Source: Henricia sp. BOLD:AAB3569
Taxonomy: Eukaryota > Echinodermata > Asteroidea > Spinulosida > Echinasteridae
Assembly: GCA_037783545.1 (NCBI GenBank)
Contig: JBBELK010000489.1
Location: forward strand, 124,001-188,000
DNA length: 64,000 nucleotides
Reading direction: 5' to 3'
Part shown: positions 1-64,000 of the stretch, in pieces
Layout: each line of letters opens with the position of its first letter
Position numbering within the stretch: position 1 is the first letter of the stretch
The notes under the pieces: model-generated
The model's input: the letters and a program-made list of their open reading frames with translations, nothing else
What the model was told of the DNA's origin: nothing
Databases searched by the model: none
Made by a program: the position numbers and the translations under genes

Positions 1-511
1 TTGGACCACACTTTGACCAAAATCCCGTCCCAAACTGAGCCGTGTCAACGACAGTCCGAAGGACTGAGCATGCGCACGAGTCAGGAGTACACCAAAGAGG
101 TGTGTACAGACAGCCACAGGTTGCGGGAGCATCCAGGAAGCGCCAACCCCTTTTTTCCTAAACTCTGAAATTTCTCTGTCATTTCCCGGCGAAAGTCTGT
201 CAATTTTTTAGGACAAGTGCGCAATATAGAGTCTTTGGAGCATGCAAAATTTGAAGTTCGTCGGAAAATTTTTCGACCTCCAAATTTGCCGACGTTTGGA
301 CCACACTTTGACCAAAATGCCGTCCCAAACTGGGCCGTGTCAACGACAGTCCGAAGGACTGAGCATGCGCACGAGTCAGGAGTACACCAAATAGGTGTGT
401 ACAGACAGCCACAGGTTGCGGGAGCATCCAGGAAGCGCCAACCCCTTTTTTCCTAAACTCTGCAATTTCTCTGTCATTTCCCGGCGAAAGTCTGTCAATT
501 TTTTAGGACAA

Positions 512-2284
512 GTGCGCAATATAGAGTCTTTGGAGCATGCAAAATTTGAAGTTCGTCGGAAAAGTTTTCGACCTCCAAATTTGCCGACGTTTGGACCACA
601 CTTTGACCAAAATCCCGTCCCAAACTGAGCCGTGTCAACGACAGTCCGAAGGACTGAGCATGCGCACGAGTCAGGAGTACACCAAAGAGGTGTGTACAGA
701 CAGCCACAGGTTGCGGGAGCATCCAGGAAGCGCCAACCCCTTTTTTTCCTAAACTCTGAAATTTCTCTGCCATTTCCCGGCGAAAGTCTGTCATTTTTTT
801 AGGACAAGTGCGGAATATAGAGTCTTTGGAGCATGCAAAATTTGAAGTTCGTCGGAACATTTTTCGACCTCCAAATTTGCCGACGTTTGGACCACACTTT
901 GACCAAAATCCCGTCCCAAACTGGGCCGTGTCAACGACAGTCCGAAGGACTGAGCATGCGCACGAGTCAGGAGTACACCAAAGAGGTGTGTACAGACAGC
1001 CACAGGTTGCGGGAGCATCCAGGAAGCGCCAACCCCTTTTTTCCTAAACTCTGAAATTTATCTGTCATTTCCCGGCGAAAGTCTGTCAATTTTTTAGGAC
1101 AAGTGCGCAATATAGAGTCTTTGGAGCATGCAAAATTTGATGTTCGTCGGAAAATTTTTCGACCTCCAAATTTGCCGACGTTTGGACCACACTTTGACCA
1201 AAATCCCGTCCCAAACTGGGCCGTGTCAACGACAGTCCGAAGGAGTGAGCATGCGCACGAGTCAGGAGTACACCAAAGAGGTGTGTACAGACAGCCACAG
1301 GTTGCGGGAGCATCCAGGAAGCGCCAACCCCTTTTTTCCTAAACTCTGAAATTTCTCTGCCATTTCCCGGCGAAAGTCTGTCAATTTTTTAGGACAAGTG
1401 CGCAATATAGAGTCTTTGGAGCATGCAAAATTTGAAGTTCGTCGGAAAATTTTTCGACCTCCAAATTTGCCGACGTTTGGACCACACTTTGACCAAAATC
1501 CCGTCCCAAACTGAGCCGTGTCAACGACAGTCCGAAGGACTGAGCATGCGCACGAGTCAGGAGTACACCAAAGAGGTGTGTACAGACAGCCACAGGTTGC
1601 GGGAGCATCCAGGAAGCGCCAACCCCTTTTTTTCCTAAACTCTGAAATTTCTCTGCCATTTCCCGGCGAAAGTCTGTCATTTTTTTAGGACAAGTGCGCA
1701 ATATAGAGTCTTTGGAGCATGCAAAATTTGAAGTTCGTCGGAACATTTTTCGACCTCCAAATTTGCCGACGTTTGGACCACACTTTGACCAAAATCCCGT
1801 CCCAAACTGGGCCGTGTCAACGACAGTCCGAAGGACTGAGCATGCGCACGAGTCAGGAGTACACCAAAGAGGTGTGTACAGACAGCCACAGGTTGCGGGA
1901 GCATCCAGGAAGCGCCAACCCCTTTTTTCCTAAACTCTGAAATTTATCTGTCATTTCCCGGCGAAAGTCTGACAATTTTTTAGGACAAGTGCGCAATATA
2001 GAGTCTTTGGAGCATGCAAAATTTGATGTTCGTCGGAAAATTTTTCGACCTCCAAATTTGCCGACGTTTGGACCACACTTTGACCAAAATCCCGTCCCAA
2101 ACTGGGACGTGTCAACGACAGTCTGAAGGACTGAGCATGCGCACGAGTCAGGAGTACACCAAAGAGGTGTGTACAGACAGCCACAGGTTGCGGGAGCATC
2201 CAGGAAGCGCCAACCCCTTTTTTTCCTAAACTCTGAAATTTCTCTGTCATTTCCAGGCGAAAGTCTGTCAATTTTTTAGGACAA
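512..2284 (+). repeat. HOR, 3-mer of ~886 bp, two copies
   Basis: Monomers 512/808/1103 correspond in order to 1398/1694/1989. The first of each carries CTGAGCC in place of CTGGGCC, the second GGAACATTTTT, the third TTTGATGTTCG. Copy 1 is 512-1397 and copy 2 is 1398-2284. Copy 2 overlaps the start of the 4-mer HOR to its right, so the two periods are nested stages of amplification. Confidence 0.8.
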
Positions 2285-5200
2285 GTGCGCAATATAGAGT
2301 CTTTGGAGCATGCAAAATTTGAAGTTCGTCGGAACATTTTTCGACCTCCAAATTTGCCGACGTTTGGACCACACTTTGACCAAAATCCCGTCCCAAACTG
2401 GGCCGTGTCAACGACAGTCCGAAGGACTGAGCATGCGCACGAGTCAGGAGTACACCAAAGAGGTGTGTACAGACAGCCACAGGTTGCGGGAGCATCCAGG
2501 AAGCGCCAACCCCTTTTTTCCTAAACTCTGAAATTTATCTGTCATTTCCCGGCGAAAGTCTGACAATTTTTTAGGACAAGTGCGCAATATAGAGTCTTTG
2601 GAGCATGCAAAATTTGATGTTCGTCGGAAAATTTTTCGACCTCCAAATTTGCCGACGTTTGGACCACACTTTGACCAAAATCCCGTCCCAAACTGGGCCG
2701 TGTCAACGACAGTCCGAAGGACTGAGCATGCGCACGAGTCAGGAGTACACCAAAGAGGTGTGTACAGACAGCCACAGGTTGCGGGAGCATCCAGGAAGCG
2801 CCAACCCCTTTTTTTCCTAAACTCTGAAATTTCTCTGCCATTTCCCGGCGAAAGTCTGTCATTTTTTTAGGACAAGTGCGCAATATAGAGTCTTTGGAGC
2901 ATGCAAAATTTGAAGTTCGTCGGAACATTTTTCGACCTCCAAATTTGCCGACGTTTGCACCACACTTTGACCAAAATCCCGTCCCAAACTGGGCCGTGTC
3001 AACGACAGTCCGAAGGACTGAGCATGCGCACGAGTCAGGAGTACACCAAAGAGGTGTGTACAGACAGCCACAGGTTGCGGGAGCATCCAGGAAGCGCCAA
3101 CCCCTTTTTTCCTAAACTCTGAAATTTATCTGTCATTTCCCGGCGAAAGTCTGACAATTTTTTAGGACAAGTGCGCAATATAGAGTCTTTGGAGCATGCA
3201 AAATTTGATGTTCGTCGGAAAATTTTTCGACCTCCAAATTTGCCGACGTTTGGACCACACTTTGACCAAAATCCCGTCCCAAACTGGGACGTGTCAACGA
3301 CAGTCTGAAGGACTGAGCATGCGCACGAGTCAGGAGTACACCAAAGAGGTGTGTACAGACAGCCACAGGTTGCGGGAGCATCCAGGAAGCGCCAACCCCT
3401 TTTTTTCCTAAACTCTGAAATTTCTCTGTCATTTCCAGGCGAAAGTCTGTCAATTTTTTAGGACAAGTGCGCAATATAGAGTCTTTGGAGCATGCAAAAT
3501 TTGAAGTTCGTCGGAACATTTTTCGACCTCCAAATTTGCCGACGTTTGGACCACACTTTGACCAAAATCCCGTCCCAAACTGGGCCGTGTCAACGACAGT
3601 CCGAAGGACTGAGCATGCGCACGAGTCAGGAGTACACCAAAGAGGTGTGTACAGACAGCCACAGGTTGCGGGAGCATCCAGGAAGCGCCAACCCCTTTTT
3701 TCCTAAACTCTGAAATTTATCTGTCATTTCCCGGCGAAAGTCTGACAATTTTTTAGGACAAGTGCGCAATATAGAGTCTTTGGAGCATGCAAAATTTGAT
3801 GTTCGTCGGAAAATTTTTCGACCTCCAAATTTGCCGACGTTTGGACCACACTTTGACCAAAATCCCGTCCCAAACTGGGCCGTGTCAACGACAGTCCGAA
3901 GGACTGAGCATGCGCACGAGTCAGGAGTACACCAAAGAGGTGTGTACAGACAGCCACAGGTTGCGGGAGCATCCAGGAAGCGCCAACCCCTTTTTTTCCT
4001 AAACTCTGAAATTTCTCTGCCATTTCCCGGCGAAAGTCTGTCATTTTTTTAGGACAAGTGCGCAATATAGAGTCTTTGGAGCATGCAAAATTTGAAGTTC
4101 GTCGGAACATTTTTCGACCTCCAAATTTGCCGACGTTTGCACCACACTTTGACCAAAATCCCGTCCCAAACTGGGCCGTGTCAACGACAGTCCGAAGGAC
4201 TGAGCATGCGCACGAGTCAGGAGTACACCAAAGAGGTGTGTACAGACAGCCACAGGTTGCGGGAGCATCCAGGAAGCGCCAACCCCTTTTTTCCTAAACT
4301 CTGAAATTTATCTGTCATTTCCCGGCGAAAGTCTGACAATTTTTTAGGACAAGTGCGCAATATAGAGTCTTTGGAGCATGCAAAATTTGATGTTCGTCGG
4401 AAAATTTTTCGACCTCCAAATTTGCCGACGTTTGGACCACACTTTGACCAAAATCCCGTCCCAAACTGGGACGTGTCAACGACAGTCTGAAGGACTGAGC
4501 ATGCGCACGAGTCAGGAGTACACCAAAGAGGTGTGTACAGACAGCCACAGGTTGCGGGAGCATCCAGGAAGCGCCAACCCCTTTTTTTCCTAAACTCTGA
4601 AATTTCTCTGTCATTTCCAGGCGAAAGTCTGTCAATTTTTTAGGACAAGTGCGCAATATAGAGTCTTTGGAGCATGCAAAATTTGAAGTTCGTCGGAACA
4701 TTTTTCGACCTCCAAATTTGCCGACGTTTGGACCACACTTTGACCAAAATCCCGTCCCAAACTGGGCCGTGTCAACGACAGTCCGAAGGACTGAGCATGC
4801 GCACGAGTCAGGAGTACACCAAAGAGGTGTGTACAGACAGCCACAGGTTGCGGGAGCATCCAGGAAGCGCCAACCCCTTTTTTCCTAAACTCTGAAATTT
4901 ATCTGTCATTTCCCGGCGAAAGTCTGACAATTTTTTAGGACAAGTGCGCAATATAGAGTCTTTGGAGCATGCAAAATTTGATGTTCGTCGGAAAATTTTT
5001 CGACCTCCAAATTTGCCGACGTTTGGACCACACTTTGACCAAAATCCCGTCCCAAACTGGGCCGTGTCAACGACAGTCCGAAGGACTGAGCATGCGCACG
5101 AGTCAGGAGTACACCAAAGAGGTGTGTACAGACAGCCACAGGTTGCGGGAGCATCCAGGAAGCGCCAACCCCTTTTTTTCCTAAACTCTGAAATTTCTCT

Positions 5201-5535
5201 GCCATTTCCCGGCGAAAGTCTGTCATTTTTTTAGGACAAGTGCGCAATATAGAGTCTTTGGAGCATGCAAAATTTGAAGTTCGTCGGAACATTTTTCGAC
5301 CTCCAAATTTGCCGACGTTTGCACCACACTTTGACCAAAATCCCGTCCCAAACTGGGCCGTGTCAACGACAGTCCGAAGGACTGAGCATGCGCACGGGTC
5401 AGGAGTACACCAAAGAGGTGTGTACAGACAGCCACAGGTTGCGGGAGCATCCAGGAAGCGCCAACCCCTTTTTTTCCTAAACTCTGAAATTTCTCTGTCA
5501 TTTCCCGGCGAAAGTCTGTCAATTTTTTAGGACAA
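1694..5535 (+). repeat. HOR, 4-mer of 1182 bp, about 3.25 copies
   Basis: Copies are 1694-2875, 2876-4057 and 4058-5239, and the monomer 5240-5535 starts a fourth. Markers recurring exactly 1182 bp apart are GGGACGTGTC with GTCTGAAGG (monomers 1989, 3171, 4353), TTTCCAGGCG before 2285, 3467 and 4649, and TTTGATGTTCG in 2580, 3762 and 4944. The variant GTTTGCACC is in 2876, 4058 and 5240 but not in 1694, so the left copy is the most different. Copies are otherwise nearly identical by eye. Confidence 0.9.
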
Positions 5536-6036
5536 GTGCGCAATATAGAGTCTTTGGAGCATGCAAAATTTGAAGTTCGTCGGAAAATTTTTCGACCTCC
5601 AAATTTGCCGACGTTTGGACCACACTTTGACCAAAATGCCGTCCCAAACTGGGCCGTGTCAACGACAGTCCGAAGGACTGAGCATGCGCACGAGTCAGGA
5701 GTACACCAAAGAGGTGTGTACAGACAGCCACAGGTTGCGGGAGCATCCAGGAAGCGCCAACCCCTTTTTTTCCTAAACTCTGAAATTTCTCTGCCATTTC
5801 CCGGCGAAAGTCTGTCAATTTGTTAGGACAAGTGCGCAATATAGAGTCTTTGGAGCATGCAAAATTTGAAGTTCGTCGGAAAATTTTTCGACCTCCAAAT
5901 TTGCCGACGTTTGGACCACACTTTGACCAAAATCCCGTCCCAAACTGGGCCGTGTCAACGACAGTCCGAAGGACTGAGCATGCGCACGAGTCAGGAGTAC
6001 ACCAAAGAGGTGTGTACAGACAGCCACAGGTTGCGG

Positions 6037-6070
6037 GAGCATCCAGGAAGCGCGAGCATCCAGGAAGCGC
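6037..6070 (+). repeat. 17-bp tandem duplication inside a monomer, copy 1
   Basis: GAGCATCCAGGAAGCGC occurs twice without a gap (6037-6053 and 6054-6070). The normal monomer has one copy. Confidence 0.95.
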
Positions 6071-7832
6071 CAACCCCTTTTTTTCCTAAACTCTGAAATT
6101 TCTCTGTCATTTCCCGGCGAAAGTCTGTCAATTTGTTTAGGACAAGTGCGCAATATAGAGTCTTTGGAGCATGCAAAATTTGAAGTTCGTCGGAAAATGT
6201 TTCGACCTCCAAATTTGCCGACGTTTGGACCACACTTTGACCAAAATCCCGTCCCAAACTGGGCCGTGTCAACGACAGTCCGAAGGACTGAGCATGCGCA
6301 CGAGACAGGAGTACACCAAAGAGGTGTGTACAGACAGCCACAGGTTGCGGGAGCATCCAGGAAGCGCCAACCCCTTTTTTTCCTAAACTCTGAAATTTCT
6401 CTGTCATTTCCCGGCGAAAGTCTGTCAATTTTTTAGGACAGGTGCGCAATATAGAGTATTTGGAGCATGCAAAATTTGAAGTTCGTCGGAACATTTTTCG
6501 ACCTCCAAATTTGCCGACGTTTGGACCACACTTTGACCAAAATCCCGTCCCAAACTGGGCCGTGTCAACGACAGTCCGAAGGACTGAGCATGCGCACGAG
6601 TCAGGAGTACACCAAAGAGGTGTGTACAGACAGCCACAGGTTGCGGGAGCATCCAGGAAGCGCCAACCCCTTTTTTTCCTAAACTCTGAAATTTCTCTGT
6701 CATTTCCCGGCGAAAGTCTGTCAATTTTTTTAGGACAAGTGCGCAATATAGAGTCTTTGGAGCATGCAAAATTTGAAGTTCGTCGGAAAATGTTTCGACC
6801 TCCAAATTTGCCGACGTTTGGACCACACTTTGACCAAAATTCCGTCCCAAACTGGGCCGTGTCAACGACAGTCCGAAGGACTGAGCATGCGCACGAGACA
6901 GGAGTACACCAAAGAGGTGTGTACAGACAGCCACAGGTTGCGGGAGCATCCAGGAAGCGCCAACCCCTTTTTTTCCTAAACTCTGAAATTTCTCTGTCAT
7001 TTCCCGGCGAAAGTCTGTCAATTTTTTAGGACAGGTGCGCAATATAGAGTCTTTGGAGCATGCAAAATTTGAAGTTCGTCGGAACATTTTTCGACCTCCA
7101 AATTTGCCGACGTTTGGACCACACTTTGACCAAAATCCCGTCCCAAACTGGGCCGTGTCAACGACAGTCCGAAGGACTGAGCATGCGCACGAGTCAGGAG
7201 TACACCAAAGAGGTGTGTACAGACAGCCACAGGTTGCGGGAGCATCCAGGAAGCGCCAACCCTCTTTTTTTCCTAAACTCTGAAATTTCTCTGCCATTTC
7301 CCGGCGAAAGTCTGTCAATTTTTTAGGACAAGTGCGCAATATAGAGTCTTTGGAGCATGCAAAATTTGAAGTTCGTCGGAAAATGTTTCGACCTCCAAAT
7401 TTGCCGACGTTTGGACCACACTTTGACCAAAATCCCGTCCCAAACTGGGCCGTGTCAACGACAGTCCGAAGGACTGAGCATGCGCACGAGACAGGAGTAC
7501 ACCAAAGAGGTGTGTACAGACAGCCACAGGTTGCGGGAGCATCCAGGAAGCGCCAACCCCTTTTTTTCCTAAACTCTGAAATTTCTCTGTCATTTCCCGG
7601 CGAAAGTCTGTCAATTTTTTAGGACAGGTGCGCAATATAGAGTATTTGGAGCATGCAAAATTTGAAGTTCGTCGGAACATTTTTCGACCTCCAAATTTGC
7701 CGACGTTTGGACCACACTTTGACCAAAATCCCGTCCCAAACTGGGCCGTGTCAACGACAGTCCGAAGGACTGAGCATGCGCACGAGTCAGGAGTACACCA
7801 AAGAGGTGTGTACAGACAGCCACAGGTTGCGA

Positions 7833-7866
7833 GAGCATCCAGGAAGCGCGAGCATCCAGGAAGCGC
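7833..7866 (+). repeat. 17-bp tandem duplication inside a monomer, copy 2
   Basis: The same duplicated 17-mer is at 7833-7849 and 7850-7866. The base pattern just before it differs (TTGCGAGAGC here, TTGCGGGAGC elsewhere), so this copy has since mutated. Confidence 0.95.
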
Positions 7867-9629
7867 CAACCCCTTTTTTTCCTAAACTCTGAAATTTCTC
7901 TGTCATTTCCCGGCGAAAGTCTGTCAATTTTTTTAGGACAAGTGCGCAATATAGAGTCTTTGGAGCATGCAAAATTTGAAGTTCGTCGGAAAATGTTTCG
8001 ACCTCCAAATTTGCCGACGTTTGGACCACACTTTGACCAAAATCCCGTCCCAAACTGGGCCGTGTCAACGACAGTCCGAAGGACTGAGCATGCGCACGAG
8101 ACAGGAGTACACCAAAGAGGTGTGTACAGACAGCCACAGGTTGCGGGAGCATCCAGGAAGCGCCAACCCCTTTTTTTCCTAAACTCTGAAATTTCTCTGT
8201 CATTTCCCGGCGAAAGTCTGTCAATTTTTTAGGACAGGTGCGCAATATAGAGTATTTGGAGCATGCAAAAGTTGAAGTTCGTCGGAACATTTTTCGACCT
8301 CCAAATTTGCCGACGTTTGGACCACACTTTGACCAAAATCCCGTCCCAAACTGGGCCGTGTCAACGACAGTCCGAAGGACTGAGCATGCGCACGAGTCAG
8401 GAGTACACCAAAGAGGTGTGTACAGACAGCCACAGGTTGCGGGAGCATCCAGGAAGCGCCAACCCTCTTTTTTTCCTAAACTCTGAAATTTCTCTGCCAT
8501 TTCCCGGCGAAAGTCTGTCAATTTTTTAGGACAAGTGCGCAATATAGAGTCTTTGGAGCATGCAAAATTTGAAGTTCGTCGGAAAATGTTTCGACCTCCA
8601 AATTTGCCGACGTTTGGACCACACTTTGACCAAAATCCCGTCCCAAACTGGGCCGTGTCAACGACAGTCCGAAGGACTGAGCATGCGCACGAGTCAGGAG
8701 TACACCAAAGAGGTGTGTACAGACAGCCACAGGTTGCGGGAGCATCCAGGAAGCGCCAACCCCTTTTTTTCCTAAACTCTGAAATTTCTCTGTCATTTCC
8801 CGGCGAAAGTCTGTCAATTTTTTTAGGACAAGTGCGCAATATAGAGTCTTTGGAGCATGCAAAATTTGAAGTTCGTCGGAAAATGTTTCGACCTCCAAAT
8901 TTGCCGACGTTTGGACCACACTTTGACCAAAATCCCGTCCCAAACTGGGCCGTGTCAACGACAGTCCGAAGGACTGAGCATGCGCACGAGTCAGGAGTAC
9001 ACCAAAGAGGTGTGTACAGACAGCCACAGGTTGCGGGAGCATCCAGGAAGCGCCAACCCTCTTTTTTTCCTAAACTCTGAAATTTCCCTGCCATTTCCCT
9101 GCGAAAGTCTGTCAATTTTTTAGGACGAGTGCGCAATATAGAGTCTTTGGGGCATGCAAAATTTGAAGTTCGTCGGAAAATTTTTCGACCTCCAAACTTG
9201 CCGACGTTTGGACCACACTTTGACCAAAATCCCGTCCCAAACTGGGCCGTGTCAACGACAGTCCGAAGGACTGAGCATGCGCACGAGTCAGGAGTACACC
9301 AAAGTGGTGTGTACAGACAGCCACAGGTTGCGGGAGCATCCAGGAAGCGCCAACCCCTTGTTTTCCTAAACTATGAAATTTCTCTTCCATTTCCCGGCGA
9401 AAGTCTGTCATTTGTTTAGGACAAGTGCGCAATATAGAGTCTTTGGAGCATGCAAAATTTGAAGTTCGTCGGAAAATTTGTCGACCTCCAAATTTGCCGA
9501 CGTTTGGACCACACTTTGACCAAAATCCCGTCCCAAACTGGGCCGTGTCAACGACAGTCCGAAGGACTGAGCATGCGCACGAGTCAGGAGTACACCAAAG
9601 AGGTGTGTACAGACAGCCACAGGTTGCGG

Positions 9630-9663
9630 GAGCATCCAGGAAGCGCGAGCATCCAGGAAGCGC
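9630..9663 (+). repeat. 17-bp tandem duplication inside a monomer, copy 3
   Basis: The same duplicated 17-mer is at 9630-9646 and 9647-9663, 1797 bp from copy 2. Its monomer also has AAATTTGTCGACC, a variant shared with the unduplicated monomer at 10332. Confidence 0.95.
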
Positions 9664-9738
9664 CAACCCCTTTTTTTCCTAAACTCTGAAATTTCTCTGT
9701 CATTTCCCGGCGAAAGTCTGTCAATTTTTTTAGGACAA

Positions 9739-11515
9739 GTGCGCAATATAGAGTCTTTGGAGCATGCAAAATTTGAAGTTCGTCGGAAAATGTTTCGACC
9801 TCCAAATTTGCCGACGTTTGGACCACACTTTGACCAAAATCCCGTCCCAAACTGGGCCGTGTCAACGACAGTCCGAAGGACTGAGCATGCGCACAAGTCA
9901 GGAGTACACCAAAGAGGTGTGTACAGACAGCCACAGGTTGCGGGAGCATCCAGGAAGCGCCAACCCCTTTTTTTTCCTAAACTCTGAAATTTCTCTGTCA
10001 TTTCCCGGCGAAAGTCTGTCAATTTTTTAGGACAGGTGCGCAATATAGAGTCTTTGGAGCATGCAAAATTTGAAGTTCGTCGGAACATTTTTCGACCTCC
10101 AAATTTGCCGACGTTTGGACCACACTTTGACCAAAATCCCGTCCCAAACTGGGCCGTGTCAACGACAGTCCGAAGGACTGAGCATGCGCACGAGTCAGGA
10201 GTACACCAAAGAGGTGTGTACAGACAGCCACAGGTTGCGGGAGCATCCAGGAAGCGCCAACCCCTTTTTTTCCTAAACTATGAAATTTCTCTTCCATTTC
10301 CCGGCGAAAGTCTGTCATTTGTTTAGGACAAGTGCGCAATATAGAGTCTTTGGAGCATGCAAAATTTGAAGTTCGTCGGAAAATTTGTCGACCTCCAAAT
10401 TTGCCGACGTTTGGACCACACTTTGACCAAAATCCCGTCCCAAACTGGGCCGTGTCAACGACAGTCCGAAGGACTGAGCATGCGCACGAGTCAGGAGTAC
10501 ACCAAAGAGGTGTGTACAGACAGCCACAGGTTGCGGGAGCATCCAGGAAGCGCCAACCCCTTTTTTTCCTAAACTCTGAAATTTCTCTGCCATTTCCCGG
10601 CGAAAGTCTGTCAATTTTTTAGGACAAGTGCGCAATATAGAGTCTTTTGAGCATGCAAAATTTGAAGTTCGTCGGAAAATTTTTCGACCTCCAAATTTGC
10701 CGACGTTTGGACCACACTTTGACCAAAATCCCGTCCCAAACTGGGCCGTGTCAACGACAGTCCGAAGGACTGAGCATGCGCACGAGTCAGGAGTACACCA
10801 AAGAGGTGTGTACAGACAGCCACAGGTTGCGGGAGCATCCAGGAAGCGCCAACCCCTTTTTTTCCTAAACTCTGAAATTTCTCTGCCATTTCCCGGCGAA
10901 AGTCTGTCAATTTTTTAGGACAAGTGCGCAATATAGAGTCTTTTGAGCATGCAAAATTTGAAGTTCGTCGGAAAATTTTTCGACCTCCAAATTTGCCGAC
11001 GTTTGGACCACACTTTGACCAAAATCCCGTCCCAAACTGGGCCGTGTCAACGACAGTCCGAAGGACTGAGCATGCGCACGAGTCAGGAGTACACCAAAGA
11101 GGTGTGTACAGACAGCCACAGGTTGCGGGAGCATCCAGAAAGCGCCAACCCCTTTTTTTCCTAAACTCTGAAATTTCTCTGCCATTTCCCGGCGAAAGTC
11201 TGTCAATTTTTTAGGACGAGTGCGCATTATAGAGTCTTTGGGGCATGCAAAATTTGAAGTTCGTCGGAAAATTTTTCGACCTCCAAACTTGCCGACGTTT
11301 GGACCACACTTTGACCAAAATCCCGTCCCAAACTGGGCCGTGTCAACGACAGTCCGAAGGACTGAGCATGCGCACGAGTCAGGAGTACACCAAAGATGTG
11401 TGTACAGACAGCCACAGGTTGCGGGAGCATCCAGGAAGCGTCAACCCCTTTTTTTCCTAAACTCTGAAATTTCTCTGTCATTTCCCGGCGAAAGTCTGTC
11501 ATTTTTTTAGGACAA
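9739..11515 (+). repeat. A monomers with local pairs of near-identical copies
   Basis: Monomers 10628 and 10924 share the rare AGTCTTTTGAGC and differ at only a few bases, so they look like a recent single-monomer duplication. Monomer 11220 shares GGACGAGTGCG, TTTGGGGC and CCAAACTTGCC with monomer 9129, 2091 bp (seven monomers) upstream. Monomers 9425 and 10332 share AAATTTGTCGACC. These shared rare variants suggest a larger duplication, since disrupted. Confidence 0.7.
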
Positions 11516-11557
11516 GTGCGCAATATAGAGTCTTTGGAGCATGCAAAATTTGAAGTT

Positions 11558-11593
11558 CGTCGGAAAATTTTTCGACCTCCAAATTTGCCGACG
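11558..11593. other. Monomer-internal inverted repeat (13-bp arms, 10-bp loop)
   Basis: The left arm CGTCGGAAAATTT and right arm AAATTTGCCGACG pair at 12 of 13 positions around TTCGACCTCC. The same structure recurs in nearly every A monomer (for example 259-294) and, with two mismatches, in nearly every B monomer (for example 20256-20291 and 41333-41368). Inside it lies a second, near-perfect 18-bp palindrome, GTCGGAAAATTTTTCGAC, with one mismatched pair. It sits in the longest stretch shared between subfamilies. Protein binding or cruciform formation is possible but not shown. Confidence 0.75.
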
Positions 11594-11645
11594 TTTGGAC
11601 CACACTTTGACCAAAATCCCGTCCCAAACTGGGCCGTGTCAACGA

Positions 11646-11660
11646 CAGTCCGAAGGACTG
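11646..11660. other. Small perfect dyad CAGTCC-GAA-GGACTG
   Basis: A 6-bp perfect stem with a 3-base loop, repeated in most A monomers. In B it survives with one mismatch (CAGTCATTCGGACTG on the given strand). It is the site of the 8-bp deletion that makes the 289-bp B variants, which removes one arm. Confidence 0.7.
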
Positions 11661-12699
11661 AGCATGCGCACGGGTCAGGAGTACACCAAAGAGGTGTGTA
11701 CAGACAGCCACAGGTTGCGGGAGCATCCAGGAAGCGCCAACCCCTTTTTTTCCTAAACTCTGAAATTTCTCTGCCATTTCCCGGCGAAAGTCTGTCATTT
11801 TTTTAGGACAAGTGCGCAATATAGAGTCTTTGGAGCATGCAAAATTTGAAGTTCGTCGGAAAATTTTTCGACCTCCAAATTTGCCGACGTTTGGACCACA
11901 CTTTGACCAAAATCCCGTCCCAAACTGGGCCGTGTCAACGACAGTCCGAAGGACTGAGCATGCGCACGGGTCAGGAGTACACCAAAGAGGTGTGTACAGA
12001 CAGCCACAGGTTGCGGGAGCATCCAGGAAGCGCCAACCCCTTTTTTTCCTAAACTCTGAAATTTCTCTGCCATTTCCCGGCGAAAGTCTGTCAATTATTT
12101 AGGACAAGTGCGCAATATAGAGTCTTTGGAGCATGCCAAATTTGAAGTTCGTCGGAAAATTTTTCGACCTCCAAATTTGCCGACGTTTGGACCACACTTT
12201 GACCAAAATCCCGTCCCAAACTGGGCCGTGTCAACGACAGTCCGAAGGACTGAGCATGCGCACGGGTCAGGAGTACACCAAAGAGGTGTGTACAGACAGC
12301 CACAGGTTGCGGGAGCATCCAGGAAGCGCCAACCCCTTTTTTTCCTAAACTCTGAAATTTCTCTGCCATTTCCCGGCGAAAGTCTGTCAATTATTTAGGA
12401 CAAGTGCGCAATATAGAGTCTTTGGAGCATGCCAAATTTGAAGTTCGTCGGAAAATTTTTCGACCTCCAAATTTGCCGACGTTTGGACCACACTTTGACC
12501 AAAATCCCGTCCCAAACTGGGCCGTGTCAACGACAGTCCGAAGGACTGAGCATGCGCACGAGTCAGGAGTACACCAAAGAGGTGTGTACAGACAGCCACA
12601 GGTTGCGGGAGCATCCAGGAAGCGCCAACCCCTTTTTTTCCTAAACTCTGAAATTTCTCTGTCATTTCCCGGCGAAAGTCTGTCAATTTTTTAGGACAA

Positions 12700-14474
12700 G
12701 TGCGCAATATAGAGTCTTTGGAGCATGCAAAATTTGAAGTTCGTCGGAAAATGTTTCGACCTCCAAATTTGCCGACGTTTGGACCACACTTTGACCAAAA
12801 TCCCGTCCCAAACTGGGCCGTGTCAACGACAGTCCGAAGGACTGAGCATGCGCACGAGTCAGGAGTACACCAAAGAGGTGTGTACAGACAGCCACAGGTT
12901 GCGGGAGCATCCAGGAAGCGCCAACCCCTTTTTTCCTAAACTCTGAAATTTCTCTGTCATTTCCCGGCGAAAGTCTGTCATTTTTTTAGGACAAGTGCGC
13001 AATATAGAGTCTTTGGAGCATGCAAAATTTGAAGTTCGTCGGAAAATTTTTCGACCTCCAAATTTGCCGACGTTTGGACCACACTTTGACCAAAATCCCG
13101 TCCCAAACAGGGCCGTGTCAACGACAGTCCGAAGGACTGAGCATGCGCACGAGTCAGGAGTACACCAAAGAGGTGTGTACAGACAGCCACAGGTTGCGGG
13201 AGCATCCAGGAAGGGCCAACCCCTTTTTTTCCTAAACTCTGAAATTTCTCTGCCATTTCCCGGCGAAAGTCTGTCATTTTTTTAGGACAAGTGCGCAATA
13301 TAGAGTCTTTGGAGCATGCAAAATTTGAAGTTCGTCGGAACATTTTTCGACCTCCAAATTTGCCGACGTTTGGACCACACTTTGACAAAAATCCCGTCCC
13401 AAACTGGGCCGTGTCAACGACAGTCCGAAGGACTGAGCATGCGCACGAGTCAGGAGTACACCAAAGAGGTGTGTACAGACAGCCACAGGTTGCGGGAGCA
13501 TCCAGGAAGCGCCAACCCCTTTTTTTCCTAAACTCTGAAATTTCTCTGCCATTTCCCGGCGAAAGTCTGTCATTTTTTTAGGACAAGTGCGCAATATAGA
13601 GTCTTTGGAGCATGCAAAATTTGAAGTTCGTTGGAACATTTTTCGACCTCCAAATTTGCCGACGTTTGGACCACACTTTGACCAAAATCCCGTCCCAAAC
13701 TGAGCCGTGTCAACGACAGTCCGAAGGACTGAGCATGCGCACGAGTCAGGAGTACACCAAAGAGGTGTGTACAGACAGCCACAGGTTGCGGGAGCATCCA
13801 GGAAGCGCCAACCCATTTTTTTCCTAAACTCTGAAATTTCTCTGTCATTTCCCGGCGAAAGTCTGTCAATTTTTTAGGACAAGTGCGCAATATAGAGTCT
13901 TTGGAGCATGCAAAATTTGAAGTTCGTCGGAACATTTTTCGACCTCCAAATTTGCCGACGTTTGGACCACACTTTGACCAAAATCCCGTCCCAAACTGGG
14001 CCGTGTCAACGACAGTCCGAAGGACTGAGCATGCGCACGAGTCAGGAGTACACCAAAGAGGTGTGTACAGACAGCCACAGGTTGCGGGAGCATCCAGGAA
14101 GCGCCAACCCCTTTTTTTCCTAAACTCTGAAATTTATCTGCCATTTCCCGGCGAAAGTCTGTCAATTTTTTAGGACAAGTGCGCAATATAGAGTCTTTGG
14201 AGCATGCAAAATTTAAAGTTCGTCGGAAAATTTTTCGACCTCCAAATTTGCCGACGTTTGGACCACACTTTGACCAAAATCCCGTCCCAAACTGAGCCGT
14301 GTCAACGACAGTCCGAAGGACTGAGCATGCGCACGAGTTAGGAGTACACCAAAGAGGTGTGTACAGACAGCCACAGGTTGCGGGAGCATCCAGGAAGCGC
14401 CAACCCCTTTTTTTCCTAAACTCTGAAATTTCTCTGTCATTTCCCGGCGAAAGTCTGTCAATTTTTTAGGACAA
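12700..14474 (+). repeat. Ordinary A monomers, no clear HOR
   Basis: Six monomers (12700, 12995, 13291, 13587, 13883, 14179) with private or widely shared variants, and no repeating order that I can see. Monomer 13587 contains GTTCGTTGGAAC in place of the usual GTTCGTCGGAA. Monomer 14179 has TTTAAAGTTCG and GAGTTAGG. Nothing non-satellite is present. Confidence 0.8.
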
Positions 14475-16250
14475 GTGCGCAATATAGAGTCTTTGGAGCA
14501 TGCAAAATTTGAAGTTCGTCGGAAAATGTTTCGACCTCCAAATTTGCCGACGTTTGGACCACACTTTGACCAAAATCCCGTCCCAAACTGGGCCGTGTCA
14601 ACGACAGTCCGAAGGACTGAGCATGCGCACGAGTCAGGAGTACACCAAAGAGGTGTGTACAGACAGCCACAGGTTGCGGGAGCATACAGGAAGCGCCAAC
14701 CCCTTTTCTTCCTAAACTCTGAAATTTCTCTGCCATTTCCCGGCGAAAGTCTGTCAATTTTTTAGGACAAGTGCGCAATATAGAGTCTTTGGAGCATGCA
14801 AAATTTGAAGTTCGTCGGAAAATTTTTCGACCTCCAAATTTGCCGACGTTTGGACCACACTTTGACCAAAATCCCGTCCCAAACTGAGCCGTGTCAACGA
14901 CAGTCCGAAGGACTGAGCATGCGCACGAGTCAGGAGTACACCAAAGAGGTGTGTACAGACAGCCACAGGTTGCGGGAGCATCCAGGAAGCGCCAACCCCT
15001 TTTTTTCCTAAACTCTGAAATGTCTCTGTCATTTCCCTGCGAAAGTCTGTCAATTTTTTAGGACAAGTGCGCAATATAGAGTCTTCGGAGCATGCAAAAT
15101 TTGAAGTTCGTCGGAACATTTTTCGACCTCCAAATTTGCCGACGTTTGGACCACACTTTGACCAAAATCCCGTCCCAAACTGGGCCGTGTCAACGACAGT
15201 CCGAAGGACTGAGCATGCGCACGAGTCAGGAGTACACCAAAGAGGTGTGTACAGACAGCCACAGGTTGCGGGAGCATCCAGGAAGCGCCAACCCCTTTTT
15301 TTCCTAAACTCTGAAATTTCTCTGCCATTTCCCGGCGAAAGTCTGTCATTTTTTTAGGACAAGTGCGCAATATAGAGTCTTTGGAGCATGCAAAATTTGA
15401 AGTTCGTCGGAAAATGTTTCGACCTCCAAATTTGCCGACGTTTGGACCACACTTTGACCAAAATCCCGTCCCAAACTGGGCCGTGTCAACGACAGTCCGA
15501 AGGACTGAGCATGCGCACGAGTCAGGAGTACACCAAAGAGGTGTGTACAGACAGCCACAGGTTGCGGGAGCATACAGGAAGCGCCAACCCCTTTTCTTCC
15601 TAAACTCTGAAATTTCTCTGCCATTTCCCGGCGAAAGTCTGTCAATTTTTTAGGACAAGTGCGCAATATAGAGTCTTTGGAGCATGCAAAATTTGAAGTT
15701 CGTCGGAAAATTTTTCGACCTCCAAATTTGCCGACGTTTGGACCACACTTTGACCAAAATCCCGTCCCAAACTGAGCCGTGTCAACGACAGTCCGAAGGA
15801 CTGAGCATGCGCACGAGTCAGGAGTACACCAAAGAGGTGTGTACAGACAGCCACAGGTTGCGGGAGCATCCAGGAAGCGCCAACCCCTTTTTTTCCTAAA
15901 CTCTGAAATGTCTCTGTCATTTCCCTGCGAAAGTCTGTCAATTTTTTAGGACAAGTGCGCAATATAGAGTCTTCGGAGCATGCAAAATTTGAAGTTCGTC
16001 GGAACATTTTTCGACCTCCAAATTTGCCGACGTTTGGACCACACTTTGACCAAAATCCCGTCCCAAACTGGGCCGTGTCAACGACAGTCCGAAGGACTGA
16101 GCATGCGCACGAGTCAGGAGTACACCAAAGAGGTGTGTACAGACAGCCACAGGTTGCGGGAGCATCCAGGAAGCGCCAACCCCTTTTTTTCCTAAACTCT
16201 GAAATTTCTCTGCCATTTCCCGGCGAAAGTCTGTCATTTTTTTAGGACAA
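14475..16250 (+). repeat. HOR, 3-mer of 888 bp, two copies
   Basis: Copies are 14475-15362 and 15363-16250. Shared markers are GCATACAGG and CCCCTTTTCTTCC (first monomer), GAAATGTCTCTGTC and TTTCCCTGCG (second), and AGTCTTCGGAGC (third). The copies look essentially identical, so this is among the youngest duplications in block A. The flanking monomers 14179 and 16251 are not part of it. Confidence 0.92.
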
Positions 16251-17434
16251 GTGCGCAATATAGAGTCTTTGGAGCATGCAAAATTTGAAGTTCGTCGGAA
16301 CATTTTTCGACCTCCAAATTTGCCGACGTTTGGACCACACTTTGACCAAAATCCCGTCCCAAACTGGGCCGTGTCAACGACAGTCCGAAGGACTGAGCAT
16401 GCGCACGAGTCAGGAGTACACCAAAGAGGTGTGTACAGACAGCCACAGGTTGCGGGAGCATCCAGGAAGCGCCAACCCCTTTCTTTCCTAAACTCTGAAA
16501 TTTCTCTGCCATTTCCCGGCGAAAGCCTGTCAATTTTTTAGGACAAGTGCGCAATATAGAGTCTTTGGAGCATGCAAAATTTGAAGTTCGTCGGAAAATT
16601 TTTCGACCTCCAAATTTGCCGACGTTTGGACCACACTTTGACCAAAATCCCGTCCCAAACTGGGCCGTGTCAACGACAGTCCGAAGGACTGAGCATGCGC
16701 ACGAGTCAGGAGTACACCAAAGAGGTGTGTACAGACAGCCACAGGTTGCGGGAGCATCCAGGAAGCGCCAACCCCTTTTTTCCTAAACTCTGAAATTTCT
16801 CTGCCATTTCCCGGCGAAAGTCTGTCAATTTTTTAGGACAAGTGCGCAATATAGAGTCTTTGGAGCATGCAAAATTTGAAGTTCGTCGGAAAATTTTTCG
16901 ACCTCCAAATTTGCCGACGTTTGGACCACACTTTGACCAAAATCCCGTCCCAAACTGAGCCGTGTCAACGACAGTCCGAAGGACTGAGCATGCGCACGAG
17001 TCAGGAGTACACCAAAGAGGTGTGTACAGACAGCCACAGGTTGCGGGAGCATCCAGGAAGCGCCAACCCCTTTTTTTCCTAAACTCTGAAATTTCTCTGT
17101 CATTTCCCGGCGAAAGTCTGTCAATTATTTTAGGACAAGTGCGCAATATAGAGTCTTTGGAGCATGCAAAATTTGAAGTTCGTCGGAAAAATTTTAGACC
17201 TCCAAATTTGCCGACGTTTGGACCACACTTTGACCAAAATCCCGTCCCAAACTGGGCCGTGTCAACGACAGTCCGAAGGACTGAGCATGCGCACGAGTCA
17301 GGAGTACACCAAAGAGGTGTGTACAGACAGCCACAGGTTGCGGGAGCATCCAGGAAGCGCCAACCCCTTTTTTTCCTAAACTCTGAAATTTCTCTTCCAT
17401 TTCTCGGCGAAAGTCTGTCAATTTTTTAGGACAA
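16251..17434 (+). repeat. Ordinary A monomers, no clear HOR
   Basis: Monomers 16251, 16547, 16842 and 17139. The CTTTCTTTCC variant near 16485 and GGAAAAATTTTAGACC near 17187 are private. TCAATTATTTTAGG before 17139 reappears before 18620 and 19804, linking it to the next HOR. Confidence 0.8.
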
Positions 17435-19955
17435 GTGCGCAATATAGAGTCTTTGGAGCATGCAAAATTTGAAGTTCGTCGGAAAATTTTTCGACCTCCA
17501 AATTTGCCGACGTTTAGACCACACTTTGACCAAAATCCCGTCCCAAACTGGGCCGTATCAACGACAGTCCGAAGGACTGAGCATGCGCACGAGTCAGGAG
17601 TACACCAAAGAGGTGTGTACAGACAGCCACAGGTTGCGGGAGCATCCAGGAAGCGCCAACCCCTTTTTTCCTAAACTCTGAAATTTCTCTGCCATTTCCC
17701 GGCGAAAGTATGTCATTTTTTTTAGGACAAGTGCGCAATATAGAGTCTTTGGAGCATGCAAAATTTGAAGTTCGTCGGAAAGTTTTTCAACCTCCAAATT
17801 TTCCGACGTTTGGACCACACTTTGACCAAAATCCCGTTCCAAACTGGGCCGTGTCAACGACAGTCCGAAGGACTGAGCATGTGCACGAGTCAGGAGTACA
17901 CCAAAGAGGTGTGTACAGACAGCCACAGGTTGCGGGAGCATCCAGGAAGCGCCAACCCCTTTTTTTCCTAAACTCTGAAATTTCTCTGTCATTTCCCGGC
18001 GAAAGTCTGTCAATTTTTTAGGACAAGTGCGCAATATAGAGTCTTTGGAGCATGCAAAATTTGAAGTTCGTCGGAAAATTTTTCGACCTCCAAATTTGCC
18101 GACGTTTAGACCACACTTTGACCAAAATCCCGTCCCAAACTGGGCCGTGTCAACGACAGTCCGAAAGACTGAGCATGCGCACGAGTCAGGAGTACACCAA
18201 AGAGGTGTGTACAGACAGCCACAGGTTGCGGGAGCATCCAGGAAGCGCCAACCCCTTTTTTCCTAAACTCTGAAATTTCTCTGCCATTTCCCGGCGAAAG
18301 TATGTCATTTTTTTTAGGACAAGTGCGCAATATAGAGTCTTTGGAGCATTCAAAATTTGAAGTTCGTCGGAAAGTTTTTCAACCTCCAAATTTTCCGACG
18401 TTTGGACCACACTTTGACCAAAATCCCGTCCCAAACTGGGCCGTGTCAACGACAGTCCGAAGGACTGAGCATGCGCACGAGTCAGGAGTACACCAAAGAG
18501 GTGTGTACAGACAGCCACAGGTTGCGGGAGCATCCAGGAAGCGCCAACCCCTTTTTTTCCTAAACTCTGAAATTTCTCTGTCATTTCCCGGCGAAAGTCT
18601 GTCAATTATTTTAGGACAAGTGCGCAATATAGAGTCTTTGGAGCATGCAAAATTTGAAGTTCGTCGGAAAATATTTCGACCTCCAAATTTGCCGACGTTT
18701 GGACCACACTTTGACCAAAATCCCGTCCCAAACTGGGCCGTGTCAACGACAGTCCGAAGGACTGAGCATGCGCACGAGTCAGGAGTACACCAAAGAGATG
18801 TGTACAGACAGCCACAGGTTGCGGGAGCATCCAGGAAGCGCCAACCCCTTTTTTTCCTAAACTCTGAAATTTCTCTGTCATTTCTCGGCGAAAGTCTGTC
18901 AATTTTTTAGGACAAATGCGCAATATAGAGTCTTTGGAGCATGCAAAATTTGAAGTTCGTCGGAAAATTTTTCGACCTCCAAATTTGCCGACGTTTGGAC
19001 CACACTTTGACCAAAATCCCGTCCCAAACTGGGCCGTGTCAACGACAGTCCGAAGGACTGAGCATGCGCATGAGTCAGGAGTACACCAAAGAGGTGTGTA
19101 CAGACAGCCACAGGTTGCGGGAGCATCCAGGAAGCGCCAACCCCTTTTTTTCCTAAACTCTGAAATTTCTCTGCCATTTCCCGGCGAAAGTCTGTCAATT
19201 TTTTAGGACAAGTGCGCAATATAGAGTCTTTGGAGCATGCAAAATTTGAAGTTCGTCGAAAAGTTTTCGACCTCCAAATTTGCCGACGTTTGGACCACAT
19301 TTTGACCAAAATCCCGTCCCAAACTGGGCCGTGTCAACGACAGTCCGAAGGACTGAGCATGCGCACGAGTCAGGAGTACACCAAAGAGGTGTGTACAGAC
19401 AGCCACAGGTTGCGGGAGCATCCAGGAAGCGCCAACCCCTTTTTTCCTAAACTCTGAAATTTCTCTGCCATTTCTCGGCGAAAGTATGTCATTTTTTTTA
19501 GGACAAGTGCGCAATATAGAGTCTTTGGAGCATGCAAAATTTGAAGTTCGTCGGAAAGTTTTTCAACCTCCAAATTTGCCGACGTTTGGACCACACTTTG
19601 ACCAAAATCCCGTCCCAAACTGGGCCGTGTCAACGACAGTCCGAAGGACTGAGCATGCGCACGAGTCAGGAGTACTCCAAAGAGGTGTGTACAGACAGCC
19701 ACAGGTTGCGGGAGCATCCAGGAAGCGCCAACCCCTTTTTTTCCTAAACTCTGAAATTTCTCTGTCATTTCCCGGCGAAAGTCTGTCAATTATTTTAGGA
19801 CAAGTGCGCAATATAGAGTCTTTGGAGCATGCAAAATTTGAAGTTCGTCGGAAAATATTTCGACCTCCAAATTTGCCGACGTTTGGACCACACTTTGACC
19901 AAAATCCCGTCCCAAACTGGGCCGTGTCAACGACAGTCCGAAGGACTGAGCATGC
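17435..19955 (+). repeat. HOR, 2-mer of 592 bp expanding to 4-mer of 1184 bp, next to the junction
   Basis: Dimer 17435/17731 recurs as 18027/18323. The first of each pair has GACGTTTAGACC. The second has GTATGTCATTTTTTTT before it and AAGTTTTTCAACC with AAATTTTCCGACG. The 18323/18620 pair recurs 1184 bp later as 19507/19804, with TCAATTATTTTAGG and GGAAAATATTTCG. The HOR is cut by the orientation switch at 19955. Confidence 0.85.
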
Positions 19956-20106
19956 AAACGTCGGCAAATTTGGAGGTCGAAAAATGTTCCGACGAACTTC
20001 AAATTTTGCATGCCCTAAACTCTCTATATTGCGCACTTGTCATAAAAAATTGACAGACTTTCGCCGGGAAATGGCAGAGAAATTTCAAAGTTTAGAAAAA
20101 ACTGGG
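19804..20106. repeat. Head-to-head junction between blocks A and B (imperfect palindrome)
   Basis: The last A monomer (19804-19955, 152 bp) stops after CTGAGCATGC. The next base begins AAACGTCGGC, the interior of a reversed B monomer (19956-20106, 151 bp). The GCATGC palindrome at 19950-19955 is the last A sequence. The two sides share only one base (C) of microhomology across the break. The sequence ending at 19884 (GCCGACGTTT) is the reverse complement of that starting at 19956, so arms continue outward in both directions around a 71-bp spacer (19885-19955). The arms are subfamily A on the left and B on the right, so they are related but not identical. Confidence 0.95.
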
Positions 20107-20998
20107 TTGAGGCTTCCTGACTGCTCTCACGCAAACCGTGGCTATCTGTACACACCTCTTTGGGGTACTCCTGAGTTGTGCGCATGCTCAGTCATTCGGA
20201 CTGTCGTTAACGCACCGCAGTTTGGCTCGGCAATTTGGTCAAAGTGTGGTCCAAACGTCGGCAAATTTGGAGGTCGAAAAATGTTCCGACGAACTTCAAA
20301 TTTTGCATGCCCTAAACTCTCTATATTGCGCACTTGTCATAAAAAATTGACAGACTTTCGCCGGGAAATGGCAGAGAAAGTTCAAAGTTTAGAAAAAACT
20401 GGGTTGAGGCTTCCTGACTGCTCTCACGCAAACCGTGGCTGTCTGTACACACCTCTTTGGGGTACTCCTGAGTTGTGCGCATGCTCAGTCATTCGGACTG
20501 TCGTTAACGCACCGCAGTTTGGCTCGGCAATTTGGTCAAAGTGTGGTCCAAACGTCGGCAAATTTGGAGGTCGAAAAATGTTCCGACGAACTTCAAATTT
20601 TGCATGCCCTAAACTCTCTATATTGCGCACTTGTCGTAAAAAATTGACAGACTTTCGCCGGGAAATGGCAGAGAAATTTCAAAGTTTAGAAAAAACTGGG
20701 TTGAGGCTTCCTGACTGTTCTCACGCAAACCGTGGCTGTCTGTACACACCTCTTTGGGGTACTCCTGAGTTGTGCGCATGCTCAGTCATTCGGACTGTCG
20801 TTAACGCACCGCAGTTTGGCTCGGCAATTTGGTCAAAGTGTGGTCCAAACGTCGGCAAATTTGGAGGTCGAAAAATGTTCCGACGAACTTCAAATTTTGC
20901 ATGCCCTAAACTCTCTATATTGCGCACTTGTCATAAAAAATTGACAGACTTTCGCCGGGAAATGGCAGAGAAATTTCAAAGTTTAGAAAAAAACTGGG
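19956..20998 (-). repeat. First B monomers after the junction
   Basis: A partial monomer (19956-20106), then monomers 20107, 20404 and 20701. Monomer 20107 has GTGGCTATCTG where others have GTGGCTGTCTG. The monomer at 20404 ends with TTGTCGTAAAAAATTG. They are ordinary subfamily B from the first base, with no gradient from A toward B. Confidence 0.85.
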
Positions 20999-22781
20999 TT
21001 GAGGCTTCCTGACTGCTCTCACGCAAACCGTGGCTGTCTGTACACACCTCTTTGGGGTACTCCTGAGTTGTGCGCATGCTCAGTCATTCGGACTGTCGTT
21101 AACGCACCGCAGTTTGGCTCGGCAATTTGGTCAAAGTGTGGTCCAAACGTCGGCAAATTTGGAGGTCGAAAAATGTTCCGACGAACTTCAAATTTTGCAT
21201 GCACTAAACTCTCTATATTGCACACTTGTCATAAAAAATTGACAGACTTTCGCTGGGAAATGGCAGAGAAATGTCAAAGTTTAGAACAAACTGGGTTGAG
21301 GCTTCCTGACTGCTCTCACGCAAACCGTGGCTGTCTGTACACACCTCTTTGGGGTACTCCTGAGTTGTGCGCATGCTCAGTCATTCGGACTGTCGTTAAC
21401 GCACCGCAGTTTGGCTCGGCAATTTGGTCAAAGTGTGGTCCAAACGTCGGCAAATTTGGAGGTCGAAAAATGTTCCGACGAACTTCAAATTTTGCATGCC
21501 CTAAACTCTCTATATTGCGCACTTGTCATAACAAATTGACAGACTTTCGCCGGGAAATGGCAGAGAAATTTCAAAGTTTAGAAAAAACTGGGTTGAGGCT
21601 TCCTGACTGCTCTCACGCAAACCGTGGCTGTCTGTACACACCTCTTTGGGGTACTCCTGAGTTGTGCGCATGCTCAGTCATTCGGACTGTCGTTAACGCA
21701 CCGCAGTTTGGCTCGGCAATTTGGTCAAAGTGTGGTCCAAACGTCGGCAAATTTGGAGGTCGAAAAATGTTCCGACGAACTTCAAATTTTGCATGCCCTA
21801 AACTCTCTATATTGCGCACTTGTCATAAAAAATTGACAGACTTTCGCCGGGAAATGGCAGAGAAATTTCAAAGTTTAGAAAAAACTGGGTTGAGGCTTCC
21901 TGACTGCTCTCACGCAAACCGTGGCTGTCTGTACACACCTCTTTGGGGTACTCCTGAGTTGTGCGCATGCTCAGTCATTCGGACTGTCGTTAACGCACCG
22001 CAGTTTGGCTCGGCAATTTGGTCAAAGTGTGGTCCAAACGTCGGCAAATTTGGAGGTCGAAAAATGTTCCGACGAACTTCAAATTTTGCATGCCCTAAAC
22101 TCTCTATATTGCGCACTTGTCATAACAAATTGACAGACTTTCGCCGGGAAATGGCAGAGAAATTTCAAAGTTTAGAAAAAAACTGGGTTGAGGCTTCCTG
22201 ACTGCTCTCACGCAAACCGTGGCTGTCTGTACACACCTCTTTGGGGTACTCCTGAGTTGTGCGCATGCTCAGTCATTCGGACTGTCGTTAACGCACCGCA
22301 GTTTGGCTCGGCAATTTGGTCAAAGTGTGGTCCAAACGTCGGCAAATTTGGAGGTCGAAAAATGTTCCGACGAACTTCAAATTTTGCATGCACTAAACTC
22401 TCTATATTGCACACTTGTCATAAAAAATTGACAGACTTTCGCTGGGAAATGGCAGAGAAATGTCAAAGTTTAGAACAAACTGGGTTGAGGCTTCCTGACT
22501 GCTCTCACGCAAACCGTGGCTGTCTGTACACACCTCTTTGGGGTACTCCTGAGTTGTGCGCATGCTCAGTCATTCGGACTGTCGTTAACGCACCGCAGTT
22601 TGGCTCGGCAATTTGGTCAAAGTGTGGTCCAAACGTCGGCAAATTTGGAGGTCGAAAAATGTTCCGACGAACTTCAAATTTTGCATGCACTAAACTCTCT
22701 ATATTGCACACTTGTCATAAAAAATTGACAGACTTTCGCTGGGAAATGGCAGAGAAATGTCAAAGTTTAGAACAAACTGGG
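20999..22781 (-). repeat. HOR, 4-mer of 1189 bp
   Basis: Monomers 20999, 22188 and 22485 share GCATGCACTAAAC, TATTGCACACTTG, TTTCGCTGGG and GTTTAGAACAAAC. Monomers 21296 and 21890 share TTGTCATAACAAATTG. The spacing from 20999 to 22188 is 1189 bp. The marker monomer at 22188 was then duplicated singly to 22485. Confidence 0.85.
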
Positions 22782-24563
22782 TTGAGGCTTCCTGACTGCT
22801 CTCACGCAAACCGTGGCTGTCTGTACACACCTCTTTGGGGTACTCCTGAGTTGTGCGCATGCTCAGTCATTCGGACTGTCGTTAAAGCACCGCAGTTTGG
22901 CTCGGCAATTTGGTCAAAGTGTGGTCCAAACGTCGGCAAATTTGGAGGTCGAAAAATGTTCCGACGAACTTCAAATTTTGCATGCCCTAAACTCTCTATA
23001 TTGCGCACTTGTCATAAAAAATTGACAGACTTTCGCCGGGAAATGGCAGAGAAATTTCAAAGTTTAGAAAAAACTGGGTTGAGGCTTCCTGACTGCTCTC
23101 ACGCAAACCGTGGCTGTCTGTACACACCTCTTTGGGGTACTCCTGAGTTGTGCGCATGCTCAGTCATTCGGACTGTCGTTAACGCACCGCAGTTTGGCTC
23201 GGCAATTTGGTCAAAGTGTGGTCCAAACGTCGGCAAATTTGGAGGTCGAAAAATGTTCCGACGAACTTCAAATTTTGCATGCCCTAAACTCTCTATATTG
23301 CGCACTTGTCATAAAAAATTGACAGACTTTCGCCGGGAAATGGCAGAGAAATTTCAAAGTTTAGAAAAAACTGGGTTGAGGCTTCCTGACTGCTCTCACG
23401 CAAACCGTGGCTGTCTGTACACACCTCTTTGGGGTACTCCTGAGTTGTGCGCATGCTCAGTCATTCGGACTGTCGTTAACGCACCGCAGTTTGGCTCGGC
23501 AATTTGGTCAAAGTGTGGTCCAAACGTCGGCAAATTTGGAGGTCGAAAAATGTTCCGACGAACTTCAAATTTTGCATGCCCTAAACTCTCTATATTGCGC
23601 ACTTGTCATAAAAAATTGACAGACTTTCGCCGGGAAATGGCAGAGAAATTTCAAAGTTTAGAAAAAAATGGGTTGAGGCTTCCTGACTGCTCTCACGCAA
23701 ACCGTGGCTGTCTGTACACACCTCTTTGGGGTACTCCTGAGTTGTGCGCATGCTCAGTCATTCGGACTGTCGTTAACGCACCGCAGTTTGGCTCGGCAAT
23801 TTGGTCAAAGTGTGGTCCAAACGTCGGCAAATTTGGAGGTCGAAAAATGTTCCGACGAACTTCACATTTTGCATGCCCTAAACTCTCTATATTGCGCACT
23901 TGTCATAAAAAATTGACAGACTTTCGCCGGGAAATGGCAAAGAAATTTCAAAGTTTAGAAAAAAATGGGTTGAGGCTTCCTGACTGCTCTCACGCAAACC
24001 GTGGCTGTCTGTACACACCTCTTTGGGGTACTCCTGAGTTGTGCGCATGCTCAGTCATTCGGACTGTCTTTAACGCACCGCAGTTTGGCTCGGCAATTTG
24101 GTCAAAGTGTGGTCCAAACGTCGGCAAATTTGGAGGTCGAAAAATGTTCCGACAAACTTCAAATTTTGCATGCCCTAAACTCTCTATATTGCGCACTTGT
24201 CATAAAAAATTGACAGACTTTCGCCGGGAAATGGCAGAGAAATTTCAAAGTTTAGAAAAAACTGGGTTGAGGCTTCCTGACTGCTCTCACGCAAACCGTG
24301 GCTGTCTGTACACACCTCTTTGGGGTACTCCTGAGTTGTGCGCATGCTCAGTCATTCGGACTGTCGTTAACGCACCGCAGTTTGGCTCGGCAATTTGGTC
24401 AAAGTGTGGTCCAAACGTCGGCAAATTTGGAGGTCGAAAAATGTTCCGACGAACTTCAAATTTTGCATGCCCTAAACTCTCTATATTGCGCACTTGTCAT
24501 AAAAAATTGACAGACTTTCGCCGGGAAATGGCAGAGAAATTTCAAAGTTTAGAAAAAACTGGG
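22782..24563 (-). repeat. B monomers including a marked dimer
   Basis: Monomers 22782-23672 are ordinary. Dimer 23673-24266 is marked by CTTCACATTTTGC and GGCAAAGAAATT in the first monomer, and ACTGTCTTTAACG with CCGACAAACTTC in the second. The same pair recurs at 34654-35247, 35545-36138 and 36733-37327, over 10 kb away, which shows long-range copying within the block. Confidence 0.8.
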
Positions 24564-26343
24564 TTGAGGCTTCCTGACTGCTCTCACGCAAACCGTGGCT
24601 GTCTGTACACACCTCTTTGGGGTACTCCTGAGTTGTGCGCATGCTCAGTCATTCGGACTGTCGTTAACGCACCGCAGTTTGGCTCGGCAATTTGGTCAAA
24701 GTGTGGTCCAAACGTCGGCAAATTTGGAGGTCGAAAAATGTTCCGACGAACTTCAAATTTTGCATGCCCTAAACTCTCTATATTGCGCACTTGTCATAAA
24801 AAATTGACAGACTTTCGCCGGGAAATGAAGAGAAATTTCAAAGTTTAGAAAAAACTGGGTTGAGGCTTCCTGACTGCTCTCACGCAAACCGCGGCTGTCT
24901 GTACACACCTCTTTGGGGTACTCCTGAGTTGTGCGCATGCTCAGTCATTCGGACTGTCGTTAACGCACCGCAGTTTGGCTCGGCAATTTGGTCAAAGTGT
25001 GGTCCAAACGTCGGCAAATTTGGAGGTCGAAAAATGTTCCGACGAACTTCAAATTTTGCATGCCCTAAACTCTCTATATTGCGCACTTGTCATAAAAAAT
25101 TGACAGACTTTCGCCGGGAAATGGCAGAGAAATTTCAAAGTTTAGAAAAAACTGGGTTGAGGCTTCCTGACTGCTCTCACGCAAACCGTGGCTGTCTGTA
25201 CACACCTCTTTGGGGTACTCCTGAGTTGTGCGCATGCTCAGTCATTCGGACTGTCGTTAACGCACCGCAGTTTGGCTCGGCAATTTGGTCAAAGTGTGGT
25301 CCAAACGTCGGCAAATTTGGAGGTCGAAAAATGTTCCGACGAACTTCAAATTTTGCATGCCCTAAACTCTCTATATTGCGCACTTGTCATAAAAAATTGA
25401 CAGACTTTCGCCGGGAAATGGCAGAGAAATTTCAAAGTTTAGAAAAAACTGGATTGAGGCTTCCTGACTGCTCTCACGCAAACCGTGGCTGTCTGTACAC
25501 ACCTCTTTGGGGTACTCCTGAGTTGTGCGCATGCTCAGTCATTCGGACTGTCGTTAACGCACCGCAGTTTGGCTCGGCAATTTGGTCAAAGTGTGGTCCA
25601 AACGTCGGCAAATTTGGAGGTCGAAAAATGTTCCGACGAACTTCAAATTTTGCATGCCCTAAACTCTCTATATTGCGCACTTGTCATAAAAAATTGACAG
25701 ACTTTCGCCGGGAAATGAAGAGAAATTTCAAAGTTTAGAAAAAACTGGGTTGAGGCTTCCTGACTGCTCTCACGCAAACCGCGGCTGTCTGTACACACCT
25801 CTTTGGGGTACTCCTGAGTTGTGCGCATGCTCAGTCATTCGGACTGTCGTTAACGCACCGCAGTTTGGCTCGGCAATTTGGTCAAAGTGTGGTCCAAACG
25901 TCGGCAAATTTGGAGGTCGAAAAATGTTCCGACGAACTTCAAATTTTGCATGCCCTAAACTCTCTATATTGCGCACTTGTCATAAAAAATTGACAGACTT
26001 TCGCCGGGAAATGGCAGATAAATTTCAAAGTTTAGAAAAAACTGGGTTGAGGCTTCCTGACTGCTCTCACGCAAACCGTGGCTGTCTGTACACACCTCTT
26101 TGGGGTACTCCTGAGTTGTGCGCATGCTCAGTCATTCGGACTGTCGTTAACGCACCGCAGTTTGGCTCGGCAATTTGGTCAAAGTGTGGTCCAAACGTCG
26201 GCAAATTTGGAGGTCGAAAAATGTTCCGACGAACTTCAAATTTTGCATGCCCTAAACTCTCTATATTGCGCACTTGTCATAAAAAATTGACAGACTTTCG
26301 CCGGGAAATGGCAGAGAAATTTCAAAGTTTAGAAAAAACTGGA
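24564..26343 (-). repeat. HOR, 3-mer of 890 bp, two copies
   Basis: Copies are 24564-25453 and 25454-26343. Both first monomers have GGGAAATGAAGAG (one base short of GGGAAATGGCAGAG). Both second monomers have CAAACCGCGGCTG, and each copy is followed by CTGGATTGAGG. Confidence 0.85.
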
Positions 26344-29300
26344 TTGAGGCTTCCTGACTGCTCTCACGCAAACCGTGGCTGTCTGTACACACCTCTTTGG
26401 GGTACTCCTGAGTTGTGCGCATGCTCAGTCATTCGGACTGTCGTTAACGCACCGCAGTTTGGCTCGGCAATTTGGTCAAAGTGTGGTCCAAACGTCGGCA
26501 AATTTGGAGGTCGAAAAATGTTCCGACGAACTTCAAATTTTGCATGCCCTAAACTCTCTATATTGCGCACTTGTCATAAAAAATTGACAGACTTTCGCCG
26601 GGAAATGGCAGAGAAATTTCAAAGTTTAGAAAAAAATGGGTTGAGGCTTCCTGACTGCTCTCACGCAAACCGTGGCTGTCTGTACACACCTCTTTGGGGT
26701 ACTCCTGAGTTGTGCGCATGCTCAGTCATTCGGACTGTCTTTAACGCACCGCAGTTTGGCTCGGCAATTTGGTCAAAGTGTGGTCCAAACGTCGGCAAAT
26801 TTGGAGGTCGAAAAATGTTCCGACGAACTTCAAATTTTGCATGCCCTAAACTCTCTATATTGCGCACTTGTCATAAAAAATTGACAGACTTTCGCCGGGA
26901 AATGGCAGAGAAATTTCAAAGTTTAGAAAAAACTGGGTTGAGGCTTCCTGACTGCTCTCACGCAAACCGTGGCTGTCTGTACACACCTCTTTGGGGTACT
27001 CCTGAGTTGTGCGCATGCTCAGTCATTCGGACTGTCGTTAACGCACCGCAGTTTGGCTCGGCAATTTGGTCAAAGTGTGGTCCAAACGTCGGCAAATTTG
27101 GAGGTCGAAAAATGTTCCGACGAACTTCAAATTTTGCATGCCCTAAACTCTCTATATTGCGCACTTGTCATAAAAAATTGACAGACTTTCGCCGGGAAAT
27201 GGCAGAGAAATTTCAAAGTTTAGAAAAAACTGGGTTGAGGCTTCCTGACTGCTCTCACGCAAACCGCGGCTGTCTGTACACACCTCTTTGGGGTACTCCT
27301 GAGTTGTGCGCATGCTCAGTCATTCGGACTGTCGTTAACGCACCGCAGTTTGGCTCGGCAATTTGGTCAAAGTGTGGTCCAAACGTCGGCAAATTTGGAG
27401 GTCGAAAAATGTTCCGACGAACTTCAAATTTTGCATGCCCTAAACTCTCTATATTGCGCACTTGTCATAAAAAATTGACAGACTTTCGCCGGGAAATGGC
27501 AGAGAAATTTCAAAGTTTAAAAAAAACTGGGTTGAGGCTTCCTGACTGCTCTCACGCAAACCGTGGCTGTCTGTACACACCTCTTTGGGGTACTCCTGAG
27601 TTGTGCGCATGCTCAGTCATTCGGACTGTCGTTAACGCACCGCAGTTTGGCTCGGCAATTTGGTCAAAGTGTGGTCCAAACGTCGGCAAATTTGGAGGTC
27701 GAAAAATGTTCCGACGAACTTCAAATTTTGCATGCCCTAAACTCTCTATATTGCGCACTTGTCATAAAAAATTGACAGACTTCGCCGGGAAATGGCAGAG
27801 AAATTTCAAAGTTTAGAAAAAACTGGGTTGAGGCTTCCTGACTGCTCTCACGCAAACGCGGCTGTCTGTACACACCTCTTTGGGGTACTCCTGAGTTGTG
27901 CGCATGCTCAGTCATTCGGACTGTCGTTAACGCACCGCAGTTTGGCTCGGCAATTTGGTCAAAGTGTGGTCCAAACGTCGGCAAATTTGGAGGTCGAAAA
28001 ATGTTCGACGAACTTCAAATTTTGCATGCCCTAAACTCTCTATATTGCGCACTTGTCATAAAAAATTGACAGACTTTCGCCGGGAAATGGCAGAGAAATT
28101 TCAAAGTTTAAAAAAACTGGGTTGAGGCTTCCTGACTGCTCTCACGCAAACCGTGGCTGTCTGTACACACCTCTTTGGGGTACTCCTGAGTTGTGCGCAT
28201 GCTCAGTCATTCGGACTGTCGTTAACGCACCGCAGTTTGGCTCGGCAATTTGGTCAAAGTGTGGTCCAAACGTCGGCAAATTTGGAGGTCGAAAAATGTT
28301 CCGACGAACTTCAAATTTTGCATGCCCTAAACTCTCTATATTGCGCACTTGTCATAAAAAATTGACAGACTTTCGCCGGGAAATGGCAGAGAAATTTCAA
28401 AGTTTAGAAAAAACTGGGTTGAGGCTTCCTGACTGCTCTCACGCAAACCGCGGCTGTCTGTACACACCTCTTTGGGGTACTCCTGAGTTGTGCGCATGCT
28501 CAGTCATTCGGACTGTCGTTAACGCACCGCAGTTTGGCTCGGCAATTTGGTCAAAGTGTGGTCCAAACGTCGGCAAATTTGGAGGTCGAAAAATGTTCCG
28601 ACGAACTTCAAATTTTGCATGCCCTAAACTCTCTATATTGCGCACTTGTCATAAAAAATTGACAGACTTTCGCCGGGAAATGGCAGAGAAATTTCAAAGT
28701 TTAGAAAAAACTGGGTTGAGGCTTCCTGACTGCTCTCACGCAAACCGTGGCTGTCTGTACACACCTCTTTGGGGTACTCCTGAGTTGTGCGCATGCTCAG
28801 TCATTCGGACTGTCGTTAACGCACCGCAGTTTGGCTCGGCAATTTGGTCAAAGTGTGGTCCAAACGTCGGCAAATTTGGAGGTGGTCGAAAAATGTTCCG
28901 ACGAACTTCAAATTTTACATGCCCTAAACTCTCTATATTGCGCACTTGTCATAAAAAATTGACAGACTTTCGCCGGGAAATGGCAGAGAAATTTCAAAGT
29001 TTAGAAAAAACTGGATTGAGGCTTCCTGACTGCTCTCACGCAAACCGTGGCTGTCTGTACACACCTCTTTGGGGTACTCCTGAGTTGTGCGCATGCTCAG
29101 TCATTCGGACTGTCGTTAACGCACCGCAGTTTGGCTCGGCAATTTGGTCAAAGTGTGGTCCAAACGTCGGCAAATTTGGAGGTCGAAAAATGTTCCGACG
29201 AACTTCAAATTTTGCATGCCCTAAACTCTCTATATTGCGCACTTGTCATAAAAAATTGACAGACTTTCGCCGGGAAATGGCAGAGAAATTTCAAAGTTTA

Positions 29301-32300
29301 GAAAAAACTGGATTGAGGCTTCCTGACTGCTCTCACGCAAACCGTGGCTGTCTGTACACACCTCTTTGGGGTACTCCTGAGTTGTGCGCATGCTCAGTCA
29401 TTCGGACTGTCGTTAACGCACCGCAGTTTGCTCGGCAATTTGGTCAAAGTGTGGTCCAAACGTCGGCAAATTTGGAGGTCGAAAATGTTCCGACGAACTT
29501 CAAATTTTGCATGCCCTAAACTCTCTATATTGCGCACTTGTCATAAAAATTGACAGACTTTCGCCGGGAAATGGCAGAGAAATTTCAAAGTTTAGAAAAA
29601 ACTGGGTTGAGGCTTCCTGACTGCTCTCACGCAAACCGTGGCTGTCTGTACACACCTCTTTGGGGTACTCCTGAGTTGTGCGCATGCTCAGTCATTCGGA
29701 CTGTCGTTAACGCACCGCAGTTTGGCTCGGCAATTTGGTCAAAGTGTGGTCCAAACGTCGGCAAATTTGGAGGTCGAAAAATGTTCCGACGAACTTCAAA
29801 TTTTGCATGCCCTAAACTCTCTATATTGCGCACTTGTCATAAAAATTGACAGACTTTCGCCGGGAAATGGCAGAGAAATTTCAAAGTTTAGAAAAAACTG
29901 GGTTGAGGCTTCCTGACTGCTCTCACGCAAACCGCGGCTGTCTGTACACACCTCTTTGGGGTACTCCTGAGTTGTGCGCATGCTCAGTCATTCGGACTGT
30001 CGTTAACGCACCGCAGTTTGGCTCGGCAATTTGGTCAAAGTGTGGTCCAAACGTCGGCAAATTTGGAGGTCGAAAAATGTTCCGACGAACTTCAAATTTT
30101 GCATGCCCTAAACTCTCTATATTGCGCACTTGTCATAAAAAATTGACAGACTTTCGCCGGGAAATGGCAGAGAAATTTCAAAGTTTAGAAAAAACTGGAT
30201 TGAGGCTTCCTGACTGCTCTCACGCAAACCGTGGCTGTCTGTACACACCTCTTTGGGGTACTCCTGAGTTGTGCGCATGCTCAGTCATTCGGACTGTCGT
30301 TAACGCACCGCAGTTTGGCTCGGCAATTTGGTCAAAGTGTGGTCCAAACGTCGGCAAATTTGGAGGTCGAAAAATGTTCCGACGAACTTCAAATTTTGCA
30401 TGCCCTAAACTCTCTATATTGCGCACTTGTCATAAAAAATTGACAGACTTTCGCCGGGAAATGGCAGAGAAATTTCAAAGTTTAGAAAAAACTGGATTGA
30501 GGCTTCCTGACTGCTCTCACGCAAACCGTGGCTGTCTGTACACACCTCTTTGGGGTACTCCTGAGTTGTGCGCATGCTCAGTCATTCGGACTGTCGTTAA
30601 CGCACCGCAGTTTGGCTCGGCAATTTGGTCAAAGTGTGGTCCAAACGTCGGCAAATTTGGAGGTCGAAAAATGTTCCGACGAACTTCAAATTTTGCATGC
30701 CCTAAACTCTCTATATTGCGCACTTGTCATAAAAAATTGACAGACTTTCGCCGGGAAATGGCAGAGAAATTTCAAAGTTTAGAAAAAAATGGGTTGAGGC
30801 TTCCTGACTGCTCTCACGCAAACCGTGGCTGTCTGTACACACCTCTTTGGGGTACTCCTGAGTTGTGCGCATGCTCAGTCATTCGGACTGTCTTTAACGC
30901 ACCGCAGTTTGGCTCGGCAATTTGGTCAAAGTGTGGTCCAAACGTCGGCAAATTTGGAGGTCGAAAAATGTTCCGACGAACTTCAAATTTTGCATGCCCT
31001 AAACTCTCTATATTGCGCACTTGTCATAAAAAATTGACAGACTTTCGCCGGGAAATGGCAGAGAAATTTCAAAGTTTAGAAAAAACTGGGTTGAGGCTTC
31101 CTGACTGCTCTCACGCAAACCGTGGCTGTCTGTACACACCTCTTTGGGGTACTCCTGAGTTGTGCGCATGCTCAGTCATTCGGACTGTCGTTAACGCACC
31201 GCAGTTTGGCTCGGCAATTTGGTCAAAGTGTGGTCCAAACGTCGGCAAATTTGGAGGTCGAAAAATGTTCCGACGAACTTCAAATTTTGCATGCCCTAAA
31301 CTCTCTATATTGCGCACTTGTCATAAAAAATTGACAGACTTTCGCCGGGAAATGGCAGAGAAATTTCAAAGTTTAGAAAAAACTGGGTTGAGGCTTCCTG
31401 ACTGCTCTCACGCAAACCGCGGCTGTCTGTACACACCTCTTTGGGGTACTCCTGAGTTGTGCGCATGCTCAGTCATTCGGACTGTCGTTAACGCACCGCA
31501 GTTTGGCTCGGCAATTTGGTCAAAGTGTGGTCCAAACGTCGGCAAATTTGGAGGTCGAAAAATGTTCCGACGAACTTCAAATTTTGCATGCCCTAAACTC
31601 TCTATATTGCGCACTTGTCATAAAAAATTGACAGACTTTCGCCGGGAAATGGCAGAGAAATTTCAAAGTTTAAAAAAAACTGGGTTGAGGCTTCCTGACT
31701 GCTCTCACGCAAACCGTGGCTGTCTGTACACACCTCTTTGGGGTACTCCTGAGTTGTGCGCATGCTCAGTCATTCGGACTGTCGTTAACGCACCGCAGTT
31801 TGGCTCGGCAATTTGGTCAAAGTGTGGTCCAAACGTCGGCAAATTTGGAGGTCGAAAAATGTTCCGACGAACTTCAAATTTTGCATGCCCTAAACTCTCT
31901 ATATTGCGCACTTGTCATAAAAAATTGACAGACTTTCGCCGGGAAATGGCAGAGAAATTTCAAAGTTTAGAAAAAACTGGGTTGAGGCTTCCTGACTGCT
32001 CTCACGCAAACCGCGGCTGTCTGTACACACCTCTTTGGGGTACTCCTGAGTTGTGCGCATGCTCAGTCATTCGGACTGTCGTTAACGCACCGCAGTTTGG
32101 CTCGGCAATTTGGTCAAAGTGTGGTCCAAACGTCGGCAAATTTGGAGGTCGAAAAATGTTCCGACGAACTTCAAATTTTGCATGCCCTAAACTCTCTATA
32201 TTGCGCACTTGTCATAAAAAATTGACAGACTTTCGCCGGGAAATGGCAGAGAAATTTCAAAGTTTAAAAAAACTGGGTTGAGGCTTCCTGACTGCTCTCA

Positions 32301-33762
32301 CGCAAACCGTGGCTGTCTGTACACACCTCTTTGGGGTACTCCTGAGTTGTGCGCATGCTCAGTCATTCGGACTGTCGTTAACGCACCGCAGTTTGGCTCG
32401 GCAATTTGGTCAAAGTGTGGTCCAAACGTCGGCAAATTTGGAGGTCGAAAAATGTTCCGACGAACTTCAAATTTTGCATGCCCTAAACTCTCTATATTGC
32501 GCACTTGTCATAAAAAATTGACAGACTTTCGCCGGGAAATGGCAGAGAAATTTCAAAGTTTAGAAAAAACTGGGTTGAGGCTTCCTGACTGCTCTCACGC
32601 AAACCGTGGCTGTCTGTACACACCTCTTTGGGGTACTCCTGAGTTGTGCGCATGCTCAGTCATTCGGACTGTCGTTAACGCACCGCAGTTTGGCTCGGCA
32701 ATTTGGTCAAAGTGTGGTCCAAACGTCGGCAAATTTGGAGGTCGAAAAATGTTCCGACGAACTTCAAATTTTACATGCCCTAAACTCTCTATATTGCGCA
32801 CTTGTCATAACAAATTGACAGACTTTCGCCGGGAAATGGCAGAGAAATTTCAAAGTTTAGAAAAAACTGGATTGAGGCTTCCTGACTGCTCTCACGCAAA
32901 CCGTGGCTGTCTGTACACACCTCTTTGGGGTACTCCTGAGTTGTGCGCATGCTCAGTCATTCGGACTGTCGTTAACGCACCGCAGTTTGGCTCGGCAATT
33001 TGGTCAAAGTGTGGTCCAAACGTCGGCAAATTTGGAGGTCGAAAAATGTTCCGACGAACTTCAAATTTTGCATGCCCTAAACTCTCTATATTGCGCACTT
33101 GTCATAAAAAATTGACAGACTTTCGCCGGGAAATGGCAGAGAAATTTCAAAGTTTAGAAAAAACTGGATTGAGGCTTCCTGACTGCTCTCACGCAAACCG
33201 TGGCTGTCTGTACACACCTCTTTGGGGTACTCCTGAGTTGTGCGCATGCTCAGTCATTCGGACTGTCGTTAACGCACCGCAGTTTTGCTCGGCAATTTGG
33301 TCAAAGTGTGGTCCAAACGTCGGCAAATTTGGAGGTCGAAAAATGTTCCGACGAACTTCAAATTTTGCATGCCCTAAACTCTCTATATTGCGCACTTGTC
33401 ATAAAAAATTGACAGACTTTCGCCGGGAAATGGCAGAGAAATTTCAAAGTTTAGAAAAAACTGGGTTGAGGCTTCCTGACTGCTCTCACGCAAACCGTGG
33501 CTGTCTGTACACACCTCTTTGGGGTACTCCTGAGTTGTGCGCATGCTCAGTCATTCGGACTGTCGTTAACGCACCGCAGTTTGGCTCGGCAATTTGGTCA
33601 AAGTGTGGTCCAAACGTCGGCAAATTTGGAGGTCGAAAAATGTTCCGACGAACTTCAAATTTTGCATGCCCTAAACTCTCTATATTGCGCACTTGTCATA
33701 AAAAATTGACAGACTTTCGCCGGGAAATGGCAGAGAAATTTCAAAGTTTAGAAAAAACTGGG
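25750..33762 (-). repeat. Large HOR, two copies of ~14 monomers (4153 and 3860 bp)
   Basis: Copy 1 is 25750-29902 (14 monomers) and copy 2 is 29903-33762 (13 monomers). Order-preserving markers are CCGCGG at 25750/29903 and 27235/31388, TCTTTAACG at 26641/30794, GTTTAAAAAAAACTGG before 27532/31685, a shortened A-run before 28122/32278, and TTTTACATG at 28716/32575. Copy 1 has one extra CCGCGG monomer (28419) with no partner in copy 2. CCGCGG at 33763 begins a third, partial copy. Confidence 0.82.
27781..29845 (-). other. Cluster of single-base losses inside HOR copy 1
   Basis: Within about 2 kb there are single-base losses near 27781 (GACTTCGCC), 27855 (CAAACGCGG), 28005 (TGTTCGACG), 29429 (GTTTGCTCGG), 29484 (CGAAAATG), 29546 and 29842 (one A fewer in the A-run), plus a 3-base gain near 28885 (GGTGGTCG). 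Most corresponding sites in copy 2 are intact. Elsewhere in block B such changes are rare. Either this stretch is poorly polished sequence or the copy has decayed unusually fast. Confidence 0.7.
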
Positions 33763-36700
33763 TTGAGGCTTCCTGACTGCTCTCACGCAAACCGCGGCTG
33801 TCTGTACACACCTCTTTGGGGTACTTCTGAGTTGTGCGCATGCTCAGTCATTCGGACTGTCGTTAACGCACCGCAGTTTGGCTCGGCAATTTGGTCAAAG
33901 TGTGGTCCAAACGTCGGCAAATTTGGAGGTCGAAAAATGTTCCGACGAACTTCAAATTTTGCATGCCCTAAACTCTCTATATTGCGCACTTGTCATAAAA
34001 AATTGACAGACTTTCGCCGGGAAATGGCAGAGAAATTTCAAAGTTTAGAAAAAACTGGATTGAGGCTTCCTGACTGCTCTCACGCAAACCGTGGCTGTCT
34101 GTACACACCTCTTTGGGGTACTCCTGAGTTGTGCGCATGCTCAGTCATTCGGACTGTCGTTAACGCACCGCAGTTTGGCTCGGCAATTTGGTCAAAGTGT
34201 GGTCCAAACGTCGGCAAATTTGGAGGTCGAAAAATGTTCCGACGAACTTCAAATTTTGCATGCCCTAAACTCTCTATATTGCGCACTTGTCATAAAAAAT
34301 TGACAGACTTTCGCCGGGAAATGGCAGAGAAATTTCAAAGTTTAGAAAAAACTGGGTTGAGGCTTCCTGACTGCTCTCACGCAAACCGTGGCTGTCTGTA
34401 CACACCTCTTTGGGGTACTCCTGAGTTGTGCGCATGCTCAGTCATTCGGACTGTCGTTAACGCACCGCAGTTTGGCTCGGCAATTTGGTCAAAGTGTGGT
34501 CCAAACGTCGGCAAATTTGGAGGTCGAAAAATGTTCCGACGAACTTCAAATTTTGCATGCCCTAAACTCTCTATATTGCGCACTTGTCATAAAAAATTGA
34601 CAGACTTTCGCCGGGAAATGGCAGAGAAATTTCAAAGTTTAGAAAAAAATGGGTTGAGGCTTCCTGACTGCTCTCACGCAAACCGTGGCTGTCTGTACAC
34701 ACCTCTTTGGGGTACTCCTGAGTTGTGCGCATGCTCAGTCATTCGGACTGTCGTTAACGCACCGCAGTTTGGCTCGGCAATTTGGTCAAAGTGTGGTCCA
34801 AACGTCGGCAAATTTGGAGGTCGAAAAATGTTCCGACGAACTTCACATTTTGCATGCCCTAAACTCTCTATATTGCGCACTTGTCATAAAAAATTGACAG
34901 ACTTTCGCCGGGAAATGGCAAAGAAATTTCAAAGTTTAGAAAAAAATGGGTTGAGGCTTCCTGACTGCTCTCACGCAAACCGTGGCTGTCTCTACACACC
35001 TCTTTGGGGTACTCCTGAGTTGTGCGCATGCTCAGTCATTCGGACTGTCTTTAACGCACCGCAGTTTGGCTCGGCAATTTGGTCAAAGTGTGGTCCAAAC
35101 GTCGGCAAATTTGGAGGTCGAAAAATGTTCCGACAAACTTCAAATTTTGCATGCCCTAAACTCTCTATATTGCGCACTTGTCATAAAAAATTGACAGACT
35201 TTCGCCGGGAAATGGCAGAGAAATTTCAAAGTTTAGAAAAAAATGGGTTGAGGCTTTCTGACTGCTCTCACGCAAACCGTGGCTGTCTGTACACACCTCT
35301 TTGGGGTACTCCTGAGTTGTGCGCATGCTCAGTCATTCGGACTGTCTTTAACGCACCGCAGTTTGGCTCGGCAATTTGGTCAAAGTGTGGTCCAAACGTC
35401 GGCAAATTTGGAGGTCGAAAAATGTTCCGACAAACTTCAAATTTTGCATGCCCTAAACTCTCTATATTGCGCACTTGTCATAAAAAATTGACAGACTTTC
35501 GCCGGGAAATGGCAGAGAAATTTCAAAGTTTAGAAAAAACTGGGTTGAGGCTTCCTGACTGCTCTCACGCAAACCGTGGCTGTCTGTACACACCTCTTTG
35601 GGGTACTCCTGAGTTGTGCGCATGCTCAGTCATTCGGACTGTCGTTAACGCACCGCAGTTTGGCTCGGCAATTTGGTCAAAGTGTGGTCCAAACGTCGGC
35701 AAATTTGGAGGTCGAAAAATGTTCCGACGAACTTCACATTTTGCATGCCCTAAACTCTCTATATTGCGCACTTGTCATAAAAAATTGACAGACTTTCGCC
35801 GGGAAATGGCAAAGAAATTTCAAAGTTTAGAAAAAAATGGGTTGAGGCTTCCTGACTGCTCTCACGCAAACCGTGGCTGTCTGTACACACCTCTTTGGGG
35901 TACTCCTGAGTTGTGCGCATGCTCAGTCATTCGGACTGTCTTTAACGCACCGCAGTTTGGCTCGGCAATTTGGTCAAAGTGTGGTCCAAACGTCGGCAAA
36001 TTTGGAGGTCGAAAAATGTTCCGACAAACTTCAAATTTTGCATGCCCTAAACTCTCTATATTGCGCACTTGTCATAAAAAATTGACAGACTTTCGCCGGG
36101 AAATGGCAGAGAAATTTCAAAGTTTAGAAAAAACTGGGTTGAGGCTTCCTGACTGCTCTCACGCAAACCGTGGCTGTCTGTACACACCTCTTTGGGGTAC
36201 TCCTGAGTTGTGCGCATGCTCAGTCATTCGGACTGTCGTTAACGCACCGCAGTTTGGCTCGGCAATTTGGTCAAAGTGTGGTCCAAACGTCGGCAAATTT
36301 GGAGGTCGAAAAATGTTCCGACGAACTTCAAATGTTGCATGCCCTAAACTCTCTATATTGCGCACTTGTCATAAAAAATTGACAGACTTTCGCCGGGAAA
36401 TGGCAGAGAAATTTCAAAGTTTAGAAAAAACTGGGTTGAGGCTTCCTGACTGCTCTCACGCAAACCGTGGCTGTCTGTACACACCTCTTTGGGGTACTCC
36501 TGAGTTGTGCGCATGCTCAGTCATTCGGACTGTCGTTAACGCACCGCAGTTTGGCTCGGCAATTTGGTCAAAGTGTGGTCCAAACGTCGGCAAATTTGGA
36601 GGTCGAAAAATGTTCCGACGAACTTCAAATTTTGCATGCCCTAAACTCTCTATATTGCGCACTTGTCATAAAAAATTGACAGACTTTCGCCGGGAAATGG

Positions 36701-37327
36701 CAGAGAAATTTCAAAGTTTAGAAAAAACTGGATTGAGGCTTCCTGACTGCTCTCACGCAAACCGTGGCTGTCTGTACACACCTCTTTGGGGTACTCCTGA
36801 GTTGTGCGCATGCTCAGTCATTCGGACTGTCGTTAACGCACCGCAGTTTGGCTCGGCAATTTGGTCAAAGTGTGGTCCAAACGTCGGCAAATTTGGAGGT
36901 CGAAAAATGTTCCGACGAACTTCACATTTTGCATGCCCTAAACTCTCTATATTGCGCACTTGTCATAAAAAATTGACAGACTTTCGCCGGGAAATGGCAA
37001 AGAAATTTCAAAGTTTAGAAAAAAATGGGTTGAGGCTTCCTGACTGCTCTCACGCAAACCGTGGCTGTCTGTACACACCTCTTTGGGGTACTCCTGAGTT
37101 GTGCGCATGCTCAGTCATTCGGACTATCTTTAACGCACCGCAGTTTGGCTCGGCAATTTGGTCAAAGTGTGGTCCAAACGTCGGCAAATTTGGAGGTCGA
37201 AAAATGTTCCGACAAACTTCAAATTTTGCATGCCCTAAACTCTCTATATTGCGCACTTGTCATAAAAAATTGACAGACTTTCGCCGGGAAATGGCAGAGA
37301 AATTTCAAAGTTTAGAAAAAAACTGGG
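33763..37327 (-). repeat. B monomers with repeated marked dimers
   Basis: Monomers 33763, 34060 and 34357 repeat the start of the 4153-bp HOR. After that the CACATTTTGC/TCTTTAACG dimer occurs at 34654, 35545 and 36733. An extra TCTTTAACG monomer is at 35248. Monomer 36139 has AAATGTTGCATG, shared with the monomer at 37328. The spacings of 891 and 1188 bp show 3-mer and 4-mer steps. Confidence 0.8.
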
Positions 37328-40300
37328 TTGAGGCTTCCTGACTGCTCTCACGCAAACCGTGGCTGTCTGTACACACCTCTTTGGGGTACTCCTGAGTTGT
37401 GCGCATGCTCAGTCATTCGGACAGTCGTTAACGCACCGCAGTTTGGCTTGGCAATTTGGTCAAAGTGTGGTCCAAACGTCGGCAAATTTGGAGGTCAAAA
37501 AATGTTCCGACGAACTTCAAATGTTGCATGCCCTAAACTCTCTATATTGCGCACTTGTCATAAAAAATTGACAGACTTTCGCCGGGAAATGGCAGAGAAA
37601 TTTCAAAGTTTAGAAAAAACTGGGTTGAGGCTTCCTGACTGCTCTCACGCAAACCGTGGCTGTCTGTACACACCTCTTTGGGGTACTCCTGAGTTGTGCG
37701 CATGCTCAGTCATTCGGACTGTCGTTAACGCACCGCAGTTTGGCTCGGCAATTTGGTCAAAGTGTGGTCCAAACGTCGGCAAATTTGGAGGTCGAAAAAT
37801 GTTCCGACGAACTTCAAATTTTGCATGCCCTAAACTCTCTATATTGCGCACTTGTCATAAAAAATTGACAGACTTTCGCCGGGAAATGGCAGAGAAATTT
37901 CAAAGTTTAGAAAAAACTGGATTGAGGCTTCCTGACTGCTCTCACGCAAACCGTGGCTGTCTGTACACACCTCTTTGGGGTACTCCTGAGTTGTGCGCAT
38001 GCTCAGTCATTCGGACTGTCGTTAACGCACCGCAGTTTGGCTCGGCAATTTGGTCAAAGTGTGGTCCAAACGTCGGCAAATTTGGAGGTCGAAAAATGTT
38101 CCGACGAACTTCAAATTTTGCATGCCCTAAACTCTCTATATTGCGCACTTGTCATACAAAAATTGACAGACTTTCGCCGGGAAATGGCAGAGAAATTTCA
38201 AAGTTTAGAAAAAACTAGGTTGAGGCTTCCTGACTGCTCTCACGCAAACCGTGGCTGTCTGTACACACCTCTTTGGGGTACTATTGAGTTGTGCGCATGC
38301 TCAGTCATTCGGACTGTCGTTAACGCACCGCAGTTTGGCTCGGCAATTTGGTCAAAGTGTGGTCCAAACGTCGGCAAATTTGGAGGTCGAAAAATGTTCC
38401 GACGAACTTCAAATTTTGCATGCCCTAAACTCTCTATATTGCGCACTTGTCATAAAAAATTGACAGACTTTCGCCGGGAAATGGCAGAGAAATTTCAAAG
38501 TTTAGAAAAAACTGGGTTGAGGCTTCCTGACTGCTCTCACGCAAACCGTGGCTAACTGTACACACCTCTTTGGGGTACTCCTGAGTTGTGCGCATGCTCA
38601 GTCATTCGGACTGTCGTTAACGCACCGCAGTTTGGCTCGGCAATTTGGTCAAAGTGTGGTCCAAACGTCGGCAAATTTGGAGGTCGAAAAATGTTCCGAC
38701 GAACTTCAAATTTTGCATGCCCTAAACTCTCTATATTGCGCACTTGTCATTAAAAAAATTGACAGACTTTCGCCGGGAAATGGCAGAGAAATTTCAAAGT
38801 TTAGAAAAAACTGGGTTGAGGCTTCCTGACTGCTCTCACGCAAACCGTGGCTGTCTGTACACACCTCTTTGGGGTACTCCTGAGTTGTGCGCATGCTCAG
38901 TCATTCGGACTGTCGTTAACGCACCGCAGTTTGGCTCGGCAATTTGGTCAAAGTGTGGTCCAAACGTCGGCAAATTTGGAGGTCGAAAAATGTTCCGACG
39001 AACTTCAAATTTTGCATGCCCTAAACTCTCTATATTGCGCACTTGTCATAAAAAATTTACAGACTTTCGCCGGGAAATGGCAGAGAAATTTCAAAGTTTA
39101 GAAAAAACTGGGTTGAGGCTTCCTGACTGCTCTCACGCAAACCGTGGCTGTCTGTACACACCTCTTTGGGGTACTCCTGAGTTGTGCGCATGCTCAGTCA
39201 TTCTGACTGTCGTTAACGCACCGCAGTTTGGCTCGGCAATTTGGTCAAAGTGTGGTCCAAACGTCGGCAAATTTGGAGGTCGAAAAATGTTCCGACGAAC
39301 TTCAAATTTTGCATGCCCTAAACTCTCTATATTGCGCACTTGTCATAAAAAATTGACAGACTTTCGCCGGGAAATGGCAGAGAAATTTCAAAGTTTAGAA
39401 AAAACTGGGTTGAGGCTTCCTGACTGCTCTCACGCAAACCGTGGCTGTCTGTACACACCTCTTTGGGGTACTCCTGAGTTGTGCGCATGCTCAGTCATTC
39501 GGACTGTCGTTAACGCACCGCAGTTTGGCTCGGCAATTTGGTCAAAGTGTGGTCCAAACGTCGGCAAATTTGGAGGTCGAAAAATGTTCCGACGAACTTC
39601 AAATTTTGCATGCCCTAAACTCTCTATATTGCGCACTTGTCATAAAAAATTTACAGACTTTCGCCGGGAAATGGCAGAGAAATTTCAAAGTTTAGAAAAA
39701 ACTGGATTGAGGCTTCCTGACTGCTCTCACGCAAACCGTGGCTGTCTGTACACACCTCTTTGGGGTACTCCTGAGTTGTGCGCATGCTCAGTCATTCGGA
39801 CTGTCGTTAACGCACCGCAGTTTGGCTCGGCAATTTGGTCAAAGTGTGGTCCAAACGTCGGCAAATTTGGAGGTCGAAAAATGTTCCGACGAACTTCAAA
39901 TTTTGCATGCCCTAAACTCTCTATATTGCGCACTTGTCATAAAAAATTGACAGACTTTCGCCGGGAAATGGCAGAGAAATTTCAAAGTTTAGAAAAAACT
40001 GGGTTGAGGCTTCCTGACTGCTCTCACGCAAACCGTGGCTGTCTGTACACACCTCTTTGGGGTACTATTGAGTTGTGCGCATGCTCAGTCATTCGGACTG
40101 TCGTTAACGCACCGCAGTTTGGCTCGGCAATTTGGTCAAAGTGTGGTCCAAACGTCGGCAAATTTGGAGGTCGAAAAATGTTCCGACGAACTTCAAATTT
40201 TGCATGCCCTAAACTCTCTATATTGCGCACTTGTCATAAAAAATTGACAGACTTTCGCCGGGAAATGGCAGAGAAATTTCAAAGTTTAGAAAAAACTGGG

Positions 40301-40886
40301 TTGAGGCTTCCTGACTGCTCTCACGCAAACCGTGGCTGTCTGTACACACCTCTTTGGGGTACTCCTGAGTTGTGCGCATGCTCAGTCATTCGGACTGTCG
40401 TTAACGCACCGCAGTTTGGCTCGGCAATTTGGTCAAAGTGTGGTCCAAACGTCGGCAAATTTGGAGGTCGAAAAATGTTCCGACGAACTTCAAATTTTGC
40501 ATGCCCTAAACTCTCTATATTGCGCACTTGTCATAAAAAATTGACAGACTTTCGCCGGGAAATGGCAGAGAAATTTCAAAGTTTAGAAAAAACTGGGTTG
40601 AGGCTTCCTGACTGCTCTCACGCAAACCGTGGCTGTCTGTACACACCTCTTTGGGGTATTCCTGAGTTGTGCGCATGCTCGGACTGTCGTTAACGCACCG
40701 CAGTTTGGCTCGGCAATTTGGTCAAAGTGTGGTCCAAACGTCGGCAAATTTGGAGGTCGAAAAATGTTCCGACGAACTTCAAATTTTGCATGCCCTAAAC
40801 TCTCTATATTGCGCACTTGTCATAAAAAATTGACAGACTTTCGCCGGGAAATGGCAGAGAAATTTCAAATTTTAGAAAAAACTGGG
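37328..40886 (-). repeat. B monomers with GGTACTATTGAG and TTTACAGAC markers
   Basis: Monomers 38220 and 40004 have GGTACTATTGAG, 1784 bp apart. Monomers 38816 and 39410 end with AAAAAATTTACAG (594 bp apart). Monomer 38517 has GTGGCTAACTG. The five monomers 39410-40886 correspond in order to 49450-50926, with an offset of 10,040 bp. Monomer 40598 is the first 289-bp deletion variant in the window. Confidence 0.78.
40598..40886 (-). repeat. 289-bp deletion-variant monomer, first of twelve
   Basis: AGTCATTC is missing between 40680 and 40681, giving GCATGCTCGGACTG. A TC at each edge of the lost segment suggests a short-homology deletion. The same deletion marks monomers 43857, 44146, 44732, 47693, 47982, 48568, 50638, 51817, 53590, 58037 and 62486, all in the right third of the window, so it arose once and spread by copying. 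Confidence 0.9.
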
Positions 40887-41183
40887 TTGAGGCTTCCTGA
40901 CTGCTCTCACGCAAACCGTGGCTGTCTGTACACACCTCTTTGGGGTACTCCTGAGTTGTGCGCATGCTCAGTCATTCGGACTATCGTTAACGCACCGCAG
41001 TTTGGCTCGGCAATTTGGTCAAAGTGTGGTCCAAACGTCGGCAAATTTGGAGGTCGAAAAATGTTCCGACGAACTTCAAATTTGGCATGCCCTAAACTCT
41101 CTATATTGCGCACTTGTCATAAAAAATTGACAGACTTTCGCCGGGAAATGGCAGAGAAATTTCAAAGTTTAGAAAAAACTGGG

Positions 41184-41480
41184 TTGAGGCTTCCTGACTG
41201 CTCTCACGCAAACCGTGGCTGTCTGTACACACCTCTTTGGGGTACTCCTGAGTTGTGCGCATGCTCAGTCATTCGGACTGTCGTTAACGCACCGCAGTTT
41301 GGCTCGGCAATTTGGTCAAAGTGTGGTCCAAACGTCGGCAAATTTGGAGGTCGAAAAATGTTCCGACGAACTTCAAATTTTGCATGCCCTAAACTCTCTA
41401 TATTGCGCACTTGTCATAAAAAATTGACAGACTTTCGCCGGGAAATGGCAGAGAAATTTCAAAGTTTAGAAAAAACTGGG
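41184..41480 (-). repeat. Representative subfamily B monomer (297 bp)
   Basis: Coordinate reference for block B. The stretch shared with subfamily A lies at 41311-41387 (77 bp, reverse complement of 11539-11615). The inverted repeat is at 41333-41345 and 41356-41368, with 11 of 13 positions pairing and a 10-bp loop. Against A, differences cluster in short runs: the segment around TTTAGGGCATGC, the CGAGCCAAACTGCGG region, the CACGGTTTGCGTGAGAGCAG region, and the poly-T junction before CTAAACTTTG. By hand alignment I count about 30 substitutions plus a few small length differences in about 296 positions. The length is a multiple of three (99 codons), which explains the long open frames across the block. 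Confidence 0.9.
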
Positions 41481-44400
41481 TTGAGGCTTCCTGACTGCTC
41501 TCACGCAAACCGTGGCTGTCTGTACACACCTCTTTGGGGTACTCCTGAGTTGTGCGCATGCTCAGTCATTCGGACTGTCGTTAACGCACCGCAGTTTGGC
41601 TCGGCAATTTGGTCAAAGTGTGGTCCAAACGTCGGCAAATTTGGAGGTCGAAAAATGTTCCGACGAACTTCAAATTTTGCATGCCCTAAACTCTCTATAT
41701 TGCGCACTTGTCATAAAAAATTGACAGACTTTCGCCTGGAAATGGCAGAGAAATTTCAAAGTTTAGAAAAAACTGGGTTGAGGCTTCCTGACTGCTCTCA
41801 CGCAAACCGTGGCTGTCTGTACACACCTCTTTGGGGTACTCCTGAGTTGTGCGCATGCTCAGTCATTCGGACTGTCGTTAACGCACCGCAGTTTGGCTCG
41901 GCAATTTGGTCAAAGTGTGGTCCAAACGTCGGCAAATTTGGAGGTCGAAAAATGTTCCGACGAACTTCAAATTTTGCATGCCCTAAACTCTCTATATTGC
42001 GCACTTGTCATAAAAAATTGACAGACTTTCGCCTGGAAATGGCAGAGAAATTTCAAAGTTTAGAAAAAACTGGGTTGAGGCTTCCTGACTGCTCTCACGC
42101 AAACCGTGGCTGTCTGTACACACCTCTTTGGGGTACTCCTGAGTTGTGCGCATGCTCAGTCATTCGGACTGTCGTTAACGCACCGCAGTTTGGCTCGGCA
42201 ATTTGGTCAAAGTGTGGTCCAAACGTCGGCAAATTTGGAGGTCGAAAAATGTTCCGACGAACTTCAAATTTTGCATGCCCTAAACTCTCTATATTGCGCA
42301 CTTGTCATAAAAAATTGACAGACTTTCGCCGGGAAATGGCAGAGAAATTTCAAAGTTTAGAAAAAACTGGGTTGAGGCTTCCTGACTGCTCTCACGCAAA
42401 CCGTGGCTGTCTGTACACACCTCTTTGGGGTACTCCTGAGTTGTGCGCATGCTCAGTCATTCGGACTGTCGTTAACGCACCGCAGTTTGGCTCGGCAATT
42501 TGGTCAAAGTGTGGTCCAAACGTCGGCAAATTTGGAGGTCGAAAAATGTTCCGACGAACTTCAAATTTGGCATGCCCTAAACTCTCTATATTGCGCACTT
42601 GTCATAAAAAATTGACAGACTTTCGCCGGGAAATGGCAGAGAAATTTCAAAGTTTAGAAAAAACTGGGTTGAGGCTTCCTGACTGCTCTCACGCAAACCG
42701 TGGCTGTCTGTACACACCTCTTTGGGGTACTCCTGAGTTGTGCGCATGCTCAGTCATTCGGACTGTCGTTAACGCACCGCAGTTTGGCTCGGCAATTTGG
42801 TCAAAGTGTGGTCCAAACGTCGGCAAATTTGGAGGTCGAAAAATGTTCCGACGAACTTCAAATTTTGCATGCCCTAAACTCTCTATATTGCGCACTTGTC
42901 ATAAAAAATTGACAGACTTTCGCCGGGAAATGGCAGAGAAATTTCAAAGTTTAGAAAAAACTGGGTTGAGGCTTCCTGACTGCTCTCACGCAAACCGTGG
43001 CTGTCTGTACACACCTCTTTGGGGTACTCCTGAGTTGTGCGCATGCTCAGTCATTCGGACTGTCGTTAACGCACCGCAGTTTGGCTCGGCAATTTGGTCA
43101 AAGTGTGGTCCAAACGTCGGCAAATTTGGAGGTCGAAAAATGTTCCGACGAACTTCAAATTTTGCATGCCCTAAACTCTCTATATTGCGCACTTGTCATA
43201 AAAAATTGACAGACTTTCGCCTGGAAATGGCAGAGAAATTTCAAAGTTTAGAAAAAACTGGGTTGAGGCTTCCTGACTGCTCTCACGCAAACCGTGGCTG
43301 TCTGTACACACCTCTTTGGGGTACTCCTGAGTTGTGCGCATGCTCAGTCATTCGGACTGTCGTTAACGCACCGCAGTTTTGCTCGGCAATTTGGTCAAAG
43401 TGTGGTCCAAACGTCGGCAAATTTGGAGGTCGAAAAATGTTCCGACGAACTTCAAATTTTGCATGCCCTAAACTCTCTATATTGCGCACTTGTCATAAAA
43501 AATTGACAGACTTTCGCCTGGAAATGGCAGAGAAATTTCAAAGTTTAGAAAAAACTGGGTTGAGGCTTCCTGACTGCTCTCACGCAAACCGTGGCTGTCT
43601 GTACACACCTCTTTGGGGTACTCCTGAGTTGTGCGCATGCTCAGTCATTCGGACTGTCGTTAACGCACCGCAGTTTGGCTCGGCAATTTGGTCAAAGTGT
43701 GGTCCAAACGTCGGCAAATTTGGAGGTCGAAAAATGTTCCGACGAACTTCAAATTTTGCATGCCCTAAACTCTCTATATTGCGCACTTGTCATAAAAAAT
43801 TGACAGACTTTCGCCGGGAAATGGCAGAGAAATTTCAAAGTTTAGAAAAAACTGGGTTGAGGCTTCCTGACTGCTCTCACGCAAACCGTGGCTGTCTGTA
43901 CACACCTCTTTGGGGTACTCCTGAGTTGTGCGCATGCTCGGACTGTCGTTAACGCACCGCAGTTTGGCTCGGCAATTTGGTCAAAGTGTGGTCCAAACGT
44001 CGGCAAATTTGGAGGTCGAAAAATGTTCCGACGAACTTCAAATTTGGCATGCCCTAAACTCTCTATATTGCGCACTTGTCATAAAAAATTGACAGACTTT
44101 CGCCGGGAAATGGCAGAGAAATTTCAAAGTTTAGAAAAAACTGGGTTGAGGCTTCCTGACTGCTCTCACGCAAACCGTGGCTGTCTGTACACACCTCTTT
44201 GGGGTACTCCTGAGTTGTGCGCATGCTCGGACTGTCGTTAACGCACCGCAGTGTGGCTCGGCAATTTGGTCAAAGTGTGGTCCAAACGTCGGCAAATTTG
44301 GAGGTCGAAAAATGTTCCGACGAACTTCAAATTTTGCATGCTCTAAACTCTCTATATTGCGCACTTGTCATAAAAAATTGACAGACTTTCGCCGGGAAAT

Positions 44401-47400
44401 GGCAGAGAAATTTCAAAGTTTAGAAAAAACTGGGTTGAGGCTTCCTGACTGCTCTCACGCAAACCGTGGCTGTCTGTACACACCTCTTTGGGGTACTCCT
44501 GAGTTGTGCGCATGCTCAGTCATTCGGACTGTCGTTAACGCACCGCAGTTTGGCTCGGCAATTTGGTCAAAGTGTGGTCCAAACGTCGGCAAATTTGGAG
44601 GTCGAAAAATGTTCCGACGAACTTCAAATTTTGCATGCCCTAAACTCTCTAAATTGCGCACTTGTCATAAAAAATTGACAGACTTTCGCCGGGAAATGGC
44701 AGAGAAATTTCAAAGTTTAGAAAAAACTGGGTTGAGGCTTCCTGACTGCTCTCACGCAAACCGTGGCTGTCTGTACACACCTCTTTGGGGTACTCCTGAG
44801 TTGTGCGCATGCTCGGACTGTCGTTAACGCACCGCAGTGTGGCTCGGCAATTTGGTCAAAGTGTGGTCCAAACGTCGGCAAATTTGGAGGTCGAAAAATG
44901 TTCCGACGAACTTCAAATTTTGCATGCTCTAAACTCTCTATATTGCGCACTTGTCATAAAAAATTGACAGACTTTCGCCGGGAAATGGCAGAGAAATTTC
45001 AAAGTTTAGAAAAAAATGGGTTGAGGCTTCCTGACTGCTCTCACGCAAACCGTGGCTGTCTGTACACACCTCTTTGGGGTACTCCTGAGTTGTGCGCATG
45101 CTCAGTCATTCGGACTGTCGTTAACGCACCGCAGTTTGGCTCGGCAATTTGGTCAAAGTGTGGTCCAAACGTCGGCAAATTTGGAGGTCGAAAAATGTTC
45201 CGACGAACTTCAAATTTTCCTTTCCTCAACTCTCTATATTGCGCACTTGTCATAAAAAATTGACAGACTTTCGCCGGGAAATGGCAGAGAAATTTCAAAG
45301 TTTAGAAAAAACTGGGTTGAGGCTTCCTGACTGCTCTCACGCAAACCGTGGCTGTCTGTACACACCTCTTTGGGGTACTCCTGAGTTGTGCGCATGCTCA
45401 GTCATTCGGACTGTCGTTAACGCACCGCAGTTTGGCTCGGCAATTTGGTCAAAGTGTGGTCCAAACGTCGGCAAATTTGGAGGTCGAAAAATGTTCCGAC
45501 GAACTTCAAATTTTGCATGCCCTAAACTCTCTATATTGCGCACTTGTCATAAAAAATTGACAGACTTTCGCCTGGAAATGGCAGAGAAATTTCAAAGTTT
45601 AGAAAAAACTGGGTTGAGGCTTCCTGACTGCTCTCACGCAAACCGTGGCTGTCTGTACACACCTCTTTGGGGTACTCCTGAGTTGTGCGCATGCTCAGTC
45701 ATTCGGACTGTCGTTAACGCACCGCAGTTTGGCTCGGCAATTTGGTCAAAGTGTGGTCCAAACGTCGGCAAATTTGGAGGTCGAAAAATGTTCCGACGAA
45801 CTTCAAATTTTGCATGCCCTAAACTCTCTATATTGCGCACTTGTCATAAAAAATTGACAGACTTTCGCCTGGAAATGGCAGAGAAATTTCAAAGTTTAGA
45901 AAAAACTGGGTTGAGGCTTCCTGACTGCTCTCACGCAAACCGTGGCTGTCTGTACACACCTCTTTGGGGTACTCCTGAGTTGTGCGCATGCTCAGTCATT
46001 CGGACTGTCGTTAACGCACCGCAGTTTGGCTCGGCAATTTGGTCAAAGTGTGGTCCAAACGTCGGCAAATTTGGAGGTCGAAAAATGTTCCGACGAACTT
46101 CAAATTTTGCATGCCCTAAACTCTCTATATTGCGCACTTGTCATAAAAAATTGACAGACTTTCGCCGGGAAATGGCAGAGAAATTTCAAAGTTTAGAAAA
46201 AACTGGGTTGAGGCTTCCTGACTGCTCTCACGCAAACCGTGGCTGTCTGTACACACCTCTTTGGGGTACTCCTGAGTTGTGCGCATGCTCAGTCATTCGG
46301 ACTGTCGTTAACGCACCGCAGTTTGGCTCGGCAATTTGGTCAAAGTGTGGTCCAAACGTCGGCAAATTTGGAGGTCGAAAAATGTTCCGACGAACTTCAA
46401 ATTTGGCATGCCCTAAACTCTCTATATTGCGCACTTGTCATAAAAAATTGACAGACTTTCGCCGGGAAATGGCAGAGAAATTTCAAAGTTTAGAAAAAAC
46501 TGGGTTGAGGCTTCCTGACTGCTCTCACGCAAACCGTGGCTGTCTGTACACACCTCTTTGGGGTACTCCTGAGTTGTGCGCATGCTCAGTCATTCGGACT
46601 GTCGTTAACGCACCGCAGTTTGGCTCGGCAATTTGGTCAAAGTGTGGTCCAAACGTCGGCAAATTTGGAGGTCGAAAAATGTTCCGACGAACTTCAAATT
46701 TTGCATGCCCTAAACTCTCTATATTGCGCACTTGTCATAAAAAATTGACAGACTTTCGCCGGGAAATGGCAGAGAAATTTCAAAGTTTAGAAAAAACTGG
46801 GTTGAGGCTTCCTGACTGCTCTCACGCAAACCGTGGCTGTCTGTACACACCTCTTTGGGGTACTCCTGAGTTGTGCGCATGCTCAGTCATTCGGACTGTC
46901 GTTAACGCACCGCAGTTTGGCTCGGCAATTTGGTCAAAGTGTGGTCCAAACGTCGGCAAATTTGGAGGTCGAAAAATGTTCCGACGAACTTCAAATTTTG
47001 CATGCCCTAAACTCTCTATATTGCGCACTTGTCATAAAAAATTGACAGACTTTCGCCTGGAAATGGCAGAGAAATTTCAAAGTTTAGAAAAAACTGGGTT
47101 GAGGCTTCCTGACTGCTCTCACGCAAACCGTGGCTGTCTGTACACACCTCTTTGGGGTACTCCTGAGTTGTGCGCATGCTCAGTCATTCGGACTGTCGTT
47201 AACGCACCGCAGTTTGGCTCGGCAATTTGGTCAAAGTGTGGTCCAAACGTCGGCAAATTTGGAGGTCGAAAAATGTTCCGACGAACTTCAAATTTTGCAT
47301 GCCCTAAACTCTCTATATTGCGCACTTGTCATAAAAAATTGACAGACTTTCGCCTGGAAATGGCAGAGAAATTTCAAAGTTTAGAAAAAACTGGGTTGAG

Positions 47401-49152
47401 GCTTCCTGACTGCTCTCACGCAAACCGTGGCTGTCTGTACACACCTCTTTGGGGTACTCCTGAGTTGTGCGCATGCTCAGTCATTCGGACTGTCGTTAAC
47501 GCACCGCAGTTTGGCTCGGCAATTTGGTCAAAGTGTGGTCCAAACGTCGGCAAATTTGGAGGTCGAAAAATGTTCCGACGAACTTCAAATTTTGCATGCC
47601 CTAAACTCTCTATATTGCGCACTTGTCATAAAAAATTGACAGACTTTCGCCGGGAAATGGCAGAGAAATTTCAAAGTTTAGAAAAAACTGGGTTGAGGCT
47701 TCCTGACTGCTCTCACGCAAACCGTGGCTGTCTGTACACACCTCTTTGGGGTACTCCTGAGTTGTGCGCATGCTCGGACTGTCGTTAACGCACCGCAGTT
47801 TGGCTCGGCAATTTGGTCAAAGTGTGGTCCAAACGTCGGCAAATTTGGAGGTCGAAAAATGTTCCGACGAACTTCAAATTTGGCATGCCCTAAACTCTCT
47901 ATATTGCGCACTTGTCATAAAAAATTGACAGACTTTCGCCGGGAAATGGCAGAGAAATTTCAAAGTTTAGAAAAAACTGGGTTGAGGCTTCCTGACTGCT
48001 CTCACGCAAACCGTGGCTGTCTGTACACACCTCTTTGGGGTACTCCTGAGTTGTGCGCATGCTCGGACTGTCGTTAACGCACCGCAGTGTGGCTCGGCAA
48101 TTTGGTCAAAGTGTGGTCCAAACGTCGGCAAATTTGGAGGTCGAAAAATGTTCCGACGAACTTCAAATTTTGCATGCTCTAAACTCTCTATATTGCGCAC
48201 TTGTCATAAAAAATTGACAGACTTTCGCCGGGAAATGGCAGAGAAATTTCAAAGTTTAGAAAAAACTGGGTTGAGGCTTCCTGACTGCTCTCACGCAAAC
48301 CGTGGCTGTCTGTACACACCTCTTTGGGGTACTCCTGAGTTGTGCGCATGCTCAGTCATTCGGACTGTCGTTAACGCACCGCAGTTTGGCTCGGCAATTT
48401 GGTCAAAGTGTGGTCCAAACGTCGGCAAATTTGGAGGTCGAAAAATGTTCCGACGAACTTCAAATTTTGCATGCCCTAAACTCTCTAAATTGCGCACTTG
48501 TCATAAAAAATTGACAGACTTTCGCCGGGAAATGGCAGAGAAATTTCAAAGTTTAGAAAAAACTGGGTTGAGGCTTCCTGACTGCTCTCACGCAAACCGT
48601 GGCTGTCTGTACACACCTCTTTGGGGTACTCCTGAGTTGTGCGCATGCTCGGACTGTCGTTAACGCACCGCAGTGTGGCTCGGCAATTTGGTCAAAGTGT
48701 GGTCCAAACGTCGGCAAATTTGGAGGTCGAAAAATGTTCCGACGAACTTCAAATTTTGCATGCTCTAAACTCTCTATATTGCGCACTTGTCATAAAAAAT
48801 TGACAGACTTTCGCCGGGAAATGGCAGAGAAATTTCAAAGTTTAGAAAAAAATGGGTTGAGGCTTCCTGACTGCTCTCACGCAAACCGTGGCTGTCTGTA
48901 CACACCTCTTTGGGGTACTCCTGAGTTGTGCGCATGCTCAGTCATTCGGACTGTCGTTAACGCACCGCAGTTTGGCTCGGCAATTTGGTCAAAGTGTGGT
49001 CCAAACGTCGGCAAATTTGGAGGTCGAAAAATGTTCCGACGAACTTCAAATTTTCCTTTCCTCAACTCTCTATATTGCGCACTTGTCATAAAAAATTGAC
49101 AGACTTTCGCCGGGAAATGGCAGAGAAATTTCAAAGTTTAGAAAAAACTGGG
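41481..49152 (-). repeat. HOR, 13-mer of 3836 bp, two tandem copies
   Basis: Copy 1 is 41481-45316 and copy 2 is 45317-49152. Each has 13 monomers in the same order: three 289-bp deletion variants (43857, 44146, 44732 against 47693, 47982, 48568), one 296-bp replaced-segment variant (45021 against 48857), TTTCGCCTGG monomers at matching places, and TTTGGCATG at 42372 against 46208. The length equals 13 x 297 minus three 8-bp deletions minus 1. One visible difference is GTTTTGCTCGG near 43378 against GTTTGGCTCGG near 47214. Confidence 0.93.
45021..45316 (-). repeat. 296-bp replaced-segment monomer, first of four
   Basis: After CAAATTTT the usual GCATGCCCTAAACTC is replaced by CCTTTCCTCAACTC at about 45219-45232, removing the GCATGC palindrome. 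The same change is in monomers 48857, 50927 and 52106, and each time it directly follows a 289-bp deletion monomer. Several bases change together, which looks like one replacement event rather than separate point mutations. Confidence 0.85.
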
Positions 49153-49746
49153 TTGAGGCTTCCTGACTGCTCTCACGCAAACCGTGGCTGTCTGTACACA
49201 CCTCTTTGGGGTACTCCTGAGTTGTGCGCATGCTCAGTCATTCGGACTGTCGTTAACGCACCGCAGTTTGGCTCGGCAATTTGGTCAAAGTGTGGTCCAA
49301 ACGTCGGCAAATTTGGAGGTCGAAAAATGTTCCGACGAACTTCAAATTTTGCATGCCCTAAACTCTCTATATTGCGCACTTGTCATAAAAAATTGACAGA
49401 CTTTCGCCGGGAAATGGCAGAGAAATTTCAAAGTTTAGAAAAAACTGGGTTGAGGCTTCCTGACTGCTCTCACGCAAACCGTGGCTGTCTGTACACACCT
49501 CTTTGGGGTACTCCTGAGTTGTGCGCATGCTCAGTCATTCGGACTGTCGTTAACGCACCGCAGTTTGGCTCGGCAATTTGGTCAAAGTGTGGTCCAAACG
49601 TCGGCAAATTTGGAGGTCGAAAAATGTTCCGACGAACTTCAAATTTTGCATGCCCTAAACTCTCTATATTGCGCACTTGTAATAAAACATTTACAGACTT
49701 TCGCCGGGAAATGGCAGAGAAATTTCAAAGTTTAGAAAAAACTGGA
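48568..49746 (-). repeat. 1179-bp 4-mer block (289 + 296 + 297 + 297)
   Basis: The block consists of a deletion monomer, a replaced-segment monomer and two 297-bp monomers, the last ending TTGTAATAAAACATTTACAG. The same four-monomer pattern starts at 44732, 50638 and 51817. This copy overlaps the end of the second 3836-bp HOR copy. Confidence 0.85.
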
Positions 49747-50637
49747 TTGAGGCTTCCTGACTGCTCTCACGCAAACCGTGGCTGTCTGTACACACCTCTT
49801 TGGGGTACTCCTGAGTTGTGCGCATGCTCAGTCATTCGGACTGTCGTTAACGCACCGCAGTTTGGCTCGGCAATTTGGTCAAAGTGTGGTCCAAACGTCG
49901 GCAAATTTGGAGGTCGAAAAATGTTCCGACGAACTTCAAATTTTGCATGCCCTAAACTCTCTATATTGCGCACTTGTCATAAAAAATTGACAGACTTTCG
50001 CCGGGAAATGGCAGAGAATTTTCAAAGTTTAGAAAAAACTGGGTTGAGGCTTCCTGACTGCTCTCACGCAAACCGTGGCTGTCTGTACACACCTCTTTGG
50101 GGTACTATTGAGTTGTGCGCATGCTCAGTCATTCGGACTGTCGTTAACGCACCGCAGTTTGGCTCGGCAATTTGGTCAAAGTGTGGTCCAAACGTCGGCA
50201 AATTTGGAGGTCGAAAAATGTTCCGACGAACTTCAAATTTTGCATGCCCTAAACTCTCTATATTGCGCACTTGTCATAAAAAATTGACAGACTTTCGCCG
50301 GGAAATGGCAGAGAAATTTCAAAGTTTAGAAAAAACTGTGTTGAGGCTTCCTGACTGCTCTCACGCAAACCGTGGCTGTCTGTACACACCTCTTTGGGGT
50401 ACTCCTGAGTTGTGCGCATGCTCAGTCATTCGGACTGTCGTTAACGCACCGCAGTTTGGCTCGGCAATTTGGTCAAAGTGTGGTCCAAACGTCGGCAAAT
50501 TTGGAGGTCGAAAAATGTTCCGACGAACTTCAAATTTTGCATGCCCTAAACTCTCTATATTGCGCACTTGTCATAAAAAATTGACAGACTTTCGCCGGGA
50601 AATGGCAGAGAAATTTCAAAGTTTAGAAAAAACTGGG
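49747..50637 (-). repeat. Three B monomers separating 1179-bp blocks
   Basis: Monomers 49747, 50044 (GGTACTATTGAG) and 50341 (preceded by AAAACTGTGTTGAGG). The same three-monomer set is at 61593-62485, where it again sits just before a 289-bp deletion monomer. Confidence 0.8.
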
Positions 50638-52995
50638 TTGAGGCTTCCTGACTGCTCTCACGCAAACCGTGGCTGTCTGTACACACCTCTTTGGGGTACT
50701 CCTGAGTTGTGCGCATGCTCGGACTGTCGTTAACGCACCGCAGTGTGGCTCGGCAATTTGGTCAAAGTGTGGTCCAAACGTCGGCAAATTTGGAGGTCGA
50801 AAAATGTTCCGACGAACTTCAAATTTTGCATGCTCTAAACTCTCTATATTGCGCACTTGTCATAAAAAATTGACAGACTTTCGCCGGGAAATGGCAGAGA
50901 AATTTCAAAGTTTAGAAAAAACTGGGTTGAGGCTTCCTGACTGCTCTCACGCAAACCGTGGCTGTCTGTACACACCTCTTTGGGGTACTCCTGAGTTGTG
51001 CGCATGCTCAGTCATTCGGACTGTCGTTAACGCACCGCAGTTTGGCTCGGCAATTTGGTCAAAGTGTGGTCCAAACGTCGGCAAATTTGGAGGTCGAAAA
51101 ATGTTCCGACGAACTTCAAATTTTCCTTTCCTCAACTCTCTATATTGCGCACTTGTCATAAAAAATTGACAGACTTTCGCCGGGAAATGGCAGAGAAATT
51201 TCAAAGTTTAGAAAAAACTGGGTTGAGGCTTCCTGACTGCTCTCACGCAAACCGTGGCTGTCTGTACACACCTCTTTGGGGTACTCCTGAGTTGTGCGCA
51301 TGCTCAGTCATTCGGACTGTCGTTAACGCACCGCAGTTTGGCTCGGCAATTTGGTCAAAGTGTGGTCCAAACGTCGGCAAATTTGGAGGTCGAAAAATGT
51401 TCCGACGAACTTCAAATTTTGCATGCCCTAAACTCTCTATATTGCGCACTTGTCATAAAAAATTGACAGACTTTCGCCGGGAAATGGCAGAGAAATTTCA
51501 AAGTTTAGAAAAAACTGGGTTGAGGCTTCCTGACTGCTCTCACGCAAACCGTGGCTGTCTGTACACACCTCTTTGGGGTACTCCTGAGTTGTGCGCATGC
51601 TCAGTCATTCGGACTGTCGTTAACGCACCGCAGTTTGGCTCGGCAATTTGGTCAAAGTGTGGTCCAAACGTCGGCAAATTTGGAGGTCGAAAAATGTTCC
51701 GACGAACTTCAAATTTTGCATGCCCTAAACTCTCTATATTGCGCACTTGTCATAAAAAATTGACAGACTTTCGCCGGGAAATGGCAGAGAAATTTCAAAG
51801 TTTAGAAAAAACTGGGTTGAGGCTTCCTGACTGCTCTCACGCAAACCGTGGCTGTCTGTACACACCTCTTTGGGGTACTCCTGAGTTGTGCGCATGCTCG
51901 GACTGTCGTTAACGCACCGCAGTGTGGCTCGGCAATTTGGTCAAAGTGTGGTCCAAACGTCGGCAAATTTGGAGGTCGAAAAATGTTCCGACGAACTTCA
52001 AATTTTGCATGCTCTAAACTCTCTATATTGCGCACTTGTCATAAAAAATTGACAGACTTTCGCCGGGAAATGGCAGAGAAATTTCAAAGTTTAGAAAAAA
52101 CTGGGTTGAGGCTTCCTGACTGCTCTCACGCAAACCGTGGCTGTCTGTACACACCTCTTTGGGGTACTCCTGAGTTGTGCGCATGCTCAGTCATTCGGAC
52201 TGTCGTTAACGCACCGCAGTTTGGCTCGGCAATTTGGTCAAAGTGTGGTCCAAACGTCGGCAAATTTGGAGGTCGAAAAATGTTCCGACGAACTTCAAAT
52301 TTTCCTTTCCTCAACTCTCTATATTGCGCACTTGTCATAAAAAATTGACAGACTTTCGCCGGGAAATGGCAGAGAAATTTCAAAGTTTAGAAAAAACTGG
52401 GTTGAGGCTTCCTGACTGCTCTCACGCAAACCGTGGCTGTCTGTACACACCTCTTTGGGGTACTCCTGAGTTGTGCGCATGCTCAGTCATTCGGACTGTC
52501 GTTAACGCACCGCAGTTTGGCTCGGCAATTTGGTCAAAGTGTGGTCCAAACGTCGGCAAATTTGGAGGTCGAAAAATGTTCCGACGAACTTCAAATTTTG
52601 CATGCCCTAAACTCTCTATATTGCGCACTTGTCATAAAAAATTGACAGACTTTCGCCGGGAAATGGCAGAGAAATTTCAAAGTTTAGAAAAAACTGGGTT
52701 GAGGCTTCCTGACTGCTCTCACGCAAACCGTGGCTGTCTGTACACACCTCTTTGGGGTACTCCTGAGTTGTGCGCATGCTCAGTCATTCGGACTGTCGTT
52801 AACGCACCGCAGTTTGGCTCGGCAATTTGGTCAAAGTGTGGTCCAAACGTCGGCAAATTTGGAGGTCGAAAAATGTTCCGACGAACTTCAAATTTTGCAT
52901 GCCCTAAACTCTCTATATTGCGCACTTGTAATAAAACATTTACAGACTTTCGCCGGGAAATGGCAGAGAAATTTCAAAGTTTAGAAAAAACTGGA
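50638..52995 (-). repeat. HOR, 4-mer of 1179 bp, two tandem copies
   Basis: Copies are 50638-51816 and 51817-52995. Order in each is the 289-bp deletion monomer, the 296-bp replaced-segment monomer, then two 297-bp monomers. The last monomer of the second copy (52699) has TTGTAATAAAACATTTACAG and the first copy's (51520) does not, so the second copy shares its end with 48568-49746. Confidence 0.9.
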
Positions 52996-55900
52996 TTGAG
53001 GCTTCCTGACTGCTCTCACGCAAACCGTGGCTGTCTGTACACACCTCTTTGGGGTACTCCTGAGTTGTGCGCATGCTCAGTCATTCGGACTGTCGTCAAC
53101 GCACCGCAGTTTGGCTCGGCAATTTGGTCAAAGTGTGGTCCAAACGTCGGCAAATTTGGAGGTCGAAAAATGTTCCGACGAACTTCAAATTTTGCATGCC
53201 CTAAACTCTCTATATTGCGCACTTGTCATAAAAAATTGACAGACTTTCGCCGGGAAATGGCAGAGAAATTTCAAAGTTTAGAAAAAACTGGGTTGAGGCT
53301 TCCTGACTGCTCTCACGCAAACCGTGGCTGTCTGTACACACCTCTTTGGGGTACTCCTGAGTTGTGCGCATGCTCAGTCATTCGGACTGTCGTTAACGCA
53401 CCGCAGTTTGGCTCGGCAATTTGGTCAAAGTGTGGTCCAAACGTCGGCAAATTTGGAGGTCGAAAAATGTTCCGACGAACTTCAAATTTTGCATGCCCTA
53501 AACTCTCTATATTGCGCACTTGTCATAAAAAATTGACAGACTTTCGCCGGGAAATGGCAGAGAAATTTCAAAGTTTAGAAAAAACTGGGTTGAGGCTTCC
53601 TGACTGCTCTCACGCAAACCGTGGCTGTCTGTACACACCTCTTTGGGGTACTCCTGAGTTGTGCGCATGCTCGGACTGTCGTTAACGCACCGCAGTTTGG
53701 CTCGGCAATTTGGTCAAAGTGTGGTCCAAACGTCGGCAAATTTGGAGGTCGAAAAATGTTCCGACGAACTTCAAATTTTGCATGCCCTAAACTCTCTATA
53801 TTGCGCACTTGTCATAAAAAATTGACAGACTTTCGCCGGGAAATGGCAGAGAAATGTCAAATTTTAGAAAAAACTGGGTTGAGGCTTCCTGACTGCTCTC
53901 ACGCAAACCGTGGCTGTCTGTACACACCTCTTTGGGGTACTCCTGAGTTGTGCGCATGCTCAGTCATTCGGACTGTCGTTAACGCACCGCAGTTTGGCTC
54001 GGCAATTTGGTCAAAGTGTGGTCCAAACGTCGGCAAATTTGGAGGTCGAAAAATGTTCCGACGAACTTCAAATTTGGCATGCCCTAAACTCTCTATATTG
54101 CGCACTTGTCATAAAAAATTGACAGACTTTCGCCGGGAAATGGCAGAGAAATTTCAAAGTTTAGCAAAAACTGGGTTGAGGCTTCCTGACTGCTCTCACG
54201 CAAACCGTGGCTGTCTGTACACACCTCTTTGGGGTACTCCTGAGTTGTGCGCATGCTCAGTCATTCGGACTGTCGTTAACGCACCGCAGTTTGGCTCGGC
54301 AATTTGGTCAAAGTGTGGTCCAAACGTCGGCAAATTTGGAGGTCGAAAAATGTTCCGACGAACTTCAAATTTTGCATGCCCTAAACTCTCTATATTGCGC
54401 ACTTGTCATAAAAAATTGACAGACTTTCGCCGGGAAATGGCAGAGAAATTTCAAATTTTAGAAAAAACTGGTTGAGGCTTCCTGACTGCTCTCACGCAAA
54501 CCGTGGCTGTCTGTACACACCTCTTTGGGGTACTCCTGAGTTGTGCGCATGCTCAGTCATTCGGACTGTCGTTAACGCACCGCAGTTTGGCTCGGCAATT
54601 TGCTCAAAGTGTGGTCCAAACGTCGGCAAATTTGGAGGTCGAAAAATGTTCCGACGAACTTCAAATTTGGCATGCCCTAAACTCTCTATATTGCGCACTT
54701 GTCATAAAAAATTGACAGACTTTCGCCGGGAAATGGCAGAGAAATTTCAAAAGTTTAGAAAAAACTGGGTTGAGGCTTCCTGACTGCTCTCACGCAAACC
54801 GTGGCTGTCTGTACACACCTCTTTGGGGTACTCCTGAGTTGTGCGCATGCTCAGTCATTCGGACTGTCGTTAACGCACCGCAGTTTGGCTCGGCAATTTG
54901 GTCAAAGTGTGGTCCAAACGTCGGCAAATTTGGAGGTCGAAAAATGTTCCGACGAACTTCAAATTTTGCATGCCCTAAACTCTCTATATTGCTCACTTGT
55001 CATAAAAAATTGACAGACTTTCGGCGGGAAATGGCAGAGAAATTTCAAAGTTTAGAAAAAACTGGGTTGAGGCTTCCTGACTGCTCTCACGCAAACCGTG
55101 GCTGTCTGTACACACCTCTTTGGGGTACTCCTGAGTTGTGCGCATGCTCAGTCATTCGGACTGTCGTTAACGCACCGCAGTTTGGCTCGGCAATTTGGTC
55201 AAAGTGTGGTCCAAACGTCGGCAAATTTGGAGATCGAAAAATGTTCCGACGAACTTCAAATTTTGCATGCCCTAAACTCTCTATATTGCGCACTTGTCAT
55301 AAAAAATTGACAGACTTTCGCCTGGAAATGGCAGAGAAATTTCAAAGTTTAGAAAAAACTGGGTTGAGGCTTCCTGACTGCTCTCACGCAAACCGTGGCT
55401 GTCTGTACACACCTCTTTGGGGTACTCCTAAGTTGTGCGCATGCTCAGTCATTCGGACTGTCGTTAACGCACCGCAGTTTGGCTCGGCAATTTGGTCAAA
55501 GTGTGGTCCAAACGTCGGCAAATTTGGAGGTCGAAAAATGTTCCGACGAACTTCAAATTTTGCATGCCCTAAACTCTCTATATTGCGCACTTGTCATAAA
55601 AAATTGACAGACTTTCGCCTGGAAATGGCAGAGAAATTTCAAAGTTTAGAAAAAACTGGGTTGAGGCTTCCTGACTGCTCTCACGCAAACCGTGGCTGTC
55701 TGTACACACCTCTTTGGGGTACTCCTGAGTTGTGCGCATGCTCAGTCATTCGGACTGTCGTTAACGCACCGCAGTTTGGCTCGGCAATTTGGTCAAAGTG
55801 TGGTCCAAACGTCGGCAAATTTGGAGGTCGAAAAATGTTCCGACGAACTTCAAATTTTGCATGCCCTAAACTCTCTATATTGCGCACTTGTCATAAAAAA

Positions 55901-58900
55901 TTGACAGACTTTCGGCGGGAAATGGCAGAGAAATTTCAAAGTTTAGAAAAAACTGGGTTGAGGCTTCCTGACTGCTCTCACGCAAACCGTGGCTGTCTGT
56001 ACACACCTCTTTGGGGTACTCCTGAGTTGTGCGCATGCTCAGTCATTCGGACTGTCGTTAACGCACCGCAGTTTGGCTCGGCAATTTGGTCAAAGTGTGG
56101 TCCAAACGTCGGCAAATTTGGAGATCGAAAAATGTTCCGACGAACTTCAAATTTTGCATGCCCTAAACTCTCTATATTGCGCACTTGTCATAAAAAATTG
56201 ACAGACTTTCGCCTGGAAATGGCAGAGAAATTTCAAAGTTTAGAAAAAACTGGGTTGAGGCTTCCTGACTGCTCTCACGCAAACCGTGGCTGTCTGTACA
56301 CACCTCTTTGGGGTACTCCTGAGTTGTGCGCATGCTCAGTCATTCGGACTGTCGTTAACGCACCGCAGTTTGGCTCGGCAATTTGGTCAAAGTGTGGTCC
56401 AAACGTCGGCAAATTTGGAGGTCGAAAAATGTTCCGACGAACTTCAAATTTTGCATGCCCTAAACTCTCTATATTGCGCACTTGTCATAAAAAATTGACA
56501 GACTTTCGCCGGGAAATGGCAGAGAAATTTCAAAGTTTAGAAAAAACTGGGTTGAGGCTTCCTGACTGCTCTCACGCAAACCGTGGCTGTCTGTACACAC
56601 CTCTTTGGGGTACTCCTGAGTTGTGCGCATGCTCAGTCATTCGGACTGTCGTTAACGCACCGCAGTTTGGCTCGGCAATTTGGTCAAAGTGTGGTCCAAA
56701 CGTCGGCAAATTTGGAGGTCGAAAAATGTTCCGACGAACTTCAAATTTTGCATGCCCTAAACTCTCTATATTGCGCACTTGTCATAAAAAATTGACAGAC
56801 TTTCGCCTGGAAATGGCAGAGAAATTTCAAAGTTTAGAAAAAACTGGGTTGAGGCTTCCTGACTGCTCTCACGCAAACCGTGGCTGTCTGTACACACCTC
56901 TTTGGGGTACTCCTGAGTTGTGCGCATGCTCAGTCATTCGGACTGTCGTTAACGCACCGCAGTTTTGCTCGGCAATTTGGTCAAAGTGTGGTCCAAACGT
57001 CGGCAAATTTGGAGGTCGAAAAATGTTCCGACGAACTTCAAATTTTGCATGCCCTAAACTCTCTATATTGCGCACTTGTCATAAAAAATTGACAGACTTT
57101 CGCCGGGAAATGGCAGAGAAATTTCAAAGTTTAGAAAAAACTGGGTTGAGGCTTCCTGACTGCTCTCACGCAAACCGTGGCTGTCTGTACACACCTCTTT
57201 GGGGTACTCCTGAGTTGTGCGCATGCTCAGTCATTCGGACTGTCGTTAACGCACCGCAGTTTGGCTCGGCAATTTGGTCAAAGTGTGGTCCAAACGTCGG
57301 CAAATTTGGAGGTCGAAAAATGTTCCGACGAACTTCAAATTTTGCATGCCCTAAACTCTCTATATTGCGCACTTGTAATAAAACATTTACAGACTTTCGC
57401 CGGGAAATGGCAGAGAAATTTCAAAGTTTAGAAAAAACTGGATTGAGGCTTCCTGACTGCTCTCACGCAAACCGTGGCTGTCTGTACACACCTCTTTGGG
57501 GTACTCCTGAGTTGTGCGCATGCTCAGTCATTCGGACTGTCGTCAACGCACCGCAGTTTGGCTCGGCAATTTGGTCAAAGTGTGGTCCAAACGTCGGCAA
57601 ATTTGGAGGTCGAAAAATGTTCCGACGAACTTCAAATTTTGCATGCCCTAAACTCTCTATATTGCGCACTTGTCATAAAAAATTGACAGACTTTCGCCGG
57701 GAAATGGCAGAGAAATTTCAAAGTTTAGAAAAAACTGGGTTGAGGCTTCCTGACTGCTCTCACGCAAACCGTGGCTGTCTGTACACACCTCTTTGGGGTA
57801 CTCCTGAGTTGTGCGCATGCTCAGTCATTCGGACTGTCGTTAACGCACCGCAGTTTGGCTCGGCAATTTGGTCAAAGTGTGGTCCAAACGTCGGCAAATT
57901 TGGAGGTCGAAAAATGTTCCGACGAACTTCAAATTTTGCATGCCCTAAACTCTCTATATTGCGCACTTGTCATAAAAAATTGACAGACTTTCGCCGGGAA
58001 ATGGCAGAGAAATTTCAAAGTTTAGAAAAAACTGGGTTGAGGCTTCCTGACTGCTCTCACGCAAACCGTGGCTGTCTGTACACACCTCTTTGGGGTACTC
58101 CTGAGTTGTGCGCATGCTCGGACTGTCGTTAACGCACCGCAGTTTGGCTCGGCAATTTGGTCAAAGTGTGGTCCAAACGTCGGCAAATTTGGAGGTCGAA
58201 AAATGTTCCGACGAACTTCAAATTTTGCATGCCCTAAACTCTCTATATTGCGCACTTGTCATAAAAAATTGACAGACTTTCGCCGGGAAATGGCAGAGAA
58301 ATGTCAAATTTTAGAAAAAACTGGGTTGAGGCTTCCTGACTGCTCTCACGCAAACCGTGGCTGTCTGTACACACCTCTTTGGGGTACTCCTGAGTTGTGC
58401 GCATGCTCAGTCATTCGGACTGTCGTTAACGCACCGCAGTTTGGCTCGGCAATTTGGTCAAAGTGTGGTCCAAACGTCGGCAAATTTGGAGGTCGAAAAA
58501 TGTTCCGACGAACTTCAAATTTGGCATGCCCTAAACTCTCTATATTGCGCACTTGTCATAAAAAATTGACAGACTTTCGCCGGGAAATGGCAGAGAAATT
58601 TCAAAGTTTAGCAAAAACTGGGTTGAGGCTTCCTGACTGCTCTCACGCAAACCGTGGCTGTCTGTACACACCTCTTTGGGGTACTCCTGAGTTGTGCGCA
58701 TGCTCAGTCATTCGGACTGTCGTTAACGCACCGCAGTTTGGCTCGGCAATTTGGTCAAAGTGTGGTCCAAACGTCGGCAAATTTGGAGGTCGAAAAATGT
58801 TCCGACGAACTTCAAATTTTGCATGCCCTAAACTCTCTATATTGCGCACTTGTCATAAAAAATTGACAGACTTTCGCCGGGAAATGGCAGAGAAATTTCA

Positions 58901-61592
58901 AATTTTAGAAAAAACTGGGTTGAGGCTTCCTGACTGCTCTCACGCAAACCGTGGCTGTCTGTACACACCTCTTTGGGGTACTCCTGAGTTGTGCGCATGC
59001 TCAGTCATTCGGACTGTCGTTAACGCACCGCAGTTTGGCTCGGCAATTTGCTCAAAGTGTGGTCCAAACGTCGGCAAATTTGGAGGTCGAAAAATGTTCC
59101 GACGAACTTCAAATTTGGCATGCCCTAAACTCTCTATATTGCGCACTTGTCATAAAAAATTGACAGACTTTCGCCGGGAAATGGCAGAGAAATTTCAAAG
59201 TTTAGAAAAAACTGGGTTGAGGCTTCCTGACTGCTCTCACGCAAACCGTGGCTGTCTGTACACACCTCTTTGGGGTACTCCTGAGTTGTGCGCATGCTCA
59301 GTCATTCGGACTGTCGTTAACGCACCGCAGTTTGGCTCGGCAATTTGGTCAAAGTGTGGTCCAAACGTCGGCAAATTTGGAGGTCGAAAAATGTTCCGAC
59401 GAACTTCAAATTTTGCATGCCCTAAACTCTCTATATTGCTCACTTGTCATAAAAAATTGACAGACTTTCGGCGGGAAATGGCAGAGAAATTTCAAAGTTT
59501 AGAAAAAACTGGGTTGAGGCTTCCTGACTGCTCTCACGCAAACCGTGGCTGTCTGTACACACCTCTTTGGGGTACTCCTGAGTTGTGCGCATGCTCAGTC
59601 ATTCGGACTGTCGTTAACGCACCGCAGTTTGGCTCGGCAATTTGGTCAAAGTGTGGTCCAAACGTCGGCAAATTTGGAGATCGAAAAATGTTCCGACGAA
59701 CTTCAAATTTTGCATGCCCTAAACTCTCTATATTGCGCACTTGTCATAAAAAATTGACAGACTTTCGCCTGGAAATGGCAGAGAAATTTCAAAGTTTAGA
59801 AAAAACTGGGTTGAGGCTTCCTGACTGCTCTCACGCAAACCGTGGCTGTCTGTACACACCTCTTTGGGGTACTCCTAAGTTGTGCGCATGCTCAGTCATT
59901 CGGACTGTCGTTAACGCACCGCAGTTTGGCTCGGCAATTTGGTCAAAGTGTGGTCCAAACGTCGGCAAATTTGGAGGTCGAAAAATGTTCCGACGAACTT
60001 CAAATTTTGCATGCCCTAAACTCTCTATATTGCGCACTTGTCATAAAAAATTGACAGACTTTCGCCTGGAAATGGCAGAGAAATTTCAAAGTTTAGAAAA
60101 AACTGGGTTGAGGCTTCCTGACTGCTCTCACGCAAACCGTGGCTGTCTGTACACACCTCTTTGGGGTACTCCTGAGTTGTGCGCATGCTCAGTCATTCGG
60201 ACTGTCGTTAACGCACCGCAGTTTGGCTCGGCAATTTGGTCAAAGTGTGGTCCAAACGTCGGCAAATTTGGAGGTCGAAAAATGTTCCGACGAACTTCAA
60301 ATTTTGCATGCCCTAAACTCTCTATATTGCGCACTTGTCATAAAAAATTGACAGACTTTCGGCGGGAAATGGCAGAGAAATTTCAAAGTTTAGAAAAAAC
60401 TGGGTTGAGGCTTCCTGACTGCTCTCACGCAAACCGTGGCTGTCTGTACACACCTCTTTGGGGTACTCCTGAGTTGTGCGCATGCTCAGTCATTCGGACT
60501 GTCGTTAACGCACCGCAGTTTGGCTCGGCAATTTGGTCAAAGTGTGGTCCAAACGTCGGCAAATTTGGAGATCGAAAAATGTTCCGACGAACTTCAAATT
60601 TTGCATGCCCTAAACTCTCTATATTGCGCACTTGTCATAAAAAATTGACAGACTTTCGCCTGGAAATGGCAGAGAAATTTCAAAGTTTAGAAAAAACTGG
60701 GTTGAGGCTTCCTGACTGCTCTCACGCAAACCGTGGCTGTCTGTACACACCTCTTTGGGGTACTCCTGAGTTGTGCGCATGCTCAGTCATTCGGACTGTC
60801 GTTAACGCACCGCAGTTTGGCTCGGCAATTTGGTCAAAGTGTGGTCCAAACGTCGGCAAATTTGGAGGTCGAAAAATGTTCCGACGAACTTCAAATTTTG
60901 CATGCCCTAAACTCTCTATATTGCGCACTTGTCATAAAAAATTGACAGACTTTCGCCGGGAAATGGCAGAGAAATTTCAAAGTTTAGAAAAAACTGGGTT
61001 GAGGCTTCCTGACTGCTCTCACGCAAACCGTGGCTGTCTGTACACACCTCTTTGGGGTACTCCTGAGTTGTGCGCATGCTCAGTCATTCGGACTGTCGTT
61101 AACGCACCGCAGTTTGGCTCGGCAATTTGGTCAAAGTGTGGTCCAAACGTCGGCAAATTTGGAGGTCGAAAAATGTTCCGACGAACTTCAAATTTTGCAT
61201 GCCCTAAACTCTCTATATTGCGCACTTGTCATAAAAAATTGACAGACTTTCGCCTGGAAATGGCAGAGAAATTTCAAAGTTTAGAAAAAACTGGGTTGAG
61301 GCTTCCTGACTGCTCTCACGCAAACCGTGGCTGTCTGTACACACCTCTTTGGGGTACTCCTGAGTTGTGCGCATGCTCAGTCATTCGGACTGTCGTTAAC
61401 GCACCGCAGTTTTGCTCGGCAATTTGGTCAAAGTGTGGTCCAAACGTCGGCAAATTTGGAGGTCGAAAAATGTTCCGACGAACTTCAAATTTTGCATGCC
61501 CTAAACTCTCTATATTGCGCACTTGTCATAAAAAATTGACAGACTTTCGCCTGGAAATGGCAGAGAAATTTCAAAGTTTAGAAAAAACTGGG
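52699..61592 (-). repeat. HOR, 15-mer of 4447 bp, two tandem copies
   Basis: Copy 1 is 52699-57145 and copy 2 is 57146-61592. The length equals 15 x 297 minus one 8-bp deletion (monomers 53590 and 58037). Matching markers are ATTTACAG and GTCGTCAACG (52699 and 52996 against 57146 and 57443), AATGTCAAATTTTAG, GTTTAGCAAAAAC, TTTGCTCAAAG, TATTGCTCACTTG, TTTCGGCGGG, GGAGATCGAAAAATG twice per copy, GGTACTCCTAAG, and GTTTTGCTCGG. Copy 1 lacks one G near 54470 and has one extra A near 54751 relative to copy 2. Near the right end they differ at TTTCGCCGGG (57102) against TTTCGCCTGG (61550). Confidence 0.93.
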
Positions 61593-62485
61593 TTGAGGCT
61601 TCCTGACTGCTCTCACGCAAACCGTGGCTGTCTGTACACACCTCTTTGGGGTACTCCTGAGTTGTGCGCATGCTCAGTCATTCGGACTGTCGTTAACGCA
61701 CCGCAGTTTGGCTCGGCAATTTGGTCAAAGTGTGGTCCAAACGTCGGCAAATTTGGAGGTCGAAAAATGTTCCGACGAACTTCAAATTTTGCATGCCCTA
61801 AACTCTCTATATTGCGCACTTGTCATAAAAAATTGACAGACTTTCGCCGGGAAATGGCAGAGAAATTTCAAAGTTTAGAAAAAAACTGGGTTGAGGCTTC
61901 CTGACTGCTCTCACGCAAACCGTGGCTGTCTGTACACACCTCTTTGGGGTACTATTGAGTTGTGCGCATGCTCAGTCATTCGGACTGTCGTTAACGCACC
62001 GCAGTTTGGCTCGGCAATTTGGTCAAAGTGTGGTCCAAACGTCGGCAAATTTGGAGGTCGAAAAATGTTCCGACGAACTTCAAATTTTGCATGCCCTAAA
62101 CTCTCTATATTGCGCACTTGTCATAAAAAATTGACAGACTTTCGCCGGGAAATGGCAGAGAAATTTCAAAGTTTAGAAAAAAACTGTGTTGAGGCTTCCT
62201 GACTGCTCTCACGCAAACCGTGGCTGTCTGTACACACCTCTTTGGGGTACTCCTGAGTTGTGCGCATGCTCAGTCATTCGGACTGTCGTTAACGCACCGC
62301 AGTTTGGCTCGGCAATTTGGTCAAAGTGTGGTCCAAACGTCGGCAAATTTGGAGGTCGAAAAATGTTCCGACGAACTTCAAATTTTGCATGCCCTAAACT
62401 CTCTATATTGCGCACTTGTCATAAAAAATTGACAGACTTTCGCCGGGAAATGGCAGAGAAATTTCAAAGTTTAGAAAAAACTGGG
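61593..62485 (-). repeat. Three-monomer insert of the 49.7-50.6 kb type
   Basis: Monomers 61593, 61891 (GGTACTATTGAG) and 62189 (preceded by ACTGTGTTGAGG). They replace the three monomers expected from the 4447-bp HOR (57146-58036 type) and match 49747-50637, so the 15-mer register here carries a foreign block end. Confidence 0.8.
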
Positions 62486-64000
62486 TTGAGGCTTCCTGAC
62501 TGCTCTCACGCAAACCGTGGCTGTCTGTACACACCTCTTTGGGGTACTCCTGAGTTGTGCGCATGCTCGGACTGTCGTTAACGCACCGCAGTTTGGCTCG
62601 GCAATTTGGTCAAAGTGTGGTCCAAACGTCGGCAAATTTGGAGGTCGAAAAATGTTCCGACGAACTTCAAATTTTGCATGCCCTAAACTCTCTATATTGC
62701 GCACTTGTCATAAAAAATTGACAGACTTTCGCCGGGAAATGGCAGAGAAATGTCAAATTTTAGAAAAAACTGGGTTGAGGCTTCCTGACTGCTCTCACGC
62801 AAACCGTGGCTGTCTGTACACACCTCTTTGGGGTACTCCTGAGTTGTGCGCATGCTCAGTCATTCGGACTGTCGTTAACGCACCGCAGTTTGGCTCGGCA
62901 ATTTGGTCAAAGTGTGGTCCAAACGTCGGCAAATTTGGAGGTCGAAAAATGTTCCGACGAACTTCAAATTTGGCATGCCCTAAACTCTCTATATTGCGCA
63001 CTTGTCATAAAAAATTGACAGACTTTCGCCGGGAAATGGCAGAGAAATTTCAAAGTTTAGCAAAAACTGGGTTGAGGCTTCCTGACTGCTCTCACGCAAA
63101 CCGTGGCTGTCTGTACACACCTCTTTGGGGTACTCCTGAGTTGTGCGCATGCTCAGTCATTCGGACTGTCGTTAACGCACCGCAGTTTGGCTCGGCAATT
63201 TGGTCAAAGTGTGGTCCAAACGTCGGCAAATTTGGAGGTCGAAAAATGTTCCGACGAACTTCAAAGTTTGCATGCCCTAAACTCTCTATATTGCGCACTT
63301 GTCATAAAAAATTGACAGACTTTCGGCGGGAAATGGCAGAGAAATTTCAAAGTTTAGAAAAAACTGGGTTGAGGCTTCCTGACTGCTCTCACGCAAACCG
63401 TGGCTGTCTGTACACACCTCTTTGGGGTACTCCTGAGTTGTGCGCATGCTCAGTCATTCGGACTGTCGTTAACGCACCGCAGTTTGGCTCGGCAATTTGC
63501 TCAAAGTGTGGTCCAAACGTCGGCAAATTTGGAGGTCGAAAAATGTTCCGACGAACTTCAAATTTGGCATGCCCTAAACTCTCTATATTGCGCACTTGTC
63601 ATAAAAAATTGACAGACTTTCGGCGGGAAATGGCAGAGAAATTTCAAAGTTTAGAAAAAACTGGGTTGAGGCTTCCTGACTGCTCTCACGCAAACCGTGG
63701 CTGTCTGTACACACCTCTTTGGGGTACTCCTGAGTTGTGCGCATGCTCAGTCATTCGGACTGTCGTTAACGCACCGCAGTTTGGCTCGGCAATTTGGTCA
63801 AAGTGTGGTCCAAACGTCGGCAAATTTGGAGATCGAAAAATGTTCCGACGAACTTCAAATTTTGCATGCCCTAAACTCTCTATATTGCGCACTTGTCATA
63901 AAAAATTGACAGACTTTCGCCTGGAAATGGCAGAGAAATTTCAAAGTTTAGAAAAAACTGGGTTGAGGCTTCCTGACTGCTCTCACGCAAACCGTGGCTG
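62486..64000 (-). repeat. Third, partial copy of the 4447-bp HOR with one monomer lost
   Basis: Monomers 62486, 62775 and 63072 match 58037, 58326 and 58623. Monomer 63369 begins like 58920 (TTTGCTCAAAG) but ends like 59217 (TTTCGGCGGG), and 63666 matches 59514 (GGAGATCG). One 297-bp monomer is thus missing, with the crossover inside 63369. Monomer 63072 also ends with TTTCGGCGGG, unlike its counterpart. The copy continues past the window. Confidence 0.85.

What the first reader, a model, noticed from the sequence alone, without database searches (positions are those of the whole stretch)
19885..19956. Sharp head-to-head switch between two diverged satellite subfamilies
Seen: orientation and subfamily both change at one base pair (19955/19956), right after GCATGC, with no transition zone. 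Arms that are reverse complements end at 19884 and begin at 19956, leaving a 71-bp spacer. Because the arms differ by about 10%, a simple fold-back copy of one array cannot explain it. Two arrays that had already diverged were joined, or one was inverted before the subfamilies were homogenised. Inverted satellite junctions are candidate sites for cruciforms, replication stalling and centromere remodelling.
Basis: partly seen in the sequence, partly recalled or inferred. Interest (0 to 1): 0.75.

Follow-up and report, generated by a model that had tools for sequence, protein, structure and literature searches.

The report
Inverted join between two satellite blocks
Two already different versions of one very abundant tandem repeat meet here back to back; the join is probably real, but it is one of several such rearrangement scars in this genome and not a new kind of element.

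Summary
At window 19955/19956 a 296-bp satellite array (A, +) meets a 297-bp array (B, -), with a 71-bp spacer after GCATGC and arms about 12% different. One shared base leaves the break ambiguous by 1 bp. A and B are genome-wide subfamilies: 41,649 and 142,709 word hits, about 7.4% of a 741-Mb assembly. None of 609 classified monomers is chimeric.

It is not unique in kind. An equally sharp direct-orientation A/B switch occurs on C953. Spaced-word searches found 30 head-to-head places (about 22 distinct) and 15 tail-to-tail; two other events also switch subfamily (C1036=C1307, C286). This exact junction is single-copy, unlike Tribolium's conserved inversion sites.

Best explanation: inversion or ectopic end-joining of two already diverged blocks, with 1 nt of microhomology. 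A-side monomers beside the join carry extra private substitutions, as expected at a standing array edge. No reads were available; misassembly is less likely but not excluded. Any cruciform or centromere role is untested.

The parts
1..19955 (+). Subfamily A array, 296-bp monomer; in the contig it runs C489:94215-143955, about 50 kb, next to non-satellite DNA
19588..19884 (+). Last complete A monomer (297 bp), about 88% identical to the reverse complement of the first B monomer
19885..19955 (+). 71-bp spacer: first 71 bp of a truncated A monomer, ending in GCATGC
19934..19948 (+). Small perfect hairpin CAGTCC-GAA-GGACTG of the A unit, 7 bp before the break
   Evidence: read by eye
19955..19956 (.). 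Break point: A(+) to B(-); 1 nt (C) fits either side
19956..20252 (-). First complete B monomer (297 bp)
19956..64000 (-). Subfamily B array, 297-bp monomer; continues to the contig end at C489:246494 with three interruptions outside the window
16923..19884 (+). Last 10 complete A monomers, enriched in private substitutions (11; 2 of 158 ten-monomer blocks, itself included, reach this)

Best explanation
A structural breakpoint inside a large satellite domain. Subfamilies A and B diverged and were homogenised separately (shown: two genome-wide families, no chimeras). A break in an A unit at GCATGC was then joined to a B block in the opposite orientation, with 1 nt of microhomology. This was either one end of an inversion of a segment that once read A(+)|B(+), as C953 still does, or an end-joining or template switch to a B block elsewhere (inferred; the other breakpoint is not in this contig). 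Because sequences on the two sides now point opposite ways, unequal exchange cannot run across the join, so A monomers beside it have kept private mutations (excess shown; cause inferred). The evidence requires no function.
For: Sharp orientation and subfamily switch. Arms only 87-88% identical as reverse complements, so B was not copied from the adjacent A. B continues for about 102 kb with three interruptions, A for about 50 kb. The direct A(+)|B(+) boundary on C953 at 61183/61184 shows the uninverted arrangement. Other head-to-head joins that the script resolved show 1-4 nt of microhomology or a 2-nt insert (C611 1, C787 4, C1656 3, C1802 3, C1671 +2). Another inverted A/B join with a different break lies on two contigs, C1036 and C1307, 99.1% identical over 3.3 kb. 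In the 10 A monomers next to the join there are 11 private substitutions (2 of 158 blocks reach this, itself included); of 14 private substitutions in the last 10 A and first 5 B monomers 10 are transitions, against 52 of 117 overall; the direct switch on C953 shows no excess. Private indels are not in excess there: 1 indel column in the last 10 A monomers against a mean of 0.20 per monomer. The 2-kb bin holding the join has the most private-k-mer events of 77 bins (12, next 8; about one is the join itself).
Against: No reads, so the join itself is not verified. The B-side excess is weak (4 in 10 monomers, 27 of 318 blocks reach it). The raised private-variant count was noticed first and tested afterwards on one junction, and could also mean poor local consensus. 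The other breakpoint was not found: the predicted reciprocal join is absent from the 36 loci held, a small sample. The flank exists once in the assembly, so there is no second allele to compare.
Confidence: 0.72

Rival explanations
1. Misassembly: an A block and a B block were wrongly joined, through a chimeric read or an assembly error.
For: Junction seen once; contig ends inside the array; private-variant events peak at the join; several satellite contigs seen are short, e.g. 26-147 kb; some other junctions (C335, C1416) look noisy in their printed ends (by eye).
Against: Arms differ by about 12%, so a palindromic fold-back read cannot make it. Overlap assembly does not join opposite strands without a read that does so (general knowledge). 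The private changes near the join are substitutions, mostly transitions, with no excess of indels. The same class of join, at another break, is present on two contigs, C1036 and C1307.
Confidence: 0.17
2. Fold-back duplication of A, after which the inverted arm was overwritten by B through unequal exchange or conversion.
For: Fold-back-like joins with very short spacers do exist here: C642, C753 and C2079 (35-bp near-palindromes) and, by eye, C1870 at the unit's own hairpin.
Against: No chimeric monomers (0 of 609; 0 of 610); the first B monomer at the join is B at 35 of 35 diagnostic columns; the join has only 1 nt of overlap for priming.
Confidence: 0.07
3. A functional element: a selected macro-dyad or cruciform site of the (peri)centromere.
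For: The single strand can fold into a very long hairpin. Tribolium species have conserved inversion sites in satellite arrays (PMC13081366, passages read).
Against: The junction is single-copy, whereas the T. madens inversion types INV_1a and INV_1b were found 2044 and 3486 times at over 98% similarity. The other inverted A/B join that I could read, on C1036 and C1307, uses a different break. No CENP-B box core (motif recalled).
Confidence: 0.04

Closest known systems
Macro-dyad symmetries of Tribolium satellite DNAs (T. madens TmSat1/TmSat2; PMC13081366, search listing and passages including the abstract)
   Same: Abundant satellite with two related forms, sub-arrays in opposite orientation, long imperfect palindromes, boundaries between two satellite forms.
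   Different: There the inversion sites and transition zones are a few conserved types repeated thousands of times. Here this junction occurs once and the inverted joins found are few and varied.
Inversions within primate alpha-satellite arrays (PMC11062924, passages read)
   Same: Blocks of a centromeric satellite inverted within an array; layers of satellite types side by side.
   Different: Those were checked with ultra-long reads and some are polymorphic; here there are no reads and no second individual, and the position relative to the centromere is unknown.
[quoted passage not shown] PMC10766183, abstract and passages read)
   Same: Inverted joins with short spacers; some other joins in this genome (C642, C753, C2079, C1870) sit, by eye, at short inverted repeats of the unit.
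   Different: ODIRA arms are copies of one locus; here the arms are 12% different and the join shows only 1 nt of microhomology.

Membership tests
Satellite DNA array | Long head-to-tail tandem array, homogenised within the array | tested here: met
   Periods 296 and 297, 97-98% matches; within-array distance 0.01-0.02
Satellite DNA array | High genomic copy number | tested here: met
   41,649 A-word and 142,709 B-word hits at up to 1 mismatch
Satellite macro-dyad (Tribolium type) | Sub-arrays of related repeats in opposite orientation | tested here: met
   A(+) then B(-), arms 87-88% identical
Satellite macro-dyad (Tribolium type) | Conserved inversion site repeated across the genome | tested here: not met
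   Junction 28-mer found once at up to 3 mismatches
Satellite macro-dyad (Tribolium type) | Near-equal lengths of the two arms | tested here: inconclusive
   A about 50 kb; B at least 102 kb, cut by the contig end
Fold-back inverted duplication | Second arm is a copy of the first | tested here: not met
   30 substitutions and 3 gap columns in 298 between consensi; no chimeras
CENP-B-box satellite | TTCGNNNNANNCGGG core (recalled) in the monomers | tested here: not met
   0 exact matches in the window
Centromeric satellite | CENP-A chromatin | not testable with these tools
   No chromatin data

The most novel reading that the evidence does not exclude
Inverted junctions act as barriers to concerted evolution. 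By blocking unequal exchange they keep two subfamilies of one satellite apart in neighbouring blocks, and a rise in private mutations in the flanking monomers records how long each barrier has stood. The one direct-orientation switch examined (C953) lacks the rise. If general, the slope of private variants at such joins would be a molecular clock for satellite rearrangements.
Probability: 0.12. Interest if true: 0.5.

Novelty: new member of a known kind. Interest (0 to 1): 0.27.

Why it matters
Inverted joins between diverged satellite blocks are scars of rearrangement in regions that often stay unassembled. This one is modest alone. That gives a testable link between orientation and homogenisation.

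Tried and rejected
Fold-back copy: rejected on divergence and lack of chimeras. Terminal inverted repeats of a mobile element: rejected because both arms are tens of kb of tandem units. Breakpoint hotspot at GCATGC: the A/A join on C611 breaks at the same A base as ours (both end GAGCATGC, 1 nt overlap), but with seven comparable events a shared break position arises in 57% of simulations, so it is not claimed. Two-step template switch through the unit's second GCATGCAAA site (one search shows that site): possible, not separable from a 1-nt join. Higher-order structure as an explanation of the switch: only weak lags (A best at 4 and 6 units, B at 13). Second allele: none found in the assembly. 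Rfam: 0 matches in the window at gathering threshold. Taxon by 18S rRNA: the search failed twice; the organism remains unknown, and one paper search on the two monomer lengths gave one unrelated paper. Pfam on two ORFs beside the array edge: 0 families. Reciprocal inversion join: 0 of 36 loci held.

Full report
What was checked. The window is G000:C489:124001-188000 of a 740.7-Mb assembly in 2104 contigs. The join reads ...GGACTGAGCATGC|AAACGTCGGC... with the break at 19955/19956. TRF places one array at 1-19955 (296 bp) and one at 19955-64000 (297 bp), sharing the C at 19955. Consensi of A and B, the latter turned, differ by 30 substitutions and 3 gap columns in 298; mean distances are 0.021 within A, 0.010 within B and 0.110 between. 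The arms are 87-88% identical as reverse complements over up to 8.9 kb. The DNA strand over 721 nt folds far better than 20 shuffles, which any inverted satellite would do.

Wider context. The contig has 94,214 bp without this satellite, then A(+) 94,215-143,955 (49.7 kb), then B(-) 143,956-246,494, the contig end, with three interruptions. A begins abruptly, with a partial unit 98.6% identical to consensus. Words specific for A and for B give 41,649 and 142,709 hits at up to one mismatch. At 296-297 bp each this is about 55 Mb, 7.4% of the assembly; other subfamilies are not counted. So A and B are genome-wide families, not local variants.

Sharpness is not special to the inverted join. On C953 an A(+) array passes into B(+) at 61183/61184, in register, from one monomer to the next. 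In 609 classified monomers of C489 and C953 none carries five or more diagnostic sites of both families; 9 of 618 units of odd length were dropped. With the first B monomer at our join added it is 0 of 610, while 8 of 610, all of the A array, carry 3-4 B-like sites.

Inverted joins elsewhere. The junction 28-mer occurs once in the assembly at up to three mismatches. I then searched for the conserved unit word GCCGACGTTT followed by its reverse complement at limited spacings. Head-to-head: gap 0-60, 3 places; 60-120, 12 places including this one; 200-260, 4 places; 270-330, 17 places, of which 6 recount the three shortest. That is 30 places, about 22 distinct by sequence (my count from the printed ends). 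Tail-to-tail at gap 240-300: 15 places. These windows cover only part of the possible spacings and need exact words, so the counts are lower bounds; scaling by window width gives very roughly 150 in the genome, an inference. For the 22 distinct head-to-head joins I judged the arms from the 80-nt ends (some by eye because of indels) and from the fetched loci: 16 join like to like, 3 are undecided (C238, C1656, C1802), 3 switch subfamily. The three are this one; C1036 and C1307, which carry the same join, B(+)|A(-), i.e. A(+)|B(-) read from the other strand, 99.1% identical over 3.3 kb, the A side 96.6-97.6% like A over its complete units; and C286 (left arm A-like with 4 mismatches in 80, right arm B with none; the break itself is not visible). 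C489 and C1036 have different breaks.

Microhomology. Of ten head-to-head joins whose whole sequence was visible and which I gave to the script, it resolved six: 1 nt (C489), 1 (C611), 4 (C787), 3 (C1656), 3 (C1802), and a 2-nt insert (C1671). It did not resolve C1870, C642, C753 and C2079. By eye those four sit at short inverted repeats of the unit (CAGTCC-GAA-GGACTG; TTTGG...CCAAA) and look like fold-backs; our join does not. C611 shares our A-side break, which chance explains (57% of simulations with seven events).

Is it an artefact? No reads are available. Against a palindromic-read artefact stands the 12% difference of the arms. A further, indirect test is private variants. The 2-kb bin with the join has the most private-k-mer events of 77 bins (12, next 8; about one is the join itself). 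In the 10 A monomers nearest the join there are 11 private substitutions against a mean of 0.26 per monomer, reached by 2 of 158 blocks, itself included; for the nearest five, 5, reached by 7 of 163. On the B side there are 4 in 10, reached by 27 of 318 blocks, which is weak. At the direct switch of C953 there is no excess (2 in 10 on the A side, 28 of 35 blocks reach it; 3 in 10 on the B side, 12 of 63). Of 14 private substitutions near the join (last 10 A, first 5 B monomers) 10 are transitions, against 52 of 117 overall. One search leaves indels out; the last 10 A monomers have 1 private indel column against a mean of 0.20 per monomer, so no excess. This is what an array edge that escapes unequal exchange should look like (the edge effect is recalled theory), and it argues for a real join that has stood for some time. 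Poor local consensus remains possible, though its errors would more likely be indels. One inverted junction was tested, after the peak had been seen, so this is a lead.

Explanation. Shown: two separately homogenised families meet here in opposite orientation with 1 nt of overlap. Inferred: a break in A was joined to an inverted B block, by inversion of a segment or by end joining or template switching. An inversion predicts a reciprocal tail-to-tail A/B join; it is in none of the 36 loci held and could not be searched genome-wide. No function is needed.

Comparison. T. madens (PMC13081366) has satellites in macro-dyad arrangement with inversion sites found 2044 and 3486 times at over 98% similarity; its authors report such symmetries only from Tribolium. 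Here the arrangement resembles it but the recurrent inversion site is not met. Primate alpha-satellite arrays have inversions, checked there with ultra-long reads (PMC11062924). Seven searches of the paper library listed nothing that I could recognise as this satellite; only searched for its unit lengths, none for its sequence, and the organism is unknown, so this says little.

Verdict. The implied specialness is not. Interest is low to moderate.

Noticed in passing
window 5913-6226, 7709-8022, 9506-9819: Three 314-bp A monomers with a 17-bp duplication (GCGCGAGCATCCAGGAA), spaced 1796 and 1797 bp, i.e. six units: a local higher-order repeat.
   Followed up: partly
window 40447-62623 (12 monomers): Twelve 289-bp B monomers, 8 bp shorter than the standard unit, all in the right part of the window.
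   Followed up: no
C489:194584-195310 (L023) and C489:210969-211695 (L025): A 727-bp interruption of the B array present twice, identical, 16,385 bp apart, so it was copied along with the array; by eye it has an internal short tandem repeat.
   Followed up: partly
C489:223154-224716 (L026 5154-6716): A 1563-bp insert with CACTCTAAAAACTGAAGTG-like inverted ends and TA at its flanks, apparently holding a second nested insert; looks like a DNA transposon (by eye only).
   Followed up: no
C953:62075-62369 and 63261-63555 (L030): A 295-bp insert with a tRNA B-box-like stretch (motif recalled), twice, 1186 bp apart, close to the direct A/B switch: a SINE-like element amplified with the array.
   Followed up: partly
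C1656:17909-18020 and C1802:16143-16254 (printed ends): Inverted joins with the same two break positions (14 and 81) and the same 3-nt overlap occur on C1656 (right arm B, three copies) and C1802 (right arm A, two copies): a recurrent event, or one older than the A/B split. The left arms are too short in print to type.
   Followed up: partly
C642:15757-15791, C753:46765-46799, C2079:52536-52570: Near-perfect 35-bp palindromes at the same point of the unit join same-type arms, once in A and twice in B; either fold-backs at the unit's TTTGG/CCAAA inverted repeat or fold-back read artefacts.
   Followed up: partly
C390, C541, C892, C1259 (printed ends): By eye, a further subfamily of the same satellite (GGAAGTCAAG..., CAAACAAGACTGAGCATG...) with its own inverted joins.
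   Followed up: no
C489:94214/94215 (L019 4214/4215): The A array starts abruptly beside non-satellite DNA; the first units are near standard except one at 94579-94845 with a deletion.
   Followed up: partly
C489:30844-36780 (L013): Long open frames that look like a BEL/Pao-type retroelement (by eye, recalled).
   Followed up: no
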